Assembly: GCF_001856665.1 (NCBI RefSeq) | Contig: NZ_CP017782.1 | Span: 1-64,000, forward strand | From: Rhodobacter xanthinilyticus | GTDB taxonomy: Bacteria; Pseudomonadota; Alphaproteobacteria; Rhodobacterales; Rhodobacteraceae | Length of the DNA stretch: 64,000 bases | Direction: 5' to 3' | Part shown: positions 1 through 64,000 of the stretch, piece by piece | Position numbering within the stretch: position 1 is the stretch's first letter | How the letters are laid out: each line of letters opens with the position of its first letter | Translations under genes and position numbers: made by a program | The notes under the pieces: generated by a model | Told to the model about the DNA's origin: nothing | Seen by the model: the letters and a program-made list of their open reading frames with translations, nothing else | Database searches by the model: none

Positions 1-2
1 CC

Positions 3-239
3 ATGTCGGGCGCCAAGACCCCGCAAGAGGCACTCGATGCGCTCTGCGCCGATCAGGAGCGCGTGCTGGAGCGTCTTGAGCGGGCCGGTATCCAGGGTGA
101 CATCGGTCCCAAGCTGAATGAGGAGATGGACGCCCAGTACTGGTTCGACCAGCCCGGCGCGCCCTATCCCAAGCTTGAAAACGAGGACGAAACCCCGCAG
201 ACCGTCAGCTATGATGAGCTGATCAAGTCCTGGCAGTAA
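3..239 (+). CDS. ABC transporter substrate-binding protein, C-terminal end (glycerol/sugar type), partial
   Basis: Only the last 78 codons are inside the window; the frame is open to the left edge, so the ATG at 3 is probably internal. The tail contains the stretch LERLERAGIQGDIGPKLNEE followed by MDAQYWFD, which resembles the C-terminal end of periplasmic binding proteins of the glycerol ABC transporter (GlpV-like) in alphaproteobacteria. The next gene is glycerol kinase, which fits a glycerol uptake and use operon. Family assignment rests on recall of the C-terminal motif and on context, so the exact substrate is an inference. Confidence 0.6.
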   Translation: MSGAKTPQEALDALCADQERVLERLERAGIQGDIGPKLNEEMDAQYWFDQPGAPYPKLENEDETPQTVSYDELIKSWQ

Positions 240-247
240 GCCTTCCT

Positions 248-271
248 CCCCGGCCGGGGCCCCTCGGGGCC
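248..271 (+). terminator. GC-rich hairpin after the binding-protein gene
   Basis: Two overlapping perfect inverted repeats, CCCCGGCCGGGG (248-259) and GGCCCC-TC-GGGGCC (258-271), sit just after the stop codon. There is no T tract, so this may be an attenuator or mRNA end stabiliser rather than a true terminator. Confidence 0.35.
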
Positions 272-337
272 TCGGCTATCCTGAAAACGTCCGGCGCCAG
301 GCTGCCGGGCACGACATCGCTCTGAGGAGAAGCGGTT

Positions 338-1819
338 ATGACCCACATTCTTGCAATCGATCAGGGAACCACGTCCACGCGGGCCATTCTTTTCGATCAG
401 GCGATGAACGTGGTCTCCTCGGCGCAGGAAGAATTTCCCCAGCATTATCCGGCCAGTGGCTGGGTCGAACATGACCCGGCCGATCTGTGGTCCACCACCG
501 CCGCCACCTGCCGCGCCGCGATTGAGCGCGCAGGCACGGGCGCCGAGGGAATCGCCGCCATCGGCATCACCAACCAGCGAGAAACGACGCTGGTCTGGGA
601 CCGCAAGACCGGAAAGCCCATTCATAACGCGATCGTCTGGCAGGACCGGCGCACCTCGGCGCTGTGCAAGCGCTCAAGTCCGAAGGGTTCGAAGAGATCG
701 TGACGGATCGCACGGGTCTGTTGCTCGATCCTATTTCTCGGGCACCAAATTGGCCTGGATCCTCGACAATGTCGAAGGCGCGCGGGCGCGGGCCGAGGCC
801 GGAGAGATCGTCTTCGCACGGTCGATACCTGGCTGGTAATGGAACCTGACGGGTGGGGCGGTGCATGTTACCGATGCCACCAATGCCGCACGGACCATGC
901 TTTACGATATTCGCAAGGGCCGCTGGTCGCAGACCATCTGCGAGCGTCTCGGCATCCCGATGGCGATGCTGCCCGAGGTGCGCGACTGCGCCGCCGAGTT
1001 CGGGCCAGACCCGCCCGGACCTGTTCGGCCGCGCCATCCCGATCCTCGGGATCGCGGGGATCAGCAGGCTGCGACCGTGGGGCAGGCCTGCTTTGCGCCG
1101 GGCATGATGAAATCCACCTATGGCACCGGCTGTTTCGCGTTGCTCAACACCGGTGCGGCGCCGGTGCGTTCGCAAAACCGGCTGCTGACGACCATCGCCT
1201 ACCAGTTGGACGGCAAGCCGACCTATGCGCTTGAGGGCTCGATCTTCATCGCAGGCGCTGTGGTGCAATGGCTGCGCGACGGGATCAAGATCATCCGCGA
1301 GGCGAAAGAGGCACAGGGTCTGGCCGACCGGGCCGATCCGACGCAGCAGGTGGTTCTGGTGCCGGCGTTCACCGGCTTGGTGCGCCCTATTGGAACGCCG
1401 AGTGTCGCGGCGCGGTCTTCGGGCTGACGCGCAACTCGGGCCCGGAAGAGCTGACCCGCGCGGCGTTGGAAAGCGTGGGCTATCAGACGCGCGACCTGTT
1501 GCAGGCGATGCGCGCGGATTGGACCGGCGGGGGCGAGACCGCGCTCCGGGTCGATGGCGGTATGAGCGCCTCGGACTTCGCGATGCAATTCCTGTCGGAC
1601 ATCATCGACGCGCGGGTGGACCGCCCCAAGGTGCTTGAGACAACCGCCATGGGCGCGGCCTGGCTGGCAGGACAACGCGCGGGGCTTTACCCGAACCAGT
1701 CGGAATTTGCCGCGCAATGGGCGTTGGAGCGGTGCTTCCAGCCGCAGATGGCGGCCGAGACCCGCGAAGATAAATACGCGGCCTGGCGCCGCGCGGTGGA
1801 TGCAACGATGCGGTTCTGA
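338..1819 (+). pseudogene. glpK: glycerol kinase with multiple single-base frameshifts
   Basis: Glycerol kinase phosphorylates glycerol to glycerol 3-phosphate in the cytoplasm. The start [16 protein letters not shown] (ATG at 338, with GAGGAG upstream) holds the phosphate-binding DQGTTSTR motif, and later fragments give WNLTGG-like, STYGTGCF and [11 protein letters not shown] segments in the correct order up to the stop at 1819. The protein can only be read by changing frame near 667, 733, 815, 838, about 1005, 1063 and 1382. Most shifts correspond to one base missing from a short run (for example the codon pair before ALKSEGF at 667). Between the shifts the protein is fully conserved with no in-frame decay. 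The full length of about 495 residues matches the family. Either the gene is newly dead or the sequence has indel errors. Confidence 0.85.
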
Positions 1820-1845
1820 CCCGCGGGGCCACCCGAGGAGGAGCG

Positions 1846-2991
1846 ATGACGATCTTTTCCGTGACGGCTCGGCCAGACGATCTTTGGTCGCGACAGTCGG
1901 CTGGGCGCGGCCGCGCATGTAGCACGGATGGGCGCGCGCATCTTGCTGGTCAGCGGCCGCTCGGTTCCCTGGGTCGAGACCTTCGAAGCCGAGTTGCGCG
2001 CCGCAGGTCTCGCCGTCGAGCGGATTTCTCCACCGGAGAACCCAGCTTGGGCGACGTCCGCGCCGGTGTCAGCGCCGCGCGCGCCTTTGGCGCGGAGTGC
2101 GTTGTCGCGGTCGGCGGGGGCGCGAGCATCGACCTTGGCAAGGCCATCGCGGGGCTGACGGGGTCAAAGGGCGACCCCGAGCAGTATCTGGAGTTGGGGC
2201 CAACCCCGGCCCGCAGCCTGACCGATCCGCTGCCCTTCATCGCCATGCCGACCACCTCGGGCACCGGGGCCGAGGCCACGCGCAACGCGGTCATCAGTGT
2301 GCCCGAGCGGCAGTTGAAGATCAGCCTGCGCGACCCCCGGCTGGTTCCGGTGTTGGCAATCGTCGATCCGGCCCTGACCGATGCGCTGCCCAAGGCGCTG
2401 ACGCTTGCAACCGGGCTCGACGCGATCACGCAGTTGATCGAAAGCTATCTGTGCAACCGCGCGAACCCCGTTACCGATGCGCTGTGCCGCGACACGCTAC
2501 CCGAGGCGATTGCCGCCCTGCGGTGCCTGATGGAGGGACCGTCACACACCGCACGCGATACCATGGCGCGGGCGAGCTACCTTAGCGGTCTGGCGCTGGC
2601 CAGTTCGGGGCTGGGCGTGGTGCATGGGCTTGCCTCGGTGATCGGTGGGCGCGGCGGTGCGCATGGCGCCATCTGCGGGCGGCTTCTGGCCGACGCGCTG
2701 AAGGTTAACCGCGAAGCGGCCGTGCGCGCGGGCCAGCCCACCCGGCGCTTTGATGAGGTCGAGGCGTGGCTGCGCGAAGGGCTTGGCGGAACGGTTAGCG
2801 GGCCAGAGCGTCTGCGTGCCTTCATCGACCGCCACGGCCTACCAACGCTGAACGATCTACACCTGTCCGAGCGCGATTTCGCTGCCGTCGCGCAAGAGGC
2901 CCTTGGCGCCTCCTCGACCAAGGCAAATCCCGTTGCGCTCAGCGTCGATGACATTGCCCGGATCTTGCACGGCGCCGCGCGGAGCAAGTGA
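1846..2991 (+). pseudogene. iron-containing alcohol dehydrogenase, N-terminal frameshifts
   Basis: From about 2030 the product is a normal group III (iron-type) alcohol dehydrogenase: GGGASIDLGKAIA binds NAD(P), PTTSGTGAEAT and the His/Asp metal ligands follow (GLDAITQLIESYL, GLGVVHGLA). The ATG at 1846 has a strong AGGAGG upstream, but that frame turns to nonsense after MTIFSVTA. Residues TIFGRDSRLGAAAHVARMGA and then ILLVSG lie in another frame (1877 to about 2030), so two one-base indels are needed. Similar proteins include maleylacetate reductase and 1,3-propanediol or lactaldehyde dehydrogenases; substrate cannot be told from sequence. It follows glpK by 26 bases and probably forms part of the same operon. 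Confidence 0.75.
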
Positions 2992-3072
2992 GGCAGGGGC
3001 ACGGTTCCTCCTGTATTTTCAGGGAAAAATAGGGTAACATCATTCGTACTGCTTAACGCGGGGAGGAACGTC

Positions 3073-3848
3073 ATGTTCGTCGCTCAGTCTGTTCTGCAAG
3101 GCGGTGGCGCGGGGTGGTCGGCGGTTGCCTGCGCGTTGGCGCTTTCGTTTTCTGTCGCCCCCGCGAGCGCGCAGGATAGCGGCGACTGGAAGATGCAGTT
3201 CAACCCTTACCTCTGGGGCTCGGGCCTGAGCGGCAGCGTGGCCACGGTGCCCGGGCTGCCCGCCGCCGATATCGACAAGTCGTTCAGCGATATCCTTGAT
3301 GATCTCGATCTCGGCGCTATGGCCGGGCTGACAGCTCGGAAGGGCGATTTCGGGCTATTCGGCGATGTGATGTATGTGAAGGTCGGGGCCGAGCAGGCGC
3401 TTGGCCCGGTGCTTGGCAGCGCCACGCTCGACGCGAAGAATGTCGCGTTCACCCTTGGCGGCGACTACGTCATTGCACGCTCCCAAAATGGCGAGTTGCG
3501 GCTGGCCGGCGGCCTTCGTTACTGGAACGTCGAGACCGATCTGCGCTTCAGCGGCGGTGCGGTGGGGAGCGTTCAGGATCGGCTTCGAACGATTGGATGG
3601 ATGGGCTGGCCGGCGTGAACTGGCAGGCCGACACAAGCGCGAAAACCTTCGTGACGGGTTGGGCAATGGTCGGCGCTGGCGGATCGGACTTTACCGCCGA
3701 TGTCTTCGCGGGCCTCGGCTACCGGATCAGTGAGCGCAATTCCATCGTCGGCGGCTACCGATATCTGAGCGTCGATCGCGAGGACGGTGATTTCCTGTAT
3801 GACGTCGAGCAGCAGGGCCTGATGCTGGGCCTGAGCCTGCCGTTTTGA
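3073..3848 (+). pseudogene. outer-membrane beta-barrel protein with one frameshift
   Basis: The ATG at 3073 is preceded by GGGAGGAACGTC. A signal peptide (cleavage after ASA, before QDSGDWKM) leads into alternating hydrophobic strands typical of a small outer-membrane barrel. The first frame ends in a stop at 3618, while the second half (GVNWQADTSAKTFVTGWAMV onward) continues in another frame from about 3580 to a classic C-terminal phenylalanine (GLSLPF). One indel near 3580 would restore a protein of about 257 residues. I do not recognise a specific subfamily. Confidence 0.65.
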
Positions 3849-3878
3849 CGGCGCCGCGCACTCCGGCCGCTTGGGCGG

Positions 3879-4218
3879 TTACTCAAGCTGCCACAGACCG
3901 TCGGCACGCTTGCAGCGCTTGAATTCGCCACGCTGCGGACCGGCCTTTTCTTTCGTCTCAAAGACATGCGCAAGAAGGACGCAATTGTCCTGAATTTCGG
4001 TGATCTCGATCGAACCACCCGCGCCGCTGGCCTCGTTTTTCCACTCTCCCATATCGCCCGGCTTCGCCTCGGGGGCGGTGTAGAGCGCTTCCGCTTCGGC
4101 CATCATCAGCTTGACGTCATCGGGGGCAGGCCGGAGTCGCCCAACATGACGGCCGCGCCTGTGCCTGCGCCATTCCGGCGAAACCGATAAACGTCAGCAG
4201 GGTAAGAAGGGGTCGCAT
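3879..4218 (-). pseudogene. small secreted protein of unknown function, one frameshift
   Basis: The start codon at 4218 (minus strand) encodes the signal peptide MRPLLTLLTFIGFAGMAQAQ. After about 28 residues the frame breaks and the rest, MMAEAEALYTAPEAKPGDMG and onward to QLE at 3879, is in another frame. One base change near 4130 would give a protein of about 112 residues. Its position next to the regulator of the molybdoenzyme cluster may be coincidental. No known domain was recognised. Confidence 0.5.
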
Positions 4219-4287
4219 TCGAGAGTTCTCCACGGCAGGGACACGAGCATTGATTTGCCGGTCATGGCATGAGCCGAAGGTGCCTTG

Positions 4288-5631
4288 TCAGTTGATCTTG
4301 CGCAAGATGCGGTAGGTGTTGCGCTCGGAAATCCCGAGCGTCTCGGCCAGTTTCTGGCGGTTGCCGCCAAACCGGTCGAGCAGCAGTTGCAGATAGGCGT
4401 CGCGCATTTCCTCAAGCGTGGGCGGCGCTGCGAAACGCAGCAAGATCCCGTTGCTGCCAGCGGCCTGTACGCCGGTCTGGCCAGCCAGCCCGACATCGGC
4501 GGGCAGGATCTCGGCGCGGCCGGCGGACATGATCAGCCCGCGTTCAATTGCGTTGCGCAATTCGCGAATATTCCCGGGCCAATCGTAGCTTTGCAGCGCG
4601 GTGCGGGTTTCGCGCGGCAGAACCTTGTCGACGCCGCGCTGGAACGAGCGGTTCTCCAGCAGGAACTCGGCCAATGTCGGGATGTCCTGCGCGCGCTCGC
4701 GCAGTGCGGGCACCGCCAGGCTGAGGGCCGAGAGGCGATAGAACAGCTCGGGGCGGAAGCGGCCCTCGCGCGCGGCGCCTTCAAGGTCGGCGGCGGTGGC
4801 CGCGATCAGCCGCACGGGGCAGGGCAGCGACATGACCGAGCCCTGCGGCCGGTAGCAGCCCTGCTCCATCACCCGCAATACCGGGGCTTGCAGGGTCAGC
4901 GGCAGCTTTTCGATTTCGTTCAGAAATACCGTCCCGGCCTCGGCGGCGGCAAAAAGGCCCTCGCGCCGGGGTGTGCCGCTACCCGGCAGGCTGCCGAAGA
5001 GATCGGCCGCGCTTAGTTCCGGGTCGCAGTCGATGGTCACGAAACGCGCGTTGGCGCGCGGGCTTTGCATGTGGATCGCCTCGGCCACGGCGGTCTTTCC
5101 GGTGCCCGCCTCGCCACGCAGCAGCACCGGCGCATCCGAGGCCGCGACCAGGCCGATCATGCGGCGTAACTCAACCATCACGGGGCTGTCGCCGGTTAGG
5201 GTCATCTGGTCGGCGCGTTGGGCCTTGGCCTGCCAGAACGCCAGATCACGCCGCAGCGCAGCTGTCTCGAACACCCGCCCAAGCGCCAGTTCAAGGCTGT
5301 CGGGTGAGACCGGCTTGACCATATATTCCACCGCCCCCGCTTTGACCGCGCGCACCGCCTGGTCGATCGAGCCGAAGGCCGTCAGGATCACCACAGGGCA
5401 GAACTCGCGCAGCTCCGGCAGGAAGGTCATGCCGTCGGTATCGGGCAGGCGCATGTCGAGGATCGCCAGCGCCGGGGCGAAATATCCCAGCATCTCCAGC
5501 GCTTCGGCTCGGGAGCGCGCGCCGCGTGCGTCATGTCCCAGTTCGGCCAACTGGTCGCAGAGCAGGCGGTTCAGGGTGCGGTCGTCCTCGACCACAAGGA
5601 TCGGGCGCGGGGCTACGGGGGGAGGTGTCAT
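4288..5631 (-). CDS. NtrC-family response regulator lacking the GAFTGA loop
   Basis: Order of domains: receiver (residues 8-120, phospho-acceptor Asp59 in LAILDMRLPD, Lys106), AAA+ domain (about 145-385) and a Fis-type helix-turn-helix at the end (LAETLGISERNTYRILRKI). Walker A is GEAGTGKT (173-180). After DLFG the sequence runs straight into SLPGSGTPRREGLF, so the GAFTGA loop that contacts sigma54 is missing. Walker B reads TVFLNEI, with Asn238 where the family has Asp. From family knowledge, NtrC-like proteins without GAFTGA, such as Rhodobacter capsulatus NtrC, work with the housekeeping sigma factor. The start overlaps the kinase stop by four bases. It probably controls the molybdoenzyme operon upstream. 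Confidence 0.88.
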   Translation of the reverse strand: MTPPPVAPRPILVVEDDRTLNRLLCDQLAELGHDARGARSRAEALEMLGYFAPALAILDMRLPDTDGMTFLPELREFCPVVILTAFGSIDQAVRAVKAGAVEYMVKPVSPDSLELALGRVFETAALRRDLAFWQAKAQRADQMTLTGDSPVMVELRRMIGLVAASDAPVLLRGEAGTGKTAVAEAIHMQSPRANARFVTIDCDPELSAADLFGSLPGSGTPRREGLFAAAEAGTVFLNEIEKLPLTLQAPVLRVMEQGCYRPQGSVMSLPCPVRLIAATAADLEGAAREGRFRPELFYRLSALSLAVPALRERAQDIPTLAEFLLENRSFQRGVDKVLPRETRTALQSYDWPGNIRELRNAIERGLIMSAGRAEILPADVGLAGQTGVQAAGSNGILLRFAAPPTLEEMRDAYLQLLLDRFGGNRQKLAETLGISERNTYRILRKIN

Positions 5632-7538
5632 GGCGACGTCTCCTGTGAGGTGATGGCATCCGCCTGCAGGGCGTCTGTTTCCGGGGCGTCGGGATCGGGG
5701 AAGCTGACGGTAAAGACCGAACCGCGCCCGAGGCTGCTTTCGACCTCGATCGTGGCGCCGTGGCGTTCGAGGATGCCGCGCACGATCGACAGGCCAAGCC
5801 CACGGCCCATGCTCGCATCGGCGCGGCGCGACCAGAAGGGCATGAAGATCCGCTCCAGATCCGCCGCCGCGATGCCGATGCCCAGATCGGTGACCGACAG
5901 GCGCACCTTGCCCGCCTCACGCCAGCCGCGCAACGTGACGGTGCCGCCCTTGGGCATGGCGTGGAAGGCATTCATGATCAGGTTGGTTAGCAGCATCCGC
6001 AGGTCGGCATCGGTGGCGATCAGCCGCAGGCCGGGTTCCAACTCGGTCACTATCGTGATGCCGCCCTGCTCGGCCTGATAGTTAAGCAGTTGCGAGACGC
6101 CCGAGACGACGCGGTCAAGCTCGATCAATTGGCGGCCTTCGCCGGGCGGCGCTGAAAGCATCAGCAGGTTGTCGGTGATCTCGATGCATTTGCCGACCTC
6201 AGAGCGGATCGTGTCGAAATAGGCGCGGGCGCGTTCCGGGCGGCCCTGGTCGAATTCGCGCGCCAGCGCCGCAAGGGCGAGTTCAACCGAGGAGAGCGGA
6301 TTGAAGATCTCATGCGCGACCCCGGCGGCCAAGAGGCCGATCTCGCTTAGCCGTTCTTCCTGCGAGATGCGGGCCTGCGTGTCGAGATCGCGGATCGCCT
6401 CGACGACGCAGGGCGGGCCGTCACCCGCCAGTTCGATCCGGGCTGAGCTGACCTCGACCGTGCGCGCGCCCCCGGCGCAGTGATGCCGGTCGCGGAAGGT
6501 CACCGCGGGGGCGCCTTTCTCGATCAGTTCGACCACCGGGCAGGTCACCAGCGTGTGCGGGCAAGGCGTGTCTCGGCCGTGGCTGGAGGCATAGCAGAAG
6601 CTGCCCGCGACGGTTTCCGGGTCATGCCCGGTCTGCCGGCAATAGGCGCGATTGGCGCGCAGGATGCGGAAGTCGGGGCCGATCACGCGCACGCCGTCGG
6701 GCAGCGCATCGAGCAGCGCCTGCAACTCGGCCTCTGAGTGGCGGATCGTGGCCAGCTGGCTTTCAATCTGCGCGGACATGCGGTTGAAGGCCTGCCCGAG
6801 ACCGGCGATCTCATCTTCGCCCCTAATATCGAGCTGGGTATCGAGCGACCCTTCGGCCAGCGCGCGATTGGCGGCGGTCAGACGGTCGAGCGGTGCGATC
6901 ACCATGCGCCGCAGCGCGATCCACATCGCGGCGCTGGCCAGCGTCACGACAGCAAGCCCCAGAACCCCCAGCCAGATCGCGCCGGAAAAAGCCTCGCGGC
7001 GGATCGCCCCGGCGCGGTAATCCACCACCAGCAGCCCGTTAACGGGATGTTCCGCCGCCTCGCCGTGGCACTGGCGGCACTCGCTGCGGTTCAGCACCGG
7101 GTTGATCGAGCGCATGGCGACCTCGCCGCCGCCTTCGTCAAGGTAACGCGCGCCGGGGGCGCGGCTTTCTAGCGCCTCTTGCAGCGCCGGGCTGTCCAGC
7201 ATCTGCCCGACGCGCGACGGGTCCGACGAGAAGCGCACCTCGAAATCGGGATTGACGATCATCACCCGCGCGATGTCGTCCTGCCGACCCAACCCGTCGA
7301 GGATCTGCAAAAGCCCTGGGATGTCGCGCTTGAGCATTGCGTTTTCCAGTGCGCCCTGAAGCAGCTCGTTGATCTGGCCGGCCGCGCGGGCGTGAACCGA
7401 GATCATCTGGTTGCGGTAAAGCGTGCTGAGCACGGCAAGGAATAGCGCCGAGACGACGATCAGCAAGCCACCGAGTGCGAGGATCAGCTTGCGCTGCACC
7501 GAGGCGCCCGCCCAATGCCGGAACCGGGCCATGATCAT
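5628..7538 (-). CDS. membrane sensor histidine kinase with periplasmic haem-c motif
   Basis: The ATG at 7538 was chosen because it overlaps the upstream stop as ATGA; an upstream start would overlap 58 bases. The protein (636 residues) has membrane segments at about 17-41 and 187-208 that enclose a periplasmic domain ending in CRQCH (154-158), a c-type haem-binding motif. HAMP, PAS and kinase domains follow, with phospho-acceptor His409 in AHEIFNPLSS and a GRGLGLSI ATP-binding box. The PAS domain has a Cys-rich stretch, SFCYASSHGRDTPCPH, plus CPV, resembling redox or metal-sensing PAS variants. Together with the response regulator it forms a two-component pair; haem ligation suggests sensing of redox state or a gas, but the signal is inferred. 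Confidence 0.88.
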   Translation of the reverse strand: MIMARFRHWAGASVQRKLILALGGLLIVVSALFLAVLSTLYRNQMISVHARAAGQINELLQGALENAMLKRDIPGLLQILDGLGRQDDIARVMIVNPDFEVRFSSDPSRVGQMLDSPALQEALESRAPGARYLDEGGGEVAMRSINPVLNRSECRQCHGEAAEHPVNGLLVVDYRAGAIRREAFSGAIWLGVLGLAVVTLASAAMWIALRRMVIAPLDRLTAANRALAEGSLDTQLDIRGEDEIAGLGQAFNRMSAQIESQLATIRHSEAELQALLDALPDGVRVIGPDFRILRANRAYCRQTGHDPETVAGSFCYASSHGRDTPCPHTLVTCPVVELIEKGAPAVTFRDRHHCAGGARTVEVSSARIELAGDGPPCVVEAIRDLDTQARISQEERLSEIGLLAAGVAHEIFNPLSSVELALAALAREFDQGRPERARAYFDTIRSEVGKCIEITDNLLMLSAPPGEGRQLIELDRVVSGVSQLLNYQAEQGGITIVTELEPGLRLIATDADLRMLLTNLIMNAFHAMPKGGTVTLRGWREAGKVRLSVTDLGIGIAAADLERIFMPFWSRRADASMGRGLGLSIVRGILERHGATIEVESSLGRGSVFTVSFPDPDAPETDALQADAITSQETSP

Positions 7539-8524
7539 GACAGCACCTGAAACAGCTTGCGGTGATGCCCGGTGCGGCGGCAGACCGGGCAAAGGCCTCC
7601 TTCAGCGTTCGCGGGGCGATGCGCGGCAGGCTCATGCACCGATACCCCGCAGCCGCGGCAGGCATAGGCTTGCAGCGGCACGTCGGGGGGGGCTGGGGCC
7701 ATCGCGGCTAGTTGCAAGGCATCCTCGTCGCAGACATCGGCACAAAGCCCGCAGCCGGTGCAGGCCGCAGGCTCGGTCCGGTAGCACGGATTTCCCTCGT
7801 CGTCCTTGATACGGATCAGAACGCCATGGGGGCAAATGCGCAAACATGCCTCGCAGCCCGTGCATCTATTGGCGTCAATGCGAGGAGTGGCGGCGAAAAC
7901 CTCGCTGTCACGGCAGGGTTCTGCCTGCAACCGTGCCAGTGCGTCTACCTGAGTCTCGGGAGTGGCAACGCGCTTGAAAATGTTGCGGCGCGCGGGGTTT
8001 TCGGGGGCTTCGCGCAGCAGGGTCGTGATTTCGGCATGGCTGGCGGGCGCCAGTCCAAGCCCCGCCAGCCCGCGGCCCTCGGCCAGCGCCGAGATCTGCG
8101 CTGTGCGCGCCGACAGATCATGCCCCTCGGGCGGCTTGTCAGGACAGGTCGCGCAATCGCCGCTGGCCAGCGCGATACGGTGCACACCCTCTGCCAGAAG
8201 CGTGGCAAGATCGTTCAGCGACAGCGCATGGGCGCAGGGGCGCGATGCATCACCCTGGGGGTGGCGCGGGCAAAGCGCCAATGCCACCCCGCCGCGCCGT
8301 GCTGCAACGGCAGAGGAGCCGGGCAACGAGAGCGCGCTTTCGGGGCAGGCCGCCGCACAGAGCCCGCAGCCCGAGCAGCGTTCCGGCTCGATCTGCAACC
8401 CGCCGCGGATCGGTTCAAGCGCACCGTGGGGGCAGGCCTCGATACAGGCCGCGCAGGAACTGGCGGACAGACGGGCGGCGGTGCAACTGCCCGCGGCCAG
8501 CCGGGGCAGGGCGCTGGTTACCAA
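7535..8524 (-). CDS. multi-cluster 4Fe-4S ferredoxin-like protein
   Basis: The 329-residue protein carries two pairs of 4Fe-4S motifs: CAACIEACP and CSGCGLCAAACP near the N-terminus, CTGCEACLRICP and CTGCGLCADVCD in the C-terminal half. It ends with a zinc-ribbon-like pair, CRGCG and CPVC. No signal peptide is visible, so it should act in the cytoplasm. The start is TTG at 8524, overlapping the chaperone stop by seven bases; an upstream start inside the chaperone gene cannot be excluded. Similar genes accompany DMSO-reductase family operons, where they may serve maturation or electron delivery; that role is inferred. Confidence 0.75.
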   Translation of the reverse strand: MVTSALPRLAAGSCTAARLSASSCAACIEACPHGALEPIRGGLQIEPERCSGCGLCAAACPESALSLPGSSAVAARRGGVALALCPRHPQGDASRPCAHALSLNDLATLLAEGVHRIALASGDCATCPDKPPEGHDLSARTAQISALAEGRGLAGLGLAPASHAEITTLLREAPENPARRNIFKRVATPETQVDALARLQAEPCRDSEVFAATPRIDANRCTGCEACLRICPHGVLIRIKDDEGNPCYRTEPAACTGCGLCADVCDEDALQLAAMAPAPPDVPLQAYACRGCGVSVHEPAAHRPANAEGGLCPVCRRTGHHRKLFQVLS

Positions 8525-9291
8525 CTCTCGGCCGCTCCGGGCACGAAGGGCGCGGCCTCGGCCTCGGGCTGGCTTGAGGCGGGGACCGATTTGCGCGGCT
8601 GACGCGCAAGGCCGGTCAGATCCTCAAGCTCGTCGCGCAGGGCCTCAAGGTAGGCTGCGCAGAGCAGCCCCGCAGCGGCATAGAGCGGCTCGGCCACGCG
8701 AAGGGCCATTCTGCGACCGAACTCGGGCACCCAGGGCAGCAGATGCGCGTCAAGGAAATGCGCCGCATCGGCCATGCTCGCCTCGGTGCCGAGGTTCAGC
8801 AGCAGGCCAAGGAATTGCAGCTCATGCACGATATGATCGTCGGCGCGCTTGCGCCAGTCAGGGACGGTTACGCCGTAATGCGCATACCAGTCGCGCACCT
8901 CGAACATCGGGCCCTGACGCTCCAGCTTTTCCTCGGTCAGCCAGACCGAGGCGTTGGGCGCCAGCCGGTAGCCATGCGTCAGGAATACATCGGCGTAATC
9001 GGCGGCCAAGGCATCCAGCGCGCGGGCGGGAACCTGCTCGGGCAGGCCCGACAGGGCAACCCGCAGGACCTGGGCGCCTGCGCGACCCTCGGGCGAAGGC
9101 AGCAGCGCCTCGAACATATCGGGCGCCTGAATGGCACGCAGTCCGCACATCAGATCGCTGTCCGCCTCGCGGTCAAAGAGGCGGATCAGCAGGCCAAGCG
9201 CCTCGGCGGCGGTATCAAGGGTGCCCCGTGCCGTATCAGGGGCGGCACGGGGCAGGGGCGGGGAGGGGAGACTGGTTTGAGGTTCACCCAT
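8518..9291 (-). CDS. TorD/DmsD-type molybdoenzyme chaperone
   Basis: A 257-residue, mostly helical protein without signal peptide. The segment YADVFLTHGYRLAPNASVWL followed by the helix HIVHELQFLGLLLNL matches the TorD family pattern (conserved YxxLF-like and P-x-ES-like region, then a DHI.. ELxF helix). Family members bind the twin-arginine leader of their partner and help cofactor insertion. Here the partner should be the DmsA-like subunit encoded at 9968-12532. Start overlaps the Fe-S subunit stop by eight bases, supporting translational coupling. Confidence 0.82.
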   Translation of the reverse strand: MGEPQTSLPSPPLPRAAPDTARGTLDTAAEALGLLIRLFDREADSDLMCGLRAIQAPDMFEALLPSPEGRAGAQVLRVALSGLPEQVPARALDALAADYADVFLTHGYRLAPNASVWLTEEKLERQGPMFEVRDWYAHYGVTVPDWRKRADDHIVHELQFLGLLLNLGTEASMADAAHFLDAHLLPWVPEFGRRMALRVAEPLYAAAGLLCAAYLEALRDELEDLTGLARQPRKSVPASSQPEAEAAPFVPGAAESW

Positions 9292-9952
9292 CGACCCGCC
9301 CTTTCGAATGCGGAACGAACACGATTGAGGGATTGGTTAGTTCCGGGTCGGCCATGGATTTGACCTGACGCACGACCTCATCGTTCGGCCCGCGCGCTTT
9401 CGTCTCGTAGCTGCCATCGCGCAGCTGGTCGATCGGCCCGATGTCGAGCACCCGCATCATGCAGGCCGAGACGCAATAGGGTTTGCGCCCTGCCTCCAGC
9501 TCGTCGATGCACATGTTGCACTTCTTGACGACGTTCTCTTCGGGGTCGAACTGCGGCGCGCCATAGGGGCACGAGGCCTCGCATTTGCGGCAGCCGATGC
9601 ACAGCGTGGTGTCGATGTCCACAACGCCATTGTCGGGGCGCTTGAAGATCGCGCCGGTCGGGCAGGTCGGGATGCAGGCCGGCTCCGCGCAATGGTTGCA
9701 CGACATGTTGATCTTGAAGGCGAAAACCTCGGGGAACGTGCCGCCCTCGATATATTGCACGCGGCGAAAGCGCGGCCCCGCCGAAAGCCCGTTCTTGTCC
9801 TTGCAGGCGATCTCGCAGGCACGACAGCCGATGCAATCCACGTTGTTGTGGATGAAGCCGAACTGCTGCTCGGGGACTACGGGGGTGTAGCCCTCGCGCT
9901 TGCGCTTGGCGGCATTGGCCTTGATGGCTTCCTTGTCGATCTTGTTGGCCAT
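9284..9952 (-). CDS. DmsB-like iron-sulfur electron-transfer subunit
   Basis: 222 residues with four 4Fe-4S binding motifs in the DmsB/NrfC arrangement: CIGCRACEIACK, CNHCAEPACIPTCP, CIGCRKCEASCP and CNMCIDEL ... CVSACM. No own leader is seen, so it is likely exported together with the twin-arginine catalytic subunit. A good ribosome site (AAAGGGGG) precedes the ATG. It should pass electrons between the molybdenum subunit and the periplasmic or membrane carrier; with no DmsC-type quinol anchor in the locus, the hexaheme cytochrome is the natural partner. Confidence 0.9.
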   Translation of the reverse strand: MANKIDKEAIKANAAKRKREGYTPVVPEQQFGFIHNNVDCIGCRACEIACKDKNGLSAGPRFRRVQYIEGGTFPEVFAFKINMSCNHCAEPACIPTCPTGAIFKRPDNGVVDIDTTLCIGCRKCEASCPYGAPQFDPEENVVKKCNMCIDELEAGRKPYCVSACMMRVLDIGPIDQLRDGSYETKARGPNDEVVRQVKSMADPELTNPSIVFVPHSKGRVDG

Positions 9953-9967
9953 GATGGTTTGCCCCCT

Positions 9968-12532
9968 TTACTGATCGCGCCGGAAGACATGGGAGCGCGC
10001 CGTGGCCAGCTGATCCCATCCGGGGCGGTGATGCAGGTCGGTCTTGCGGATGTTGCACAGCACCGTGTTGTAGGCGAAGGCCCCGGCGGGCGAGGGATCG
10101 TCCTTGGTCAGGAAATCCGGGTTGCCCGCGCGGTCCACGCCGTCCTTGTCGAGGTCCATCCAGGCGCCCTCATGCAGCACCAGAACGCCGGGCATACAGC
10201 GCTCGGTCACATAGACCGGGGTCACCACGCGGCCGCGATCGTTCCACAACTCGACGATGTCGCCATGCTTGATGCCCATGCGTTTGGCATCGGCGGCGTT
10301 CATCGTCGTTTCCTGACTGAAGGTCTCGCGCAGCCATGGGATGTTGTTGAAGATCGAATGCGTGCGCCAGCGCGGATGCGGGCTGATCAGGTGGAAGGGG
10401 TAGGTCGCGGTCAGCGGATGGTTGAGGCTTTCCCAGGGCTCGATCCATTTCGGGATCGCGGGGATTTCATAGCCGTATTGCGTGCGGCTCCAGTCGTCGA
10501 TCTGCGCCAGTTGCGAGGACAGGATCTCGATCTTGCCCGAGGGGGTCTGGAACGGCAGGCCCTGCTCGATCTGGGCGCGGAAGGCGACATGCGGCTGCGA
10601 CAGGATGAACTTGTAGACGCCGCGCTTCTTGAACTCTTCCCAGCTCCATTCGACATGCTGGTGCTCTTGCACCTTGTGCCACCAGTCGACCAGATAGGCT
10701 TCGTCGGTCGCATCGGGATTGTCGAAATAGTCGCGCGCGGCCTTCGGGTTGTAGGCCGGGCCAAAGCCAAGGCGCCAGGCAAGCTCGGTATAGACCTGGA
10801 AGTCGGTCTTGCTCTCGCCCAGAGGCTCGATGACCTTCGGGCGGTGGATGTAGTAATGCCCCTTGTACCAGGGCAGCGCGACATCGTGGCGCTCGAAATG
10901 GGTGGCGATGGGCAGCAGGTAGTCGGCCCAGATGCCGGTCGGCGTGATCGTGCTGTCCGAGCAAACCAGAAGGCTTTCGCCCTCGCCCTGTTCGTCGAGC
11001 TTGCGGATGGCCGCGATCTCTTTGTTGATGTTCGTCAACTGGTTGAACCAGTCCGAGCCCTGCCAGAAGATGCCGCGGATATTCGGAACCACCCCGTCGA
11101 ACTGGTCGCTGCGCGGCCACAGACCGGCCTCTTGCCGGGTGACATTGGGGTAGTTGAGCACGATATGCGCCCAACGGTCGGACTTGATCGAGGCATACCA
11201 GACGTTGGCATATTGGTCATAGGGATAGGCCACCGCCTCGGAGTGCCAGGCCTTGCCCACGCCTTCGGCGCAGCCGCCGAGGATGCCGATATTGCCGGTC
11301 ATCGCCTGAAGCGCCGCCGCCATGCGGTTATATTGCTCACCATAGGCATTGCGCCCCGGTGCCCAGCTGGCCTTGAGCGCGGCGGGCTTGGTGGTGGCAT
11401 ACATTTCGGCCAGCTTGCGGATGTCATCGGCCTTCACGCCGCAGATCTCGGCGGCCCATTCGGGCGTCTTCGGCACGCCGTCATTCGTGCCAAGGATGTA
11501 TTCCTTGAAGCTTTCATGCCCCCGCTGATAGGCCCAGTTCGGCGTCGTGCCCGGGTCCATGCCCTGCACGAAGCGGTCGATGAAGCCCTGATCGTGCCAG
11601 CCATTGTCCCAGATGTGATAGGCCATGCCTGCCATCATCGCGGCATCGGTATTGGGACGGATCGGGATCCACCAGGCGTCATAGGCGGCGGCCGAGTCGG
11701 TGTACTGCGGGTCGATCAGCACGAACTTGCAGCCACGCTGCTTGGCCATGCGCATGTAATAGAACGTGTTGCCGCCATGGAAGGTATAGGCCGGGTTCCA
11801 GCCCCACATGATGATCAGCTTGGAATGCGCATAGGCGTCATCCTCGTTGCCATCTTCGATCGTGCCGAAGGTCATCCGGCTAGAAAACGTCGTGCCCTGA
11901 TAAGAGGGCACCGACCAGCTCGAGGTGCGGCAGCCAAACATACCCAGAAACCGGCCCAACAGCCCCTCGATCTGGTCGGATTTATGCAGAACCCCGTAAG
12001 AGGCGCCCGCATAGGATTGGTCAAGCAGGGCCTGCGGCCCGTATTTGTCGCGCAGATAGACCATACGCTCGGCGATCTCGGTCAGCGCCTGATCCCAGCT
12101 CACGCGCTTGAACTTGCCCTCGCCGCGCTTGCCCACGCGCTTCATCGGATACAGCAGCCGCTCGGGCGAATAGAGCCGCGAGCGGTAGCTGCGCCCGCGC
12201 AGACAGGCCCGCAACTGCGGCTTTTCCTCGGTGTCGGTGCCATAGGCATCGCCCTGATAGGTGCCGTTATCGGTGGACAGACGCACGATCACGTCGCCCT
12301 TCTTATGCGCCACCAGCATGTGCCGCGAGCCGCAGTTATGCGCGCAGGAGGTCACGACGGTTTCAAGATCGTCGTCGCGCGGATAGGGCTCGTAGGCGAA
12401 GGCATTGGCCTTGCGCGCGCCCGCTGGCATCACCAGTGCCGTTGCGGCTGCGGCGCTGGCGGTTTGCAGGAACTGGCGCCGGGTGGGGGTGAACAGCCGT
12501 GCCCAGGCTGCGGGGTTGAACCGGGTGGTCAT
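9968..12532 (-). CDS. DmsA-like molybdopterin oxidoreductase, catalytic subunit
   Basis: The ATG at 12532 is preceded by AAGGAG; a GTG six codons upstream is less likely. A twin-arginine leader (TRRQFLQTASAAAATALV, cleavage near ANA) sends the folded protein to the periplasm. The Fe-S motif is Cys63-x3-Cys67-x3-His71 with Cys110 in RACLRGRSYR; E. coli DmsA has Cys (CGSRC) where His71 stands. Further DmsA-like signatures: KRVGKRGEGKFKRVSW, IDPQYTDSAAAYDAWWIPIR and WQGSDWFNQ, with a Ser-rich stretch (SSWSVPSYQGTTFSSRM) where DmsA has its molybdenum-ligand serine. Length (854) fits the family. Substrate is not determined: DMSO, another S-oxide, or oxidation of a reduced sulfur compound are all possible. 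Confidence 0.88.
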   Translation of the reverse strand: MTTRFNPAAWARLFTPTRRQFLQTASAAAATALVMPAGARKANAFAYEPYPRDDDLETVVTSCAHNCGSRHMLVAHKKGDVIVRLSTDNGTYQGDAYGTDTEEKPQLRACLRGRSYRSRLYSPERLLYPMKRVGKRGEGKFKRVSWDQALTEIAERMVYLRDKYGPQALLDQSYAGASYGVLHKSDQIEGLLGRFLGMFGCRTSSWSVPSYQGTTFSSRMTFGTIEDGNEDDAYAHSKLIIMWGWNPAYTFHGGNTFYYMRMAKQRGCKFVLIDPQYTDSAAAYDAWWIPIRPNTDAAMMAGMAYHIWDNGWHDQGFIDRFVQGMDPGTTPNWAYQRGHESFKEYILGTNDGVPKTPEWAAEICGVKADDIRKLAEMYATTKPAALKASWAPGRNAYGEQYNRMAAALQAMTGNIGILGGCAEGVGKAWHSEAVAYPYDQYANVWYASIKSDRWAHIVLNYPNVTRQEAGLWPRSDQFDGVVPNIRGIFWQGSDWFNQLTNINKEIAAIRKLDEQGEGESLLVCSDSTITPTGIWADYLLPIATHFERHDVALPWYKGHYYIHRPKVIEPLGESKTDFQVYTELAWRLGFGPAYNPKAARDYFDNPDATDEAYLVDWWHKVQEHQHVEWSWEEFKKRGVYKFILSQPHVAFRAQIEQGLPFQTPSGKIEILSSQLAQIDDWSRTQYGYEIPAIPKWIEPWESLNHPLTATYPFHLISPHPRWRTHSIFNNIPWLRETFSQETTMNAADAKRMGIKHGDIVELWNDRGRVVTPVYVTERCMPGVLVLHEGAWMDLDKDGVDRAGNPDFLTKDDPSPAGAFAYNTVLCNIRKTDLHHRPGWDQLATARSHVFRRDQ

Positions 12533-12546
12533 GGTTCTGCTCTCCT

Positions 12547-14019
12547 TCACTCGGCAGTTTCGGGCAGACGGTATTTTTCGTCCGAGGCGGTGGGGCGGTC
12601 AGCGGCCCAGGCGGGGGTCTCGGGGTCCATTCCGGGCCAGGGGTGCCGCGCATAGGGATACGAGATCCGATACCAGGCGCGCCCGCCGTGGCAGCCGTAG
12701 CAGGTGTCCGACGAGACCTCTTTCGCCAGCTCTTCGATATTGGCCGCGTTGAGGTAGGTCACGTTGTGACGGTTGGTGCGGAACAGCTCACCATGGCAGC
12801 TCAGGCAGCCATTCGCGGTTGCCGGATCGGTGGGGTCTTCCATATCGCCGCGCACCTCGTGCCACGGACCACCAAGGCCCATGATCTCGACGGGGTCCGG
12901 CATCGCGCCATGGCAGCGCAGGCAGGTGGTCTCGGGGTTGACCATCTTGCGGTTGGTGAACTCGGGGCTGGCCGAGGCGCTGAAGAAGGGGCGGCCCGGC
13001 ATCATGTCGGGGCTTTCCTCGCGCGGGTCATTGCCCTGGTGGCAGAAGTTGCACTGAAGGTTCATCACCTCCTGCGCGAAATCGCTTTGCAGGTGGCGCC
13101 AATGCAGGTCGGCCTGCGGGCCGCTGTAGGTATCCAGCGTTTGATACCAGGCGAGGCTCGTTTCGGCCTGCACCCCGGCGGGGCTTTCCGCGCGCGGCTT
13201 GGCATCGTTGATTTCCTGGTGACACACGAGGCATTCGGCATTCGAGGCCGTCTCGATGTTCTTCGGGAAATGGATCGGGTGATAGCGCGCCTCGTCGTAG
13301 CTAAGGCCTTCGACTTCGGCCTCAAGGGCGGCAACGCGTGCGGCGATCTCGGCTTCCTGCTCGGCGCTCGGCGCGGGCGGGTTGGTAAAGGGGATCTGCG
13401 CGATCTCGGGCGCCTCGGCTGCGGGCGCCTCGGTCGCGGCCGGTGCTTCGGAGGCCACCGCATCGGACTGCGCGAAGGGCAGATCGCCCGGCGCGATCGG
13501 TGCGTCGTTCTGACCGGCCAGCCAGGCAATCAGATTGTGCCGGTCGGCGGGTTTGGACAGGCCAGCGAAGGCCATCGTGGTGCCGGGGACCATATCCTTG
13601 GGCTTGGTCAGATATTGGTCGAGCCGCTCGGGGCTCCAGACCTCATTCGCCTGGGCCAGCATGGCCTCGGAATAGGAAAAGCCCGCAGCCGAGGCCACGG
13701 GACGCGCGACGATGTTCCACAGGTTCGGGCCGGTGCGAGCGGCGCCGCCCTGATCCGCTGTATGGCAGGCGGCGCATTTCTGGAAGACCTTGGCGCCAGC
13801 CTCGGGGTCGAGTGCGGCGACCTGAGCCTCGGCCGGTGCCGGGGCGGTCGCGGATGCGGTTTGGGACGGCGCGGCCTCTGCCGTCGCCTCCGGCGCGCTG
13901 GCCGGTTCATCAACTGAAATCGAGTAAAGCAAGGAGCCGACGGCATTCAAAGCCACCAGCGACGTGGAACCGAGCAATACGCCGAATGCCAGACCGAGAA
14001 TGGATTCGAATTTCGTCAT
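12547..14019 (-). CDS. membrane-anchored hexaheme cytochrome c (monohaem plus pentahaem fusion)
   Basis: 490 residues. An N-terminal membrane anchor (about 5-35) is followed by an Ala/Pro/Glu-rich linker, then a class I cytochrome c domain (CAACH at 82-86, axial Met in VPGTTMAFAGL near 149), a second Ala/Pro-rich linker, and a C-terminal domain with five more CxxCH motifs at 263, 323, 366, 405 and 440. The first domain resembles membrane cytochrome c552/CycM; the second resembles small multihaem electron carriers such as NapB or octahaem-type fragments. It ends 14 bases before the DmsA-like start. Most likely it replaces the usual quinol-oxidising anchor and links the molybdoenzyme to the respiratory chain. 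The domain fusion is unusual. Confidence 0.85.
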   Translation of the reverse strand: MTKFESILGLAFGVLLGSTSLVALNAVGSLLYSISVDEPASAPEATAEAAPSQTASATAPAPAEAQVAALDPEAGAKVFQKCAACHTADQGGAARTGPNLWNIVARPVASAAGFSYSEAMLAQANEVWSPERLDQYLTKPKDMVPGTTMAFAGLSKPADRHNLIAWLAGQNDAPIAPGDLPFAQSDAVASEAPAATEAPAAEAPEIAQIPFTNPPAPSAEQEAEIAARVAALEAEVEGLSYDEARYHPIHFPKNIETASNAECLVCHQEINDAKPRAESPAGVQAETSLAWYQTLDTYSGPQADLHWRHLQSDFAQEVMNLQCNFCHQGNDPREESPDMMPGRPFFSASASPEFTNRKMVNPETTCLRCHGAMPDPVEIMGLGGPWHEVRGDMEDPTDPATANGCLSCHGELFRTNRHNVTYLNAANIEELAKEVSSDTCYGCHGGRAWYRISYPYARHPWPGMDPETPAWAADRPTASDEKYRLPETAE

Positions 14020-14048
14020 CGCAGGCTATCCGTGCAAGAGGAGGTGCA

Positions 14049-14066
14049 GGAGGCGCGAACGCCTCC
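14049..14066 (-). promoter_or_regulatory. RNA hairpin with UUCG loop between the Met-rich and hexaheme genes
   Basis: On the minus strand a perfect 7-bp stem GGAGGCG/CGCCTCC closes a TTCG loop, giving a very stable RNA hairpin in the 67-base gap. No T tract follows. It may act as an mRNA stabiliser or processing site that lets the upstream Met-rich gene be expressed more strongly than the downstream genes. Confidence 0.45.
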
Positions 14067-14086
14067 CACGATTGGCAAGGCTCGGG

Positions 14087-14821
14087 TTACTTGGCCATGA
14101 ACGAGGTGCAGACCCAGCCGTCACCCATGCCGCTCATGCCGCTCATACCCGACATGCCACCCATGCCGGACATACCGCCCATGCCGGACATACCCGACAT
14201 GCCACCCATACCGGACATACCGGACATACCGCCCATGCCGGACATACCCGACATGCCGCCCATACCGGACATACCGCCCATGCCCGACATGCCACCCATG
14301 CCGGACATACCCGACATGCCACCCATGCCGGACATACCGCCCATGCCGCTCATACCCGACATGCCACCCATGCCGGACATACCGCCCATGCCGGACATAC
14401 CCGACATGCCACCCATACCGGACATACCGGACATACCGCCCATGCCGGACATACCGCCCATGCCCGACATGCCACCCATGCCGGACATACCGCCCATGCC
14501 GCTCATACCCGACATGCCACCCATGCCGGACATACCGCCCATGCCGCTCATGCCCGACATGCCGCCCATACCGGACATCCCCGACATGCCGCTCATGCCT
14601 TGCATTGCAGGTGCGTAGGTCCACTGCACGCAGACGCCTTCGCCGCCGGCCATGCCGCTCATGCCCGACATGCCACCCATCCCGGACATACCGCTCATGC
14701 CCGACATACCGCCCATGCCGGACATGCCGCTCATACCCGACATGCTGTCGGCCAGTGCCACGCCGCCGACGGCGCCGGCGCACAGCAGGATGGCCAGAGC
14801 TCCCTTAACCATAGCTTTCAT
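14087..14821 (-). CDS. secreted methionine-rich tandem-repeat protein
   Basis: The 244-residue product starts at an ATG with AAGGAG upstream and has a clear signal peptide (cleavage after VALA, before DSMSGM). The mature chain is almost entirely MSGMGG (six residues) and MSGMSGMGG (nine residues) units, about 66 Met in roughly 219 residues. Two short unique segments break the array: GEGVCVQWTYAPAMQG and the C-terminal GDGWVCTSFMAK; each has one Cys and aromatic residues, so a disulfide is possible. Nothing in my memory matches it closely. Met-rich periplasmic proteins often bind Cu(I) or Ag(I), and Met residues can also be reversibly oxidised. Its place at the head of the molybdoenzyme operon suggests a shared job. 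Confidence 0.8.
   Translation of the reverse strand: MKAMVKGALAILLCAGAVGGVALADSMSGMSGMSGMGGMSGMSGMSGMGGMSGMSGMAGGEGVCVQWTYAPAMQGMSGMSGMSGMGGMSGMSGMGGMSGMGGMSGMSGMGGMSGMGGMSGMGGMSGMGGMSGMSGMGGMSGMSGMGGMSGMGGMSGMSGMGGMSGMGGMSGMSGMGGMSGMGGMSGMGGMSGMSGMGGMSGMSGMGGMSGMSGMGGMSGMGGMSGMSGMSGMGDGWVCTSFMAK
14124..14748 (-). repeat. 18/27-bp coding tandem repeat array
   Basis: Tandem 18-bp and 27-bp units encoding MSGMGG and MSGMSGMGG, in two blocks (14124-14606 and 14652-14748) separated by a unique segment. Synonymous bases vary between units (cataccc, catgcca, cataccg), so the array is not perfectly homogenised and the protein pattern seems to be under selection. Confidence 0.85.
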
Positions 14822-14913
14822 TTCACTCTCCTTGGTGATGGCCGCTCACGGGGTCGCCCGTCAGGGCCTGTTGCCCGGGGAACCCCCCGGATGGGCAGCG
14901 CCGCGCGCCGCTC

Positions 14914-15270
14914 TCATTCGATGTCGTGCCAGTGCCGCAGGTCGTAAGGCCCGGTCATTCCGGGATGGATGAACGGGGTGAACCAGGCGCCCTGATCGTC
15001 GAGCCATGCTAGGATGGTCGGGGGAATGGGGGCCTCGATCCCGTGGGCCGCGTTTTCCTGCCAGTTTGCGTCCGGCGTGAATTGCACGATGACCGGTGCA
15101 CCCTCGGGCCGCGCGTTGGGGGCGATGCCGCCGATGAACCCGGTTGCGTCCTGCGAATGCGCTGCGGAAGCCAGGGCAATGCCGAGGCTAGATGCGAGGC
15201 TGGCGATCATCAGAGACCGGATAAGACGTTTGGGCTTGGTCGGTTTCGCATTGGCCGCAGGACAGATCAT
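14914..15270 (-). CDS. small secreted protein of unknown function heading the molybdoenzyme operon
   Basis: About 118 residues from the ATG at 15270 (a GTG at 15279 is possible). A basic N-region (KPTKPKRLIRS) and hydrophobic core (LMIASLASSLGIALASA) form a signal peptide. The mature part includes GIAPNARPEGAPVI and a histidine-containing end, GPYDLRHWHDIE. No domain was recognised. It is the first gene of the minus-strand block, 92 bases upstream of the Met-rich gene, and the palindromes at 15411-15486 lie in front of it, so it is likely co-regulated with the cytochrome and reductase genes. Confidence 0.65.
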   Translation of the reverse strand: MICPAANAKPTKPKRLIRSLMIASLASSLGIALASAAHSQDATGFIGGIAPNARPEGAPVIVQFTPDANWQENAAHGIEAPIPPTILAWLDDQGAWFTPFIHPGMTGPYDLRHWHDIE

Positions 15271-15355
15271 CGCACTCACTTTCGCTGGGGCCCGGCCTTT
15301 GTGTTCAGAGGCCCGGGTTGGCAGCGAAACCTTAGCAAAAGATCATGCGCTAAGA

Positions 15356-15361
15356 AGTATA
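15356..15361 (-). promoter_or_regulatory. possible -10 box for the molybdoenzyme operon
   Basis: On the minus strand TATACT matches a sigma70 -10 box in an AT-rich island; no good -35 box lies 16-18 bases upstream, as expected for an activator-dependent promoter. The nearest palindrome centre is about 60-70 bases upstream of the predicted start. Confidence 0.35.
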
Positions 15362-15410
15362 AATGCTTTAAATACAGTAACTTGGCTTGCTGCGTGGGTT
15401 GGTATATGGC

Positions 15411-15423
15411 TGCCAAATTGGCA
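15411..15423. promoter_or_regulatory. palindromic regulator site 1
   Basis: TGCCAAATTGGCA, a 13-bp dyad. It is the exact reverse complement of site 2 and lies about 145 bases upstream of the 15270 start codon. Likely binding site of the NtrC-like regulator encoded at 4288-5631; this is inferred from position and spacing. Confidence 0.55.
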
Positions 15424-15473
15424 CGCCGCGTCGCGGCATCGCGTGGCGTGGCCACGATAGCGCGGCGCGGTCC

Positions 15474-15486
15474 TGCCAATTTGGCA
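15474..15486. promoter_or_regulatory. palindromic regulator site 2
   Basis: TGCCAATTTGGCA, centred 63 bases (six helical turns) from site 1, so two bound dimers would sit on the same face of the helix. Nothing else was recognised between 15487 and 15669. Confidence 0.55.
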
Positions 15487-15669
15487 GAAGCCGGGATGAC
15501 GGGTTGTCATGCGGCGCATTGACGCATGAGTTCGGCGCGGGCGTTCCAAAGGGCCTGGGAGCACGTCGCGGTCTTCGCGGTGGTGCGGAATCGACGGGAA
15601 CTCGATTCGCGGCAAGGCGGAAAAGCCCGATCCAGGGCGAGGATGTGTGGGGGTGTTCAGCAAAAGGAA

Positions 15670-15697
15670 ACCCGCCGCAGAGTGACCTGCGGCGGGT
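15670..15697 (-). terminator. Rho-independent terminator of the glycine-zipper lipoprotein gene
   Basis: An 11-bp perfect stem (ACCCGCCGCAG / CTGCGGCGGGT, 6-base loop) followed on the minus strand by TTTCCTTTTG. It lies 58 bases past the stop of the gene at 15755-16021. Confidence 0.8.
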
Positions 15698-15754
15698 GCG
15701 CGGCGCGACCGCTTTGGCGCGCCCCTCGGCAGCGTTGCGCCGCCGAGGCCTGAA

Positions 15755-16021
15755 TCAGTTGCAGGGGGCTTCGTAAATCGCGCCGGTCTGCGGGTTGCGG
15801 TAGGTGCAGAGCTTGTTGGTGGGCGTCGCATTGGCGCCGATCGCGGTGCCGATGGCCGCGCCCGCAAGCGTCGTTGCCGCCGTACCCTTGCCGCCGCCCA
15901 GCTGGCTGCCGACAGCCGCGCCTGCAAGTGCGCCCGTTGCGGCATTGATCCCCTGGTCGTTGGTGCAACCCGCCAGGAACCCGATCAACACCAACATCCC
16001 GATAGATGCCGTCTTCCGCAT
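15755..16021 (-). CDS. glycine-zipper outer-membrane lipoprotein
   Basis: 88 residues. The signal peptide ends in a lipobox, FLAGC, so the mature protein starts with lipidated Cys19. Two glycine-zipper segments (GALAGAAVGSQLGGG and TTLAGAAIGTAIGA) identify the YMGG-like/17-kDa surface antigen type. A short tail with two Cys (CTYRNPQTGAIYEAPC) follows. Members associate with the envelope; exact role unknown. The gene stands alone with its own terminator. Confidence 0.75.
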   Translation of the reverse strand: MRKTASIGMLVLIGFLAGCTNDQGINAATGALAGAAVGSQLGGGKGTAATTLAGAAIGTAIGANATPTNKLCTYRNPQTGAIYEAPCN

Positions 16022-16047
16022 GATATTTCCTTTCGCTCAGTGCCAGA

Positions 16048-16159
16048 TCATACCCACAGCAGGGTGAGGCACATAACTACACTCTCCCATCCGTCTAATA
16101 TGCGGACAGGGTTGTCCTTTGCGAACCATCCCGAGGTGGAGGCTGCGCTTTGCGCGCAC
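16048..16159 (-). other. possible 3' remnant of a gene cut by IS copy A
   Basis: An open frame reads out of the IS end into SGWFAKDNPVRILDGWES and stops at 16048. It may be the tail of a gene of the polysaccharide locus removed by an IS-linked deletion; it may also be chance. No family was recognised. Confidence 0.25.
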
Positions 16160-16198
16160 TGTACCGGGGCACGGTTATGAGACAGCGCGTTGCGCTGG

Positions 16199-17122
16199 TC
16201 ATGCCGCCATTTTGAACCCTTTGGCGGCGTCGGTTTCAAGGGCCTTCTGTTCGGCCCTGATCTGATCGGGCGTTTTGTAGCCGTGCCGTTCCCGCAGCCA
16301 TGATGCGTTGTATCGCGCGGCGAAGGCGGCCAAAGCATGCCTGAGCTCTTCGACGGTCACAAAATGGCGGACCCAGAGCAGTTGCTCCTTGAGGGTGCGT
16401 ATGGCCCGTTCGGCCACCCCATTGCCCTCGGGCTGGCGCACGAAAGCTGGTGAACTGGTGATCCCGAAGCATTTGATCTCGCTCTGGAAGTCTTCTGACA
16501 TGTAGTTCGATCCGTGGTCGTGCCGCAGGATCAGGCCGAGGGCCGTATCCGGCCCGATACAGCCGAAGTGCCGGGTGACGCCCTGACGGATCGGTTCCAG
16601 CGCCTCCCACCGGCTGGCACTTGAAGACGCATGGGTGCCGACGAACTCGCCCGAGCAATGATCCACCGCGATGAACACGTAGGCCCGTCCCTCCCCGATG
16701 GTGACCGTCTGGGTCATGTCCGTGCCCCAGACCTGATCGACCCGCTCAGTGACGATCGTCCCGTCATGGGGATGCGCATCCCGCTGGACGGGTCGCTGAG
16801 GTGCCAGAAGGTCGTTCTCCTTCATGACCCGCCGCACCCGACGGGGGGCGGTACAGACGCCCAGATGCCGAAGCCGCGCCCATATCTTCCGGTAGCCTTC
16901 CCCGGAAAACGGCGAGGCTTCGATGATGGCCTCGATATGCTCCAGAAGCGCGCTGTCGCTGCAGGCCCCCTCCGGACCACGACGACGTGGCGGCCGCGCC
17001 TCATTGGCGGCATTGCCCGTAACACGATGCCGGTACACCGTCGCCCGGGGGACCCCCCAGATGTTGCAGACACGCGTCGTCCCGTAGCGCCGGTGCGTGG
17101 AGATCGAGTGCGCCTGGCTCAT
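16199..17122 (-). CDS. IS3-like transposase OrfB (rve integrase core), copy A
   Basis: 307 residues with the DDE integrase core: Asp in VWGTDMTQTV, Asp in LRHDHGSNYMSEDF and Glu in GNGVAERAIRTLKE. An N-terminal helix-turn-helix region (CNIWGVPRATVYRHR) precedes it. Start overlaps OrfA by four bases. The family is IS3-like; the element differs from classic IS3 in its long target duplications (see copies B and D). Confidence 0.85.
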   Translation of the reverse strand: MSQAHSISTHRRYGTTRVCNIWGVPRATVYRHRVTGNAANEARPPRRRGPEGACSDSALLEHIEAIIEASPFSGEGYRKIWARLRHLGVCTAPRRVRRVMKENDLLAPQRPVQRDAHPHDGTIVTERVDQVWGTDMTQTVTIGEGRAYVFIAVDHCSGEFVGTHASSSASRWEALEPIRQGVTRHFGCIGPDTALGLILRHDHGSNYMSEDFQSEIKCFGITSSPAFVRQPEGNGVAERAIRTLKEQLLWVRHFVTVEELRHALAAFAARYNASWLRERHGYKTPDQIRAEQKALETDAAKGFKMAA

Positions 17123-17520
17123 GTCCTCGACCTCCGCCGGGCCAAAGGGCGGCCGCCCTCCAGCTTGTCGATCTTCGCGTACAGCAACTCGTTGGCCATG
17201 GTGATCTCGCCCACCTTGGCCTGCAGCCGCGCAATCTCGTCGTCACGCTCATCGCGCTCGCGTTCCTTCAGCGCACTCTCGGCCGCCATGAGCACCCGGT
17301 CGCGCCATTCGGACAGCCGGTGAACCGGAACGTTCAGGTCCCGCGACACCGCCTCCAAGCTCTCACCCCGCATGAGCCGCTGAACCGCCACGAGTTTGCG
17401 CTTCGCCGAAAGGCGCCTGGCAGGACCGGCCACGGCCCCGCCGTCGCCAGCGTGATGGGCGCGCGCCGACGGGGCCGTGGCCTCCGTCGCACCTGAGGTG
17501 TCGTCGATCTTCTTGTCCAT
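17119..17520 (-). CDS. IS3-like OrfA (helix-turn-helix plus leucine zipper), copy A
   Basis: 133 residues. A low-complexity N-terminus is followed by a HTH (AVQRLMRGESLEAVSRDLNV, then PVHRLSEWRD) and a coiled coil (DDEIARLQAKVGEITMANEL) typical of IS3-family OrfA proteins, which bind the element ends. Confidence 0.82.
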   Translation of the reverse strand: MDKKIDDTSGATEATAPSARAHHAGDGGAVAGPARRLSAKRKLVAVQRLMRGESLEAVSRDLNVPVHRLSEWRDRVLMAAESALKERERDERDDEIARLQAKVGEITMANELLYAKIDKLEGGRPLARRRSRT

Positions 17521-17604
17521 GCTCTACTCCCCTTTCCTGAGAGAAATAGCGCTCCGAACTGTCTCAAGAAACCGTGCACCAGCCCAATCCGAACACTGTT
17601 TATG

Positions 17605-17609
17605 TCAAA
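17605..17609 (+). repeat. target duplication TCAAA of the IS1380 element (left)
   Basis: TCAAA occurs at 17605-17609 and again at 19281-19285, directly abutting the IS1380 inverted repeats. Five-base duplications fit the IS1380 family. Confidence 0.8.
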
Positions 17610-19280
17610 CCCACATTTCCCAAGTAAGGCGCTGATTTCGCTGTCCTGACCATTATATTTCCTATATAAAACATGGTGTTGAAGGCTGCGAGGGGCGCGT
17701 TTCATGGATCACCCAGAGGGTGCGGGCTTGCAACGGGCAGATCGGGTGGATTTCGACCCTCGCGTGCGGCTGGAATTTCGCGGCACGCAGCTCAGTTCCG
17801 ACGGCGGCCTTCTGGTGATGCGCGAGCTTGATGACGCGCTCGGGTTGTCCGATTTGGCGTCAGCGGCGCTGCGCGATACTCGCTCTGGCAAGAACACGGT
17901 CCATCGGCTCGACGGCCTGTTCCGGCAATCAGTCTTTGGGCGGCTGGCCGGATACGAGGATGTCAACGACGCCAACCGTCTCGCCTGCGATCCGGTCATG
18001 CGCCAAGTTGTCGGCGGCAGAGCGGTCGATGCACAAGCGGCCTCGGCATCGCAGATGGGACGGTTCGAGACCGAGACGCTGGCTCTGGCCGGGAACCGTG
18101 CCGCGCTGGCCGACCTGAACGGGCAATGGATCGACCGGTTCCATGACCGTAACGGGCTGAAGTACATCGTTCTGGACATGGACAGCTCGGTCAGCCCGAC
18201 CCATGGCGACCAGGAAGGGTCCGCCTGGAATGGCCATTTCGACTGTAGCTGCTATCACCCCAACTTTCTGTTCAACCAGTTCGGGATGCTGGAACGCTGC
18301 GCCCTGCGCCATGGCAACGTCCACAGCGCCGATGGCTGGCGTGATGTTCTCGACCCCGTCATTGCGCGCTACGCGGAGCGCGACCTTGGTGGCAGGTTCT
18401 TCCGGGCCGATGCTGCCTACGCGATCCCGGCGATCTATGAGCGATTGGAAGAAGCGCGGTTCTTCTACGCCATCCGGCTGCCCGCAAACGCGGTCCTCAA
18501 GGACAAGATCGCGCATCGGCTAACGCGCCCTGTCGGGCGGCCGTCACTGACCAAGGTCAAGCGGTTCTTCGAGGAATTCGAGTATCAGGCGGCGTCCTGG
18601 GACAAGGAACGCCGGGTGATCGCCAAGATCGAATGGCATCCGGGCGAACTGTTCCCGCGTGTCGGCTTCATCGTCACCAACCTGCCGATGGAGCCGGACT
18701 GGGTGGTGCGGTTCTACAACCAGCGCGGCACCGCCGAGCAGCACATCAAAGAGGGCAAATACGCCTTTCGCTGGACGCGGCTGTCGTGCCGGAAGTTCCG
18801 CGACAATGAGGTGCGGCTGCAACTGCACGCCCTGGCGTACAACCTGGCCACCTTCTTGCACTGCATCGAGCTGCCCGAGGCCATGGCCGACTGGTCGTTG
18901 ACCAGCCTGCAACTGAAGCTGATCAAGATCGGGGCACGTGTGGTCCGTCACGCCCGCACCATCACCTTCCAGCTGGCCGAGGTCGCTGTCACCGGCACGA
19001 TGGTACGCGCCATCCTCGCCGCTATCCGCCGATTGCGAGCGCCACCGCTATGCGCATGATCGCGATCCACGCTCAAACTGAACGAAAGCGGCTGGACAGA
19101 TCTGTCCGCTGCGCTGAAAAACGCCGCCCCTGGGCAAGGAAACAGCGGCTTCGCGGTCTGATCCGTCCAGATCCAGCAGTCTGCGCGACCGCAGGTGCCG
19201 CTTGCGGCAGAAAATCCTTGTCTAGCGCTCGGATACAGGCGATCTTCACCTCAAACGACACGCCACTTGGGGAATGCAGG
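17610..19280 (+). mobile_element. IS1380-family element (1671 bp)
   Basis: Terminal inverted repeats CCCACATTTCCCAAGT (left) and CCTGCATTCCCCAAGT (right, reverse complement) flank one transposase gene. The 5-bp duplication TCAAA is intact, so the insertion is clean. It lies inside a nucleotide-sugar dehydrogenase gene. Confidence 0.88.
17704..19059 (+). CDS. IS1380-family transposase
   Basis: 451 residues with the IS1380 DDE core: YIVLDMDSSVSPTHGDQEG, FRADAAYAIPAIYERLEE and the C-terminal FYNQRGTAEQHIKEGKYAF region containing the catalytic Glu. Full length for the family and no internal stop, so probably functional. Confidence 0.9.
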   Translation: MDHPEGAGLQRADRVDFDPRVRLEFRGTQLSSDGGLLVMRELDDALGLSDLASAALRDTRSGKNTVHRLDGLFRQSVFGRLAGYEDVNDANRLACDPVMRQVVGGRAVDAQAASASQMGRFETETLALAGNRAALADLNGQWIDRFHDRNGLKYIVLDMDSSVSPTHGDQEGSAWNGHFDCSCYHPNFLFNQFGMLERCALRHGNVHSADGWRDVLDPVIARYAERDLGGRFFRADAAYAIPAIYERLEEARFFYAIRLPANAVLKDKIAHRLTRPVGRPSLTKVKRFFEEFEYQAASWDKERRVIAKIEWHPGELFPRVGFIVTNLPMEPDWVVRFYNQRGTAEQHIKEGKYAFRWTRLSCRKFRDNEVRLQLHALAYNLATFLHCIELPEAMADWSLTSLQLKLIKIGARVVRHARTITFQLAEVAVTGTMVRAILAAIRRLRAPPLCA

Positions 19281-19432
19281 TCAAAACCAATTGTTGGAAT
19301 TTTCTTGCCGAACGCAGCGGCCAACGGAAGGCCGACATATCCCAAACCGATAACGCCAACGGTCAGATTACCAATAGCGGGCAACTGTACAGCATCTGAA
19401 AATATTCGCGCGTCTTGTATTTCGTTCATTGG

Positions 19433-20539
19433 TCAGTTTCCTAAAGAGCCTACGCTACGCGCCGCTCCTAGAAGCGGCGACAGCATGATCGACACAAAGC
19501 GATTGAAATCAGCAGCGTCGGCGGAAGCTACGTACGTTATGTCAGTGGGCATAAGCCTGAACGCGCTTGCGAGAAGAAGTGCGTCAGGCCGAGAGAAGTC
19601 AAACTTATAGACTGTAGCCAATCCGGCAGTCGCAGAAGGTCGAAACACGAATACCGATCGTGTCTGCGCTACTCGATCGTTGAGGCCCCCGACTTCTGCG
19701 AGAAGATACGCGAGATGAGCATCTTCCACGGGAATTTCGATATTGGCTGGCCGGCTCACACCTCCGTAAACTGCGAAGCGTCGCGGTTCATGAGAGACAT
19801 GCACCGTGTCACCAGGCAGAATAACGATGTTGTTCGTCGAGCTTCGGACGATGTCCGAGAGTAGAAGTGATGTGGAGGCTGATCCGCGTTGTACGGAAAC
19901 CAGAACTTCCCAGGGGGCTTGGGACACGCCTCCGGTGCTTGCGAGGAGATCAAGCAGCCGAATCCCGCGCGGTGGTATTTCAATACGCCCCGCGCTTCGG
20001 ACATTACCCAACACAGTGGCTGATCTGGCTTCCGTCGACGTGATCGCAACAGCGATTTCCGGTTCTACGGCCTGCCCGTAGTATCGAGCCAGTAGCTCGC
20101 TGCGGAGTTCAGCAGTGGTAAGACCTCGTGCTGCGATGTTGCCGGCATAGGGAACGCTGATATTGCCGGAGTTCGAAACCTGCACATTCAAAACGGTCTC
20201 GCGATTGCCAGCTGAGGCAAACAGACCATCCTCGGCGACTTCCCAAATGCGGACTTCAAGGTAATCGCCAACGCCAACGACTTCGTCCGAGGCACGATAT
20301 TGCTGAGTTCGGAACGACGCCGGAAATCTTGCTTGTGACTCTGACACAACTGGCAAGGTGGCGGCGGTGACTTCGACGACTTGAAACGGTAGCGCGTCCC
20401 GATCCTCTGCCTGTCCGTCGGCAACGTCACTGGTGATGGCCCTCGCATCCGGCCCGAAGGCGGGCATCGCCGTACAGCCAGCGAGAAGTGATGCCAGCGT
20501 GACCAAATACACCGCCTCGTGCACACGGACCCCAATCAT
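19433..20539 (-). CDS. polysaccharide export outer-membrane lipoprotein (Wza/OPX family)
   Basis: 368 residues. The signal peptide ends in lipobox SLLAGC. The polysaccharide export domain starts near ASDEVVGVGDYLEVRIWEVA and is followed by SLBB-like beta-grasp repeats (SVPYAGNIAARGLTTAEL; FAVYGGVSRPANIEIP). OPX proteins form the outer-membrane channel for capsule or exopolysaccharide export. It overlaps the KpsS-like gene by four bases. The gene is intact although its neighbours on both sides are cut by IS elements. Confidence 0.88.
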   Translation of the reverse strand: MIGVRVHEAVYLVTLASLLAGCTAMPAFGPDARAITSDVADGQAEDRDALPFQVVEVTAATLPVVSESQARFPASFRTQQYRASDEVVGVGDYLEVRIWEVAEDGLFASAGNRETVLNVQVSNSGNISVPYAGNIAARGLTTAELRSELLARYYGQAVEPEIAVAITSTEARSATVLGNVRSAGRIEIPPRGIRLLDLLASTGGVSQAPWEVLVSVQRGSASTSLLLSDIVRSSTNNIVILPGDTVHVSHEPRRFAVYGGVSRPANIEIPVEDAHLAYLLAEVGGLNDRVAQTRSVFVFRPSATAGLATVYKFDFSRPDALLLASAFRLMPTDITYVASADAADFNRFVSIMLSPLLGAARSVGSLGN

Positions 20540-21330
20540 TCGCGAGCCCTCTCGGGGATGCAGGACAAGTGCTGACGCTGCTTTAATCTGTCGATAATCC
20601 CAGAAATGGCGACCTGCCGACCGCTCGACACATAGAAGTCGCCCGGGATGAGGCTCTGCGACTTGAGCTCCGCAACAAACGCATCGACCAGAAGGCGCGA
20701 TTTCGCGTGCCTGATCTTGAAGAACGACGCCACGTCTGCCTCGGATTCGCCAAGTGTCACGAGCGCGTCATGCCGGAATACAGCATCTCCCAAGACAAGA
20801 ACCGGGACACCATGGCGAAGCGCAGAAAAGGCGGACGTGGAGTTGATGACGACCATGCCGCTCGACTGCTTGGTCAACTCGCCCATACGCCCTGAGTGCA
20901 GGATACGTATCCGATGACGGTCAACGCCCATTTCGGCCGCTCTGCGAAGGATGAGGCGCTTAGATGCAGCACTCCCACGCTCGAGAGGGTGCAATTTGAA
21001 TACCACCAGGGGAGTATTGGGGTTGGCTCGAAGCGCCATCAGGCTCGCATCAATCAACCTTGACGTTGACCAACCGCGCGATGCCACTTGAAGTTGACTG
21101 TCGCTCGAAACCTGCAGTGGAACGAGAAGATAGCCCGGGCGGCGGCGTAGCGCCCGTTTGGCCAGATACTCAGTAATCCGCGCCGCAAGCCTACGGAGCA
21201 AATGAATGCCCCAACTCATGGCCAACGGAACCACCCGTTCTCTCTGTCGATGAAAAAGATACGTATCGGAGGGCTTTGACGCCAAATCTCGTACCAGATA
21301 GTAGGCTGCTGCCCAAATGCAAAATCTCAA
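20536..21330 (-). pseudogene. capsule polysaccharide export protein KpsS-like, N-terminus missing
   Basis: 264 residues remain from a TTG at 21330, preceded at once by a stop codon and then the IS21 end. The C-terminal half of the KpsS/KpsC family is seen: LVPLQVSSDSQLQ, VVFKLHPLERG, HSGRMGELTKQSSGMVVINS and SALRHGVPVLVLGDAVF, which form a Kdo-transferase-like nucleotide-sugar fold. Family members transfer the lipid-linked Kdo primer for group 2 capsules. About half of the usual length is gone. Confidence 0.75.
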
Positions 21331-21686
21331 CTACTTGCTCACCCCCTTCTCATAGGTTTGACCGGACAGTCTTATTAAGATTGCCCGGTCAATTTGTCAG
21401 CGCATCGACCTGCCCTTCAACAGCAGAAAGTGGGCGCGGCTTCTGACACGGTCCATGAAGGCGTCAGCAAGCAGCGGATCGCCGATGAAGTCGTACCATT
21501 CCTCGGGAGCCCGCTGTGCGGTCATGATCGTCGAACTGCGCGTCGAGCGATCCTCGATGATCTCGAAGAGATCGGTCAGCTCTTGTTTACTCATTGGGCT
21601 GAGAGCGAAATCGTCGACGATGGGCTGGTGCACGGTTTCTTGAGACAGTTCGGAGCGCTATTTCTCTCAGGAAAGGGGAGTAGAGC

Positions 21687-22088
21687 ATGGACAAGAAGAT
21701 CGACGACACCTCAGGTGCGACGGAGGCCACGGCCCCGTCGGCGCGCGCCCATCACGCTGGCGACGGCGGGGCCGTGGCCGGTCCTGCCAGGCGCCTTTCG
21801 GCGAAGCGCAAACTCGTGGCGGTTCAGCGGCTCATGCGGGGTGAGAGCTTGGAGGCGGTGTCGCGGGACCTGAACGTTCCGGTTCACCGGCTGTCCGAAT
21901 GGCGCGACCGGGTGCTCATGGCGGCCGAGAGTGCGCTGAAGGAACGCGAGCGCGATGAGCGTGACGACGAGATTGCGCGGCTGCAGGCCAAGGTGGGCGA
22001 GATCACCATGGCCAACGAGTTGCTGTACGCGAAGATCGACAAGCTGGAGGGCGGCCGCCCTTTGGCCCGGCGGAGGTCGAGGACATGA
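21687..22088 (+). CDS. IS3-like OrfA, copy B
   Basis: Identical in protein sequence to the OrfA of copy A (133 residues). Intact. Confidence 0.82.
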   Translation: MDKKIDDTSGATEATAPSARAHHAGDGGAVAGPARRLSAKRKLVAVQRLMRGESLEAVSRDLNVPVHRLSEWRDRVLMAAESALKERERDERDDEIARLQAKVGEITMANELLYAKIDKLEGGRPLARRRSRT

Positions 22089-23008
22089 GCCAGGCGCACT
22101 CGATCTCCACGCACCGGCGCTACGGGACGACGCGTGTCTGCAACATCTGGGGGGTCCCCCGGGCGACGGTGTACCGGCATCGTGTTACGGGCAATGCCGC
22201 CAATGAGGCGCGGCCGCCACGTCGTCGTGGTCCGGAGGGGGCCTGCAGCGACAGCGCGCTTCTGGAGCATATCGAGGCCATCATCGAAGCCTCGCCGTTT
22301 TCCGGGGAAGGCTACCGGAAGATATGGGCGCGGCTTCGGCATCTGGGCGTCTGTACCGCCCCCCGTCGGGTGCGGCGGGTCATGAAGGAGAACGACCTTC
22401 TGGCACCTCAGCGACCCGTCCAGCGGGATGCGCATCCCCATGACGGGACGATCGTCACTGAGCGGGTCGATCAGGTCTGGGGCACGGACATGACCCAGAC
22501 GGTCACCATCGGGGAGGGACGGGCCTACGTGTTCATCGCGGTGGATCATTGCTCGGGCGAGTTCGTCGGCACCCATGCGTCTTCAAGTGCCAGCCGGTGG
22601 GAGGCGCTGGAACCGATCCGTCAGGGCGTCACCCGGCACTTCGGCTGTATCGGGCCGGATACGGCCCTCGGCCTGATCCTGCGGCACGACCACGGATCGA
22701 ACTACATGTCAGAAGACTTCCAGAGCGAGATCAAATGCTTCGGGATCACCAGTTCACCAGCTTTCGTGCGCCAGCCCGAGGGCAATGGGGTGGCCGAACG
22801 GGCCATACGCACCCTCAAGGAGCAACTGCTCTGGGTCCGCCATTTTGTGACCGTCGAAGAGCTCAGGCATGCTTTGGCCGCCTTCGCCGCGCGATACAAC
22901 GCATCATGGCTGCGGGAACGGCACGGCTACAAAACGCCCGATCAGATCAGGGCCGAACAGAAGGCCCTTGAAACCGACGCCGCCAAAGGGTTCAAAATGG
23001 CGGCATGA
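22085..23008 (+). CDS. IS3-like transposase OrfB, copy B
   Basis: Identical in protein sequence to the OrfB of copy A (307 residues), with the same four-base overlap with OrfA. Intact DDE core. Confidence 0.85.
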   Translation: MSQAHSISTHRRYGTTRVCNIWGVPRATVYRHRVTGNAANEARPPRRRGPEGACSDSALLEHIEAIIEASPFSGEGYRKIWARLRHLGVCTAPRRVRRVMKENDLLAPQRPVQRDAHPHDGTIVTERVDQVWGTDMTQTVTIGEGRAYVFIAVDHCSGEFVGTHASSSASRWEALEPIRQGVTRHFGCIGPDTALGLILRHDHGSNYMSEDFQSEIKCFGITSSPAFVRQPEGNGVAERAIRTLKEQLLWVRHFVTVEELRHALAAFAARYNASWLRERHGYKTPDQIRAEQKALETDAAKGFKMAA

Positions 23009-23547
23009 CCAGCGCAACGCGCTGTCTCATAACCGTGCCCCGGTACACGAAATCGTCGACGATAAGCACGTCAAGGTGTGAGAGCCTTTTTCGAAACTTG
23101 CCAATCGTCCCGTCAAGGCGCGCGAATTTGACGACCTCCGCCAGACGACCAGCGCGGAAGTATGCGGCGGAATATTCGCGCCGAACTGCCGCGACGCCAA
23201 ATGCGCACGCGAGCCACGTTTTGCCAGTTCCTGAAGCCCCTGTCAGAACAAGGTTCTGTTGCCGGGCGATCCAGTCACAAGAAAGGAGCCCCAAGACTTC
23301 CGATTTATCAAGGTTGCGACTGTGCTGGTAGTCAATGTCTTCAGGTTCCGCCTGGTATTTGAAAAGAGCCGCCTTCAGAAGCCGGTCGATCTTGTTCCGG
23401 TATCTACGCGTAGTTTCCGCTTGTAGAAGCTGAAGAAGGCGATCCCGAAAGGGCAGATCGGCGTAGCTTGGGTGCTGCAATTGATGCTCGAGCTCCGCGC
23501 GGAATCCGGCGAGGCGCAACTCGTGCAGCAGGTTAAAGAGCTGTGCC

Positions 23548-25134
23548 TCAGACATCGTTCAGCCCTCCCCGCGCACTATTGATGAGCTCGGCAAAGTATC
23601 CTGCTCCTCGAATATTCCTTTGAGCCACGGGACGGGTGTTGATCACAGCTTCTGTCTCGTCGGCATCGAGACCGGCAACGAGGATTGCCTCGACTTTTCT
23701 GACATTGGCCTTCTTGATCGAAATAGCGAGTTCACAGGCATTTTCGACGCGCTCGGCCGGGTAGCGCTCTGCCAAGGCACGAAGATTGATAGCGGCCGTT
23801 GCCGTCAACGCGGGCTTCTTGTTTGCGCGAAAATGGGCGTCGATCAGCGCCTCCGCGTTCGGGCCGATTTCGGCGACATAGCGCTTCATACCTGCAAGCC
23901 GTGTCAACGCACCGGCTGCGTGGGCTGCGGGCATATGCGTTGGCGTTGTGATCGGTCCCGCGGCCTGATCGTGACGTGGATGTGTCGCAACGGTCCGTCC
24001 CTCATGGATGAGATGAACAGACGTTGGCGTAATCTTCACATTGAGAAGTTCGCCCGCAAAATGCCAGGGCACGGAATATCTGCTTCCCTCCACTTCGACA
24101 TGATAGTCGCGCCCGGCGCGTAGTTTCAGGATGTATCGCCCAACCTCGTAGCCTCTGGAAGGCAACGGCTGATATCCGGAAAAGTCAGACCTAGAAAAGA
24201 GATCGTTTCTGCTGGCATCGCCATGCCCTCGCATGGGGCGCTCGTTCAACTGTGTGACGCGGTCTGACAGGGCCGCATTCATCTCCGCAAGCGAGAAGAA
24301 ACGGCGGTTCCGCAGGGGCGCCAATACATCATCCTGGACGATACCAACTGCATTCTCGACGATCCCCTTGTCTCGGGGTTTGCGAACCCGGGTGGCGATG
24401 AAGCTGAACCCGTAGTAATCTGCGAATGCCGCGAATTCACTGGTGATTGTCGCCTCCTCGGCTCCACGTCGCGGCACGGCAACGGCTGCTTTGAAATTGT
24501 CGATCGTCACCAAGACCGGGACGCCGCCGAAGTATTCAAGCATTCTGACCATGACGCCCAAAACTGGGACGGTTGCCTGACTTTCCAACGCGCAAACGAA
24601 GATCTTACGGCTCTTGGCACTGGCTGCACAGAAGACCTCATAGTCCCGCTCAGACCCACCCTCATCGAGCAACAGAGGCTGTTTGAGCTTCTTTCTTCCC
24701 ACGAAATCGGCCTGGATCATCTCGCCGGGCTCATAATCGAAGGAAAGGGTGACATCCTTCTTGTCCGCCATTTGCGCGACAGTGCGGTAGAATGTGGTCC
24801 GTGACATCGCGCGAAAGCCGTCTGGAACGCCCTGTCGATAGTCGATGTAGAGCGTTTTCAGCCTGACGCTGCGCTCATCGACCTCGAACCGGATCTTGTC
24901 GAAATCTGGCTCTGCCAGATCCTGTTTGCGGCTGAACACCCCTGGCGCCACCAAGCGCCGCAACTCGGTTTCCGACAACTCGCTGATCGCGTTTGGGGCG
25001 AGATCACAATCTTTCAACCGTTCGCGCCAGGTACGAACGGTTGCGCGTGAGCAGTTTGTCAGATCGGCGATCTGGGTGTTGTTGAGTCTGCCTTTCAAAA
25101 GCATCTGAACACGGCGATGCGTATCTGTAAGCAT
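23548..25134 (-). CDS. istA: IS21-family transposase IstA (type 1)
   Basis: 528 residues from the ATG at 25134, which has AGGAG upstream. N-terminal HTH (NNTQIADLTNCSRATVRTWR), integrase core with Asp residues in MIQADFVGRKK and LVTIDNFKAAV, and Glu in KGIVENAVGIVQ. It overlaps istB by eight bases. Distinct in sequence from the two copies of the second IS21 element. Confidence 0.9.
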   Translation of the reverse strand: MLTDTHRRVQMLLKGRLNNTQIADLTNCSRATVRTWRERLKDCDLAPNAISELSETELRRLVAPGVFSRKQDLAEPDFDKIRFEVDERSVRLKTLYIDYRQGVPDGFRAMSRTTFYRTVAQMADKKDVTLSFDYEPGEMIQADFVGRKKLKQPLLLDEGGSERDYEVFCAASAKSRKIFVCALESQATVPVLGVMVRMLEYFGGVPVLVTIDNFKAAVAVPRRGAEEATITSEFAAFADYYGFSFIATRVRKPRDKGIVENAVGIVQDDVLAPLRNRRFFSLAEMNAALSDRVTQLNERPMRGHGDASRNDLFSRSDFSGYQPLPSRGYEVGRYILKLRAGRDYHVEVEGSRYSVPWHFAGELLNVKITPTSVHLIHEGRTVATHPRHDQAAGPITTPTHMPAAHAAGALTRLAGMKRYVAEIGPNAEALIDAHFRANKKPALTATAAINLRALAERYPAERVENACELAISIKKANVRKVEAILVAGLDADETEAVINTRPVAQRNIRGAGYFAELINSARGGLNDV

Positions 25135-25298
25135 GGTCTTCTCCTGAAGCCTGGACAAGCGCCATCGTTGACGGAGGCGGTCCGCCTTGACAGAGCTTGG
25201 GATTTAAAGGAGAAAAGGCTGTCGGAGCTAAACGACAACATTTTCTGCGAAGCCGCCTTTGTGTTCGAGCACGCTGGCGGCTTTTGCTTTTCTATGGG

Positions 25299-25595
25299 TT
25301 ATGGATCTTTGTACCTCTCTGGCCAAAGCTGCTCGGGGGTCGTCTCGAGCGCTTGAGCGATTGCAGTTTCAATTTTGACCGAACGGTTCTTCCCAATGCT
25401 GACCATCGACATGGCTGCGCTTGAGACGCCTAATGCCCGCCCGATCCCGGACAGCGAGGTTCCGCGGATGCGCAGCTCAGCCTTGAGCCGCTCATGCTTT
25501 GCGCGCGTTTCGTTTGGCAATTTAGAACCTCCACCGGACCATCGCAGTCGGTAGGCCTTTGGTAAGCAACTTAGCTCGCAAAGCTCAATGCTCAT
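25299..25595 (-). CDS. Ner/Nlp-family DNA-binding regulator
   Basis: The C-terminal half, AELRIRGTSLSGIGRALGVS to LETTPEQLWPERY, matches the Ner/SfsB family of phage-type HTH repressors (residues SLSGIGRALGVSSAAMSMV form the HTH). The ATG at 25595 gives 98 residues, close to the family norm, and has GAAGG upstream; an open frame extends to 25715. It is divergent from the XRE gene at 25758, leaving about 160 bases for two promoters. Confidence 0.65.
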   Translation of the reverse strand: MSIELCELSCLPKAYRLRWSGGGSKLPNETRAKHERLKAELRIRGTSLSGIGRALGVSSAAMSMVSIGKNRSVKIETAIAQALETTPEQLWPERYKDP

Positions 25596-25757
25596 GCGGC
25601 CTTCGGTGCGCTTCGGCGTGCGGACACTTGTGCGCAATAGCGCGAACATGCGTCCGCATAATTCGATGTTCTCGTTGAGAAGAAACCGCTTAACAAAAAC
25701 AGTACTTTTCCGCATTTTTGGGGTCGAGTGTGCGCTCTAAGAACGAGAGATAGGCCT

Positions 25758-26351
25758 ATGCGACCTAAAGCCAGATCAAGAAGAGATGTCCTGTTCCTGC
25801 AAAATGTAGGGCGCCACCTACGTACGATTCGGCGCGGCCGCGGGCTGACCCAAGCGGAATTTGCGGAGCTCTTGGACCTGTCCCGAGAAGGATATGCGAA
25901 CTATGAGCTCGGCAAGCGTGAAATGGGCATCACCGTGGCGCGCGATGTCCGGCATAAGATGCAAGTCGACTTACTCGCGCCCGACACTGAAGCAGATCAT
26001 AGCCGTTCAGCACCACTGCCTCATGAAGCTGAAGTGGAAAGGAGCCCAAAGTGGCTGACAGCCCTAATGGACTTGCGTGTCCGCCTCATCGCAGCACGCG
26101 AGGCCTTTGATCGTGAGCAGTTCACCGCCTTGCGGCGACGCCTGCACTCAATCCGTGACGTCGCCTTTGTAAGCTCGACGATAACGGTGTGGCTCCGCCT
26201 GGTGGCACCGGAGTTCGGCTGGCATAGAGTGGACGCAGTAGCCCAAATCGATTGGGCCCTTTTGCTAGGCTTCGCAATGGCAGCCCTACTTCTACCTTTT
26301 CAGGGTTGGTACATTGGCCGGTTCTTCTACTGGATGCACGCTACACCAAGA
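25758..26351 (+). pseudogene. XRE-type regulator with membrane segment, C-terminus cut by IS21
   Basis: An N-terminal XRE HTH (RHLRTIRRGRGLTQAEFAEL, LDLSREGYANYELGKREMG) is followed by a linker and one or two hydrophobic segments near the end (IDWALLLGFAMAALLLPFQG), suggesting a membrane-tied regulator. Native codons end at HATPR; IS21 starts at 26352. A start 30 bases upstream (25728) is also open. With the divergent Ner-like gene it looks like a prophage or plasmid control pair. The original C-terminus is not visible. Confidence 0.65.
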
Positions 26352-26516
26352 TGTCAACGGCGGAGTAAAATTGGGCCACGGGGCGGCGCAAAATTGGGCC
26401 ACTTTGGGTTTGCGCGAGACGCGGCTGATGGGCGGCGGCCAGTCAGCCGCGCTCTCCATATAGCTTGCGGGTGACTGGCCGCCTTGGACCGTCAGGTCCA
26501 AGTCTGATACTTTGGA

Positions 26517-27281
26517 TCAGGTGTTGTCGCCGGTCTTGCGCGCGCGACTTTGCGCGAGGCGATAGCTTTCGCCGTTCATCTCGAGGATGTTGACGTGGTG
26601 GGTCAACCGGTCGAGGAGCGCGCCGGTCAGCCGCTCGGTGCCGAAGGTCTCGGTCCATTCATCGAAGGGCAGATTGCTGGTGATCAGCGTGGCACCGCGC
26701 TCGTAGCGCTGGGAGATCATCTCAAAAAGCAGCTCGGCGCCGGTCTTTGACAGGGGCACGAACCCGAGCTCGTCGATGATCAGCAGCTTGACGGCAGCCA
26801 TCTGCTTCTGGACGCGCAGCAGCCGACGTTCGTCTCGCGCCTCCATCAGCTCGTTGACCAGCGCGGCGGCGGTGGTGAAGCTGACAGACATGCCCTTCTG
26901 GCAGGCCGCCAACCCGAGGCCCAAGGCAATGTGGGTCTTGCCGGTTCCGCTGGGGCCAAGGGCGATCACGTTCTCACGCCGTTCGATCCATTCGCAGCGC
27001 GCCAGTTCCAGCACCTGCATCTTGTTCAGCTTCGGGATCGCCTTGAAGTCGAAGCTGTCGAGGCTTTTGGTGGCCGGGAACTTCGCAGCCTTGATGCGGC
27101 GCTCGACCATCCGCCGCTCGCGGTCAATGAGTTCCAGTTCAACGAGGCGCGACAGGAATTGGACATGGTCCAACCCTTCGGCGGCGCATTGGCGCGCAAC
27201 CTTCTCGTGTTCCCGCAGGAAGGTGGGCAGCTTCAGCGTCTTCAGATGGTGGGCAAGCAGGATCTTCGGAGCCTCGCTCAT
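26517..27281 (-). CDS. istB: IstB ATPase, IS21 type 2, copy a
   Basis: 254 residues, DnaC-like AAA+ ATPase with Walker A GPSGTGKTH and Walker B LLIIDELGF. It assists IstA in target choice. It overlaps istA by four bases. Confidence 0.92.
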   Translation of the reverse strand: MSEAPKILLAHHLKTLKLPTFLREHEKVARQCAAEGLDHVQFLSRLVELELIDRERRMVERRIKAAKFPATKSLDSFDFKAIPKLNKMQVLELARCEWIERRENVIALGPSGTGKTHIALGLGLAACQKGMSVSFTTAAALVNELMEARDERRLLRVQKQMAAVKLLIIDELGFVPLSKTGAELLFEMISQRYERGATLITSNLPFDEWTETFGTERLTGALLDRLTHHVNILEMNGESYRLAQSRARKTGDNT

Positions 27282-28765
27282 TCCGCCGCCTCCGACATCA
27301 AGGCCATGTAGCTGGCCGCACGCGTCGTCTCGACGTTCGCCCGCGGCAGGTAGGGGTAGACATCGAGATCAAGCCTTGGGGGGCGCTTCTCGACCTGGCA
27401 AAGCACGAGGTGCTTCACGGCGTCAAAGCCGACCGCGCCCAGCTTCAGGGCCTTCTTCACGGCGGCATGCAGGTCATCCATGCCAAAGGTCTCAAGCAGC
27501 CGCAGCACCTGCACATACTCGCGGCGCCCCATCTTGAGCATGCGCGCCTCCATCAGGCGGCGCAAAGTCTGGAACTCTTCGGGCAGGTCCCATTCCGCCA
27601 GAGGCGCAGCCTGGTCCAAGGCATTGATCTTGCGCTCGATCAGCGGGAGGTAGTGAACCGGGTCGAAGATCATGTCCTCGCGATCGTAACAGCGCGGGTG
27701 TCGGGCGATCACCTCCCCGCGACAGCCGATCACGACCTCATCGACATAGCCGCGGATCCAGACATCCTGATGGCCATAGGCGACCGGGACCGAGTAATCG
27801 TTGGTGTCATAGCGCACGAGCGACTGCGAGCTGACCCTGCCGCTCGCTTGGTCGCAGGCGTCGAACGGGGCAGTAGGCAATGGGCGCATCGCCGCCAGAT
27901 CGCGCTGCAGCCTCTCGCCGATCGTCTCCTTGTGACCCCGAAGAATGCGCGTGAGGCGTGCGCAGCACTGCCCTTCAAGGTCGGCGTTGAAGGCGTCCCA
28001 ACTGGCAAAGTGGGGGATCGGCACCATGTGGTTGCGGCGGGCGTAGCCGACCATCCCCTCGACAGCGCCCTTGTCGTTCCCCTTCCCGGGCCGACCATAG
28101 CGATCCCGAAACAGGTAATGCGACTGCAAGCCGCTGAACAGCGTGGCGCGGATGCGCGTGCCATCTGGCTGGATCTTCGAGACCAGGCAGCGGTCGTTAT
28201 CGTAGAGCACCGACTGCGGCACCCCGCCGAAGAAGGCAAAGGCGCGGACATGCCCGTCTATCCAGGCCTCCGCCGTCGCCGCCGGATAGGCCCGGACGAA
28301 ATAGGCATCGCTGTGCGGCAGGTCGATGACAAAGAAATGCGCCTTCTGCTCGACACCGGCGATGACGACGACCGCTTCGCCAAAATCGGCCTGAGCATGG
28401 CCCGGCGGATGGGCCAGTGGCACGAACATCTCCCGTGTCCGCCGCTCACGCTCACGCACGTAATCCTTGACGATCGTATAGCCGCCGGTGAAGCCATGCT
28501 CGGCCTGAAGCCGTTCCCATATCCGCTTGGCCGTATGACGCTGCTTGCGATGCACCGCCTTGTCGGCTTCAAGCCAGGCGTCAATGAACTCGGTGAACCC
28601 GTCCAGCTTCGGCCGCCTGATCGGCTTGTCCCGCCGGTAGCCAGGCGGCACCGAGAAGGCCAACATCTTCTCAACCGTCCCGCGCGAAATGTTGAAATGC
28701 TTCGCCGCCGCCCGCGCGCTCATGCCCTCGGCACACGCCAAGCGAACCTTCTTGTAAAGTTCCAC
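27278..28765 (-). CDS. istA: IS21 transposase IstA, type 2, copy a
   Basis: 495 residues with N-terminal HTH (SARAAAKHFNISRGTVEKML) and DDE integrase core (HAQADFGEAVVV; VLYDNDRCLV; KGAVEGMVGYAR). Intact. Confidence 0.92.
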   Translation of the reverse strand: MELYKKVRLACAEGMSARAAAKHFNISRGTVEKMLAFSVPPGYRRDKPIRRPKLDGFTEFIDAWLEADKAVHRKQRHTAKRIWERLQAEHGFTGGYTIVKDYVRERERRTREMFVPLAHPPGHAQADFGEAVVVIAGVEQKAHFFVIDLPHSDAYFVRAYPAATAEAWIDGHVRAFAFFGGVPQSVLYDNDRCLVSKIQPDGTRIRATLFSGLQSHYLFRDRYGRPGKGNDKGAVEGMVGYARRNHMVPIPHFASWDAFNADLEGQCCARLTRILRGHKETIGERLQRDLAAMRPLPTAPFDACDQASGRVSSQSLVRYDTNDYSVPVAYGHQDVWIRGYVDEVVIGCRGEVIARHPRCYDREDMIFDPVHYLPLIERKINALDQAAPLAEWDLPEEFQTLRRLMEARMLKMGRREYVQVLRLLETFGMDDLHAAVKKALKLGAVGFDAVKHLVLCQVEKRPPRLDLDVYPYLPRANVETTRAASYMALMSEAAE

Positions 28766-28885
28766 GGTATAAATCTCCCCACCCTCCCTGCTGCCGCAAG
28801 AAGGGAAAAGTGGCAGGATTTTACTCCGCCCGCAGCGAGACGATCCCGCCGCTACCGTGGCCTAATTTTGCACCGCCGTTTCCAC

Positions 28886-30013
28886 ACGCTTCTCGCCACC
28901 TTCGCCGATGACAGGCTCGATGACGGCCGGGCCAGGCTGGTGCGACATGGACATCTGCCGGAGCGCGAGATCGTGACCGGGATCGGTCCGGTCGCCGTGA
29001 AGGTGCCGCGTGTCCGTGACCGCAAGCCTGGCGAAGACAAGGTCACCTTCACGCCCAGCATCCTGCCACGCTATTTGCGCAAGGCGAAGTCGGTCGAGGA
29101 GCTGTTGCCGTGGCTCTACCTCAAAGGAGTTTCCACCTGCGACTTCGGCGAGGCTTTGGCCGCCCTGCTGGGGCCGGAGGCCAAGGGTCTGTCGGCCAAG
29201 ACCGTCACCCGCCTGAAGGCCGACTGGTGGTCCGAGTATGAGGCTTGGGAAAAGCGTGACCTCGGACCCCGCCGTTTTCTCTACATCTGGGCCGACGGTG
29301 TTTACTTCAAGCCACGAATGGCCGAGGAAAAACAATGCGTTCTGGTCATCATCGGGGCGGATGAATACGGCCGCAAGGAGCTGCTGGCCATGACCGACGG
29401 CTTCCGCGAGAGCTCCCAGAGCTGGCGCGAAGTGCTGCTTGATCTCAAGCGCCGCGGCCTGAAACAGGACCCGAAGCTCGCGATCGGCGACGGTGCACTC
29501 GGGTTTTGGACGGCCCTGCGCGAGGTCTTCGCCACGACCCAGGAGCAGCGTTGTTGGCTGCACAAGACAATGAACGTGCTGAACGCGTTGCCGAAATCCG
29601 TGCAGGCCAGGGCCAAGGGACACCTGCACGACATCTGGCAGGCCGAAACCCGGGCCGCCGCGACGGTCGCCTTCGACTTCTTCGTCGAAACTTACGGCGT
29701 GAAATGGGACAAGGCGGTGGCCAAGCTGGTGAAGGACCGGAACGCGCTGCTGACCCTTTACGACTATCCGGCCGAGCACTGGAAACATATCCGGACGTCA
29801 AATCCGATCGAGAGCGTGTTCGCGACGGTCCGGCACCGGACGAAGCGCACCAAGGGCTGCCTCAGCCGCAAGACCGGGCTCGCCATGTCCTTCCGGCTGA
29901 TGATGTCCGCGCAGAAGAAATGGCGGAAGCTCGACGGCCAGAACCGCCTGCCGGAGGTCATCAGCGGGGTTGAGTTCCGCGACGGCCTCCGCCACATTCA
30001 AGCCGCCGCCTGA
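28886..30013 (+). pseudogene. IS256-family (mutator) transposase, N-terminus missing
   Basis: The frame is open from the IS21 end and reads TLLATFADDRLDDGRARLVR, then the mutator-type core: YIWADGVYFKPR (first Asp), AIGDGALGFW (second Asp), IRTSNPIESVFATVRHRT (Glu). About 50-60 N-terminal residues and the left end are lost at the IS21 junction. The right end lies near 30047. It cannot be active as it stands. Confidence 0.85.
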
Positions 30014-30029
30014 TCAAGCGTCACCAACT

Positions 30030-30210
30030 TTCGCGCATAGCTCCCACAGGCTTCCATCGCCACAACGCAAGGTGCCAATTGCCCGAAGAAAGCCAGCACC
30101 TGATCTCGCCGCAGCTTCTTGCGCAGCACCCCAAGCCCCGAAGCGTCAGCGCCGTGCGCCTGGAAAACATTCTTCGCCAGGTCGAGTCCAACCGTGATAA
30201 TCTCCGACAT
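30030..30210 (-). pseudogene. IS110-family transposase, N-terminal fragment
   Basis: From the ATG at 30210: SEIITVGLDLAKNVFQAHGA is the start of an IS110-type DEDD transposase, with Asp in GLDLAKN. After VAMEACGSYA the frame enters the IS256 end. Only about 55 residues remain. Confidence 0.75.
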
Positions 30211-30357
30211 GACCGCTCCCCTTTGTGGATCGTTGCAAACCCACCTTGGCACACAGTTGCCGTCGGGGGGGCGGTCACATCATCAATGCCCAACTGCAGT
30301 AAGAGTTCGGGGAGACTGCCACGCAGGTCGAATGCCGAAGCGCGATCGGGCCTGATT

Positions 30358-30855
30358 TCAACGAGGTCGGCGGCGCCAAAGTGCGTGCTTCACGGCCGCG
30401 ACTAGGCGGTCCGGGGTGGCGGGACTGCGCAAAGTAGCGTCGCAGATTGCACGGCGGTGGTCGCCAAAGTCGTCCCGGTTGACGCGGGTAGACACGAGCA
30501 CGATAGCTGTCGAAGGATTGTTCAATCGGAAGAACAATAACGTATCCACCCCGGTGTCCAAATCCTCAAATGCATCAAGGTTCACTATGATGGCGTCGAA
30601 GGCGCTGCAACCTTGGGGATCTGCCGGCAGTTTCCAGACTTCGCTACTCCATGAAACGAATGCTCGCTCATGCTTGAGGTAGCGGCATAGATCGAGGCGC
30701 TCTTCTGGCTCGAATCCCAACAAGAGCAGGTGTGTCCCGCGAAGGTCTTCGCTTTCTTGCTGAGGATAGGCCGACGCGGCCGGAGTGCCGTTCCAAACCA
30801 AATGCAGCCGGCGAGCATAGACCTTCACTGGACCATCAACGGCAGAAAACCACAT
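30358..30855 (-). CDS. receiver-like domain protein, unknown function
   Basis: About 165 residues from the ATG at 30855 (30897 also open). The stretch GTHLLLLGFEPEERLDLCRY ... FDAIIVNLDAFEDLDTGV ... STAIVLVSTRVNRDDF resembles a response-regulator receiver fold, with Asp in NLDAF at the usual place, but the acidic pocket (paired Asp/Glu after the first strand) is not obvious. No output domain. Last gene of a four-gene overlapping operon that reads from 31867. Confidence 0.5.
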   Translation of the reverse strand: MWFSAVDGPVKVYARRLHLVWNGTPAASAYPQQESEDLRGTHLLLLGFEPEERLDLCRYLKHERAFVSWSSEVWKLPADPQGCSAFDAIIVNLDAFEDLDTGVDTLLFFRLNNPSTAIVLVSTRVNRDDFGDHRRAICDATLRSPATPDRLVAAVKHALWRRRPR

Positions 30856-31243
30856 TGTCACCTTCCAAGTTGAAAAAGTTTCCGAGACCACTCTCAAACA
30901 GTCTCTCCGACGTCTCGCCGTCGTCGTGCCAATCTGCCTGATCGGGAAAGGTCATAGCTGTGCAGGAGATGCAAAACAGTCGGGCATCAGGCCAATGCCC
31001 AATCAGCTCCCTCAAGCGGTCTCGTATTTCGCAGTCGGCAAGGTCAGTCAATGCGACAGCAATGACGGGAATGACCTCTGAGCATATCCCATGTCCTCCG
31101 GACAAAACGTCGAAGCCAAGAGACTGCAGCGCCGAGCGCATCGGGTTCGGGCCTGCGTTCCGTTGCACGAGTATGACCGGAGAGTCTGCCTCAACTTCGT
31201 ACGGAACGATATTCTGATATTCCCGAGAGTACCTCTGCCACAT
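30836..31243 (-). CDS. receiver-like protein of unknown function
   Basis: 135 residues. SPVILVQRNAGPNPMRSALQ, then VIPVIAVALTDLADCEIRDR and LIGHWPDARLFCISCTAM again suggest an alternating beta/alpha receiver-like fold, with a degenerate acidic site. Overlaps the downstream gene. Not recognised beyond this. Confidence 0.45.
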   Translation of the reverse strand: MWQRYSREYQNIVPYEVEADSPVILVQRNAGPNPMRSALQSLGFDVLSGGHGICSEVIPVIAVALTDLADCEIRDRLRELIGHWPDARLFCISCTAMTFPDQADWHDDGETSERLFESGLGNFFNLEGDNVVFCR

Positions 31244-31247
31244 CTGA

Positions 31248-31520
31248 TCAGGCCCAAAAATTCAGAGCGAGCAACGCGAGGCATGTCCAGAAACAAAAAG
31301 CCAGCACGGCAATCGGTAGGAGCCACCATCCCGGAGGGTAAATGCGCTCGGGACGAGAGCCGTCGACTTGCTCTGCGGCACCAAAAAGCTCTGAGCTGTT
31401 TTCAAATTTAGCTCCGCGCTGATCCTCAAATTTGCGCCGGCGCGCCAGAAACGCATTTGTGGCGCCAAAGCCAAGGCGGCGGGCGACCGCCTTGCTGTCG
31501 AGAAAAAAGGGTGCTCTCAT
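31248..31520 (-). CDS. small protein with C-terminal membrane anchor
   Basis: About 90 residues from the ATG at 31520, which overlaps the upstream stop as ATGA. A basic, soluble N-terminus (SKAVARRLGFGATNAFLARR) and a single C-terminal hydrophobic segment (WWLLPIAVLAFCFWTCLALL). No family recognised. It ends four bases before the next start. Confidence 0.5.
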   Translation of the reverse strand: MRAPFFLDSKAVARRLGFGATNAFLARRRKFEDQRGAKFENSSELFGAAEQVDGSRPERIYPPGWWLLPIAVLAFCFWTCLALLALNFWA

Positions 31521-31867
31521 GCTACCAGTTCCTTTCCCATGCAAGTCTCTCGTCGCGGGGCGAGGTCGGGGCACGCCAGCGCGGTTTCCAGTTTCAGGGC
31601 GACGGGTCGGGAGGCCCTGACGGCATACCTGTCGCGAGCGATGGTGCGCACGGTGGCGATCAGCTGCGCGGTCGCGCGGAAATGACCCGCCAGCGCCTGC
31701 GTCGTGATCGCGATGTCATTGCCCATTTCGATTGTTCTGTATGATCTGCGCAGATATTCTTCAGCTCCGAGCCAATAATCAGACCTGCCAGAAGCGCCAG
31801 CGCGGCAATTCAGAGGGTCATCATCGTGGCTTTGCTGGCCCCCGTTCGAGGCCCCCTTAAGTTTCAT
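31517..31867 (-). CDS. hypothetical protein heading an unknown operon
   Basis: 116 residues; contains EEYLRRSYRTIEMGNDIAIT and TTQALAGHFRATAQLIATV, both likely helical. No leader or known domain. First gene of the 31867-30358 block, which sits between IS remnants in the broken polysaccharide region. Confidence 0.45.
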   Translation of the reverse strand: MKLKGASNGGQQSHDDDPLNCRAGASGRSDYWLGAEEYLRRSYRTIEMGNDIAITTQALAGHFRATAQLIATVRTIARDRYAVRASRPVALKLETALACPDLAPRRETCMGKELVA

Positions 31868-32164
31868 TTGCTCTAGACACTGGTAAGGGGTCGAGACGAG
31901 AGGCGCGATCTATCTTTCGAGCCTCGGAAAAGTAAGGCGGCTGGTAATTAATCAAGCGATATGAACTAATAACGAATGATAGTTTTATGGCCCGCAGCCG
32001 GTTCCTCTCAGCCGCCTATCCGGCGGAGAACCCTACCAACAAAGTCTACTTGAACTTTTTAGGTCTCTCACGCGATGCTCTCATTGAGGCCCCAGCCACC
32101 CCCAACGTGATCAGCGGCTCCTTGGCAAGGATAGCCAACTGATCGGTCGGCTTGATATTTTAGC
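31868..32164. other. intergenic region before IS66
   Basis: About 300 bases with an AT-rich part (31945-31990) that may hold the promoter of the minus-strand operon. No gene or strong structure was seen. Confidence 0.4.
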
Positions 32165-32398
32165 GTAAGCGGCAAGGCGACCCCGTGGGTTAGCGGCGCG
32201 GCCGGTCTGGGATAGGCTGTTGGCGTTGGTCTGACGCCGAGGTTCCATGTCTACGACTAGTTCTGCGCCTATGCCTGCGACTGGTAGCTTGCAGTTGGTC
32301 GAGGCTGTGATTGAGCGTTTTGACGGAGGGTAATCCTCCCCATGGTTAAGGGGATGCGGACGTAGAATTTTCTCGGCAAGATGGACGAGGAGATTCCG

Positions 32399-32692
32399 AT
32401 GAAGAAGAGCCGTTTCACCGAAGCCCAAATCATGGGGGTGCTGCGCCAGGCGGAGGGCGGTATGCCCGTGCCGGAGCTGTGCCGCGAGCACGGGATCAGC
32501 AGCGCGACGTTCTACATTGAGCCGTCAAGGCGCCACTGGTTCGAGCCTGACGGCGAAAGCGGGCCAAGTATGGCGGGATGGATGCGTCGATGATGAGCCA
32601 GATGAAGGCCCTCGAGGAGGAGAACCGGCGGTTGAAGCGGATGTTCGCCGATCTCAGCATGCAGGCCGACCTGCTCCGGGAGGCACTTGGAA
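32399..32692 (+). pseudogene. IS3 OrfA, disrupted
   Basis: MKKSRFTEAQIMGVLRQAEG and an HTH (VPELCREHGISSATFY) are followed by about 40 extra bases that break the frame; the second half (MDASMMSQMKALEEENRRLK, coiled coil) is in another frame. Coding ends at the IS110 junction. Confidence 0.75.
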
Positions 32693-32694
32693 AA

Positions 32695-34050
32695 ATGTAT
32701 GGTCCGCCCCGCTATTGCAAGGTTTTCGCTCGTGACCGTCCGGCTTGCGTAAATGTATCCGGCCTCTGATCAGTCAGCCGCTTTTGGCGACAAGGCCTTG
32801 ATGAGATCCGCCCCTCGGGTTCCAGATTAGTGGCGCGGGATACAGTCCCGTTTTTTTGCGCGTGGCTTACCCGTGGTCGATCAACCGTTTGGTCATCACG
32901 TCCCCTGCAATCGGTTCTGCGGCGGAGAGGTCAGCGCGCGGCTGCGCCTCTCGACTGCAGATAGACGGTGCCGGGCCTGGTCAGGATAGCCCAGACGATC
33001 CGGGTCAGCTTGTTTGCCAGGGCGACGACGGCCTTGTTGCGGTGCGTTCGCGCTTCCAGAGCCGAGAGCCAGCCACCGAGAGCGTGGTTTGCGCGGTTGA
33101 GATGCAAAAAGCACGATCTCGCGCCGTGAATGATCAGCCGCCGCACATAACAATTGCCGCGTTTGCTAATGCCCAGAAGGGTCTGTTTGCCCCCGGTCGA
33201 ATGCTCTGCTGGCACCAACCCCAGCCAGGCCGCCAGATCACGCGCCTTGCGGAATTGTCGGCCGTCTCCTGCGGCTGCGATGATCGCGGTCGCACCCAAT
33301 GGCCCGATGCCCGGAATGGTGACAAGACGGCTGACCGCCTCGTGTTCGCGGGCATAGGCCTCGACACTGGCGTTCACGGCTTTGATGCGCCCTTCGGTAT
33401 AGGCAAGGTCATCGAGCAACTCTTCAAGCAGCACCCGCATGGCAGGTGTCAGATCGTTCCCCGCATTGGCCAGATGCCTACGGATATCGGCATGGAAGCC
33501 GCCCGCGCCAACACGCATCGCCAGTCCGTATTCAAGGCAGAAAGCGCGCGCCTGGTTCATCAGCGCCGTTCTCTGTCCCACAAGCCGGTCGCGGATGCGG
33601 TGGAGCGCCTGAAGATCGACCTGCTCGGGCGTCCGCACTTCCACAAATCGCATGGTCGGCCGCGTCACAGCTTCGGCGATCGCCGCCGCATCTACGGTGT
33701 CGGTCTTGTTGGACTTGACATAGGGCTTCACGAAGCGCGCCGGAATGATCCGGGCATCATGACCCATCGCGACAAGCCGCCGCGCCAGCCATTGCGATCC
33801 GGGGCAGGCCTCCATGCCGATCAGCACCTTCGGCTCCGCTTCGAAGAACGCCATCAGCGTATCACGTGAGAACTTGGCGCGTTGGATCGGTGCGCCGGAG
33901 GCATCCAGCGCAACGACATGGAACACCTTCTTGCCGATATCAATGCCAAAGGCGGCAGTCTCAGGGACAGGTTTGGTTCGCATCCTTTCTCTCCTCATGG
34001 TCAGGTGACACCCCGATGCTACGCCGGGGCGCGGGGCGGGCCATCCCATT
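32695..34050 (-). mobile_element. IS110-family element (IS1111-like)
   Basis: Inserted between OrfA and OrfB of the IS3 element. Subterminal inverted repeats ATGGTCCGCCCCGC (32699-32712) and, reversed, ATGGCCCGCCCCGC (34031-34044) suggest the IS1111 group. No target duplication, as expected. Confidence 0.75.
32931..33983 (-). CDS. IS110-family transposase (DEDD)
   Basis: 350 residues from the ATG at 33983. N-terminal DEDD nuclease (AFGIDIGKKVFHVVALD; LIGMEACPGSQWLA; KSNKTDTVDAAAIAEA) and C-terminal transposase domain (LVTIPGIGPLGATAIIAAAG; LGLVPAEHSTGGK). Intact. Confidence 0.92.
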   Translation of the reverse strand: MRTKPVPETAAFGIDIGKKVFHVVALDASGAPIQRAKFSRDTLMAFFEAEPKVLIGMEACPGSQWLARRLVAMGHDARIIPARFVKPYVKSNKTDTVDAAAIAEAVTRPTMRFVEVRTPEQVDLQALHRIRDRLVGQRTALMNQARAFCLEYGLAMRVGAGGFHADIRRHLANAGNDLTPAMRVLLEELLDDLAYTEGRIKAVNASVEAYAREHEAVSRLVTIPGIGPLGATAIIAAAGDGRQFRKARDLAAWLGLVPAEHSTGGKQTLLGISKRGNCYVRRLIIHGARSCFLHLNRANHALGGWLSALEARTHRNKAVVALANKLTRIVWAILTRPGTVYLQSRGAAAR

Positions 34051-34051
34051 A

Positions 34052-34879
34052 GTGACGCGGCCAGCTCAGCGCCACGAGCTGGCCGAGAAGGCGGTGGCGA
34101 CGAAGGGGGTCAGCATTGCGCTGGCCTGACGGGCCTTCGGGGTCAGCGAGACCTGTTATCGCTACAGCCCGAAGCTGAAGGACGAGAACGAAGAGATCGC
34201 CGACCTTCTGGTCGGGTTGACCGATGCCCGCAAAACCTGGGGCTTTGGCCTGTGTTTCTTGCATCTGCGCAACGTGAAGGGTCATCCCTGGAACCACAAA
34301 CGCGTCTACCGCATCTATTGCGCGCTGGAGCTGAACCTGCGGATCAAGCCCCGCAAGCGCCTCAAGCGGGAGAAGCCCGAGGCTCTGGCCGTGCCGGACG
34401 CGCCGAACATGACCTGGTCGATGGACTTCATGGCTGATCGCCTCGGAGACGGCCGCCAGTTCCGGCTGTTGAACGTGCTCGACGATTTCAATCGCGAGGG
34501 GCTGGGCATTGAGGTCGACTTTTCATTGCCCGCCGAGCGGGTCATCCGGAGCCTCGACAGGATCATCGAATGGCGCGGCAAGCCCGGCACCATCAGAGTC
34601 GACAACGGCCCCGAATACATCAGTGGCAAGCTGCTGATCTGGGCCGAGAAACGGGGCATCGCCCTGACCTATATCCAGCCCGGCAAGCCCCAGCAGAACG
34701 CCTATGTCGAACGCTATAACAGAACGGTCCGGCACGAATGGCTGGACCTCTACATCTTTGAAACCATCGAGGAGGTGCAGAAGATCGCCACCGAATGGCT
34801 ATGGACCTACAACAACGAACGCCCCAACATGGGCATCGGCGGGATAACCCCCGCCATGAAGCTGAAAATGGCCGCGTGA
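34052..34879 (+). pseudogene. IS3 OrfB transposase with in-frame stop
   Basis: The frame from 34052 has a TGA at 34127-34129 where a Cys codon is expected, then continues with [16 protein letters not shown] and an intact DDE core ([48 protein letters not shown]). Probably inactive. Confidence 0.8.
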
Positions 34880-35208
34880 GTTCTACGGTCAAGCCCCGTT
34901 AAAACGGGGAGGATTACCGGAGCACCGGCCGGGGAGCGCCGCCGTTGGTCGGATGAGTTCAAGGCGCAAGCGGTCGTGGCAGCGCTCGGGCCTGGCGTGA
35001 ACGTTTCCGCACTGGCGCGGCGCCTGGGGATTTCGCCGCCGCAGCTGTTCGGCTGGCGGAAGGCCTTTCTGAAGAAGCAAAACGCAGACGCCCCGGTGGG
35101 CACGTCCGCTCCCATGTTGGAGATCGTGGTTGGCGAGGTGATGATCCGCGTCGGCCCGGACGTCAGCGAGGCTGCGCTGCGCCGGATCCTGCGTGCGGTG
35201 CGCTCGGC

Positions 35209-35553
35209 ATGATGCCGTCGGGCGTGAAGGTCTATCTGGCCAGCCAGCCTGTGGACTTCCGGAAAGGCCCGGACAGCCTGCTGTCGCTGGCGCGCGATGG
35301 AGGTCACGACCCTTTCAGCGGCGCGCTTTATGTGTTCCGTGCGAAGCGGGCGGACCGGGCGAAGATCGTCTGGTGGGATGGCAGCGGGGTGTGCCTGTTT
35401 GCGAAGCGGCTGGAGAAATCCTCGTTCAGCTGGCCGCGGATCGGGCCTGTCCGGGTGCAGCTCAACCACACCCAGATGATGGCGCTGCTCGACGGGCTGG
35501 ACTGGAAACGGGTGCGGCCCGTGGCGGTGAAAGCCCCTGTATTTGCTGACTAA
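35209..35553 (+). CDS. tnpB: IS66 TnpB (OrfB)
   Basis: 114 residues matching the IS66 Orf2 family: KVYLASQPVDFRKGPDSLLS and YVFRAKRADRAKIVWWDGSG. Overlaps tnpA by four bases. Accessory protein of unknown mechanism. Confidence 0.88.
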   Translation: MMPSGVKVYLASQPVDFRKGPDSLLSLARDGGHDPFSGALYVFRAKRADRAKIVWWDGSGVCLFAKRLEKSSFSWPRIGPVRVQLNHTQMMALLDGLDWKRVRPVAVKAPVFAD

Positions 35554-35637
35554 TCGGCAGCGGCAACGTGAATCACCCCGGCGCGGATTGTCGATCAACC
35601 GAGGCATGCCCCAGCGAGATGTGCTATCCACTGCGGT

Positions 35638-36816
35638 ATGCGCCCTGATAATCGTTCCCTGCCCGACGACATGGACCTGCTCAAGGCCATGGTCCGCGCC
35701 ATGGCGGAGAAGACGACCGTGCTGGAGGAAGAGAATGCGGCGCTGAAAGCCCGCAGCCTCGACGCCGACGCGCGGATCAAGCGGCTGATGCAGATCCTGA
35801 AGGCCTATGATCGCGCCGGTTTGGGCGGCGCTCAGAGAAGCTGGGAGCCCCTGAGATCAGTGCTGACGAGGAGGCAACAGCAATCCTTCGTCTTCGAGGA
35901 GATCGAGACCGGGATTGCCGCCCTGCGGGCGCAGGTTGGCAAAGGCAGCGCCTCGGGCGAGACGCGGGCGCCTGGGCCAGGCAAGGGCTTTGCGCCCCAT
36001 CTTGAGCGGGTCGAGGTGGTTCTCGAGCCCGAGGACCTGCCAGAACATGCGGGCCGAGAGAAGGTGCTGATCGGGGAAGATGTCTCGGAGCGGCTGGATG
36101 TCATCCCCGCCAGGTTCCGTGTCATCGTGACCCGCCGCCCGAAATTTGCATTCAAGGACGCGGATGGCGTCATCCAGGCGCTTGCTCCGGCCCATATCAT
36201 CGAAAGCGGCCTGCCGACCGAGGCACTCCTGGCCCAGATCTCGGTCTCCAAATATGCGGACGGCCCGCCGCTGTTCCAGCAGGAAGGGATCTATGCCCGC
36301 GACGGAGTGGAGATCGACCGGAGGCTGATGGCGCAGTGGATGGGCCGGGTTGGCTTCGAACTCGAGATCCTCGCCGCGCATGTGCTGGGTGAAATCCTGA
36401 AGGGTCAGCGCGTCTTTGCAGATAAAACCAGCCTTCCGACCCTCGCGTCCGGCACCGGCGCCGTGAAAAAGGCCTGGCTCTGGGCCTATGCCCGCGATGA
36501 CAGCGCCTTCGGCGACGGCGGGCCGCCCATGGAGGCCTATCGCTTCGAGGACAGTCGATCCGGAGAATGCGTTCGCCGCCATCTCGGCGGCTATGGCGGC
36601 ATTCTTCAGGTGGACGGCTATGCCGCCTACAACCAGCTCGTCCGCAAGGACGGGGGCAATGCTGGCCCGCGCCTCTCCGGATGCTGGGCCCATAGCCGAA
36701 GGCGATTCTATGAACTCCATGCCGCCGGGGACAGCCAAGTCGCCACTGATTTCAGCACCACGAGCGGATACCACATTCGGAGACGAATGTCCGCTTCGCC
36801 AATCGAAGCCGCTTAG
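35638..36816 (+). pseudogene. tnpC: IS66 TnpC transposase, C-terminus lost
   Basis: N-terminal coiled coil (KTTVLEEENAALKARSLDAD), then the IS66 DDE domain up to ILQVDGYAAYNQLV and CWAHSRRRFYELH. After SQVATDF the frame runs into unrelated sequence and stops at 36816; the last third with the catalytic Glu is absent. Confidence 0.8.
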
Positions 36817-38180
36817 CAGGGCGCTGAAATAGTCGGCGATGCGGAATGGTTTCCTTTCGGCGCAACTGTCCGGGTTTAGCTTCGGGCGCCTCGGCGCAGA
36901 AAGCATGCCTGTTTGACGCGGTTTGCCATTGTCACGCGGCCAGCAATCGGGGCAGTCTGGCGAGGTTGTTGGCGGCCATTGTGAGGATGAAGCGGGAACG
37001 CACCCGTTCGATGCCCCGATAGACGGTCTGGGCCATGCCGCCGACGGTTTTGGCCCAGCCGAAAGCCTCTTCGATCCGTTTGCGGTGCTTGATCGACAGG
37101 GCGTAGCCGTCGTGCCGGGTGGTTCTGCCGTCGATCGCTGAATATCTCGCCTTCTGCGCGACATGCGGCGTGACGCAGGCTTGCCGCAGGTCGGCAACGA
37201 ACTCTGCGGCGTCGAAGCCCTTGTCGGCGCCCAGCGTCAACTGCCGCGTCGATCCGGGGGAGTGGCGGTGGATCATGTCCAGTGCGGCGCGCCGTTCTGC
37301 GTGCCCGTCGGCCTGCGTCAGGTCGCCCTGCACGATCAGGCCAGAGCGGTTCTCCATCAGCGCATGGCCGATGAAGCAAAGCATCGCGCCGGTGCCGGGG
37401 GATTTCTTGTAGAGCCGGGCATCCGGGTCGGTGGTTGAGGCATGGGTGGCATTGGACCGCTTCTCGCCCCGGAAATCGACTTCCGCATTGCGGTTCTGGC
37501 GGGTGGGACGGGACATCGGGTCGGTCTCGGACGGTGTCGGTTCGGGGTGGTCTTCGGCAGGGCTGTCTTGACCGGACGGGCCGCCCGGATCGTCGTCAGA
37601 CGGCGTGTCGGTCGCCTTCGGCTGGAAGCTCTTCATGGAGGCCCAGGCCTTCACCAACGTGCCATCGACCGAGAAGTGGTCGTCCGACAAGAGCGGCGCC
37701 ACCTCGCGATGGGCCAGGATCGCTGCCATCACCTTGCGCGACATGTCGGTTGTCAGCAGCCGGTCGCGGTTCTTGCTGAACACGGTCGGCACCCAGACCG
37801 CATCGTCGATCCCGAGACCGACGAACCAGCGGAACAAGAGGTTATACTGCATCTGTTCCATCAACTGCCGCTCGGAGCGGATCGAGAACAGGATCTGGAT
37901 CAGGCTCGCCCGGATCAGCCGCTCCGGCGCAATCGAGGGGCGGCCGAAGTCGACATAAAGCGCCTCGAACCCGGCATCGAGACTGGCCAGAGCATCATTC
38001 ACCACCTGCCGGATCTTGCGCAACGGATGCCGCGCGGGGATGCGCGCCTCCAGATCGACATAGCTGAACAGCGACCCGCTCGTCTCGTCCGTCCCGCGCA
38101 TCATAACCCCCGCCGTTATCGTGCCGACGGTGAATCATGTTCTCATATCTCTGTCGAGGCGGGACTATTTCAGCGCCCTG
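36817..38180 (-). mobile_element. IS5-family element (1364 bp)
   Basis: Perfect terminal repeats CAGGGCGCTGAAATAGTC at both ends (reverse complement at 38163-38180). Duplicated target TTAG (36813-36816, 38181-38184) fits the YTAR target of the IS5 group. Confidence 0.92.
36932..38104 (-). CDS. IS5-family transposase
   Basis: 390 residues with the DUF772 N-terminus (RPSIAPERLIRASLIQILFS) and a DDE core: DDHFSVDGTLVKAWAS, TLGADKGFDAAEFV and KHRKRIEEAFGWAKT. A charged Pro/Asp-rich insertion lies in the middle. Intact. Confidence 0.92.
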   Translation of the reverse strand: MMRGTDETSGSLFSYVDLEARIPARHPLRKIRQVVNDALASLDAGFEALYVDFGRPSIAPERLIRASLIQILFSIRSERQLMEQMQYNLLFRWFVGLGIDDAVWVPTVFSKNRDRLLTTDMSRKVMAAILAHREVAPLLSDDHFSVDGTLVKAWASMKSFQPKATDTPSDDDPGGPSGQDSPAEDHPEPTPSETDPMSRPTRQNRNAEVDFRGEKRSNATHASTTDPDARLYKKSPGTGAMLCFIGHALMENRSGLIVQGDLTQADGHAERRAALDMIHRHSPGSTRQLTLGADKGFDAAEFVADLRQACVTPHVAQKARYSAIDGRTTRHDGYALSIKHRKRIEEAFGWAKTVGGMAQTVYRGIERVRSRFILTMAANNLARLPRLLAA

Positions 38181-38258
38181 TTAGGCCTTGCTCCGCGAAC
38201 ATGGGCCTTCCGCCCTACACATCAACGAGATCGCATTATTGCTAAGGCGCGTTGGGCT

Positions 38259-39284
38259 TCACTGCCCCAACCGCTTCGCCCTCTCAGCCATCCTGACCAC
38301 CTGCGCGCTCGCCGTCGCCGCGGCGCTCCGCATGGCGGCAGGCGATTGCACAACCCCCCGCCCGATCGCCTCAACCCTAGTGAGGGCGCCAATCCTCGCC
38401 CGGCCCTGCACACCAGAGGTGTTAGCCAGCCCCCGCAGCATTCCTGCGGATCCACTGGCGATCGCAGGTGCCGCAGCCACCATCAGGTTCCCCGAGATAC
38501 CCCGCACGATCAGGGGTGTTGCCGCGACGAAACCCTTCGCCAGGAACACCATCACGAAGAACGGCACCAGCGAGCCGATGTTCGTGGCTGAGTTCGGGTC
38601 GCCGAGCTGGGCGAGGAGCGAATTCGCCATGCCGACGACGGTCGAGAACATGGCGGCGATGACGATGGGGTAGAAGGCGTAGCTGATCGTCGTTGAGACC
38701 CATCTGTGGAAGAAATCCTTGGTCGCATCGAAGAGCGACAGAGCGATCATGATCGGCGCAAGGCCAAGCATCAGGGTCAGCATCATCTTGGCGAAGATGA
38801 GGACGATGCCGGTCATGAAGCCGAGCAGACTCAAGAGCACCAGGCCGATGCCGCCGAGGATCGCGCCCGTCATCCAGTTCAGATTGCTGCCGATCGCGTT
38901 CAAATATGTCGCGAAGCGCTCGATCAGGTTGTCGAATTCTCCCGCGAAATGGGTTGCGCCTGCGCCACCTCCGCCGACGGAGGAAACCAGCGCGCCGGCG
39001 ACATAGTCGAGGCCTCCGATCACGGCGTTGGTCACCGCGTTGAAATTGGCCCAGTTGAACGCGAAGAGGCCTATCAGTGTCAGCTTGATCAGGTACCAGA
39101 AGAAGCTGGCCCCATCCATACTGCGGAACTGGAAGGCCATGTTGATGCAGACGCCGATCAACGAAAGCGTGACCATCAGCAGAACGATCGTGCCGGTATT
39201 GCTGGCCACAGCCCCGAACTGGGACTCGGCAGCATCGACAAGGAAACCGTCAGCGGTTTCGACCATCCAGCTGACGACACTCAT
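38259..39284 (-). CDS. virB6: type IV secretion inner-membrane protein VirB6
   Basis: 341 residues with at least five membrane segments (for example TIVLLMVTLSLIGVCINMAF and LTLMLGLAPIMIALSLF), the TrbL/VirB6 pattern with the conserved Trp in the middle region (NWMTGAILGG). Forms part of the inner-membrane channel. Last gene of the operon; the start overlaps the previous stop by one base. IS5 lies about 80 bases past its end, so further genes (virD4, relaxase) may have been separated. Confidence 0.88.
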   Translation of the reverse strand: MSVVSWMVETADGFLVDAAESQFGAVASNTGTIVLLMVTLSLIGVCINMAFQFRSMDGASFFWYLIKLTLIGLFAFNWANFNAVTNAVIGGLDYVAGALVSSVGGGGAGATHFAGEFDNLIERFATYLNAIGSNLNWMTGAILGGIGLVLLSLLGFMTGIVLIFAKMMLTLMLGLAPIMIALSLFDATKDFFHRWVSTTISYAFYPIVIAAMFSTVVGMANSLLAQLGDPNSATNIGSLVPFFVMVFLAKGFVAATPLIVRGISGNLMVAAAPAIASGSAGMLRGLANTSGVQGRARIGALTRVEAIGRGVVQSPAAMRSAAATASAQVVRMAERAKRLGQ

Positions 39285-39703
39285 TACCAGTTGCCCTGAG
39301 CTTCGCAGATGTCCTGAACCGCGTGGCGCAGCTCGTTGCGCAGCTGCCGGATGTCCCGCTGCGCTGCCGTATGTTCCGAGGCTGATGCCAGGAGATACCG
39401 TTCGTTGAATTCTTCAGAGGCATCTTCCCATGCCGGGAAGCGGACTTCGCAGCCGCAGTTGCCCGTCTCGACGATCTGTTCCCATGCGCGCAGTTCGTAC
39501 AGATCCATCAACGTCAGCGCCTTGTAAGCCTCGCGCGGGTGGACCTCGTCCATCCAGGTCGGCCGTCCGGGCCGGTCGTTGCAGATCCGGTATTGCTGGG
39601 GCGCGATGGTCACGGTGAGATCGTTCGTGACCTGAGGCGAGGTCTGCGCCGCGAGCGGCGCGGCCAGCAGGGTGACAGCTGCGGCGAGGGTGATCTTGCG
39701 CAT
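39284..39703 (-). CDS. secreted type IV secretion accessory protein
   Basis: 139 residues from the ATG at 39703; the longer upstream frame is a shadow of virB11. Signal peptide MRKITLAAAVTLLAAPLAAQ. Mature part has Cys residues in QYRICNDRP, TGNCGCEVRF and VQDICEAQG, possibly forming disulfides. Position between virB11 and virB6 is where small periplasmic T4SS proteins (VirB7- or TrbK-like) often lie, but no family was recognised. Confidence 0.65.
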   Translation of the reverse strand: MRKITLAAAVTLLAAPLAAQTSPQVTNDLTVTIAPQQYRICNDRPGRPTWMDEVHPREAYKALTLMDLYELRAWEQIVETGNCGCEVRFPAWEDASEEFNERYLLASASEHTAAQRDIRQLRNELRHAVQDICEAQGNW

Positions 39704-39720
39704 GGGGATTTCCTTTCGGG

Positions 39721-40755
39721 TCATTCGGCGGCAACCGCAGGGCGCTTCATGCCACCGGTTTCCGCACTTTTCTGGTCTGGATGCCTTGCCTGCCCCGGCA
39801 GGAAGAACTCGGTGATGCCGCGCGCGCCGTCGTGGCGGCCCGCCTGGATGATCACGTCGATGGAGCCCTCGATGTAGTCGACCATATCGGCATAGGTCAT
39901 CGGCACATCGGTCTTGAGCGCGGCGATGGCGAGACGGCGAACAGCAAGTTGTGGGGTCTCGGCATGCAGTGTGGTCAGCGATCCACCGTGGCCGGTGTTG
40001 ATTGCCTCCAGAAACGTCATCGCTTCGCGCCCGCGGACTTCCCCCAGGACGATCCGGTCGGGTCGCATGCGAAGCGTTGAGGCCAAGAGCACATCGGCAC
40101 TGCGGGCATCCGTGTCCCGGTCGGCGATCAACGTCACAGCATTGGGCTGCTCGGGGCGCAGCTCGGCCGCCTCCTCGATGGTGATGATCCGCTCTTCGGG
40201 CGGGATCAATGAGAGGATCTTGCGCGCCGCGACCGTCTTGCCGGTCGAGGTGCCGCCCGAGACGATCATGTTGAGCTTGTTCTCGACGCAAAACCGCAGC
40301 GCGGCGTCGATGTCGCCGGAGGCCACCACATCGCGCAGCGCGGCGTTCCGTTCCCGGCGCAGACCCTCAAGGCTGCGTTCCTTGCCGAAAAGGAATCCGA
40401 GTTTGATCTTCTCAAGCGGCAGGGAGGAGAAGAACCTAAGAGAAATCGAGAAACCGCCCTCGACTGCCGGCGGCTGGATCACCTGCGCGCGGATCGGGCG
40501 ATCACGATATTGGATCGAGACCGAGACGATAGGCTTCTTGGTGCTGAGCGTGGTCGAGGCTGCTGAGGCGATCTGGTTGCCGAGGTCCTTGATCTCAGTC
40601 TGGCTCAGCGGGCTGCCGAGACCTCGCATGAAGTGATCGCCCTGGAATTCGCCCCAGACTTGTCCGTCGGGATTGATGCAGATCTCGATCGTGTCGTCGC
40701 GCAGGACCTCGGGGCCAAAACGGTCGAGCGACGCTTCCAGATAACTTGCGGCCAT
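39721..40755 (-). CDS. virB11: type IV secretion ATPase VirB11
   Basis: 344 residues from the ATG at 40755, which starts one base past the virB10 stop. Walker A GGTSTGKT, Asp box IITIEEAAELRPEQP, Walker B-like VLGEVRGREAM and His box TGHGGSLTTLHAETP identify the traffic ATPase. It forms a hexamer at the cytoplasmic face and powers pilus assembly and transport. Confidence 0.95.
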   Translation of the reverse strand: MAASYLEASLDRFGPEVLRDDTIEICINPDGQVWGEFQGDHFMRGLGSPLSQTEIKDLGNQIASAASTTLSTKKPIVSVSIQYRDRPIRAQVIQPPAVEGGFSISLRFFSSLPLEKIKLGFLFGKERSLEGLRRERNAALRDVVASGDIDAALRFCVENKLNMIVSGGTSTGKTVAARKILSLIPPEERIITIEEAAELRPEQPNAVTLIADRDTDARSADVLLASTLRMRPDRIVLGEVRGREAMTFLEAINTGHGGSLTTLHAETPQLAVRRLAIAALKTDVPMTYADMVDYIEGSIDVIIQAGRHDGARGITEFFLPGQARHPDQKSAETGGMKRPAVAAE

Positions 40756-40756
40756 G

Positions 40757-42082
40757 TCAGAAAATCTCGAGGTCACGATCGACCATGACCGTGATCCGTG
40801 TACCCTGATCGACGTGTATCACTGGCCGGATCGCCAGATAGTCCTGCATAACGCTTTGCGTGCTATCGCGCAGATCCGTGCCGACATCGCTCGCAACATC
40901 GGCCGCCGCCTCGCTGTCGATTTGACCCGCTGCAGCCGCAGGCAGGGCGCCGATCAAGGAGATCAGCGCGGCGGAGCCGAAGCGTTGCGCGAAACGGGTG
41001 TCGACAAACCCGGTGGTGCCAGTACGGCCAAGCTCGTCTCCACCGAAGGCGCTGATCTGCACGGTCTGATTATCGGGCAAGATGATCCGGTCCCATGCCA
41101 CCATGACGCGCGATTGGGCAAGTGCGACATCGGAGCGGTAGCGCCCGATCAGCCGCGCGCCGCGCGGGATCAGGATACGCGTTCCATCGAAAGAATGGAC
41201 GTCTTCCGAGACGATGGCGCGGATCGCGCCGGGCAGTGTGCTGTCGAGAGCCGTCTCTGTCACAGCCTGAATCATGGTGCCCTGAACAACCGTGTTCGAT
41301 GGGTTCGCGATCACTTCGGCACGTGTCACCTGCGCAGGTTGTGCGCCCGAACGAACAAAGGCTTCATCTGCATTCAAACGTGCGGCTTCCAGCGTGTTCT
41401 CCCTATCCGCACCCGCGCCCATCCCGGAGAACGCGATCATAGGAGACGCGATACGCTCTGCGCGGGCCTCAGCTTCAGCAGCGCGCCGCCTTTCGAGTTC
41501 GGCCAGCCGCAATTCTTCTTCACTTAGTCCCAATGAGGTCGGCTCTGGTGGTGCAAGCCGTGCTAGTTCCAAGTCCATGCGGAGCTGATCCAATTCGCGG
41601 TCCCGCTCGGTCAGCTGCCGCTCGAGGGCACGCTGAGCCTCGGCGGATGCTTCCTGTAAGGTGGCAATTTGCGCCGTCAGTTCCGCAATAGCCTGCTCCG
41701 CCCCGCTATCCGCGGCCTCGGCCGGTCTTGCGCGCAGGTCCTCGAGTTCCGCTCTCAATGTCGCAAGACTTTCCATCAGCGCGAGTTCCGACTCGCTCGG
41801 ACCTGTGTCCGCAGGCGGGGCTTGGCTGGGCTGCTGGGCAGAAATCGGCGCCAGATCTCCGAATCCGGGGCCGCTGCTCTGGAACTCCTCCGGCGCGGCG
41901 GTCGCCATTGGTGCTTCTGCTGACGGCTGCAGGGCAGCCCATGCCAGACCGCCTGCTGCCGCGATGCCGACGACCCCAAGGATCGCGGCAAGCGGCGCAG
42001 GCCGCTTGCTTGCCTTCGCTTTGCCTGTCGAGCCTTCGAGAGCCGCGAGGCGCGCGGCGAGGTCTTCCGTACCTTCGGTCAT
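40757..42082 (-). CDS. virB10: type IV secretion channel protein VirB10
   Basis: 441 residues from the ATG at 42082 (ATGA overlap with virB9). One N-terminal membrane segment (PLAAILGVVGIAAAGGLAWA), a long Glu/Arg/Ala coiled coil (about residues 95-215), and the C-terminal TrbI/VirB10 domain with the antenna region (FVDTRFAQRFGSAALISLIG). It spans both membranes and couples ATPase energy to the outer-membrane pore. Confidence 0.94.
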   Translation of the reverse strand: MTEGTEDLAARLAALEGSTGKAKASKRPAPLAAILGVVGIAAAGGLAWAALQPSAEAPMATAAPEEFQSSGPGFGDLAPISAQQPSQAPPADTGPSESELALMESLATLRAELEDLRARPAEAADSGAEQAIAELTAQIATLQEASAEAQRALERQLTERDRELDQLRMDLELARLAPPEPTSLGLSEEELRLAELERRRAAEAEARAERIASPMIAFSGMGAGADRENTLEAARLNADEAFVRSGAQPAQVTRAEVIANPSNTVVQGTMIQAVTETALDSTLPGAIRAIVSEDVHSFDGTRILIPRGARLIGRYRSDVALAQSRVMVAWDRIILPDNQTVQISAFGGDELGRTGTTGFVDTRFAQRFGSAALISLIGALPAAAAGQIDSEAAADVASDVGTDLRDSTQSVMQDYLAIRPVIHVDQGTRITVMVDRDLEIF

Positions 42083-42780
42083 GATGTGGCCTGTCCTGCG
42101 TCCTGGACGCAAACCACCTCTTCGCCAAGGCGAAGGACCCATTGTAGATTGACGCCGGACACGCGGATGACGCCGTCACTCAAGGCCTGGCTGTTGACCG
42201 CGCGTTCCCTGCCGTTCGAATATCGGAAGATGGCGGGCACCGGCGCGTTCCGTGAAAACCGGAAATACGTGAAGGTACCATCATCCCAGATGGCCGTCGG
42301 CGTGAACTCTTCTCGGGCGCTGACCGCATAGTTCGCATTCGGCGCATCGGCCGCAACCGCCCTGGTGGGTTGCACGCGGTTTTCAGGATAGCGGAACTGC
42401 ACGACATAATGCGGCGTCTCCCGGGCTTCGACGACATGGAAGTAGTAGGAGCGGCGGTTGGTGTAGACGGTGATGTTGGTGGCGACGCCAGATGCTGTCG
42501 GCTTGATGGCGAAGGCACGGCCACCCGGGACACCGTCGAATTGAAACCCGACCGTATCGCCGGCGATGATCGAACGGATGGTTTCACCCTCACCGAATTC
42601 GACTGTGGTGACGCGGGTCAGAGTCGTGACGACACGGTAAACCTGGCCTTCAGTCCAGGTCGCGACGCGCACGCGATTGTCATGAGAACCTGGGCGGGGC
42701 GTGGTCTCGGCCAAGGCAATCGTTCCCGCGAACGCGAGAATACTGGCGGCCAGCAGCGCAGAGATTGGAGTGCGAGTCAT
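42079..42780 (-). CDS. virB9: type IV secretion outer-membrane core protein VirB9
   Basis: 233 residues with a signal peptide (IALA cleavage) and VirB9/CagX features: YRVVTTLTRVTTVEFGEGET, ITVYTNRRSYYFHVVEAR, PTAIWDDGTFTYFRF. Builds the outer-membrane core with VirB7 and VirB10. Overlaps virB8 by four bases. Confidence 0.94.
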   Translation of the reverse strand: MTRTPISALLAASILAFAGTIALAETTPRPGSHDNRVRVATWTEGQVYRVVTTLTRVTTVEFGEGETIRSIIAGDTVGFQFDGVPGGRAFAIKPTASGVATNITVYTNRRSYYFHVVEARETPHYVVQFRYPENRVQPTRAVAADAPNANYAVSAREEFTPTAIWDDGTFTYFRFSRNAPVPAIFRYSNGRERAVNSQALSDGVIRVSGVNLQWVLRLGEEVVCVQDAGQATS

Positions 42781-43442
42781 TCGGAACGGTCCGATCGGAT
42801 GGCATATTGGGTAACGGTGAAACCGAAAGGGTTTTGCCAGACATCGTCGATCGCGCGGGTCCGCTCGGGCCGGAATTCGAACATCAACGTGGCAGTGAAC
42901 GATCCATCCTGTACCCCTTGCGGGCTTGTCAGGCGCTTTCTGAGCCGGACCTGGGCGCGGTTATCGCCAATAAGGGTGATCGATGCGATCTCAACGGCCA
43001 TCTCGGCCGCAGCCCCGTAACGCGTCGGCGGATAGTTCTCCTGACCCGATGTCCACATCGCGCGCATGCTGGCCTCGGCCGACCCGGAAGACTGTGCCAG
43101 GACACGGCGGACACGAAGATCGTTGTCGAGCTGGTTGTAGGTTTCGCGCTCGAGAATGTAGCGGTAGATTTGCGCTTCGATCACGGCAGGGCGTTCGGCG
43201 AGCGACACGGTTTCAACCGTGGCATTGGGAAGCGCCATCCCGGTCGCGGGATCGTAGGGGACAACCACGGGAGGCGGCGTCTCGACCATCAGCGCGACAG
43301 CCGCAGCTGTCAAACAGCCGAATACACCAAAGCCTGCTCCAGAAAGGCCGATCATCCGCCAAAGCTGTTCCCGGCGCAGGGCTCCGTAGACAAGTTCCTC
43401 TTCCACGAGTTCGCGCGCAGTCATCACCCCTGCCCTACTCAT
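42777..43442 (-). CDS. virB8: type IV secretion inner-membrane protein VirB8
   Basis: 221 residues: short cytoplasmic tail, one membrane segment (MIGLSGAGFGVFGCLTAAAV), and an NTF2-like periplasmic domain with the conserved YNQLD, RYGAAAEMAVEIASITLIG and WQNPFGFTVTQYA motifs. Nucleates assembly. Confidence 0.93.
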   Translation of the reverse strand: MSRAGVMTARELVEEELVYGALRREQLWRMIGLSGAGFGVFGCLTAAAVALMVETPPPVVVPYDPATGMALPNATVETVSLAERPAVIEAQIYRYILERETYNQLDNDLRVRRVLAQSSGSAEASMRAMWTSGQENYPPTRYGAAAEMAVEIASITLIGDNRAQVRLRKRLTSPQGVQDGSFTATLMFEFRPERTRAIDDVWQNPFGFTVTQYAIRSDRSE

Positions 43443-44236
43443 GGCTCAAGGTCCGGCAAGGTGAAGTCCATGTAGCGGCGTTCTTCGGCAACGGTGGCGG
43501 CGTCAACCACGCCTGCATTGCCTGCGCCTAGGGTTTGAATCGCTTCCAGCTCCCACATTCGGGTCATAGCGATGGCGAGTTCCGCCGTGACGCGGGTGTT
43601 GTGATCCATCGAGGCTTTGAGATCCTCCATGTCCGGGATCATCTCGACCAGACGTTCCACCCGTTCGAGAGACTGTTCCGCCTCTGCGTGGCTGTTCTGC
43701 GCCGCCGCCGACATCACAGCACCTGTGGTGGCCCGCGTGGCCACGCCTTCGGCGCCCGGATTGCCGCTGGTGGCGATCTCGCGGAGTGAATCCTCGTCGA
43801 ACCCGGCGCTTGCCAGCGCCTGTTCCATCTGCGTGCGCATGGGCCCGGCATTGGGCCCGATGAGCGCGCTCCAATCGCCCGCCTGGATGCCTCGGATCAG
43901 GCCGGGGATTTCTTCGAAGTTGGCCTCAAGCAAGGTGTCGAGGTCCCCGCCCATGGCAAGCCCGAGGATGCTGCGCGGCCCGGTGAGCGAGGCATACATC
44001 TCGTTCAGCTGATCGAGTTGGCTTTGCAGCATGTCCAGTTGCTCCAACGCATTGTCCAGAAGATCCGTCTGGATCCCGAAATCCTGCAGCATCTGCTGAA
44101 GCTGGCGGATTTCCTGGGCGATGTTCGGGGTGTCGACCGTGGGCACGCCCTGAGCGGTGACAGGCCCCGCGAGGGCGGTGGCCAGCACGAGGGTCGCGGC
44201 GGTGGTGGTGAGGGAACGGTACAAGCGCCGGATCAT
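43439..44236 (-). CDS. virB5: type IV secretion pilus-tip protein VirB5/TrbJ-like
   Basis: 265 residues with a signal peptide (GPVTAQ cleavage) and long helices (AQEIRQLQQMLQDFGIQTDL; TDLLDNALEQLDMLQSQLDQ). The ending RRYMDFTLPDLEP is also found, in changed form, at the end of the preceding lytic transglycosylase. Overlaps both neighbours by four bases. Confidence 0.8.
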   Translation of the reverse strand: MIRRLYRSLTTTAATLVLATALAGPVTAQGVPTVDTPNIAQEIRQLQQMLQDFGIQTDLLDNALEQLDMLQSQLDQLNEMYASLTGPRSILGLAMGGDLDTLLEANFEEIPGLIRGIQAGDWSALIGPNAGPMRTQMEQALASAGFDEDSLREIATSGNPGAEGVATRATTGAVMSAAAQNSHAEAEQSLERVERLVEMIPDMEDLKASMDHNTRVTAELAIAMTRMWELEAIQTLGAGNAGVVDAATVAEERRYMDFTLPDLEP

Positions 44237-45399
44237 CGCAATGTCTCCTGGGTGAAATCCATGAATTGCCGCTCGGCAGCCTGGGCCGCCGCCAAGGCGA
44301 TCTGCTCGGCACTGAGTGGCTCGGTTCGGGCGGCCTTGATCCGGGTCCGGATTGCGACCAGCCGGGCCAGTTCGGCCCGGGCATAGGTGTTGAGCGCGAT
44401 GGCCTCGTGCAGATCCTCGGTCTCACCGATGCGGGTGATGATGTCCTGAACCCGCAGGGCGGCGGCACGGACCGAGACCAGCGAATAGTCGCCATAGACC
44501 CCTGCGCCGTGGGCCGAGAGGCTGAAACTCGCGTTGGCGAGGAGCACAGGGTCGATGGTGCCGAGCGCATCGATGCCGCCTACGGCCGCGAGGTAGCTGT
44601 TGTACTGCTGCGGGATCACCACGACATAATGCTGGGTTTCCGCGAAGGGTGGCACACCGCCATAATCCTGCACATTGCCCGGCCCGGCGTTATAGGCGGC
44701 GAGCGCACGGATAATGTTGCCATCGAACATGTTCAGCATTTGTGCGAGGTATCGCGCACCGCCGGTGACCTGCAGATAGGGATCGTCGTAATAGGCCGGG
44801 TAGATCCCGAGATCCCCCGCGGTACCGGGCATGATCTGGGTAAGTCCGAAGGCCCCCACGGGTGAGCGTGCCCCGATCTGGAAACGGCTTTCCTGCCAGA
44901 TCAGCGCCTGCAAGAGACAGCGCCATTGCACGAGCGAAAGACCTGCGCGGCCGACCCCGGACAGACTATGGGTGTCGCGTGCTGCGCGGATGATCAGCTC
45001 CTCGATCCCCTCCCGGGCATCGCCGAACATCCGCGCTGCCGCTGGATTGGTGTCCTCGGGCGCATAAAGACTGGCGGCCGCGCTTTCGACGTCGTCTACC
45101 GCTCCCTGCCCCGCCTCGAGCCCCGCCACGGTTCCGGCCACGTCTCCAGCGCCAAGCGACATGGCATCCATCAGCCCTTCGAGGGAGGCGAGTTGCTGGC
45201 GCTCGATTTCGGCCAGTTCCTCCTCGCGGCTTAGCCGGTCCTGCTGCAATGCCAGGTCCCGATCGGTCTGCTCAAGGATGGCCTGCCGCTCTGCGAAGAG
45301 GCGCAGGTCGAAGGTCGGCACGCCCTGGGCGACCGCTGGCCCCGCCGTGGGAACTGCCAGCGCAAAACCGATCATCGAGAGAGGAAGCCAGGTCCGCAT
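44233..45399 (-). CDS. lytic transglycosylase fused to VirB5-like ends
   Basis: 388 residues from the ATG at 45399. Signal peptide, then a coiled-coil region (QAILEQTDRDLALQQDRLSR), an SLT domain with catalytic Glu in IWQESRFQIGARSPVGAFGL, QIMPGTA and AAYNAGPGN, and a C-terminal helical part ending QFMDFTQETLR. The mature start (AQGVPT) and end ([YF]MDFT) both match the next gene, virB5, so this looks like a transglycosylase embedded in a VirB5-like scaffold. It opens peptidoglycan for the apparatus. A second VirB1 is present upstream. Confidence 0.78.
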   Translation of the reverse strand: MRTWLPLSMIGFALAVPTAGPAVAQGVPTFDLRLFAERQAILEQTDRDLALQQDRLSREEELAEIERQQLASLEGLMDAMSLGAGDVAGTVAGLEAGQGAVDDVESAAASLYAPEDTNPAAARMFGDAREGIEELIIRAARDTHSLSGVGRAGLSLVQWRCLLQALIWQESRFQIGARSPVGAFGLTQIMPGTAGDLGIYPAYYDDPYLQVTGGARYLAQMLNMFDGNIIRALAAYNAGPGNVQDYGGVPPFAETQHYVVVIPQQYNSYLAAVGGIDALGTIDPVLLANASFSLSAHGAGVYGDYSLVSVRAAALRVQDIITRIGETEDLHEAIALNTYARAELARLVAIRTRIKAARTEPLSAEQIALAAAQAAERQFMDFTQETLR

Positions 45400-45403
45400 T
45401 GGT

Positions 45404-45619
45404 TCAGCCGCCCGCCCCCAAGAGGACGAAATCGCAGGCCGTGTCGCGGCGCGTGACCTCCGCCCCCATGGTCGAGATCGTGGCGGTGGCGGTTCCTGCC
45501 TGCACAGGAGCCTCGCGAAAACTGAAGCAGTTGGCTTGCGGGGCGTTATGCTGCGCACAGGCTGTCAACGTCAGGCCGAGCCCGAGCAGCACGACGCTGC
45601 GAATGATGGTACGGGTCAT
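45404..45619 (-). CDS. small lipoprotein of the T4SS operon (VirB7-like position)
   Basis: 71 residues with lipobox GLTLTAC. The mature part has Cys in QANCFSF and TACDFV. Such lipoproteins support VirB9 at the outer membrane; sequence similarity to VirB7 is not strong, so this is inferred from size, lipobox and location. Overlaps the virB4 stop by four bases. Confidence 0.65.
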   Translation of the reverse strand: MTRTIIRSVVLLGLGLTLTACAQHNAPQANCFSFREAPVQAGTATATISTMGAEVTRRDTACDFVLLGAGG

Positions 45620-48000
45620 GTCACTCTCCAGAAATCAGGACGTTCGCGATAATCGGCGCCGACAAGCGCTTCGCCCTTCTCCATTCCGCCAAGGATGGTC
45701 ACGAGCGGGCCGAGCGCGCTGAGATCGGCATCGATCACGACGGAACCCCGGTCGTCGCGTACAAGCGCGAGCCGCGAGGCCGAGCCGACGCCCAGAAGCA
45801 CGTCGAGCTCTTTCTCGGTCAAGCCGAGCATCGCGTAGTCAGCGGCGGAAGCACGAATGTTGGGCAAGAGCACCTGCGTCGGCACCGCTTCCACGATGGT
45901 CTTGCCGGTGCGCGTGCGCTCGAGCTGGCTGGCATATTGCGTCATCATCACGACGACGGCGTTCTGCTTGCGGGCGGTCACCAGCCAGTTGCTGAGTCGC
46001 TCCGCAAAGTAGGCGTTGTCGAGGGCTTTCCATGCCTCGTCGATGACGATGATGGTGGGCTTGCGGTCCTCGATCACCCGCTCGACCCGGCGGAAGAGGT
46101 AGGACAGGACCGCCATGCGTTCCCGCTCGCTCTCGGAATCGAGGATGCCGGTGAGGTCAAAGCCCGCGACGTCTCCATCGATGCTGAAACTGTCCTCGGC
46201 ATTGGCCCCGAAGATCCAGCCGTAGCGACCCTCGGCCGTCCATTCCTGCATACGCTCGAAGAGATCGCCTTCGTCATCGGTCGAGACCAGCAGCGAGGCG
46301 AAATCCGACCAGTTCCGTAGACCCGCATGTCCTGCGCTGGCGTTCTGGCGCACGACTTCCTGCAGTCGGTTGGTCTGAACCGGGGTCAGCGGTCGATCGC
46401 GCCGCTCCAAGAGGCTCGCGAGCCAATCAGCAAGCCATGCCTGGCCCCGCACGTCGATCTCGGTCTGGAGCGGATTGAGGCCCGTGGGGCGCCCCGCCCG
46501 CACGGTCGAATAGCTGCCGCCGAGCGCGCGGACGGCCATCTCCATCCCCGCGCGATAGTCGAATACGAAGACCCGCGCACCTGCCCGCCGTGCCATGGTC
46601 ATCAGGAAAGCCGCCAGGACGGATTTGCCGGAGCCGGGACGGCCGAGGATCAGCGTGTGGCCACCCGTGGGTTCGCGATCCGGCGCGCCCTGTTCGTGGA
46701 AGTTGAAGCGAAAACCGCTGCGCTCGGGTGTGGGAAAGAGCGTGATCGGAACGCCCCAGGGGACTTCCCGCCCTGTCTTTCCGAGCGAGGTGCGGTGGAA
46801 GGTAGCGAGATCGGCGAAGTTGTGGTTCGTGATTGCGGCCTTGCGGCTACGCGCCCCTGTGTTCCCGGGATGCTGCGCCATGAAATGCGCCCGCGCCCCG
46901 AAGGCTTCCGAGATCAGGTTGATCCCGGAAGTGGCGGAGATGTTGCGGATTTCGGCCGCGATGTCGTCAAGCGCCGTCTGGGTGCGGGCATAGACGGCCA
47001 CGGTCATGTGGTGCTCGCCGAAGATCAGGCGTTTGGATTCCAGATCGTCCTGCGCGAGTTCCAGTTCCTGGGCGAGACTGACGGCTCCGTCATTGGCGGC
47101 CTGCATTAGCCGCAGCTGCCGCTTGATCCGGCCCGCCATGATGTTGGCGTTGATCGGCACAAAAGAGTGCGTGACCACCATGTCGACGGGCAGATTCAAC
47201 TCGTCGAGCATCAGGCTATCGGTCTTGGCGGGGTAGTTCTTCACCGCAAAGATCGCCCCGAGCTTGTCGCCGACGGCACCGTCCGAGAGTGCGATGGTCG
47301 TGCCGCGGAAGGTGACGCGGGTATTGGCTACGTCCTCGGCGATCACACCGAGGCGCGACCGGGGGAAGAGCGGGTGCTCCTCGCCCGTGTTGAGTGAACC
47401 GAGGAAGCCCAGAAGCTCGCCGGTGCTTGCGGCCAGCAGGCGGGGCTTCAGCTCATCGAAGGAGGACAGCAGAAACCCCACAACCTCGTCGAGCTTGCGC
47501 AAGCGGCGGGTGGTGTCGGCCGCATGTCGCGAGCGAGACGCCCCAAGTCCGAATGGCAAGCGGCTGCCGGTCTCAGGTCGCTTCAGCACCGTCAGGGTCA
47601 GCGTCTTGTCGCGCAAACCCGCGCGGCCGAGATGCGCGTGCCATCGTTTGTCGACGGCGGCCGCAAACCCTTCGCCCGGAACGGGCGGCAGGGTCACGTC
47701 GACCGCTTTCGAGACCTTGTGCAAGTAGAATGAGAACTCGGTCCCGACCTGCGCCACGATGCCAGCCAGCAACCCTCCGATCCGGTCGAGATGCCCGTCC
47801 TCGCTCGTGGTGCTGTTCACCCCCTCGAGCCGGATGCATTGCATCAGCTCGTTGCCGCGTGTCCGGATCGTTCGGTCGTTCACGAGGCTCACATAAGGCA
47901 GCATCATTGAGAGCCGCTTCTCGCCCTTGACCCATGAGGGTAGCGCAGTCAGCGGATCGATGGCGTTCTCAACCTCATCGGCAAGTCCATCACGGGGCAT
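45616..48000 (-). CDS. virB4: type IV secretion ATPase VirB4
   Basis: 794 residues from the ATG at 48000; upstream frame is not needed. Walker A ILGRPGSGKSVLAAF, Walker B TIIVIDEAWKALDN and the TQYASQ motif place it in the VirB4/TrbE family. N-terminal part (about 1-400) is the CagE/TrbE domain. Energises pilin extraction and transport. Overlaps virB3 by 11 bases. Confidence 0.95.
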   Translation of the reverse strand: MPRDGLADEVENAIDPLTALPSWVKGEKRLSMMLPYVSLVNDRTIRTRGNELMQCIRLEGVNSTTSEDGHLDRIGGLLAGIVAQVGTEFSFYLHKVSKAVDVTLPPVPGEGFAAAVDKRWHAHLGRAGLRDKTLTLTVLKRPETGSRLPFGLGASRSRHAADTTRRLRKLDEVVGFLLSSFDELKPRLLAASTGELLGFLGSLNTGEEHPLFPRSRLGVIAEDVANTRVTFRGTTIALSDGAVGDKLGAIFAVKNYPAKTDSLMLDELNLPVDMVVTHSFVPINANIMAGRIKRQLRLMQAANDGAVSLAQELELAQDDLESKRLIFGEHHMTVAVYARTQTALDDIAAEIRNISATSGINLISEAFGARAHFMAQHPGNTGARSRKAAITNHNFADLATFHRTSLGKTGREVPWGVPITLFPTPERSGFRFNFHEQGAPDREPTGGHTLILGRPGSGKSVLAAFLMTMARRAGARVFVFDYRAGMEMAVRALGGSYSTVRAGRPTGLNPLQTEIDVRGQAWLADWLASLLERRDRPLTPVQTNRLQEVVRQNASAGHAGLRNWSDFASLLVSTDDEGDLFERMQEWTAEGRYGWIFGANAEDSFSIDGDVAGFDLTGILDSESERERMAVLSYLFRRVERVIEDRKPTIIVIDEAWKALDNAYFAERLSNWLVTARKQNAVVVMMTQYASQLERTRTGKTIVEAVPTQVLLPNIRASAADYAMLGLTEKELDVLLGVGSASRLALVRDDRGSVVIDADLSALGPLVTILGGMEKGEALVGADYRERPDFWRVT

Positions 48001-48274
48001 AGCTGTCGCCTCCGTGCAGCTTGCGGTTCGTCGTGGGCGGGGTTTCATGCAGGGTGATCACAAGGACATCGAGGAAGTTCGGATCCCAGTCTGCGGCCTT
48101 CCAGAGCGCCGGCCAGGCCAGCCCCGCGAACACAGCCACCACCCAGCTCTGCACCCAGAGGAACAGAAGCGTCGAGCCGAAGAGCCAGACCATGGCGTAC
48201 ATGATCGGCAAGCCCATCAGCTTGGGTGGCCTGAGAAGGCCGATGAACACGCGGGACTGGTCAGCCATGGCCAA
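47990..48274 (-). CDS. virB3: type IV secretion protein VirB3
   Basis: 94 residues with two membrane segments (PPKLMGLPIMYAMVWLFGST; VQSWVVAVFAGLAWPALW) and the conserved LxRPP-like N-terminus (FIGLLRPPKLMG). Works with VirB4 at the inner membrane. Confidence 0.88.
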   Translation of the reverse strand: MAMADQSRVFIGLLRPPKLMGLPIMYAMVWLFGSTLLFLWVQSWVVAVFAGLAWPALWKAADWDPNFLDVLVITLHETPPTTNRKLHGGDSYAP

Positions 48275-48289
48275 GAACTCCGGGATTGC

Positions 48290-48604
48290 TCAGGTGGTCC
48301 AGATGGCGGCGACGATGGTGGGTGCTGCGGCGATGCCCGCGATTGCAACCACGACCCAAAGCGCCTGACGAAAGTCGAGGATGCCAAAGAGCCAGGAAAG
48401 AAACACACCGATCAGTGCGAGCGTGCCAATCACGATGCCCAAGGGACCGGTGATCGCATCGACAATGCCTTGAAGCAGGGTCTGTACCGGCGAGAGGTCG
48501 ATGCTTTGCGCAAGCGCTGGACCCGCCAGCACGATAAGGGCCATCGCGCCGAACGCGGTGATCGCCCGCGTGCGGAGCACGCTTTGACGTTTTCTCGATG
48601 TCAT
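48290..48604 (-). CDS. virB2: type IV secretion pilin VirB2
   Basis: 104 residues: long leader ending AGPALA, then two hydrophobic segments (GPLGIVIGTLALIGVFLSWL; WVVVAIAGIAAAPTIVAAIW), the standard VirB2/TrbC pilin layout. Start overlaps virB1 stop (ATGA). Confidence 0.9.
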   Translation of the reverse strand: MTSRKRQSVLRTRAITAFGAMALIVLAGPALAQSIDLSPVQTLLQGIVDAITGPLGIVIGTLALIGVFLSWLFGILDFRQALWVVVAIAGIAAAPTIVAAIWTT

Positions 48605-49284
48605 GAAAGATCTCCTCTGAGCCGCTCAAACACGGCGGTCACACGGGCCACATGCCCTTGGGTTTCTCGAAAAGGGGGGATGCCGCCGTGGCGTGTGACC
48701 GCCTCCGGACCCGCGTTGTAGGCCGCAAGGGCCAGAGAGCCCTCGCCGAACTGGTCGAGCATCATCAGCAGGTAGCGAGCTGATCCGTCGAGGTTCTGCG
48801 CAATGTCATGTGGGTCGACGCCGAGGTCGCGGGCAGTATCCGGCATAAGCTGCCCGAGGCCTATGGCACCGACAGGGCTACGTGCAGCCGGATTGTATGC
48901 GCTCTCGACTTCAATGTTGGCTCGGTAAAGGAGCGCCCAATCAGTGACGGAAAGCCCCGCGCGACGCAGCGCACCATGCCCGGCATACCGTAGCGCCGTG
49001 GTCTCGATCGCATGGAGGATTTCTGGGGTGGCGTGGGCGGCAGATCGAGCCGGGATCGCTGTCTCGCTCGTTGCGTCGGGAACGCGAGGTTCTGCGAAGA
49101 GAAAAAGGCGCTCGTTTGCCTCTTGAGAAGTGGAAATCAATTGGCCGTCTGGACCAACCGAGAAGATGAAACCGTCGGCCAGGGCCGGGGGCGCGGAACA
49201 AACGCCTGTACCCAAAGCAACGACGAGCGCGGTCGCGCGGTCAGCTGCCTTTGACCGGAGGCGCGGCGTGGCGTTCGCGGCCAC
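48601..49284 (-). CDS. virB1: lytic transglycosylase VirB1
   Basis: About 227 residues if it starts at the GTG at 49284; no ATG gives a sensible N-terminus. Signal-like segment TALVVALGTGVCSAPPALA, then an SLT domain with catalytic Glu in ANIEVESAYNPAARSPVGAI, GLGQLMPDTA and ALAAYNAGPEA. Cuts peptidoglycan locally for T4SS assembly. The 5' end overlaps the upstream gene by 44 bases. Confidence 0.82.
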   Translation of the reverse strand: MAANATPRLRSKAADRATALVVALGTGVCSAPPALADGFIFSVGPDGQLISTSQEANERLFLFAEPRVPDATSETAIPARSAAHATPEILHAIETTALRYAGHGALRRAGLSVTDWALLYRANIEVESAYNPAARSPVGAIGLGQLMPDTARDLGVDPHDIAQNLDGSARYLLMMLDQFGEGSLALAAYNAGPEAVTRHGGIPPFRETQGHVARVTAVFERLRGDLS

Positions 49285-49567
49285 CTTCTTCAAGTGGGAT
49301 GCTAGCGGTCGTACAGCCCATGTCGGCCAGGAAACTGACAAGGCCAACGATGGTTTTGAAGTCGCGGAGCTTGAGGACGCTTCGGCTGGTGACGAGCATC
49401 TTATCGTCACGCCCATCAGTGGCGACGGCGCGGATGACCCACGAGCCGTACCAGCTGTTATGGCGCTTCTCTGCTCTCTCCTTGCAGACCACCTCAATGA
49501 GGTAGCCCTCGGCGAGCAAGCCGCGCAGTCCGTCTTCTGTAACCACATTCGGGGCTTCTTCTATCAT
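49241..49567 (-). CDS. unknown protein heading the virB operon
   Basis: 108 residues from the ATG at 49567. Soluble; includes LLAEGYLIEVVCKERAEKRH, SWYGSWVIRAVATDGRDDKM and LKLRDFKTIVGLVSFLADMG. No leader, no recognised domain. As first gene after the operon promoter it could be a regulator, but this is a guess. Confidence 0.55.
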   Translation of the reverse strand: MIEEAPNVVTEDGLRGLLAEGYLIEVVCKERAEKRHNSWYGSWVIRAVATDGRDDKMLVTSRSVLKLRDFKTIVGLVSFLADMGCTTASIPLEEGGRERHAAPPVKGS

Positions 49568-49632
49568 GGCCTTCCCTTGGGTCCTTGTTCTGCCTGGGTG
49601 CAGTATCAGGCCCACGGGGTCGCAACACCGTG

Positions 49633-49663
49633 AGCGATACAAAACAACATTAATGATAGCAAG
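49633..49663 (-). promoter_or_regulatory. 31-bp shared promoter-like element, virB side
   Basis: On the minus strand this element starts CTTGCTATCATTAATG and ends TTTTGTATCGCT; 29 of 31 bases match the element at 51028-51058, which faces the other way. It resembles a promoter with TTGCTA as -35 and TATCGC as -10 (17-bp spacer), 66 bases upstream of the first gene of the virB operon. Confidence 0.65.
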
Positions 49664-49761
49664 ACAATAATAACGTGTTGACGAAGTTCGCCTTGCTCCG
49701 ATAACGGTGATAGCCGACAGAATGATAATCTTAAAGGCGGCAAAGGAGTTTTGCCCTGCGC

Positions 49762-50040
49762 TTGTTTATTGCGCGCAACGCACCGTTGCTGTTCGCGTTC
49801 CTGCTTGGAAGCATGCCGGTAGCCGCAGCGGCGGACTGCGTGCCTCCCGAACGACCGTTCTTGCCTCAGTCGCAAGAAGACATGCGTGCCTATGCCGATC
49901 TGCTGCGTTCTGATTTCGAGGGCTACATCGCCGACATCCAGGAATACTTCCGTTGCCTTGATGCCGAGCGTCAACGCGCGTTTCAGGAGGCACGCGAGGT
50001 CAGTGAAGACTATGGGAAACTGGTCGAGCTATTGGAATGA
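49762..50040 (+). CDS. small secreted protein of unknown function
   Basis: 92 residues from a TTG start, with AAAGGAG 14-20 bases upstream. Signal peptide LLFAFLLGSMPVAAAA, then a mature part with two Cys (ADCVPPERPF; YFRCLDAERQ) and a helical body (QSQEDMRAYADLLRSDFEGY). Its small size and location near the T4SS suggest an entry-exclusion or accessory role; unproven. Confidence 0.6.
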   Translation: MFIARNAPLLFAFLLGSMPVAAAADCVPPERPFLPQSQEDMRAYADLLRSDFEGYIADIQEYFRCLDAERQRAFQEAREVSEDYGKLVELLE

Positions 50041-50054
50041 GGAAACGCAAGGGC

Positions 50055-50375
50055 TTAACCGCCGTCGAGATCCTCGTAGTAGACGAGCGCGGGCATGTTG
50101 CGGCGCTGGTGCACGATGCGCAGGATGACTGCCGCCCCGTCCGCCGCATCTAGCCGCTTGTAGAAGATCACGTGACGTTGGCAGTTGACGGACCGCATCC
50201 CCGGAACGAAGAGACTCCTGTCCCGACCCCGGTCGGGATCCCCGGTGATCTGCTCGAAGGCGTTGACCAACTGGCGGTAATAGACGAGCCATTGGTCCCT
50301 ACCCCAAGTTTCGACGGTGTAGGCACGGATCTCTTCAAGGTCGGCGCTGGCCCGACCGGAAAGCCGAATTGTCAT
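50055..50375 (-). CDS. parE: ParE/RelE-family toxin
   Basis: 106 residues: IRLSGRASADLEEIRAYTVE, FEQITGDPDRGRD, RSVNCQRHVIFYKR and VILRIVHQRRNMP are ParE-type signatures. ParE toxins poison DNA gyrase. It follows the antitoxin gene by five bases. Confidence 0.88.
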   Translation of the reverse strand: MTIRLSGRASADLEEIRAYTVETWGRDQWLVYYRQLVNAFEQITGDPDRGRDRSLFVPGMRSVNCQRHVIFYKRLDAADGAAVILRIVHQRRNMPALVYYEDLDGG

Positions 50376-50380
50376 GTGGG

Positions 50381-50623
50381 TCAGCGATCAAACGCATCCG
50401 GTTCGAAGGCATGAGCATCGAACTCGGCGAAATCCCCATTTTCGGCCAGGGAGGCTGCTTCCTCTAGGTCGGCCTTGAGGGAATAGAACTGCCGGGCGCC
50501 ATCTTTCTCCATCAGCATCCTTACGCCGGCGCGCACGACTTCGCTCAAATTGGCGTAGGCGCCGGACTCGATCTGCGCCTGCACATATTTCTGCATCGGT
50601 TCGGTCAGGTGGACGTTTGGCAT
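50381..50623 (-). CDS. parD: ParD-family antitoxin
   Basis: 80 residues with an N-terminal ribbon-helix-helix (VHLTEPMQKYVQAQIESGAY, NLSEVVRAGVRML) and an acidic C-terminal tail that would wrap the toxin. Stabilises a plasmid by post-segregational killing. Confidence 0.88.
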   Translation of the reverse strand: MPNVHLTEPMQKYVQAQIESGAYANLSEVVRAGVRMLMEKDGARQFYSLKADLEEAASLAENGDFAEFDAHAFEPDAFDR

Positions 50624-51027
50624 CAGACTCTCCTATCCATGCTCAATCGTATCAGATACTGACATAAATCTTCAAGGTCATGTTCGGTCCCAACATAGGC
50701 TCGTTGCTCCACCCCGTCCTTCTGCGCCCGGATTCCCGCCGGGGAACCAGGCGAGACAGTTTTCCGTTCTGCCATTCCCGAGACCATGAGCGCTGCGACT
50801 CGCCGTGTGACGGGCTCATGCGGCCTGTTCTTCCATGACCGCTTTCGTGGCCGCATTGAAATGCTATATTTGTATTTGTTTACAGATATTTGAGTGAAAG
50901 TTAACATGAAAGAGGTCCGTAATTTTGGCCACTTTCAAGACGCCGAAGCAGCCAGAACCGACGTCAGTTCTTGGAAGCCATCAAGCTAGACAAGCGAACA
51001 ATCGCACGCAACCATCAATCAAATCTC
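50624..51027. other. region between parD and the TrbM-like gene
   Basis: A minus-strand open frame (50623-50907, 94 codons) abuts parD by one base but has no recognisable domain and may be spurious. An AT-rich patch at 50865-50910 probably holds the parDE promoter. Confidence 0.35.
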
Positions 51028-51058
51028 CTTGATATCATTAATGTTGTTTCGTATCGCT
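51028..51058 (+). promoter_or_regulatory. 31-bp shared promoter-like element, TrbM-like side
   Basis: CTTGATATCATTAATG ... TTTCGTATCGCT, 29/31 identical to the element at 49633-49663 but pointing right. TTGATA (-35), 17 bases, TATCGC (-10); the start codon is 27 bases further on. Confidence 0.65.
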
Positions 51059-51084
51059 GCACCATTATAGATGGAGTCGGCATC

Positions 51085-51738
51085 ATGAAGCACGTGATCC
51101 ACGGCGTGGCAACAGCCACGGCACTAAGCATATCCGGACTAATGGCCTCGTCCGGTCCGGCTCAGGCCTATCAGGTGGACTGTGCAATCCTCCTCTGCCT
51201 TGCGGGGGGCTGGCCTGCCTCCGCGCCCTGCGCACATGCTAGAGCGGTCTTCATTCGGCGGATTACGCCATGGCCGATCGAGCCGCCTTTGCAAATCTGG
51301 CGGTGTCCGATGGGTGTGTCGTTCAACGATCCCAACCCGATGTCGCCCATGGAACGCCTTTATGACATCACGTTCCGCGATCCGCCCGAACCGCAGGAAT
51401 CGACTCCGATCCCCCTTGTTCACATCCAAGCAGATGAGCAAGCCGACATCGACATCTCAGGCGACGCCTTTGATTTCGTGCGCAGCATTCGCGTTTATCA
51501 CATCCAGTACCGCCAGCATGAAAACCGAGATGGCGACTGTAATCGCAGCGACTCCACGCGGTTGGGGTCCTACGGCGTGCAGGGCGACTACCGATGGACA
51601 AGGTCCACCGTAGGCCAGGTGCCGGCCGCATCCGGCCTGAGCATCCCGAATGGATGCGGGAGCTACTTCTACCGTTCCGTCTTCGTCGACTGGCACGATC
51701 ACGCCGGTAACTATGGCTCTGAAGAGGTTCGCTACTGA
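51085..51738 (+). CDS. secreted TrbM-like conjugation protein
   Basis: 217 residues from the ATG at 51085. Signal peptide (SSGPAQA cleavage), then DCAILLCLAGGWPASAPCAH and RITPWPIEPPLQIWRC, a Cys-rich pattern seen in TrbM-like proteins of conjugation systems. The rest (VYHIQYRQHENRDGDCNRSD) holds more Cys. Probably periplasmic. It shares a promoter-like element with the virB operon. Confidence 0.7.
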   Translation: MKHVIHGVATATALSISGLMASSGPAQAYQVDCAILLCLAGGWPASAPCAHARAVFIRRITPWPIEPPLQIWRCPMGVSFNDPNPMSPMERLYDITFRDPPEPQESTPIPLVHIQADEQADIDISGDAFDFVRSIRVYHIQYRQHENRDGDCNRSDSTRLGSYGVQGDYRWTRSTVGQVPAASGLSIPNGCGSYFYRSVFVDWHDHAGNYGSEEVRY

Positions 51739-51746
51739 CAAAATCT

Positions 51747-51767
51747 GCGCGCGGTTTTGCCGCGCGC
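51747..51767 (+). terminator. hairpin after the TrbM-like gene
   Basis: 8-bp perfect stem GCGCGCGG/CCGCGCGC with loop TTTTG, nine bases past the stop. No T tract. Confidence 0.5.
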
Positions 51768-51845
51768 GTCATCTCAACCCCGCACGGGAGGCTGTGCAAA
51801 ACCCCTGAAAAGGAGACGACGCCAGACCGTGAAGCCTGACGCCGT

Positions 51846-51878
51846 GCTAGAAAACTCCGTGAACAAGAGTTTCCTAGC
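51846..51878. promoter_or_regulatory. 12-bp dyad upstream of the split HTH gene
   Basis: GCTAGAAAACTC and GAGTTTCCTAGC (one mismatch) around a 9-base spacer. Could be an operator for the downstream DNA-binding protein. Confidence 0.45.
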
Positions 51879-51899
51879 GCACCGCTAAAACACCTGCAA

Positions 51900-51920
51900 C
51901 CAGCAAAGTTGTTTTGCTGG
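51900..51920. promoter_or_regulatory. 8-bp dyad upstream of the split HTH gene
   Basis: CCAGCAAA and TTTGCTGG around GTTGT. Second dyad in the leader of the HTH gene; could be an operator or RNA attenuator. Confidence 0.4.
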
Positions 51921-52195
51921 CAAGAATGTTGTTGTCTCACGACATGGCGTCGGATCTCCAAGGAGACCTCGACCATGGAACCTACGACCGGCTTGATCCT
52001 GCGACGGATTACGCAGACAAATCTCTCTGTTGCAGCGCACAAGCTTGCCACCCTCATCCTCGACGCCATCGCCTGGAAGGATGGCTACAACGGTTTGTCG
52101 CGCGGAACGGCAGCCTTCACCCTCTCGTGGTCTTGCCCCACTGAAGTGGTCCGCCTTTTGGGATAGTTTATCCCGCATGATGGAGGACTACTTGG

Positions 52196-52474
52196 ATGGC
52201 AGGCAAACGCGAGAAGCCGGAAGATATCGTCATGAAGCTACGTCAGGTTGAGGTCTTGCAGGGGCAAGGCGCGAAGCTGGCGGATGCCGTGCGCCAGATT
52301 GGCGTGACCCAGCAAACCTATTACCGCTGGCGGCGTGAGTTTGGCGGGATGAACCGAGATCAGCTCAAGCGGCTGAAGGAACTGGAGCAGGAGAACACGC
52401 GGCTGCGGCGTGCCGTGTCGGACCTGACGCTCGACAAGCTGATCCTGACGGAGGCAGCAAAGGGAAACTTCTGA
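52196..52474 (+). CDS. IS3 OrfA, second type, copy 1
   Basis: 92 residues with HTH (AKLADAVRQIGVTQQTYYRW) and coiled coil (LKRLKELEQENTRLRRAVSD). Its end overlaps the OrfB frame in the -1 register around GCAAAGGGAAAC, a likely A-AAG type frameshift site that would make the OrfAB transposase. Confidence 0.87.
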   Translation: MAGKREKPEDIVMKLRQVEVLQGQGAKLADAVRQIGVTQQTYYRWRREFGGMNRDQLKRLKELEQENTRLRRAVSDLTLDKLILTEAAKGNF

Positions 52475-53322
52475 GCCCTTCGCGTCGCCGTCAGTGCATC
52501 GACCACGTCCGGCAGGAATTTGGCGTTTCCGAACGCCGTGCCTGCCGAGCGCTTGGGCAGCACCGGTCGACCCAACGCAAGATCCCGCTCGGTCATCAGG
52601 ACGAAGCCCGTTTGACCGCCGACATCACTGAACTGGCACGTCAATACGGGCGATATGGCTATCGCCAGATCACCGGCTTGCTGAACCAAGCTGGATGGTG
52701 CGTCAATCACAAGCGGGTCGAGCGGATTTGGCGACGCGAGGGGCTTAAAGTCCCGCAGATGCAAAAGAAACGCGGGCGGCTCTGGCTGGCGGATGGCTCC
52801 TGCGTGCGGCTGCGGGCTGAGCGCCCGAACCATGTCTGGTCCTATGATTTCGTCCAGGACAGGACGGCAGACGGGCGGGCTTACCGCATGCTCAACATCG
52901 TTGATGAATTCACCCGGGAGGTGCTGGTGATCCGTGTCAAACGCAAGCTGAACTCGGTCGACGTGATCGACGCGTTGACCGATCTGTTCATCCTCCGAGG
53001 CCCGCCCGAGTTCATTCGGTCGGATAACGGCCCCGAATTCATCGCGGCCAAACTGCGCAACTGGATCGAGGCGGTGGGCGCCAAAACGGCTTACATTGAG
53101 CCGGGGTCGCCTTGGGAGAACGGGTATGTTGAGAGCTTCAATGCCAGGCTTCGTGACGAGCTCCTTGATGGGGAGGTGTTTTATTCGCTGAGAGAAGCCC
53201 AGATCCTCATCGAACGCTGGCGCAAGCATTACAACACGGTGCGCCCGCATAGTGCCTTGGGCTACCGACCACCGGCACCCGAAAGCATCGTGCCCATAGA
53301 CCGCAGGCCCACGATGCACTAA
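52441..53322 (+). CDS. IS3 OrfB transposase, second type, copy 1
   Basis: OrfB frame read by -1 frameshift; SPSRRRQCIDHVRQEFGVSE starts the domain. DDE core: VWSYDFVQDRTADGRAYR, FIRSDNGPEFIAAKLR, NGYVESFNARLRDELL. Intact. The only visible internal start is a TTG at 52612, supporting expression as a fusion. Confidence 0.87.
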   Translation, partial: DPDGGSKGKLLSPSRRRQCIDHVRQEFGVSERRACRALGQHRSTQRKIPLGHQDEARLTADITELARQYGRYGYRQITGLLNQAGWCVNHKRVERIWRREGLKVPQMQKKRGRLWLADGSCVRLRAERPNHVWSYDFVQDRTADGRAYRMLNIVDEFTREVLVIRVKRKLNSVDVIDALTDLFILRGPPEFIRSDNGPEFIAAKLRNWIEAVGAKTAYIEPGSPWENGYVESFNARLRDELLDGEVFYSLREAQILIERWRKHYNTVRPHSALGYRPPAPESIVPIDRRPTMH

Positions 53323-54073
53323 CTTTCAAACCGGACCACTCAGGTGGGGCAGACCACTCGGCCCTGGCGGAGAAGATGGGTGTCTCACGGCAGTATCTTG
53401 CGGTTCTTCTGAACGAACTTGAGGCTTCGGAGTTGCAGCTCGAGCGGGCGAAGCCGAATGGCAAGTTCGCGCCCTGGATCTTTCGGTTTTCCGCTTTCGA
53501 CGAGGAGAGTGAAACCCATGATCTCGTGTCAGGTGAAGGCGACACATCACTATCTAGAGATAATAAAAACAAAACTATCTTCTCAGGGCTGATCGATATC
53601 ACCACGAGTTCGAACGTTTTTCAGACAAGTTGGGCGGAGCTCATCAAAGCAGCGAAGGCCACGTTGCCCTGCTGGAACATCGACACCCAGGTCATCTGGG
53701 ATCGCTTCCTCGCCTTCAACCGGTCCCGAGGCAACGGCAGGGTGCCGGCCGGCTTCCTGCTTGGCTTCATGCGCCGATGGCGAAATTCGTGGGGAACTCC
53801 AACTCGTCCCGCGGTCAAGCCGCCCGCGAGACCAATAACGGATCCCAAAGAGCGCGAATTGCTGAGACAGATGCAAGCCGCACCAACTGCGAACCGCCAG
53901 TTCCACGCGTCCGACTTGTGTCGCTTGATCGGACACGCTGCCTACGAAGCGCGGGTACTCGATGTGATCCGCAAGTTTGGGTGCCAGAGGTTTTCAGCAA
54001 CCTTGGCGGTGCACGGACGAGCGGTGCTGGAAGGGGAGATATCCCGGTAGCTTCGCTTGCTCGGACTTGGAGT

Positions 54074-55002
54074 TGGTCTGCCCCACCTGAGTGGTCCGGT
54101 TTGAAAGTTAGTGCATCGTGGGCCTGCGGTCTATGGGCACGATGCTTTCGGGTGCTGGTGGTCGGTAGCCCAAGGCACTATGCGGGCGCACCGTGTTGTA
54201 ATGCTTGCGCCAGCGTTCGATGAGGATCTGGGCTTCTCTCAGCGAATAAAACACCTCCCCATCAAGGAGCTCGTCACGAAGCCTGGCATTGAAGCTCTCA
54301 ACATACCCGTTCTCCCAAGGCGACCCCGGCTCAATGTAAGCCGTTTTGGCGCCCACCGCCTCGATCCAGTTGCGCAGTTTGGCCGCGATGAATTCGGGGC
54401 CGTTATCCGACCGAATGAACTCGGGCGGGCCTCGGAGGATGAACAGATCGGTCAACGCGTCGATCACGTCGACCGAGTTCAGCTTGCGTTTGACACGGAT
54501 CACCAGCACCTCCCGGGTGAATTCATCAACGATGTTGAGCATGCGGTAAGCCCGCCCGTCTGCCGTCCTGTCCTGGACGAAATCATAGGACCAGACATGG
54601 TTCGGGCGCTCAGCCTGCAGCCGCACGCAGGAGCCATCCGCCAGCCAGAGCCGCCCGCGTTTCTTTTGCATCTGCGGGACTTTAAGCCCCTCGCGTCGCC
54701 AAATCCGCTCGACCCGCTTGTGATTGACGCACCATCCAGCTTGGTTCAGCAAGCCGGTGATCTGGCGATAGCCATATCGCCCGTATTGACGTGCCAGTTC
54801 AGTGATGTCGGCGGTCAAACGGGCTTCGTCCTGACGACCGAGCGGGATCTTGCGTTGGGTCGACCGGTGCTGCCCAAGCGCTCGGCAGGCACGGCGTTCG
54901 GAAACGCCAAATTCCTGCCGGACGTGGTCGATGCACTGACGGCGACGCGAAGGGCTCAGAAGTTTCCCTTTGCTGCCTCCGTCAGGATCAGCTTGTCGAG
55001 CG
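54074..55002 (-). mobile_element. IS3-family element, second type, copy 2, truncated
   Basis: Same right end as copy 1 at 54074, reading leftward. The element is cut in OrfA (at the codons for LDKLI) by IS3-like copy C; its left end is missing from the window. Confidence 0.85.
54108..54992 (-). pseudogene. IS3 OrfB transposase, second type, copy 2
   Basis: Nearly identical to copy 1 OrfB (for example LQAERPNHVW against LRAERPNHVW). The OrfB domain is complete but the OrfA start needed for the fusion is lost. Confidence 0.8.
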
Positions 55003-55068
55003 TGGGCTGGTGCACGGTTTCTTGAGACAGTTCGGAGCGCTATTTCTCTCAGGAAAGGGGAGTAGAGC

Positions 55069-55470
55069 ATGGACAAGAAGATCGACGACACCTCAGGTGC
55101 GACGGAGGCCACGGCCCCGTCGGCGCGCGCCCATCACGCTGGCGACGGCGGGGCCGTGGCCGGTCCTGCCAGGCGCCTTTCGGCGAAGCGCAAACTCGTG
55201 GCGGTTCAGCGGCTCATGCGGGGTGAGAGCTTGGAGGCGGTGTCGCGGGACCTGAACGTTCCGGTTCACCGGCTGTCCGAATGGCGCGACCGGGTGCTCA
55301 TGGCGGCCGAGAGTGCGCTGAAGGAACGCGAGCGCGATGAGCGTGACGACGAGATTGCGCGGCTGCAGGCCAAGGTGGGCGAGATCACCATGGCCAACGA
55401 GTTGCTGTACGCGAAGATCGACAAGCTGGAGGGCGGCCGCCCTTTGGCCCGGCGGAGGTCGAGGACATGA
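55069..55470 (+). CDS. IS3-like OrfA, copy C
   Basis: Identical to OrfA of copies A and B; intact. Confidence 0.82.
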   Translation: MDKKIDDTSGATEATAPSARAHHAGDGGAVAGPARRLSAKRKLVAVQRLMRGESLEAVSRDLNVPVHRLSEWRDRVLMAAESALKERERDERDDEIARLQAKVGEITMANELLYAKIDKLEGGRPLARRRSRT

Positions 55471-57184
55471 GCCAGGCGCACTCGATCTCCACGCACCGGC
55501 GCTACGGGACGACGCGTGTCTGCAACATCTGGGGGGTCCCCCGGGCGACGGTGTACCGGCATCGTGTTACGGGCAATGCCGCCAATGAGGCGCGGCCGCC
55601 ACGTCGTCGTGGTCCGGAGGGGGCCTGCAGCGACAGCGCGCTTCTGGAGCATATCGAGGCCATCATCGAAGCCTCGCCGTTTTCCGGGGAAGGCTACCGG
55701 AAGATATGGGCGCGGCTTCGGCATCTGGGCGTCTGTACCGCCCCCCGTCGGGTGCGGCGGGTCATGAAGGAGAACGACCTTCTGGCACCTCAGCGACCCG
55801 TCCAGCGGGATGCGCATCCCCATGACGGGACGATCGTCACTGAGCGGGTCGATCAGGTCTGGGGCACGGACATGACCCAGACGGTCACCATCGGGGAGGG
55901 ACGGGCCTACGTGTTCATCGCGGTGGATCATTGCTCGGGCGAGTTCGTCGGCACCCATGCGTCTTCAAGTGCCAGCCGGTGGGAGGCGCTGGAACCGATC
56001 CGTCAGGGCGTCACCCGGCACTTCGGCTGTATCGGGCCGGATACGGCCCTCGGCCTGATCCTGCGGCACGACCACGGATCGAACTACATGTGTACCGGGG
56101 CACGGTTATGAGACAGCGCGTTGCGCTGGTCATGCCGCCATTTTGAACCCTTTGGCGGCGTCGGTTTCAAGGGCCTTCTGTTCGGCCCTGATCTGATCGG
56201 GCGTTTTGTAGCCGTGCCGTTCCCGCAGCCATGATGCGTTGTATCGCGCGGCGAAGGCGGCCAAAGCATGCCTGAGCTCTTCGACGGTCACAAAATGGCG
56301 GACCCAGAGCAGTTGCTCCTTGAGGGTGCGTATGGCCCGTTCGGCCACCCCATTGCCCTCGGGCTGGCGCACGAAAGCTGGTGAACTGGTGATCCCGAAG
56401 CATTTGATCTCGCTCTGGAAGTCTTCTGACATGTAGTTCGATCCGTGGTCGTGCCGCAGGATCAGGCCGAGGGCCGTATCCGGCCCGATACAGCCGAAGT
56501 GCCGGGTGACGCCCTGACGGATCGGTTCCAGCGCCTCCCACCGGCTGGCACTTGAAGACGCATGGGTGCCGACGAACTCGCCCGAGCAATGATCCACCGC
56601 GATGAACACGTAGGCCCGTCCCTCCCCGATGGTGACCGTCTGGGTCATGTCCGTGCCCCAGACCTGATCGACCCGCTCAGTGACGATCGTCCCGTCATGG
56701 GGATGCGCATCCCGCTGGACGGGTCGCTGAGGTGCCAGAAGGTCGTTCTCCTTCATGACCCGCCGCACCCGACGGGGGGCGGTACAGACGCCCAGATGCC
56801 GAAGCCGCGCCCATATCTTCCGGTAGCCTTCCCCGGAAAACGGCGAGGCTTCGATGATGGCCTCGATATGCTCCAGAAGCGCGCTGTCGCTGCAGGCCCC
56901 CTCCGGACCACGACGACGTGGCGGCCGCGCCTCATTGGCGGCATTGCCCGTAACACGATGCCGGTACACCGTCGCCCGGGGGACCCCCCAGATGTTGCAG
57001 ACACGCGTCGTCCCGTAGCTGTCAACGGCGGAGTAAAATTGGGCCACGGGGCGGCGCAAAATTGGGCCACTTTGGGTTTGCGCGAGACGCGGCTGATGGG
57101 CGGCGGCCAGTCAGCCGCGCTCTCCATATAGCTTGCGGGTGACTGGCCGCCTTGGACCGTCAGGTCCAAGTCTGATACTTTGGA

Positions 57185-57949
57185 TCAGGTGTTGTCGCCG
57201 GTCTTGCGCGCGCGACTTTGCGCGAGGCGATAGCTTTCGCCGTTCATCTCGAGGATGTTGACGTGGTGGGTCAACCGGTCGAGGAGCGCGCCGGTCAGCC
57301 GCTCGGTGCCGAAGGTCTCGGTCCATTCATCGAAGGGCAGATTGCTGGTGATCAGCGTGGCACCGCGCTCGTAGCGCTGGGAGATCATCTCAAAAAGCAG
57401 CTCGGCGCCGGTCTTTGACAGGGGCACGAACCCGAGCTCGTCGATGATCAGCAGCTTGACGGCAGCCATCTGCTTCTGGACGCGCAGCAGCCGACGTTCG
57501 TCTCGCGCCTCCATCAGCTCGTTGACCAGCGCGGCGGCGGTGGTGAAGCTGACAGACATGCCCTTCTGGCAGGCCGCCAACCCGAGGCCCAAGGCAATGT
57601 GGGTCTTGCCGGTTCCGCTGGGGCCAAGGGCGATCACGTTCTCACGCCGTTCGATCCATTCGCAGCGCGCCAGTTCCAGCACCTGCATCTTGTTCAGCTT
57701 CGGGATCGCCTTGAAGTCGAAGCTGTCGAGGCTTTTGGTGGCCGGGAACTTCGCAGCCTTGATGCGGCGCTCGACCATCCGCCGCTCGCGGTCAATGAGT
57801 TCCAGTTCAACGAGGCGCGACAGGAATTGGACATGGTCCAACCCTTCGGCGGCGCATTGGCGCGCAACCTTCTCGTGTTCCCGCAGGAAGGTGGGCAGCT
57901 TCAGCGTCTTCAGATGGTGGGCAAGCAGGATCTTCGGAGCCTCGCTCAT
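57185..57949 (-). CDS. istB: IstB ATPase, IS21 type 2, copy b
   Basis: Identical in protein sequence to copy a; intact. Confidence 0.92.
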   Translation of the reverse strand: MSEAPKILLAHHLKTLKLPTFLREHEKVARQCAAEGLDHVQFLSRLVELELIDRERRMVERRIKAAKFPATKSLDSFDFKAIPKLNKMQVLELARCEWIERRENVIALGPSGTGKTHIALGLGLAACQKGMSVSFTTAAALVNELMEARDERRLLRVQKQMAAVKLLIIDELGFVPLSKTGAELLFEMISQRYERGATLITSNLPFDEWTETFGTERLTGALLDRLTHHVNILEMNGESYRLAQSRARKTGDNT

Positions 57950-59433
57950 TCCGCCGCCTCCGACATCAAGGCCATGTAGCTGGCCGCACGCGTCGTCTCG
58001 ACGTTCGCCCGCGGCAGGTAGGGGTAGACATCGAGATCAAGCCTTGGGGGGCGCTTCTCGACCTGGCAAAGCACGAGGTGCTTCACGGCGTCAAAGCCGA
58101 CCGCGCCCAGCTTCAGGGCCTTCTTCACGGCGGCATGCAGGTCATCCATGCCAAAGGTCTCAAGCAGCCGCAGCACCTGCACATACTCGCGGCGCCCCAT
58201 CTTGAGCATGCGCGCCTCCATCAGGCGGCGCAAAGTCTGGAACTCTTCGGGCAGGTCCCATTCCGCCAGAGGCGCAGCCTGGTCCAAGGCATTGATCTTG
58301 CGCTCGATCAGCGGGAGGTAGTGAACCGGGTCGAAGATCATGTCCTCGCGATCGTAACAGCGCGGGTGTCGGGCGATCACCTCCCCGCGACAGCCGATCA
58401 CGACCTCATCGACATAGCCGCGGATCCAGACATCCTGATGGCCATAGGCGACCGGGACCGAGTAATCGTTGGTGTCATAGCGCACGAGCGACTGCGAGCT
58501 GACCCTGCCGCTCGCTTGGTCGCAGGCGTCGAACGGGGCAGTAGGCAATGGGCGCATCGCCGCCAGATCGCGCTGCAGCCTCTCGCCGATCGTCTCCTTG
58601 TGACCCCGAAGAATGCGCGTGAGGCGTGCGCAGCACTGCCCTTCAAGGTCGGCGTTGAAGGCGTCCCAACTGGCAAAGTGGGGGATCGGCACCATGTGGT
58701 TGCGGCGGGCGTAGCCGACCATCCCCTCGACAGCGCCCTTGTCGTTCCCCTTCCCGGGCCGACCATAGCGATCCCGAAACAGGTAATGCGACTGCAAGCC
58801 GCTGAACAGCGTGGCGCGGATGCGCGTGCCATCTGGCTGGATCTTCGAGACCAGGCAGCGGTCGTTATCGTAGAGCACCGACTGCGGCACCCCGCCGAAG
58901 AAGGCAAAGGCGCGGACATGCCCGTCTATCCAGGCCTCCGCCGTCGCCGCCGGATAGGCCCGGACGAAATAGGCATCGCTGTGCGGCAGGTCGATGACAA
59001 AGAAATGCGCCTTCTGCTCGACACCGGCGATGACGACGACCGCTTCGCCAAAATCGGCCTGAGCATGGCCCGGCGGATGGGCCAGTGGCACGAACATCTC
59101 CCGTGTCCGCCGCTCACGCTCACGCACGTAATCCTTGACGATCGTATAGCCGCCGGTGAAGCCATGCTCGGCCTGAAGCCGTTCCCATATCCGCTTGGCC
59201 GTATGACGCTGCTTGCGATGCACCGCCTTGTCGGCTTCAAGCCAGGCGTCAATGAACTCGGTGAACCCGTCCAGCTTCGGCCGCCTGATCGGCTTGTCCC
59301 GCCGGTAGCCAGGCGGCACCGAGAAGGCCAACATCTTCTCAACCGTCCCGCGCGAAATGTTGAAATGCTTCGCCGCCGCCCGCGCGCTCATGCCCTCGGC
59401 ACACGCCAAGCGAACCTTCTTGTAAAGTTCCAC
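57946..59433 (-). CDS. istA: IS21 transposase IstA, type 2, copy b
   Basis: Identical in protein sequence to copy a; intact. Confidence 0.92.
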   Translation of the reverse strand: MELYKKVRLACAEGMSARAAAKHFNISRGTVEKMLAFSVPPGYRRDKPIRRPKLDGFTEFIDAWLEADKAVHRKQRHTAKRIWERLQAEHGFTGGYTIVKDYVRERERRTREMFVPLAHPPGHAQADFGEAVVVIAGVEQKAHFFVIDLPHSDAYFVRAYPAATAEAWIDGHVRAFAFFGGVPQSVLYDNDRCLVSKIQPDGTRIRATLFSGLQSHYLFRDRYGRPGKGNDKGAVEGMVGYARRNHMVPIPHFASWDAFNADLEGQCCARLTRILRGHKETIGERLQRDLAAMRPLPTAPFDACDQASGRVSSQSLVRYDTNDYSVPVAYGHQDVWIRGYVDEVVIGCRGEVIARHPRCYDREDMIFDPVHYLPLIERKINALDQAAPLAEWDLPEEFQTLRRLMEARMLKMGRREYVQVLRLLETFGMDDLHAAVKKALKLGAVGFDAVKHLVLCQVEKRPPRLDLDVYPYLPRANVETTRAASYMALMSEAAE

Positions 59434-59588
59434 GGTATAAATCTCCCCACCCTCCCTGCTGCCGCAAGAAGGGAAAAGTGGCAGGATTTTACTCCGCCCG
59501 CAGCGAGACGATCCCGCCGCTACCGTGGCCTAATTTTGCACCGCCGTTTCCACGTAGCGCCGGTGCGTGGAGATCGAGTGCGCCTGGC

Positions 59589-59990
59589 TCATGTCCTCGA
59601 CCTCCGCCGGGCCAAAGGGCGGCCGCCCTCCAGCTTGTCGATCTTCGCGTACAGCAACTCGTTGGCCATGGTGATCTCGCCCACCTTGGCCTGCAGCCGC
59701 GCAATCTCGTCGTCACGCTCATCGCGCTCGCGTTCCTTCAGCGCACTCTCGGCCGCCATGAGCACCCGGTCGCGCCATTCGGACAGCCGGTGAACCGGAA
59801 CGTTCAGGTCCCGCGACACCGCCTCCAAGCTCTCACCCCGCATGAGCCGCTGAACCGCCACGAGTTTGCGCTTCGCCGAAAGGCGCCTGGCAGGACCGGC
59901 CACGGCCCCGCCGTCGCCAGCGTGATGGGCGCGCGCCGACGGGGCCGTGGCCTCCGTCGCACCTGAGGTGTCGTCGATCTTCTTGTCCAT
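59589..59990 (-). CDS. IS3-like OrfA, copy D
   Basis: Identical to the other OrfA copies; intact. Confidence 0.82.
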   Translation of the reverse strand: MDKKIDDTSGATEATAPSARAHHAGDGGAVAGPARRLSAKRKLVAVQRLMRGESLEAVSRDLNVPVHRLSEWRDRVLMAAESALKERERDERDDEIARLQAKVGEITMANELLYAKIDKLEGGRPLARRRSRT

Positions 59991-60409
59991 GCTCTACTCC
60001 CCTTTCCTGAGAGAAATAGCGCTCCGAACTGTCTCAAGAAACCGTGCACCAGCCCAGATCGAACTACATGTCAGAAGACTTCCAGAGCGAGATCAAATGC
60101 TTCGGGATCACCAGTTCACCAGCTTTCGTGCGCCAGCCCGAGGGCAATGGGGTGGCCGAACGGGCCATACGCACCCTCAAGGAGCAACTGCTCTGGGTCC
60201 GCCATTTTGTGACCGTCGAAGAGCTCAGGCATGCTTTGGCCGCCTTCGCCGCGCGATACAACGCATCATGGCTGCGGGAACGGCACGGCTACAAAACGCC
60301 CGATCAGATCAGGGCCGAACAGAAGGCCCTTGAAACCGACGCCGCCAAAGGGTTCAAAATGGCGGCATGACCAGCGCAACGCGCTGTCTCATAACCGTGC
60401 CCCGGTACA

Positions 60410-60667
60410 CCATCTGCGTTCTCCGACAACCGCTATGCGACCGAAATCGTTCGCGTGGGCGATGTCGACCTTCAGATCTTCTAGCATCGCCGAAGGCTCT
60501 TCGTAGCCCTCGAAACTTGTAAGGTCGAGAACCAGACCCGGATTATCGGTTGTTCCAAGACGCTCATGAAGCAGCGCGTGCATTTGCTTGAATTCTGTCT
60601 CCGTCAACTTGCCTTCGCAGACGAGCCCGATGACATCATCACGCTCGGTCAGCGTTTCCTTGAACAT
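60410..60667 (-). pseudogene. SpoIIAA/STAS-like protein, C-terminus cut by IS copy C
   Basis: From the ATG at 60667 (AGGAG upstream): MFKETLTERDDVIGLVCEGK, then LVLDLTSFEGYEEPSAMLED and ARANDFGR-like AHANDFGRIAVVGERRW match SpoIIAA-like STAS domain proteins (about 120 residues). The last 30 or so residues are lost at the IS junction. Overlaps the upstream CDF gene by 29 bases, so it belonged to the same operon. Confidence 0.75.
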
Positions 60668-61604
60668 TGGTCTTCTCCTTTTCACTTGCGTTGCCGTGAC
60701 CGTAGAGATCGGCGTTCTGATGAGCGCGATCCTCGTGCTCGAATTCGAGGCTGGAATGGCTGATGCCGAATTCTTCCTTCAGCCGCTCCTTGATCGCGCT
60801 CTTGATCTCTTCGATCTTCGACCATCCCTCGGCTGCCACGACGACATGACAGTCGAGCGCAGCCTCGTGCTCTTGCATTTGCCAGAGATGGACGTGGTGG
60901 ACGTCGGCGACGCCTTCGACTTTCCGCATCGCTTCGACGACGGCCTCGTTGTCGATGTCCGGCGGGCTCCCGAGCATCAGGGTTCGGATTGGGCCGCCTA
61001 TTTCAGTGAAAGACAGATACAGGATGTAGGTCGCGATGCCGATGGTGATGGCAGGATCGACCCAACGCATGTCGTAAAGGATGATCAGCGACCCAGCGAC
61101 GATAACCGCGACCGAAGCAAGCGCATCCGAAAGGTTGTGGAGAAAAAGCGCACGGATGTTCACGCTCCCCTTCTGCATCGAATAGGTCAGCATTGCGGTC
61201 AGCGTGTCGACCACAAGCGCGATTCCACCGAGAATGACGACGGTCCACCCCATGACTTCGGGTGGATCAATCATGCGCATGCCACCTTCGTAGATCAGAT
61301 AGAAGCCGATCACGATGAGGGTGGTGTAGTTGATCAGGGCCGCGACGATTTCGACCCGGCCATAGCCGAAGGTCATGCGCTCATCGGCCGGGCGGCGCGC
61401 GATCTTGCGTGCGGCAAAGGCAATGACAAGCGAGGCCATATCGGAAAAGTTGTGCAGCGCATCGGCGATCAGTGCCAGGCTGCCCGACAATATGCCCCCG
61501 ACGATTTGCGCAACGGTAAGAAGCCCGTTCGCCCAGATCGCGATGGCAACCCGCCGATCGCCAGAATCCGGATCGATATGCGCGTGCCCGTGGTCATGTG
61601 GCAT
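60639..61604 (-). CDS. CDF-family cation efflux protein (ZitB/CzcD-like)
   Basis: 321 residues from the ATG at 61604, chosen for the GAGGAG seven bases upstream. His-rich N-terminus (MPHDHGHAHID), six membrane segments, the metal site HNFSD (IADALHNFSDMASLV) and second site HNLSDALAS, and a C-terminal ferredoxin-like domain (VEGVADVHHVHLWQMQEHEA). Exports Zn2+, Co2+ or Cd2+ in exchange for protons. Confidence 0.92.
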   Translation of the reverse strand: MPHDHGHAHIDPDSGDRRVAIAIWANGLLTVAQIVGGILSGSLALIADALHNFSDMASLVIAFAARKIARRPADERMTFGYGRVEIVAALINYTTLIVIGFYLIYEGGMRMIDPPEVMGWTVVILGGIALVVDTLTAMLTYSMQKGSVNIRALFLHNLSDALASVAVIVAGSLIILYDMRWVDPAITIGIATYILYLSFTEIGGPIRTLMLGSPPDIDNEAVVEAMRKVEGVADVHHVHLWQMQEHEAALDCHVVVAAEGWSKIEEIKSAIKERLKEEFGISHSSLEFEHEDRAHQNADLYGHGNASEKEKTNVQGNADRA

Positions 61605-62349
61605 TGGCAGGCTCCTCATGCGCGTGTGTCGCGCGTCGGTCAGTCTTGAGGCGGTCGCTGCGGAAACCACGAACGCGCGCATTCATCCAGTGGCGTATGA
61701 TATGACGGTAAAGGGCACCACGCAGCCATCCAAAGGATTGCTCATGGGAAAAATAGAAGGCGTCCGGCGTATCAAACACGCCGAAATCCTGCACGATGCC
61801 GGTTTTCTGAATGTAGGTATCTTCTCCGTTCCAGGCGACGGGAGGCGCGCCAAGGCAATCCGTGCCCGCGCCATAACCGCAGAGACTTTCTGTGTCCGAG
61901 AATGACGTTTGCAGGACATCGAGGAAAGCGTCATCCAGGATGAAGCCTTCAAGGTTGATCCAGGCACCTTGAAATTCGATCTCGACCCATGAGTGGAGAA
62001 TTTCCTGCGGAGCAAGCGGATACACCAGCTCAGGGACAACACCGCGCTGCAAGCCTTTGTGGATCGTAAACCCATGCAACCGGCAACGAATGCCGACACC
62101 ACGCAGCAGCGCCATCAAGAGCGTGCCTTTGGTATTGCACTGCCCATAGCCGTCGGAAAGCACTTCGGATGCGGGGATGTCGTCAGCTCGATTGTATCCG
62201 AACGCGATTTCATTCCGAACGAAATCATAGGCAGCTCCGATCCGATCGTATTCGGATAAGCCGCGCCAGCTGCGGTTCTCAATTAGACGCGCAAGAGGCG
62301 CGGCATCAAAATCCAGTAGTTTGGTGGGTACAAGTAGGGGGTCGATCAT
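61594..62349 (-). CDS. transglutaminase-like domain protein
   Basis: 251 residues from the ATG at 62349 (a TTG at 62385 is also open). Catalytic Cys in GQCNTKGTLLMALLRGVGIR, His in ILHSWVEIEFQGAWINLEGF; the third residue is Asn or Asp in that last stretch. No leader. Such proteins act as cysteine proteases or amidases; natural substrate unknown. Overlaps the CDF start by 11 bases, suggesting a link to metal resistance. Confidence 0.8.
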   Translation of the reverse strand: MIDPLLVPTKLLDFDAAPLARLIENRSWRGLSEYDRIGAAYDFVRNEIAFGYNRADDIPASEVLSDGYGQCNTKGTLLMALLRGVGIRCRLHGFTIHKGLQRGVVPELVYPLAPQEILHSWVEIEFQGAWINLEGFILDDAFLDVLQTSFSDTESLCGYGAGTDCLGAPPVAWNGEDTYIQKTGIVQDFGVFDTPDAFYFSHEQSFGWLRGALYRHIIRHWMNARVRGFRSDRLKTDRRATHAHEEPANAT

Positions 62350-62444
62350 CTGCAACGGGTCGCTCCTCGAATCGTCTTGGAACAAGACTAATTGCTATAG
62401 TCACTATAGCTTCAATCCTTTCTTTCAGAAAGAATCTCCCGCAA

Positions 62445-63044
62445 CTATTTGTCCGTGTGAACCGCTTTGTGGTGTTCGCCGTGTGCGTCGCGCAGGATGT
62501 CGATACCGCCCCAGGCCGCGATCCCGGCGACGATCACACCGACGACAAGGTCCGGCCAGTTGGTTCCTAGCCAAGCGACGAGGCCACCGGCCACGACGAT
62601 CCCGAGGTTCGCGGCGAAATCGTTGTAACTGAAGGTGTTGGCCGCGCGGATATTGACGTTTGGATTTTTGAGCTTAGCGAGCAGCCAAACGCAGACTGCG
62701 TTGATAGCCGCCGCGATCAGGGCCATTGCAATCATGATCGTCCCGAGCGGATCTGACCCACCGATGTAGCGGCGCCACGCATCGTAGAGGATGCCTGCAG
62801 CGAACAGGATCAGCAGCCCGCCGGAAACGTTCGCCGCCCCGCGTTTCCATTTGGCGGATCGGGACAAAGCGAAAAGGCTGATCGCGTAGACGAAGCTGTC
62901 GGAGAGGTTATCGAGCCCGTTGGCGATCAGGGCACTTGAGTCGCCGAAGGCGCCTGTTGCGAAAAAAGCCACGGCCAAACCGATATTGAGCGCCAGAACG
63001 ATCCAAAGCGTCCGTCTCTCCATTGAATCTTGTCTAGCGGCCAT
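62445..63044 (-). CDS. short CDF-type cation transporter
   Basis: About 199 residues from the ATG at 63044. Six membrane segments with metal-site patterns GLDNLSDSFVYAISL and NTFSYNDFAANLG. It lacks the cytoplasmic C-terminal domain of standard CDF proteins, ending with a His-rich tail (DAHGEHHKAVHTDK). Downstream of merR on the same strand, so likely metal-induced or co-transcribed. Confidence 0.85.
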   Translation of the reverse strand: MAARQDSMERRTLWIVLALNIGLAVAFFATGAFGDSSALIANGLDNLSDSFVYAISLFALSRSAKWKRGAANVSGGLLILFAAGILYDAWRRYIGGSDPLGTIMIAMALIAAAINAVCVWLLAKLKNPNVNIRAANTFSYNDFAANLGIVVAGGLVAWLGTNWPDLVVGVIVAGIAAWGGIDILRDAHGEHHKAVHTDK

Positions 63045-63126
63045 TTTGTGGTTCCAGCTTGTGTTGTACGACACATTAACTTCTGCGGCTGATCTGCGTT
63101 CCAGCCGGAATGTTGGCTGAATTCCT

Positions 63127-63555
63127 TCAGGCCCCGATTTCCTCGTGTTCGGTCAAGCATTCCGAATGGTCCCGCAACACCTCAAGCACCTTGCAATCTC
63201 CCGTCCGCCCGCCGCTGCATTCGTGAACCATGCGTTTCAGTTCCGTGCGCAGCGCCTTCAGGCGGGCCATGCGCTGCTCCACCTGTTTGAGCTGGCGACG
63301 CGCGATGGCATCAGCCTCATCACAGGGCCGGTTGGGATGGTCGCTGAGGTCGAGCAGCTCGCGGATCGCATCGAGCGAGAAACCGAGTTGTCGCGAATGG
63401 CGGATGAAGGACAGCCGGTCGAGCTGTGCATTGTCGTAGCGCCTCTGCCCGCCTTCGGTCCTGCCAGGTTCGGGCATGAGCCCAATCTGTTCGTAGTACC
63501 GGATGGTCTGCACCTTCGTGCCAGTCTTCTTTGACAGAGTACCGATCGTGAGCAT
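63127..63555 (-). CDS. MerR-family metal regulator (ZntR/CadR/PbrR-like)
   Basis: 142 residues from the ATG at 63555, with GGAGG upstream. N-terminal winged HTH (IGTLSKKTGTKVQTIRYYEQ, GLMPEPGRTEGGQRRY), long dimer helix and Cys ligands: Cys in RPCDEAD at the start of the dimer helix and a C-terminal CSGGRTGDCKVLE loop. That pattern fits sensors of divalent Zn/Cd/Pb rather than Cu(I). Divergent from the SCO gene. Confidence 0.9.
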   Translation of the reverse strand: MLTIGTLSKKTGTKVQTIRYYEQIGLMPEPGRTEGGQRRYDNAQLDRLSFIRHSRQLGFSLDAIRELLDLSDHPNRPCDEADAIARRQLKQVEQRMARLKALRTELKRMVHECSGGRTGDCKVLEVLRDHSECLTEHEEIGA

Positions 63556-63660
63556 TTTCGCCTCCATGAAAAAGATACAGTTTGTGTAGGTTTTGCCGTC
63601 GGAATAAACAAGTGTCGGTTTCACAGACGCGTGAGTTCAAGCTATACCATGATTTCGTGC

Positions 63661-63691
63661 TTGAACCTCTAGCGGCTAGAGGATGTATCCG
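63661..63691 (+). promoter_or_regulatory. MerR-type promoter/operator of the SCO gene
   Basis: TTGAAC (-35, 63661-63666) and TATCCG (-10, 63686-63691) are separated by 19 bases, longer than the normal 17, and the spacer contains the dyad CCTCTAGCGGCTAGAGG (63666-63682). This is the hallmark of promoters untwisted by MerR regulators. Confidence 0.8.
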
Positions 63692-63726
63692 CACTTGCAA
63701 TAAGAATCAAAAACAGGCGAACAGGA

Positions 63727-64000
63727 TTGTCCCTTACATCGGCACAGAAGTTTCTTTGGGTTTTGGCAGGCGTGGCAGCGCTTGCCTTCGTATGGCTCTT
63801 GCTATGGTCCGATTATCGTGCCGATAGCGCCCGAACTGACGCCGAGCCGCCTTTTTTCGCTGAGTTCGAACTGACGGACCACCAGGGTATGGTTCAAACC
63901 GAGGAGGACTTTGCGGGGCGCTGGATGCTGGTTTTTTTCGGCTTTACCAACTGCCCCGACGTCTGCCCGACGACCCTATCTGAGGTCGCGGCGGTGATGG
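63727..64000 (+). CDS. SCO1/SenC-family copper chaperone, 3' end outside window
   Basis: TTG start at 63727 with AGG just upstream (no in-frame ATG after the upstream stop). A membrane anchor (FLWVLAGVAALAFVWLLLW) is followed by the thioredoxin fold, FELTDHQGMVQTEEDFAGRW and FFGFTNCPDVCPTTLSEV, with the copper-binding CPDVCP motif. Supplies copper to cytochrome oxidase or handles redox stress. The His ligand lies beyond the window. Confidence 0.88.
   Translation, partial: MSLTSAQKFLWVLAGVAALAFVWLLLWSDYRADSARTDAEPPFFAEFELTDHQGMVQTEEDFAGRWMLVFFGFTNCPDVCPTTLSEVAAVM

Follow-up and report, generated by a model that had tools for sequence, protein, structure and literature searches.

Within the DMSO reductase family, an uncharacterised branch marked by a Cys-to-His change in the FS0 motif and by a dedicated Met-repeat partner is represented in Rhodobacter xanthinilyticus by a nine-gene locus at positions 4288–15486 of the window, the whole stretch of 64,000 nucleotides analysed here. 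Record titles place members of the branch in Alpha-, Beta- and Gammaproteobacteria, symbionts and sulfur oxidisers included, and the shared features offer annotators a clear signature to replace the label "DMSO reductase." We give roughly even chances to the reading that the locus runs a periplasmic methionine-sulfoxide cycle, which would resemble that of MrpX/YedYZ while being assembled from different parts; methionine sulfoxide (MetO) would then be the substrate and reduction the direction of catalysis.

In such a cycle, the exported (Met-x-Gly)n protein would serve as a dense, renewable oxidant sponge, Met making up 68 of its 244 residues. Its methionines would become sulfoxides on attack by reactive oxygen, nitrogen or chlorine species, and the DmsA-like/DmsB-like enzyme would reduce the sulfoxides back with electrons from a multihaem cytochrome instead of DmsC. 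The cytochrome presumably anchors the complex to the membrane, and a haem-motif kinase together with a sigma-54 regulator would switch the locus on under what may be redox stress. If the partner is indeed the substrate, a DMSO-reductase-type molybdenum enzyme would have a protein of its own to act on, and respiratory cytochromes would be coupled directly to methionine oxidation. No paper describing this gene set turned up in a search of the open-access literature.

The locus and its catalytic subunit

The nine minus-strand genes listed in the first-pass annotation are all present, overlapping or closely spaced, with labels that family scans back; all coordinates below refer to that strand unless stated. 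The assembly of the strain also shows an apparent duplicate copy on contig C2. The DmsA-like molybdopterin catalytic subunit (9968–12550), assigned by family scans and by a tree, is accompanied by a DmsB-like Fe-S subunit with 16 Cys (9284–9952; 198.8 bits with the DmsB model, cut-off 214.1), a TorD-like chaperone (8518–9291; PF02613) and a polyferredoxin with Fer4 pairs at both ends (7535–8524). The order cytochrome, DmsA, DmsB, TorD is kept in 77 of the 77 loci that yielded all four genes, under loose tolerances because ORFs were taken from stop to stop. A 987-residue plus-strand ORF lying over dmsA (9692–12655) is read as an antisense frame of a high-G+C gene.

The best model for the catalytic subunit is TIGR02166 (dmsA_ynfE), which it matches with 611.5 bits, below the cut-off of 777.7; TIGR03479, which models the type II enzymes (DMS dehydrogenase, selenate, chlorate, nitrate), gives 211.9 bits, with a cut-off of 984.75. 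In the tree, the enzyme falls in a clade of its own on a long stem (support 100/100), sister to the sampled DmsA/YnfE proteins and not inside them. The canonical DmsA/YnfE group and the new clade lie on opposite sides of a branch (99/99 and 100/100), and the TorA/DorA-like group lies outside the branch that joins DmsA and the new clade. The first-pass annotation had taken membership of a characterised clade as a point against its reading; the enzyme falls in none among the sampled DmsA, YnfE, YnfF, TorA and unnamed relatives that made up the rows of the tree, while TtrA, ArrA and DMS dehydrogenase were compared through HMM scores. As all 91 matches in plasmid records at E 1e-80 have less than 60% identity, no clade member is among them.

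The clade is also distinguished by its residues. The FS0 motif of the catalytic subunit reads C69-C73-H77-C116, and the third cysteine is replaced by histidine in 88 of 88 aligned clade rows, in which a few species appear twice; this position is Cys in 24 of 31 non-clade rows and a gap in the other seven. Ser216, which we take to be the Mo-ligand serine, is kept in every clade row (88/88), as is the Tyr of the SYGW motif of DorA (88/88), whereas the Trp of that motif is Gly throughout (88/88), so that the motif here reads SYAG. Thus, the locus enzyme retains the SY of Rhodobacter DorA/DMSO reductase and has lost its Trp, and it carries an FS0 motif, in contrast to the TorA/DorA group, which lacks the FS0 cysteines in the alignment. 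The retained Tyr and the kinship with DmsA/YnfE, the nearest sampled characterised relatives, favor the MetO cycle; the exchange of Trp for Gly disfavors it.

Comparison with DmsABC/YnfEFGH of Escherichia coli, the type III DMSO/selenate reductases, shows the same sequence of catalytic and Fe-S subunits, the same TorD-type chaperone family and the Mo-ligand Ser. DmsA of E. coli is exported by the Tat pathway, and a Tat-like signal on the locus enzyme scores 19.6 bits with PF10518, under the cut-off of 22.7. Unlike these systems, the locus has an enzyme from a separate clade with His as its third FS0 residue, adds cytochrome, Met-rich and Sec genes, and lies in a genome without a DmsC or NrfD match. 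Membership of the enzyme in DmsABC is ruled out by the anchor, the FS0 motif, the TIGR02166 cut-off and the tree.

The methionine-rich partner

The exported Met-rich protein (14087–14821), recognized by composition and co-occurrence, has 244 residues, 68 of them Met, 93 Gly and 43 Ser, arranged as (M-S/G-G)n with a WVCT motif; its signal peptide was judged by eye. That it belongs together with the enzyme, as had been proposed from this locus, is strongly supported. Of 398 Pseudomonadota genomes, five have a member of the enzyme clade and the same five have the Met repeat, whose pattern is absent from all 31 other genomes with a DmsA/TorA-like match at E 1e-60; the corresponding probability is 1.2e-11 if genomes are independent, which they are not fully. 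Among 101 relatives, at least two repeat matches occur only in the same five carriers. Of 48 loci with at least 1 kb of upstream sequence, 42 have a (Met-x-Gly)n gene close to the cytochrome gene, so that the repeat, whose absence from all relatives would have told against the pairing, is instead common in them. The same count, together with the mixture of synonymous Gly and Ser codons within the gene, speaks against a local oddity or low-complexity accident. ORFs of the MPPMPDIP type opposite the repeat are likewise read as antisense frames of high-G+C genes.

This co-occurrence favors the MetO cycle, and the six of 48 loci without a nearby repeat gene (L056, L071, L077, L079, L089, L090) disfavor it. 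A looser pattern detects the repeat at another place in the genome for L056, L079 and L089 (one match each in L056 and L089) and for none of L071, L077 and L090; it fails to pick up the variant repeat of L057. Neighboring genes lend further weight to the cycle: in L035 and L038 an MsrAB with a hydrophobic N-terminus is encoded directly next to the regulator, and L052 has an MsrA-domain protein about 8.6 kb upstream.

To our knowledge, YedY is not a member of the DMSO reductase family, and the enzyme of this locus is a PF00384/PF01568 protein and not an MsrP (YedY-type) with MsrQ; the sigma-54 system of the locus also differs in type from the regulator of MrpX/MsrPQ. The likeness to MrpX/YedYZ (MsrPQ) with SigF/NrsF of (per)chlorate reducers lies in a Met-rich periplasmic protein beside a molybdoenzyme with its own regulator, MrpX being likened here by its description in passages of PMC4623255. 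Those passages propose that mrpX with yedYZ forms a periplasmic methionine-cycling mechanism and mention exported MsrA/B in some islands. For the DMSO reductase family itself, parts of PMC7402097 report that DmsA reduces Met-R-O and DorA protein-bound Met-S-O; they also state that BisC and TorZ/MtsZ do not reduce protein MetO, which counts against the MetO cycle, and that DmsA was untried on proteins.

The spacing of the repeat also bears on copper or silver handling, in which the MxxM ladder would bind Cu(I) and the enzyme would either keep its methionines reduced or be a separate passenger. Cu(I)-binding Met motifs have a spacing like the three residues of the repeat. NosZ, a copper enzyme, is found in 36 of 47 carriers (nine over the family cut-off, 27 of other types below it) versus 26 of 96 non-carrier relatives, and in five of five carriers among the relatives, and RND-type efflux proteins, possibly for metals, flank L030 and L091. 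This enrichment, however, also fits a denitrifying life style, the sample groups differ in taxonomy, and no copper-specific gene was recognized among the scanned neighbors, which cover part of the flanks; a strong NosZ match is absent from 11 of 47 carriers, which likewise excludes a strict link of the locus to N2O reduction. Copper handling thus seems very unlikely.

Equally improbable, in our judgment, is a reversible periplasmic redox store, with the enzyme interconverting Met and MetO in exchange with the cytochrome c pool. Such a store would hold more than 100 electrons per protein (68 Met x 2) and would give bacteria of the oxic-anoxic boundary a buffer for their respiratory chain. In carrier genomes, a quinoprotein dehydrogenase (L149) and lipoprotein-like proteins (L166, L167) have Met-repeat tails; under the redox-store reading, these tails would be further storage or docking sites.

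The multihaem cytochrome and the direction of electron flow

The first-pass annotation had stated that no DmsC/NrfD anchor is present and that a cytochrome likely takes its place, and both points are supported: neither DmsC (PF04976) nor NrfD (PF03916) has a match in the genome, and a multihaem cytochrome gene, located where the anchor would be expected, is found in 79 of 80 loci, the remaining locus being cut. Its description as a hexahaem cytochrome fits the window (12547–14019), where family scans and motifs indicate six CxxCH, one c550-like domain plus a five-haem part, behind a hydrophobic N-terminus judged by eye. As a general label it is less apt, since cytochrome ORFs, cut rows included, have five CxxCH in 54 of 79 cases, six in 22 and four in three. 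No solved relative of the L068 pentahaem cytochrome was found at E 0.01.

The fused c550-like domain suggests high-potential partners, and so does a monohaem cytochrome c encoded separately in seven gamma loci; such partners favor oxidation over MetO reduction, which counts against the MetO cycle. So does the failure to recognize a NapC-like quinol dehydrogenase in the locus, a sub-cut-off PF03264 match appearing in one cytochrome only. These cytochromes fit instead a dehydrogenase that oxidizes reduced sulfur or another periplasmic compound and passes electrons through DmsB and the pentahaem cytochrome to c550 and to oxidases or denitrification enzymes, the Met-rich protein protecting or holding something for the enzyme. 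The lack of a quinol-type DmsC/NrfD anchor in the genome agrees with this, as do the many sulfur oxidizers among the carriers, of which 33 of 47 have SoxB above the cut-off (versus 36 of 96 non-carrier relatives), and the YeeE-type sulfur transport protein encoded beside the locus in L069 and L081. Nevertheless, these sample groups differ in taxonomy, the nearest sampled kin of the enzyme are reductases, and TIGR03479 scores 212 bits versus 611 for dmsA_ynfE. The genome of the window has no SoxB over cut-off, so that a strict link of the locus to thiosulfate oxidation was also rejected. We regard a dehydrogenase as unlikely.

A multihaem cytochrome in place of DmsC has a precedent in the extracellular DMSO reductase DmsEFAB of Shewanella, whose DmsAB works with the decahaem DmsE and without DmsC. 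The cytochromes of these loci differ in having five or six haems versus ten, that of the window is only weakly similar to DmsE (TIGR03508, E 8.6e-5), and no porin-like gene is among the nine of the locus. This precedent and the DmsA family kinship would also suit a respiratory reductase for a small oxidant (an S-oxide, selenate, an oxyhalide or the like), in which the Met-rich protein would protect against reactive by-products; MrpX likewise accompanies (per)chlorate reduction in the passages of PMC4623255. Yet a protein that did no more than guard against by-products should not keep so strictly to a single enzyme clade, and neither chlorite dismutase nor a single-substrate gene was recognized among the 16 neighbor families read or scanned. 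A small-oxidant reductase also seems unlikely.

Regulatory genes, upstream sites and the Sec protein

Adjoining the enzyme genes is a two-component system of the sigma-54 type whose sensor has a CxxCH; it consists of a sigma-54-dependent response regulator (4288–5631) and a HAMP/PAS/histidine kinase (5628–7592) with one CRQCH haem motif at residue 172 of its sensor region; the kinase start is TTG as listed, and the true start may be further in. Of 52 kinase homologues aligned over at least 500 residues, 51 have a CxxCH in their first 330 residues, L014 being the one without.

Upstream of the first gene are two TGCCAAWTTGGCA palindromes, of which none appeared in 100 shuffles: TGCCAATTTGGCA (15474–15486, minus strand), whose end at 15486 is the stated end of the locus, and TGCCAAATTGGCA (15411–15423, minus strand). 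Two palindromes with the same spacing occur in L013, and 19 of 43 loci have TGACA-N3-TGTCA or TGCCA-N3-TGGCA no more than 300 bp upstream of Sec, versus 0.03 from base shuffles. By this pattern, the palindromes are probably sites for the response regulator of the locus. Upstream of the Sec gene of the window, nothing matches a relaxed -24/-12 sigma-54 consensus; of the 43 upstream stretches, 41 were scanned and 17 have a match, versus 2.4 expected from base shuffles.

The small secreted protein Sec (14914–15279) has no Pfam or NCBIfam family match, and an AlphaFold model gives a mean pLDDT of 68 and a pTM of 0.38. Orthologues were found in 43 of 80 loci; most others are cut upstream, and none was found in L033, L071, L075, L079 and L082 despite more than 1 kb of upstream sequence. 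An alignment of 33 of the 43 rows has 12 invariant columns, and the C-terminal motif PF..PGM.GPYDIRGWH is conserved.

Gene content of the locus and its second copy

A gene and ORF listing of the window recovers nine minus-strand genes between 4288 and 15486 at the positions and in the order that the first-pass annotation had claimed (small secreted protein, Met-rich repeat protein, cytochrome, DmsA-like, DmsB-like, TorD-like, ferredoxin, kinase, and regulator), and the gene labels are backed by family scans as far as such scans can test them. The DmsA-like subunit scores 611.5 bits against TIGR02166, below the cut-off of 777.7, and the cytochrome combines one c550-like domain with five more CxxCH motifs. 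The sensor kinase has a single CRQCH, at residue 172; a CxxCH lies within the first 330 residues in 51 of 52 kinase homologues aligned over at least 500 residues. The claimed absence of a DmsC/NrfD anchor holds across the whole genome (GCF_001856665.1), with 0 matches.

Window positions 1-28885 occur a second time at 109269-138158 of contig C2 of this genome. Over 28.7 kb the two copies are identical apart from 15 single-base indels, two of them inside the Met-rich gene, and the right edge of the doubled region lies at a repeat that recurs near 57017-59553. The doubled region represents either a recent duplication or an assembly effect. At the contig start, a glycerol kinase-like gene (338-1819, named by eye) is split over frames, probably by sequencing error; the copies differ there by indels. 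Transposase-like genes adjoin the locus (16199-19059), and 16160-17586 occurs again both within the window and on the contig.

A distinct enzyme clade and its distribution

In a tree built from 54 of 119 aligned rows, 29 of them from the branch of catalytic subunits that includes the window's own, the sampled clade occupies a single long branch with full support, several long branches being flagged by the tree program. Its neighbour comprises canonical DmsA/YnfE and a single relative with 43% identity, and the TorA/DorA-like rows fall outside both; comparison with TtrA, ArrA, and DMS dehydrogenase was by HMM scores only. When 88 clade rows (a few species occurring twice) are compared with the 31 others, the third position of the first iron-sulfur motif, FS0, is His in all 88 versus Cys in 24 and a gap in 7 of the others. 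In NarG, a different position of FS0 supplies a His ligand. The Mo-ligand Ser is found in 119 of 119 rows, and at the DorA SYGW motif the Tyr is retained in 88 of 88 clade rows, with Gly replacing Trp. As a combination, the gene set, with its separate enzyme clade and altered cluster motif, looks new; no report of it was found in searches of an open-access collection that omits most subscription journals. A lone catalytic subunit in genome G235 (L150, 6116-8362), 43% identical to the clade and on a long branch, has the usual FS0 Cys and is a possible intermediate lineage.

In GTDB species genomes, 323 stretches encoding a relative were detected; the analysis used the best 80 (L013-L092), whose catalytic subunits share 76-99% identity with that of the window. 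By record title, the sources are Alphaproteobacteria (Rhodobacteraceae and others), Betaproteobacteria (Rhodocyclaceae and others), and sulfur-oxidising Gammaproteobacteria (Thiodiazotropha, Sedimenticola); many are MAGs, and the Desulfobulbus and Exiguobacterium records look misassigned. The gene-set conservation that the first-pass annotation had proposed to check is evident in the cytochrome-DmsA-DmsB-TorD order, which is the same in all 77 loci showing all four genes. Among the 80 loci, many of them cut by contig ends, the cytochrome was found in 79, DmsB in 80, TorD in 78, ferredoxin in 57, kinase in 55, regulator in 54, and the secreted protein in 43. Of 52 kinase homologues aligned over at least 400 residues, 44 share the strand of the locus and lie downstream, and 8 are elsewhere or on the opposite strand. 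Five haem motifs occur in 54 of the 79 cytochrome ORFs, six in 22, and four in 3, some ORFs being cut by contig ends; seven gammaproteobacterial loci carry a further, separate gene from one cytochrome c family (family scan in L068 only).

The clade is found at 76% identity or above in 5 of 398 evenly sampled Pseudomonadota genomes (best two candidates scored per genome), the next-best sequence having 43% identity (39% by BLASTP) and those after it at most 37%. As it occurs in only 5 of 101 relatives at E 1e-100, and in 2 of 18 genomes of its own genus with the own genome counted, the distribution of the locus is patchy and the locus is perhaps mobile. The matches in 91 plasmid records all stay below 60% identity.

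The Met-rich protein as a putative partner of the enzyme

As Met-rich composition makes BLAST detection poor, the repeat itself served as the search pattern, a repeat gene being one with at least eight Met-x-Gly and counted when within 4 kb of the cytochrome. Where the sequence extends at least 1 kb upstream of the cytochrome (48 loci), 42 have such a gene; it is also present in 22 of the 31 loci with less upstream DNA, and in 39 of the 43 with the secreted-protein gene; L048 has no cytochrome. None lies within 4 kb in L056, L071, L077, L079, L089, and L090. The genomes of L056, L079, and L089 have the repeat elsewhere, as a single match in L056 and L089, the latter a short stretch within a lipoprotein-like protein; the genomes of L071, L077, and L090 gave 0 matches to the pattern, as did that of L057, which has a variant repeat. 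Across the 398 genomes, a stricter pattern matches exactly the five enzyme-clade genomes, a coincidence with a probability of 1.2e-11 if the genomes were independent of one another, which holds only in part. A looser pattern matches seven of the 101 relatives, five of them carriers of the locus (5 to 34 matches each) and two with one match.

The window's Met-rich protein (14087-14821) contains 68 Met in 244 residues, and selection on the protein is suggested by the mixture of Gly and Ser codons in its gene. WVCTQW-like islands break up the repeat in many alphaproteobacterial versions. Outside the locus, one of the five enzyme-clade genomes among the 398 (G040, contig C18) encodes a PQQ-type quinoprotein dehydrogenase with a C-terminal (MSGMGG)n tail (L149, 4664-6817), and two betaproteobacterial carriers have Met-x-Gly repeats in lipoprotein-like proteins (L167, 6532-6954; L166, 5801-6094).

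The near-constant pairing of enzyme and repeat would be best explained if the repeat protein were a substrate or protected partner of the enzyme. A c550-type partner would be high in potential. This would suit an enzyme working in the oxidation direction, and direction is the weak point of the favoured reading, to which we assign about an even chance, that methionine sulfoxide (MetO) in the Met-rich protein would be cycled by the DmsA-like enzyme. MetO cycling is favoured because of the near-constant pairing, because DmsA and DorA reduce MetO, DorA also acting on its protein-bound form, according to PMC7402097, and because MrpX and YedYZ form a periplasmic methionine cycle described in PMC4623255. 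The former source reports no reduction of protein-bound MetO by BisC or TorZ/MtsZ. The locus resembles both MrpX/MsrPQ and DmsAB in kind; the rivals to MetO cycling also include a reductase of small molecules and, for the repeat, copper binding.

Candidate regulatory sites and neighbouring genes

A relaxed -24/-12 consensus precedes the secreted-protein gene in 17 of 41 stretches scanned versus 2.4 in base shuffles, and none was found upstream of the window's own copy (14914-15279). Of 43 loci, 19 have a TGACA-N3-TGTCA or TGCCA-N3-TGGCA palindrome in the 300 bp preceding that gene, versus 0.03 in base shuffles; a motif search placed the window's two at 15411 and 15474, upstream of that gene. 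These candidate sites would fit a role of the sigma-54 regulator encoded here in controlling the locus.

The 47 carriers considered for genomic context are the genomes of loci chosen from the 80 plus the own genome. NosZ is present in 36 of them (9 over the family cut-off) versus 26 of 96 non-carriers among relatives, and SoxB over cut-off in 33 versus 36 of 96; these contrasts are hints only, as the two sets overlap by a few species and are taxonomically unlike. Among relatives, NosZ exceeds the cut-off in 25 of 101 overall, and the five carriers include five with NosZ and four with SoxB; the own genome has no SoxB over cut-off.

Flanks were annotated in part; besides the families given below, those scanned were mutually unrelated: EAL, ABC and RND transporter, GMC and aldehyde dehydrogenase, HAD, PilZ, solute-binding, and sulfur-transport proteins. 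In L037 (6080-6550) and five more loci, the stretch from TorD to the kinase region encodes a protein of 150-200 residues; the L037 copy gave 0 Pfam matches. An MsrAB fusion with a hydrophobic N-terminus adjoins the regulator gene in L035 (17240-18379) and L038 (9976-11181), 40 loci having room for it, and an MsrA-domain protein lies in the flank of L052 (120-2003). In 13 gammaproteobacterial loci, a thioredoxin/NHL lipoprotein-like protein lies 3' of the ferredoxin gene, as at L068 15098-16717, where its domains were scanned.
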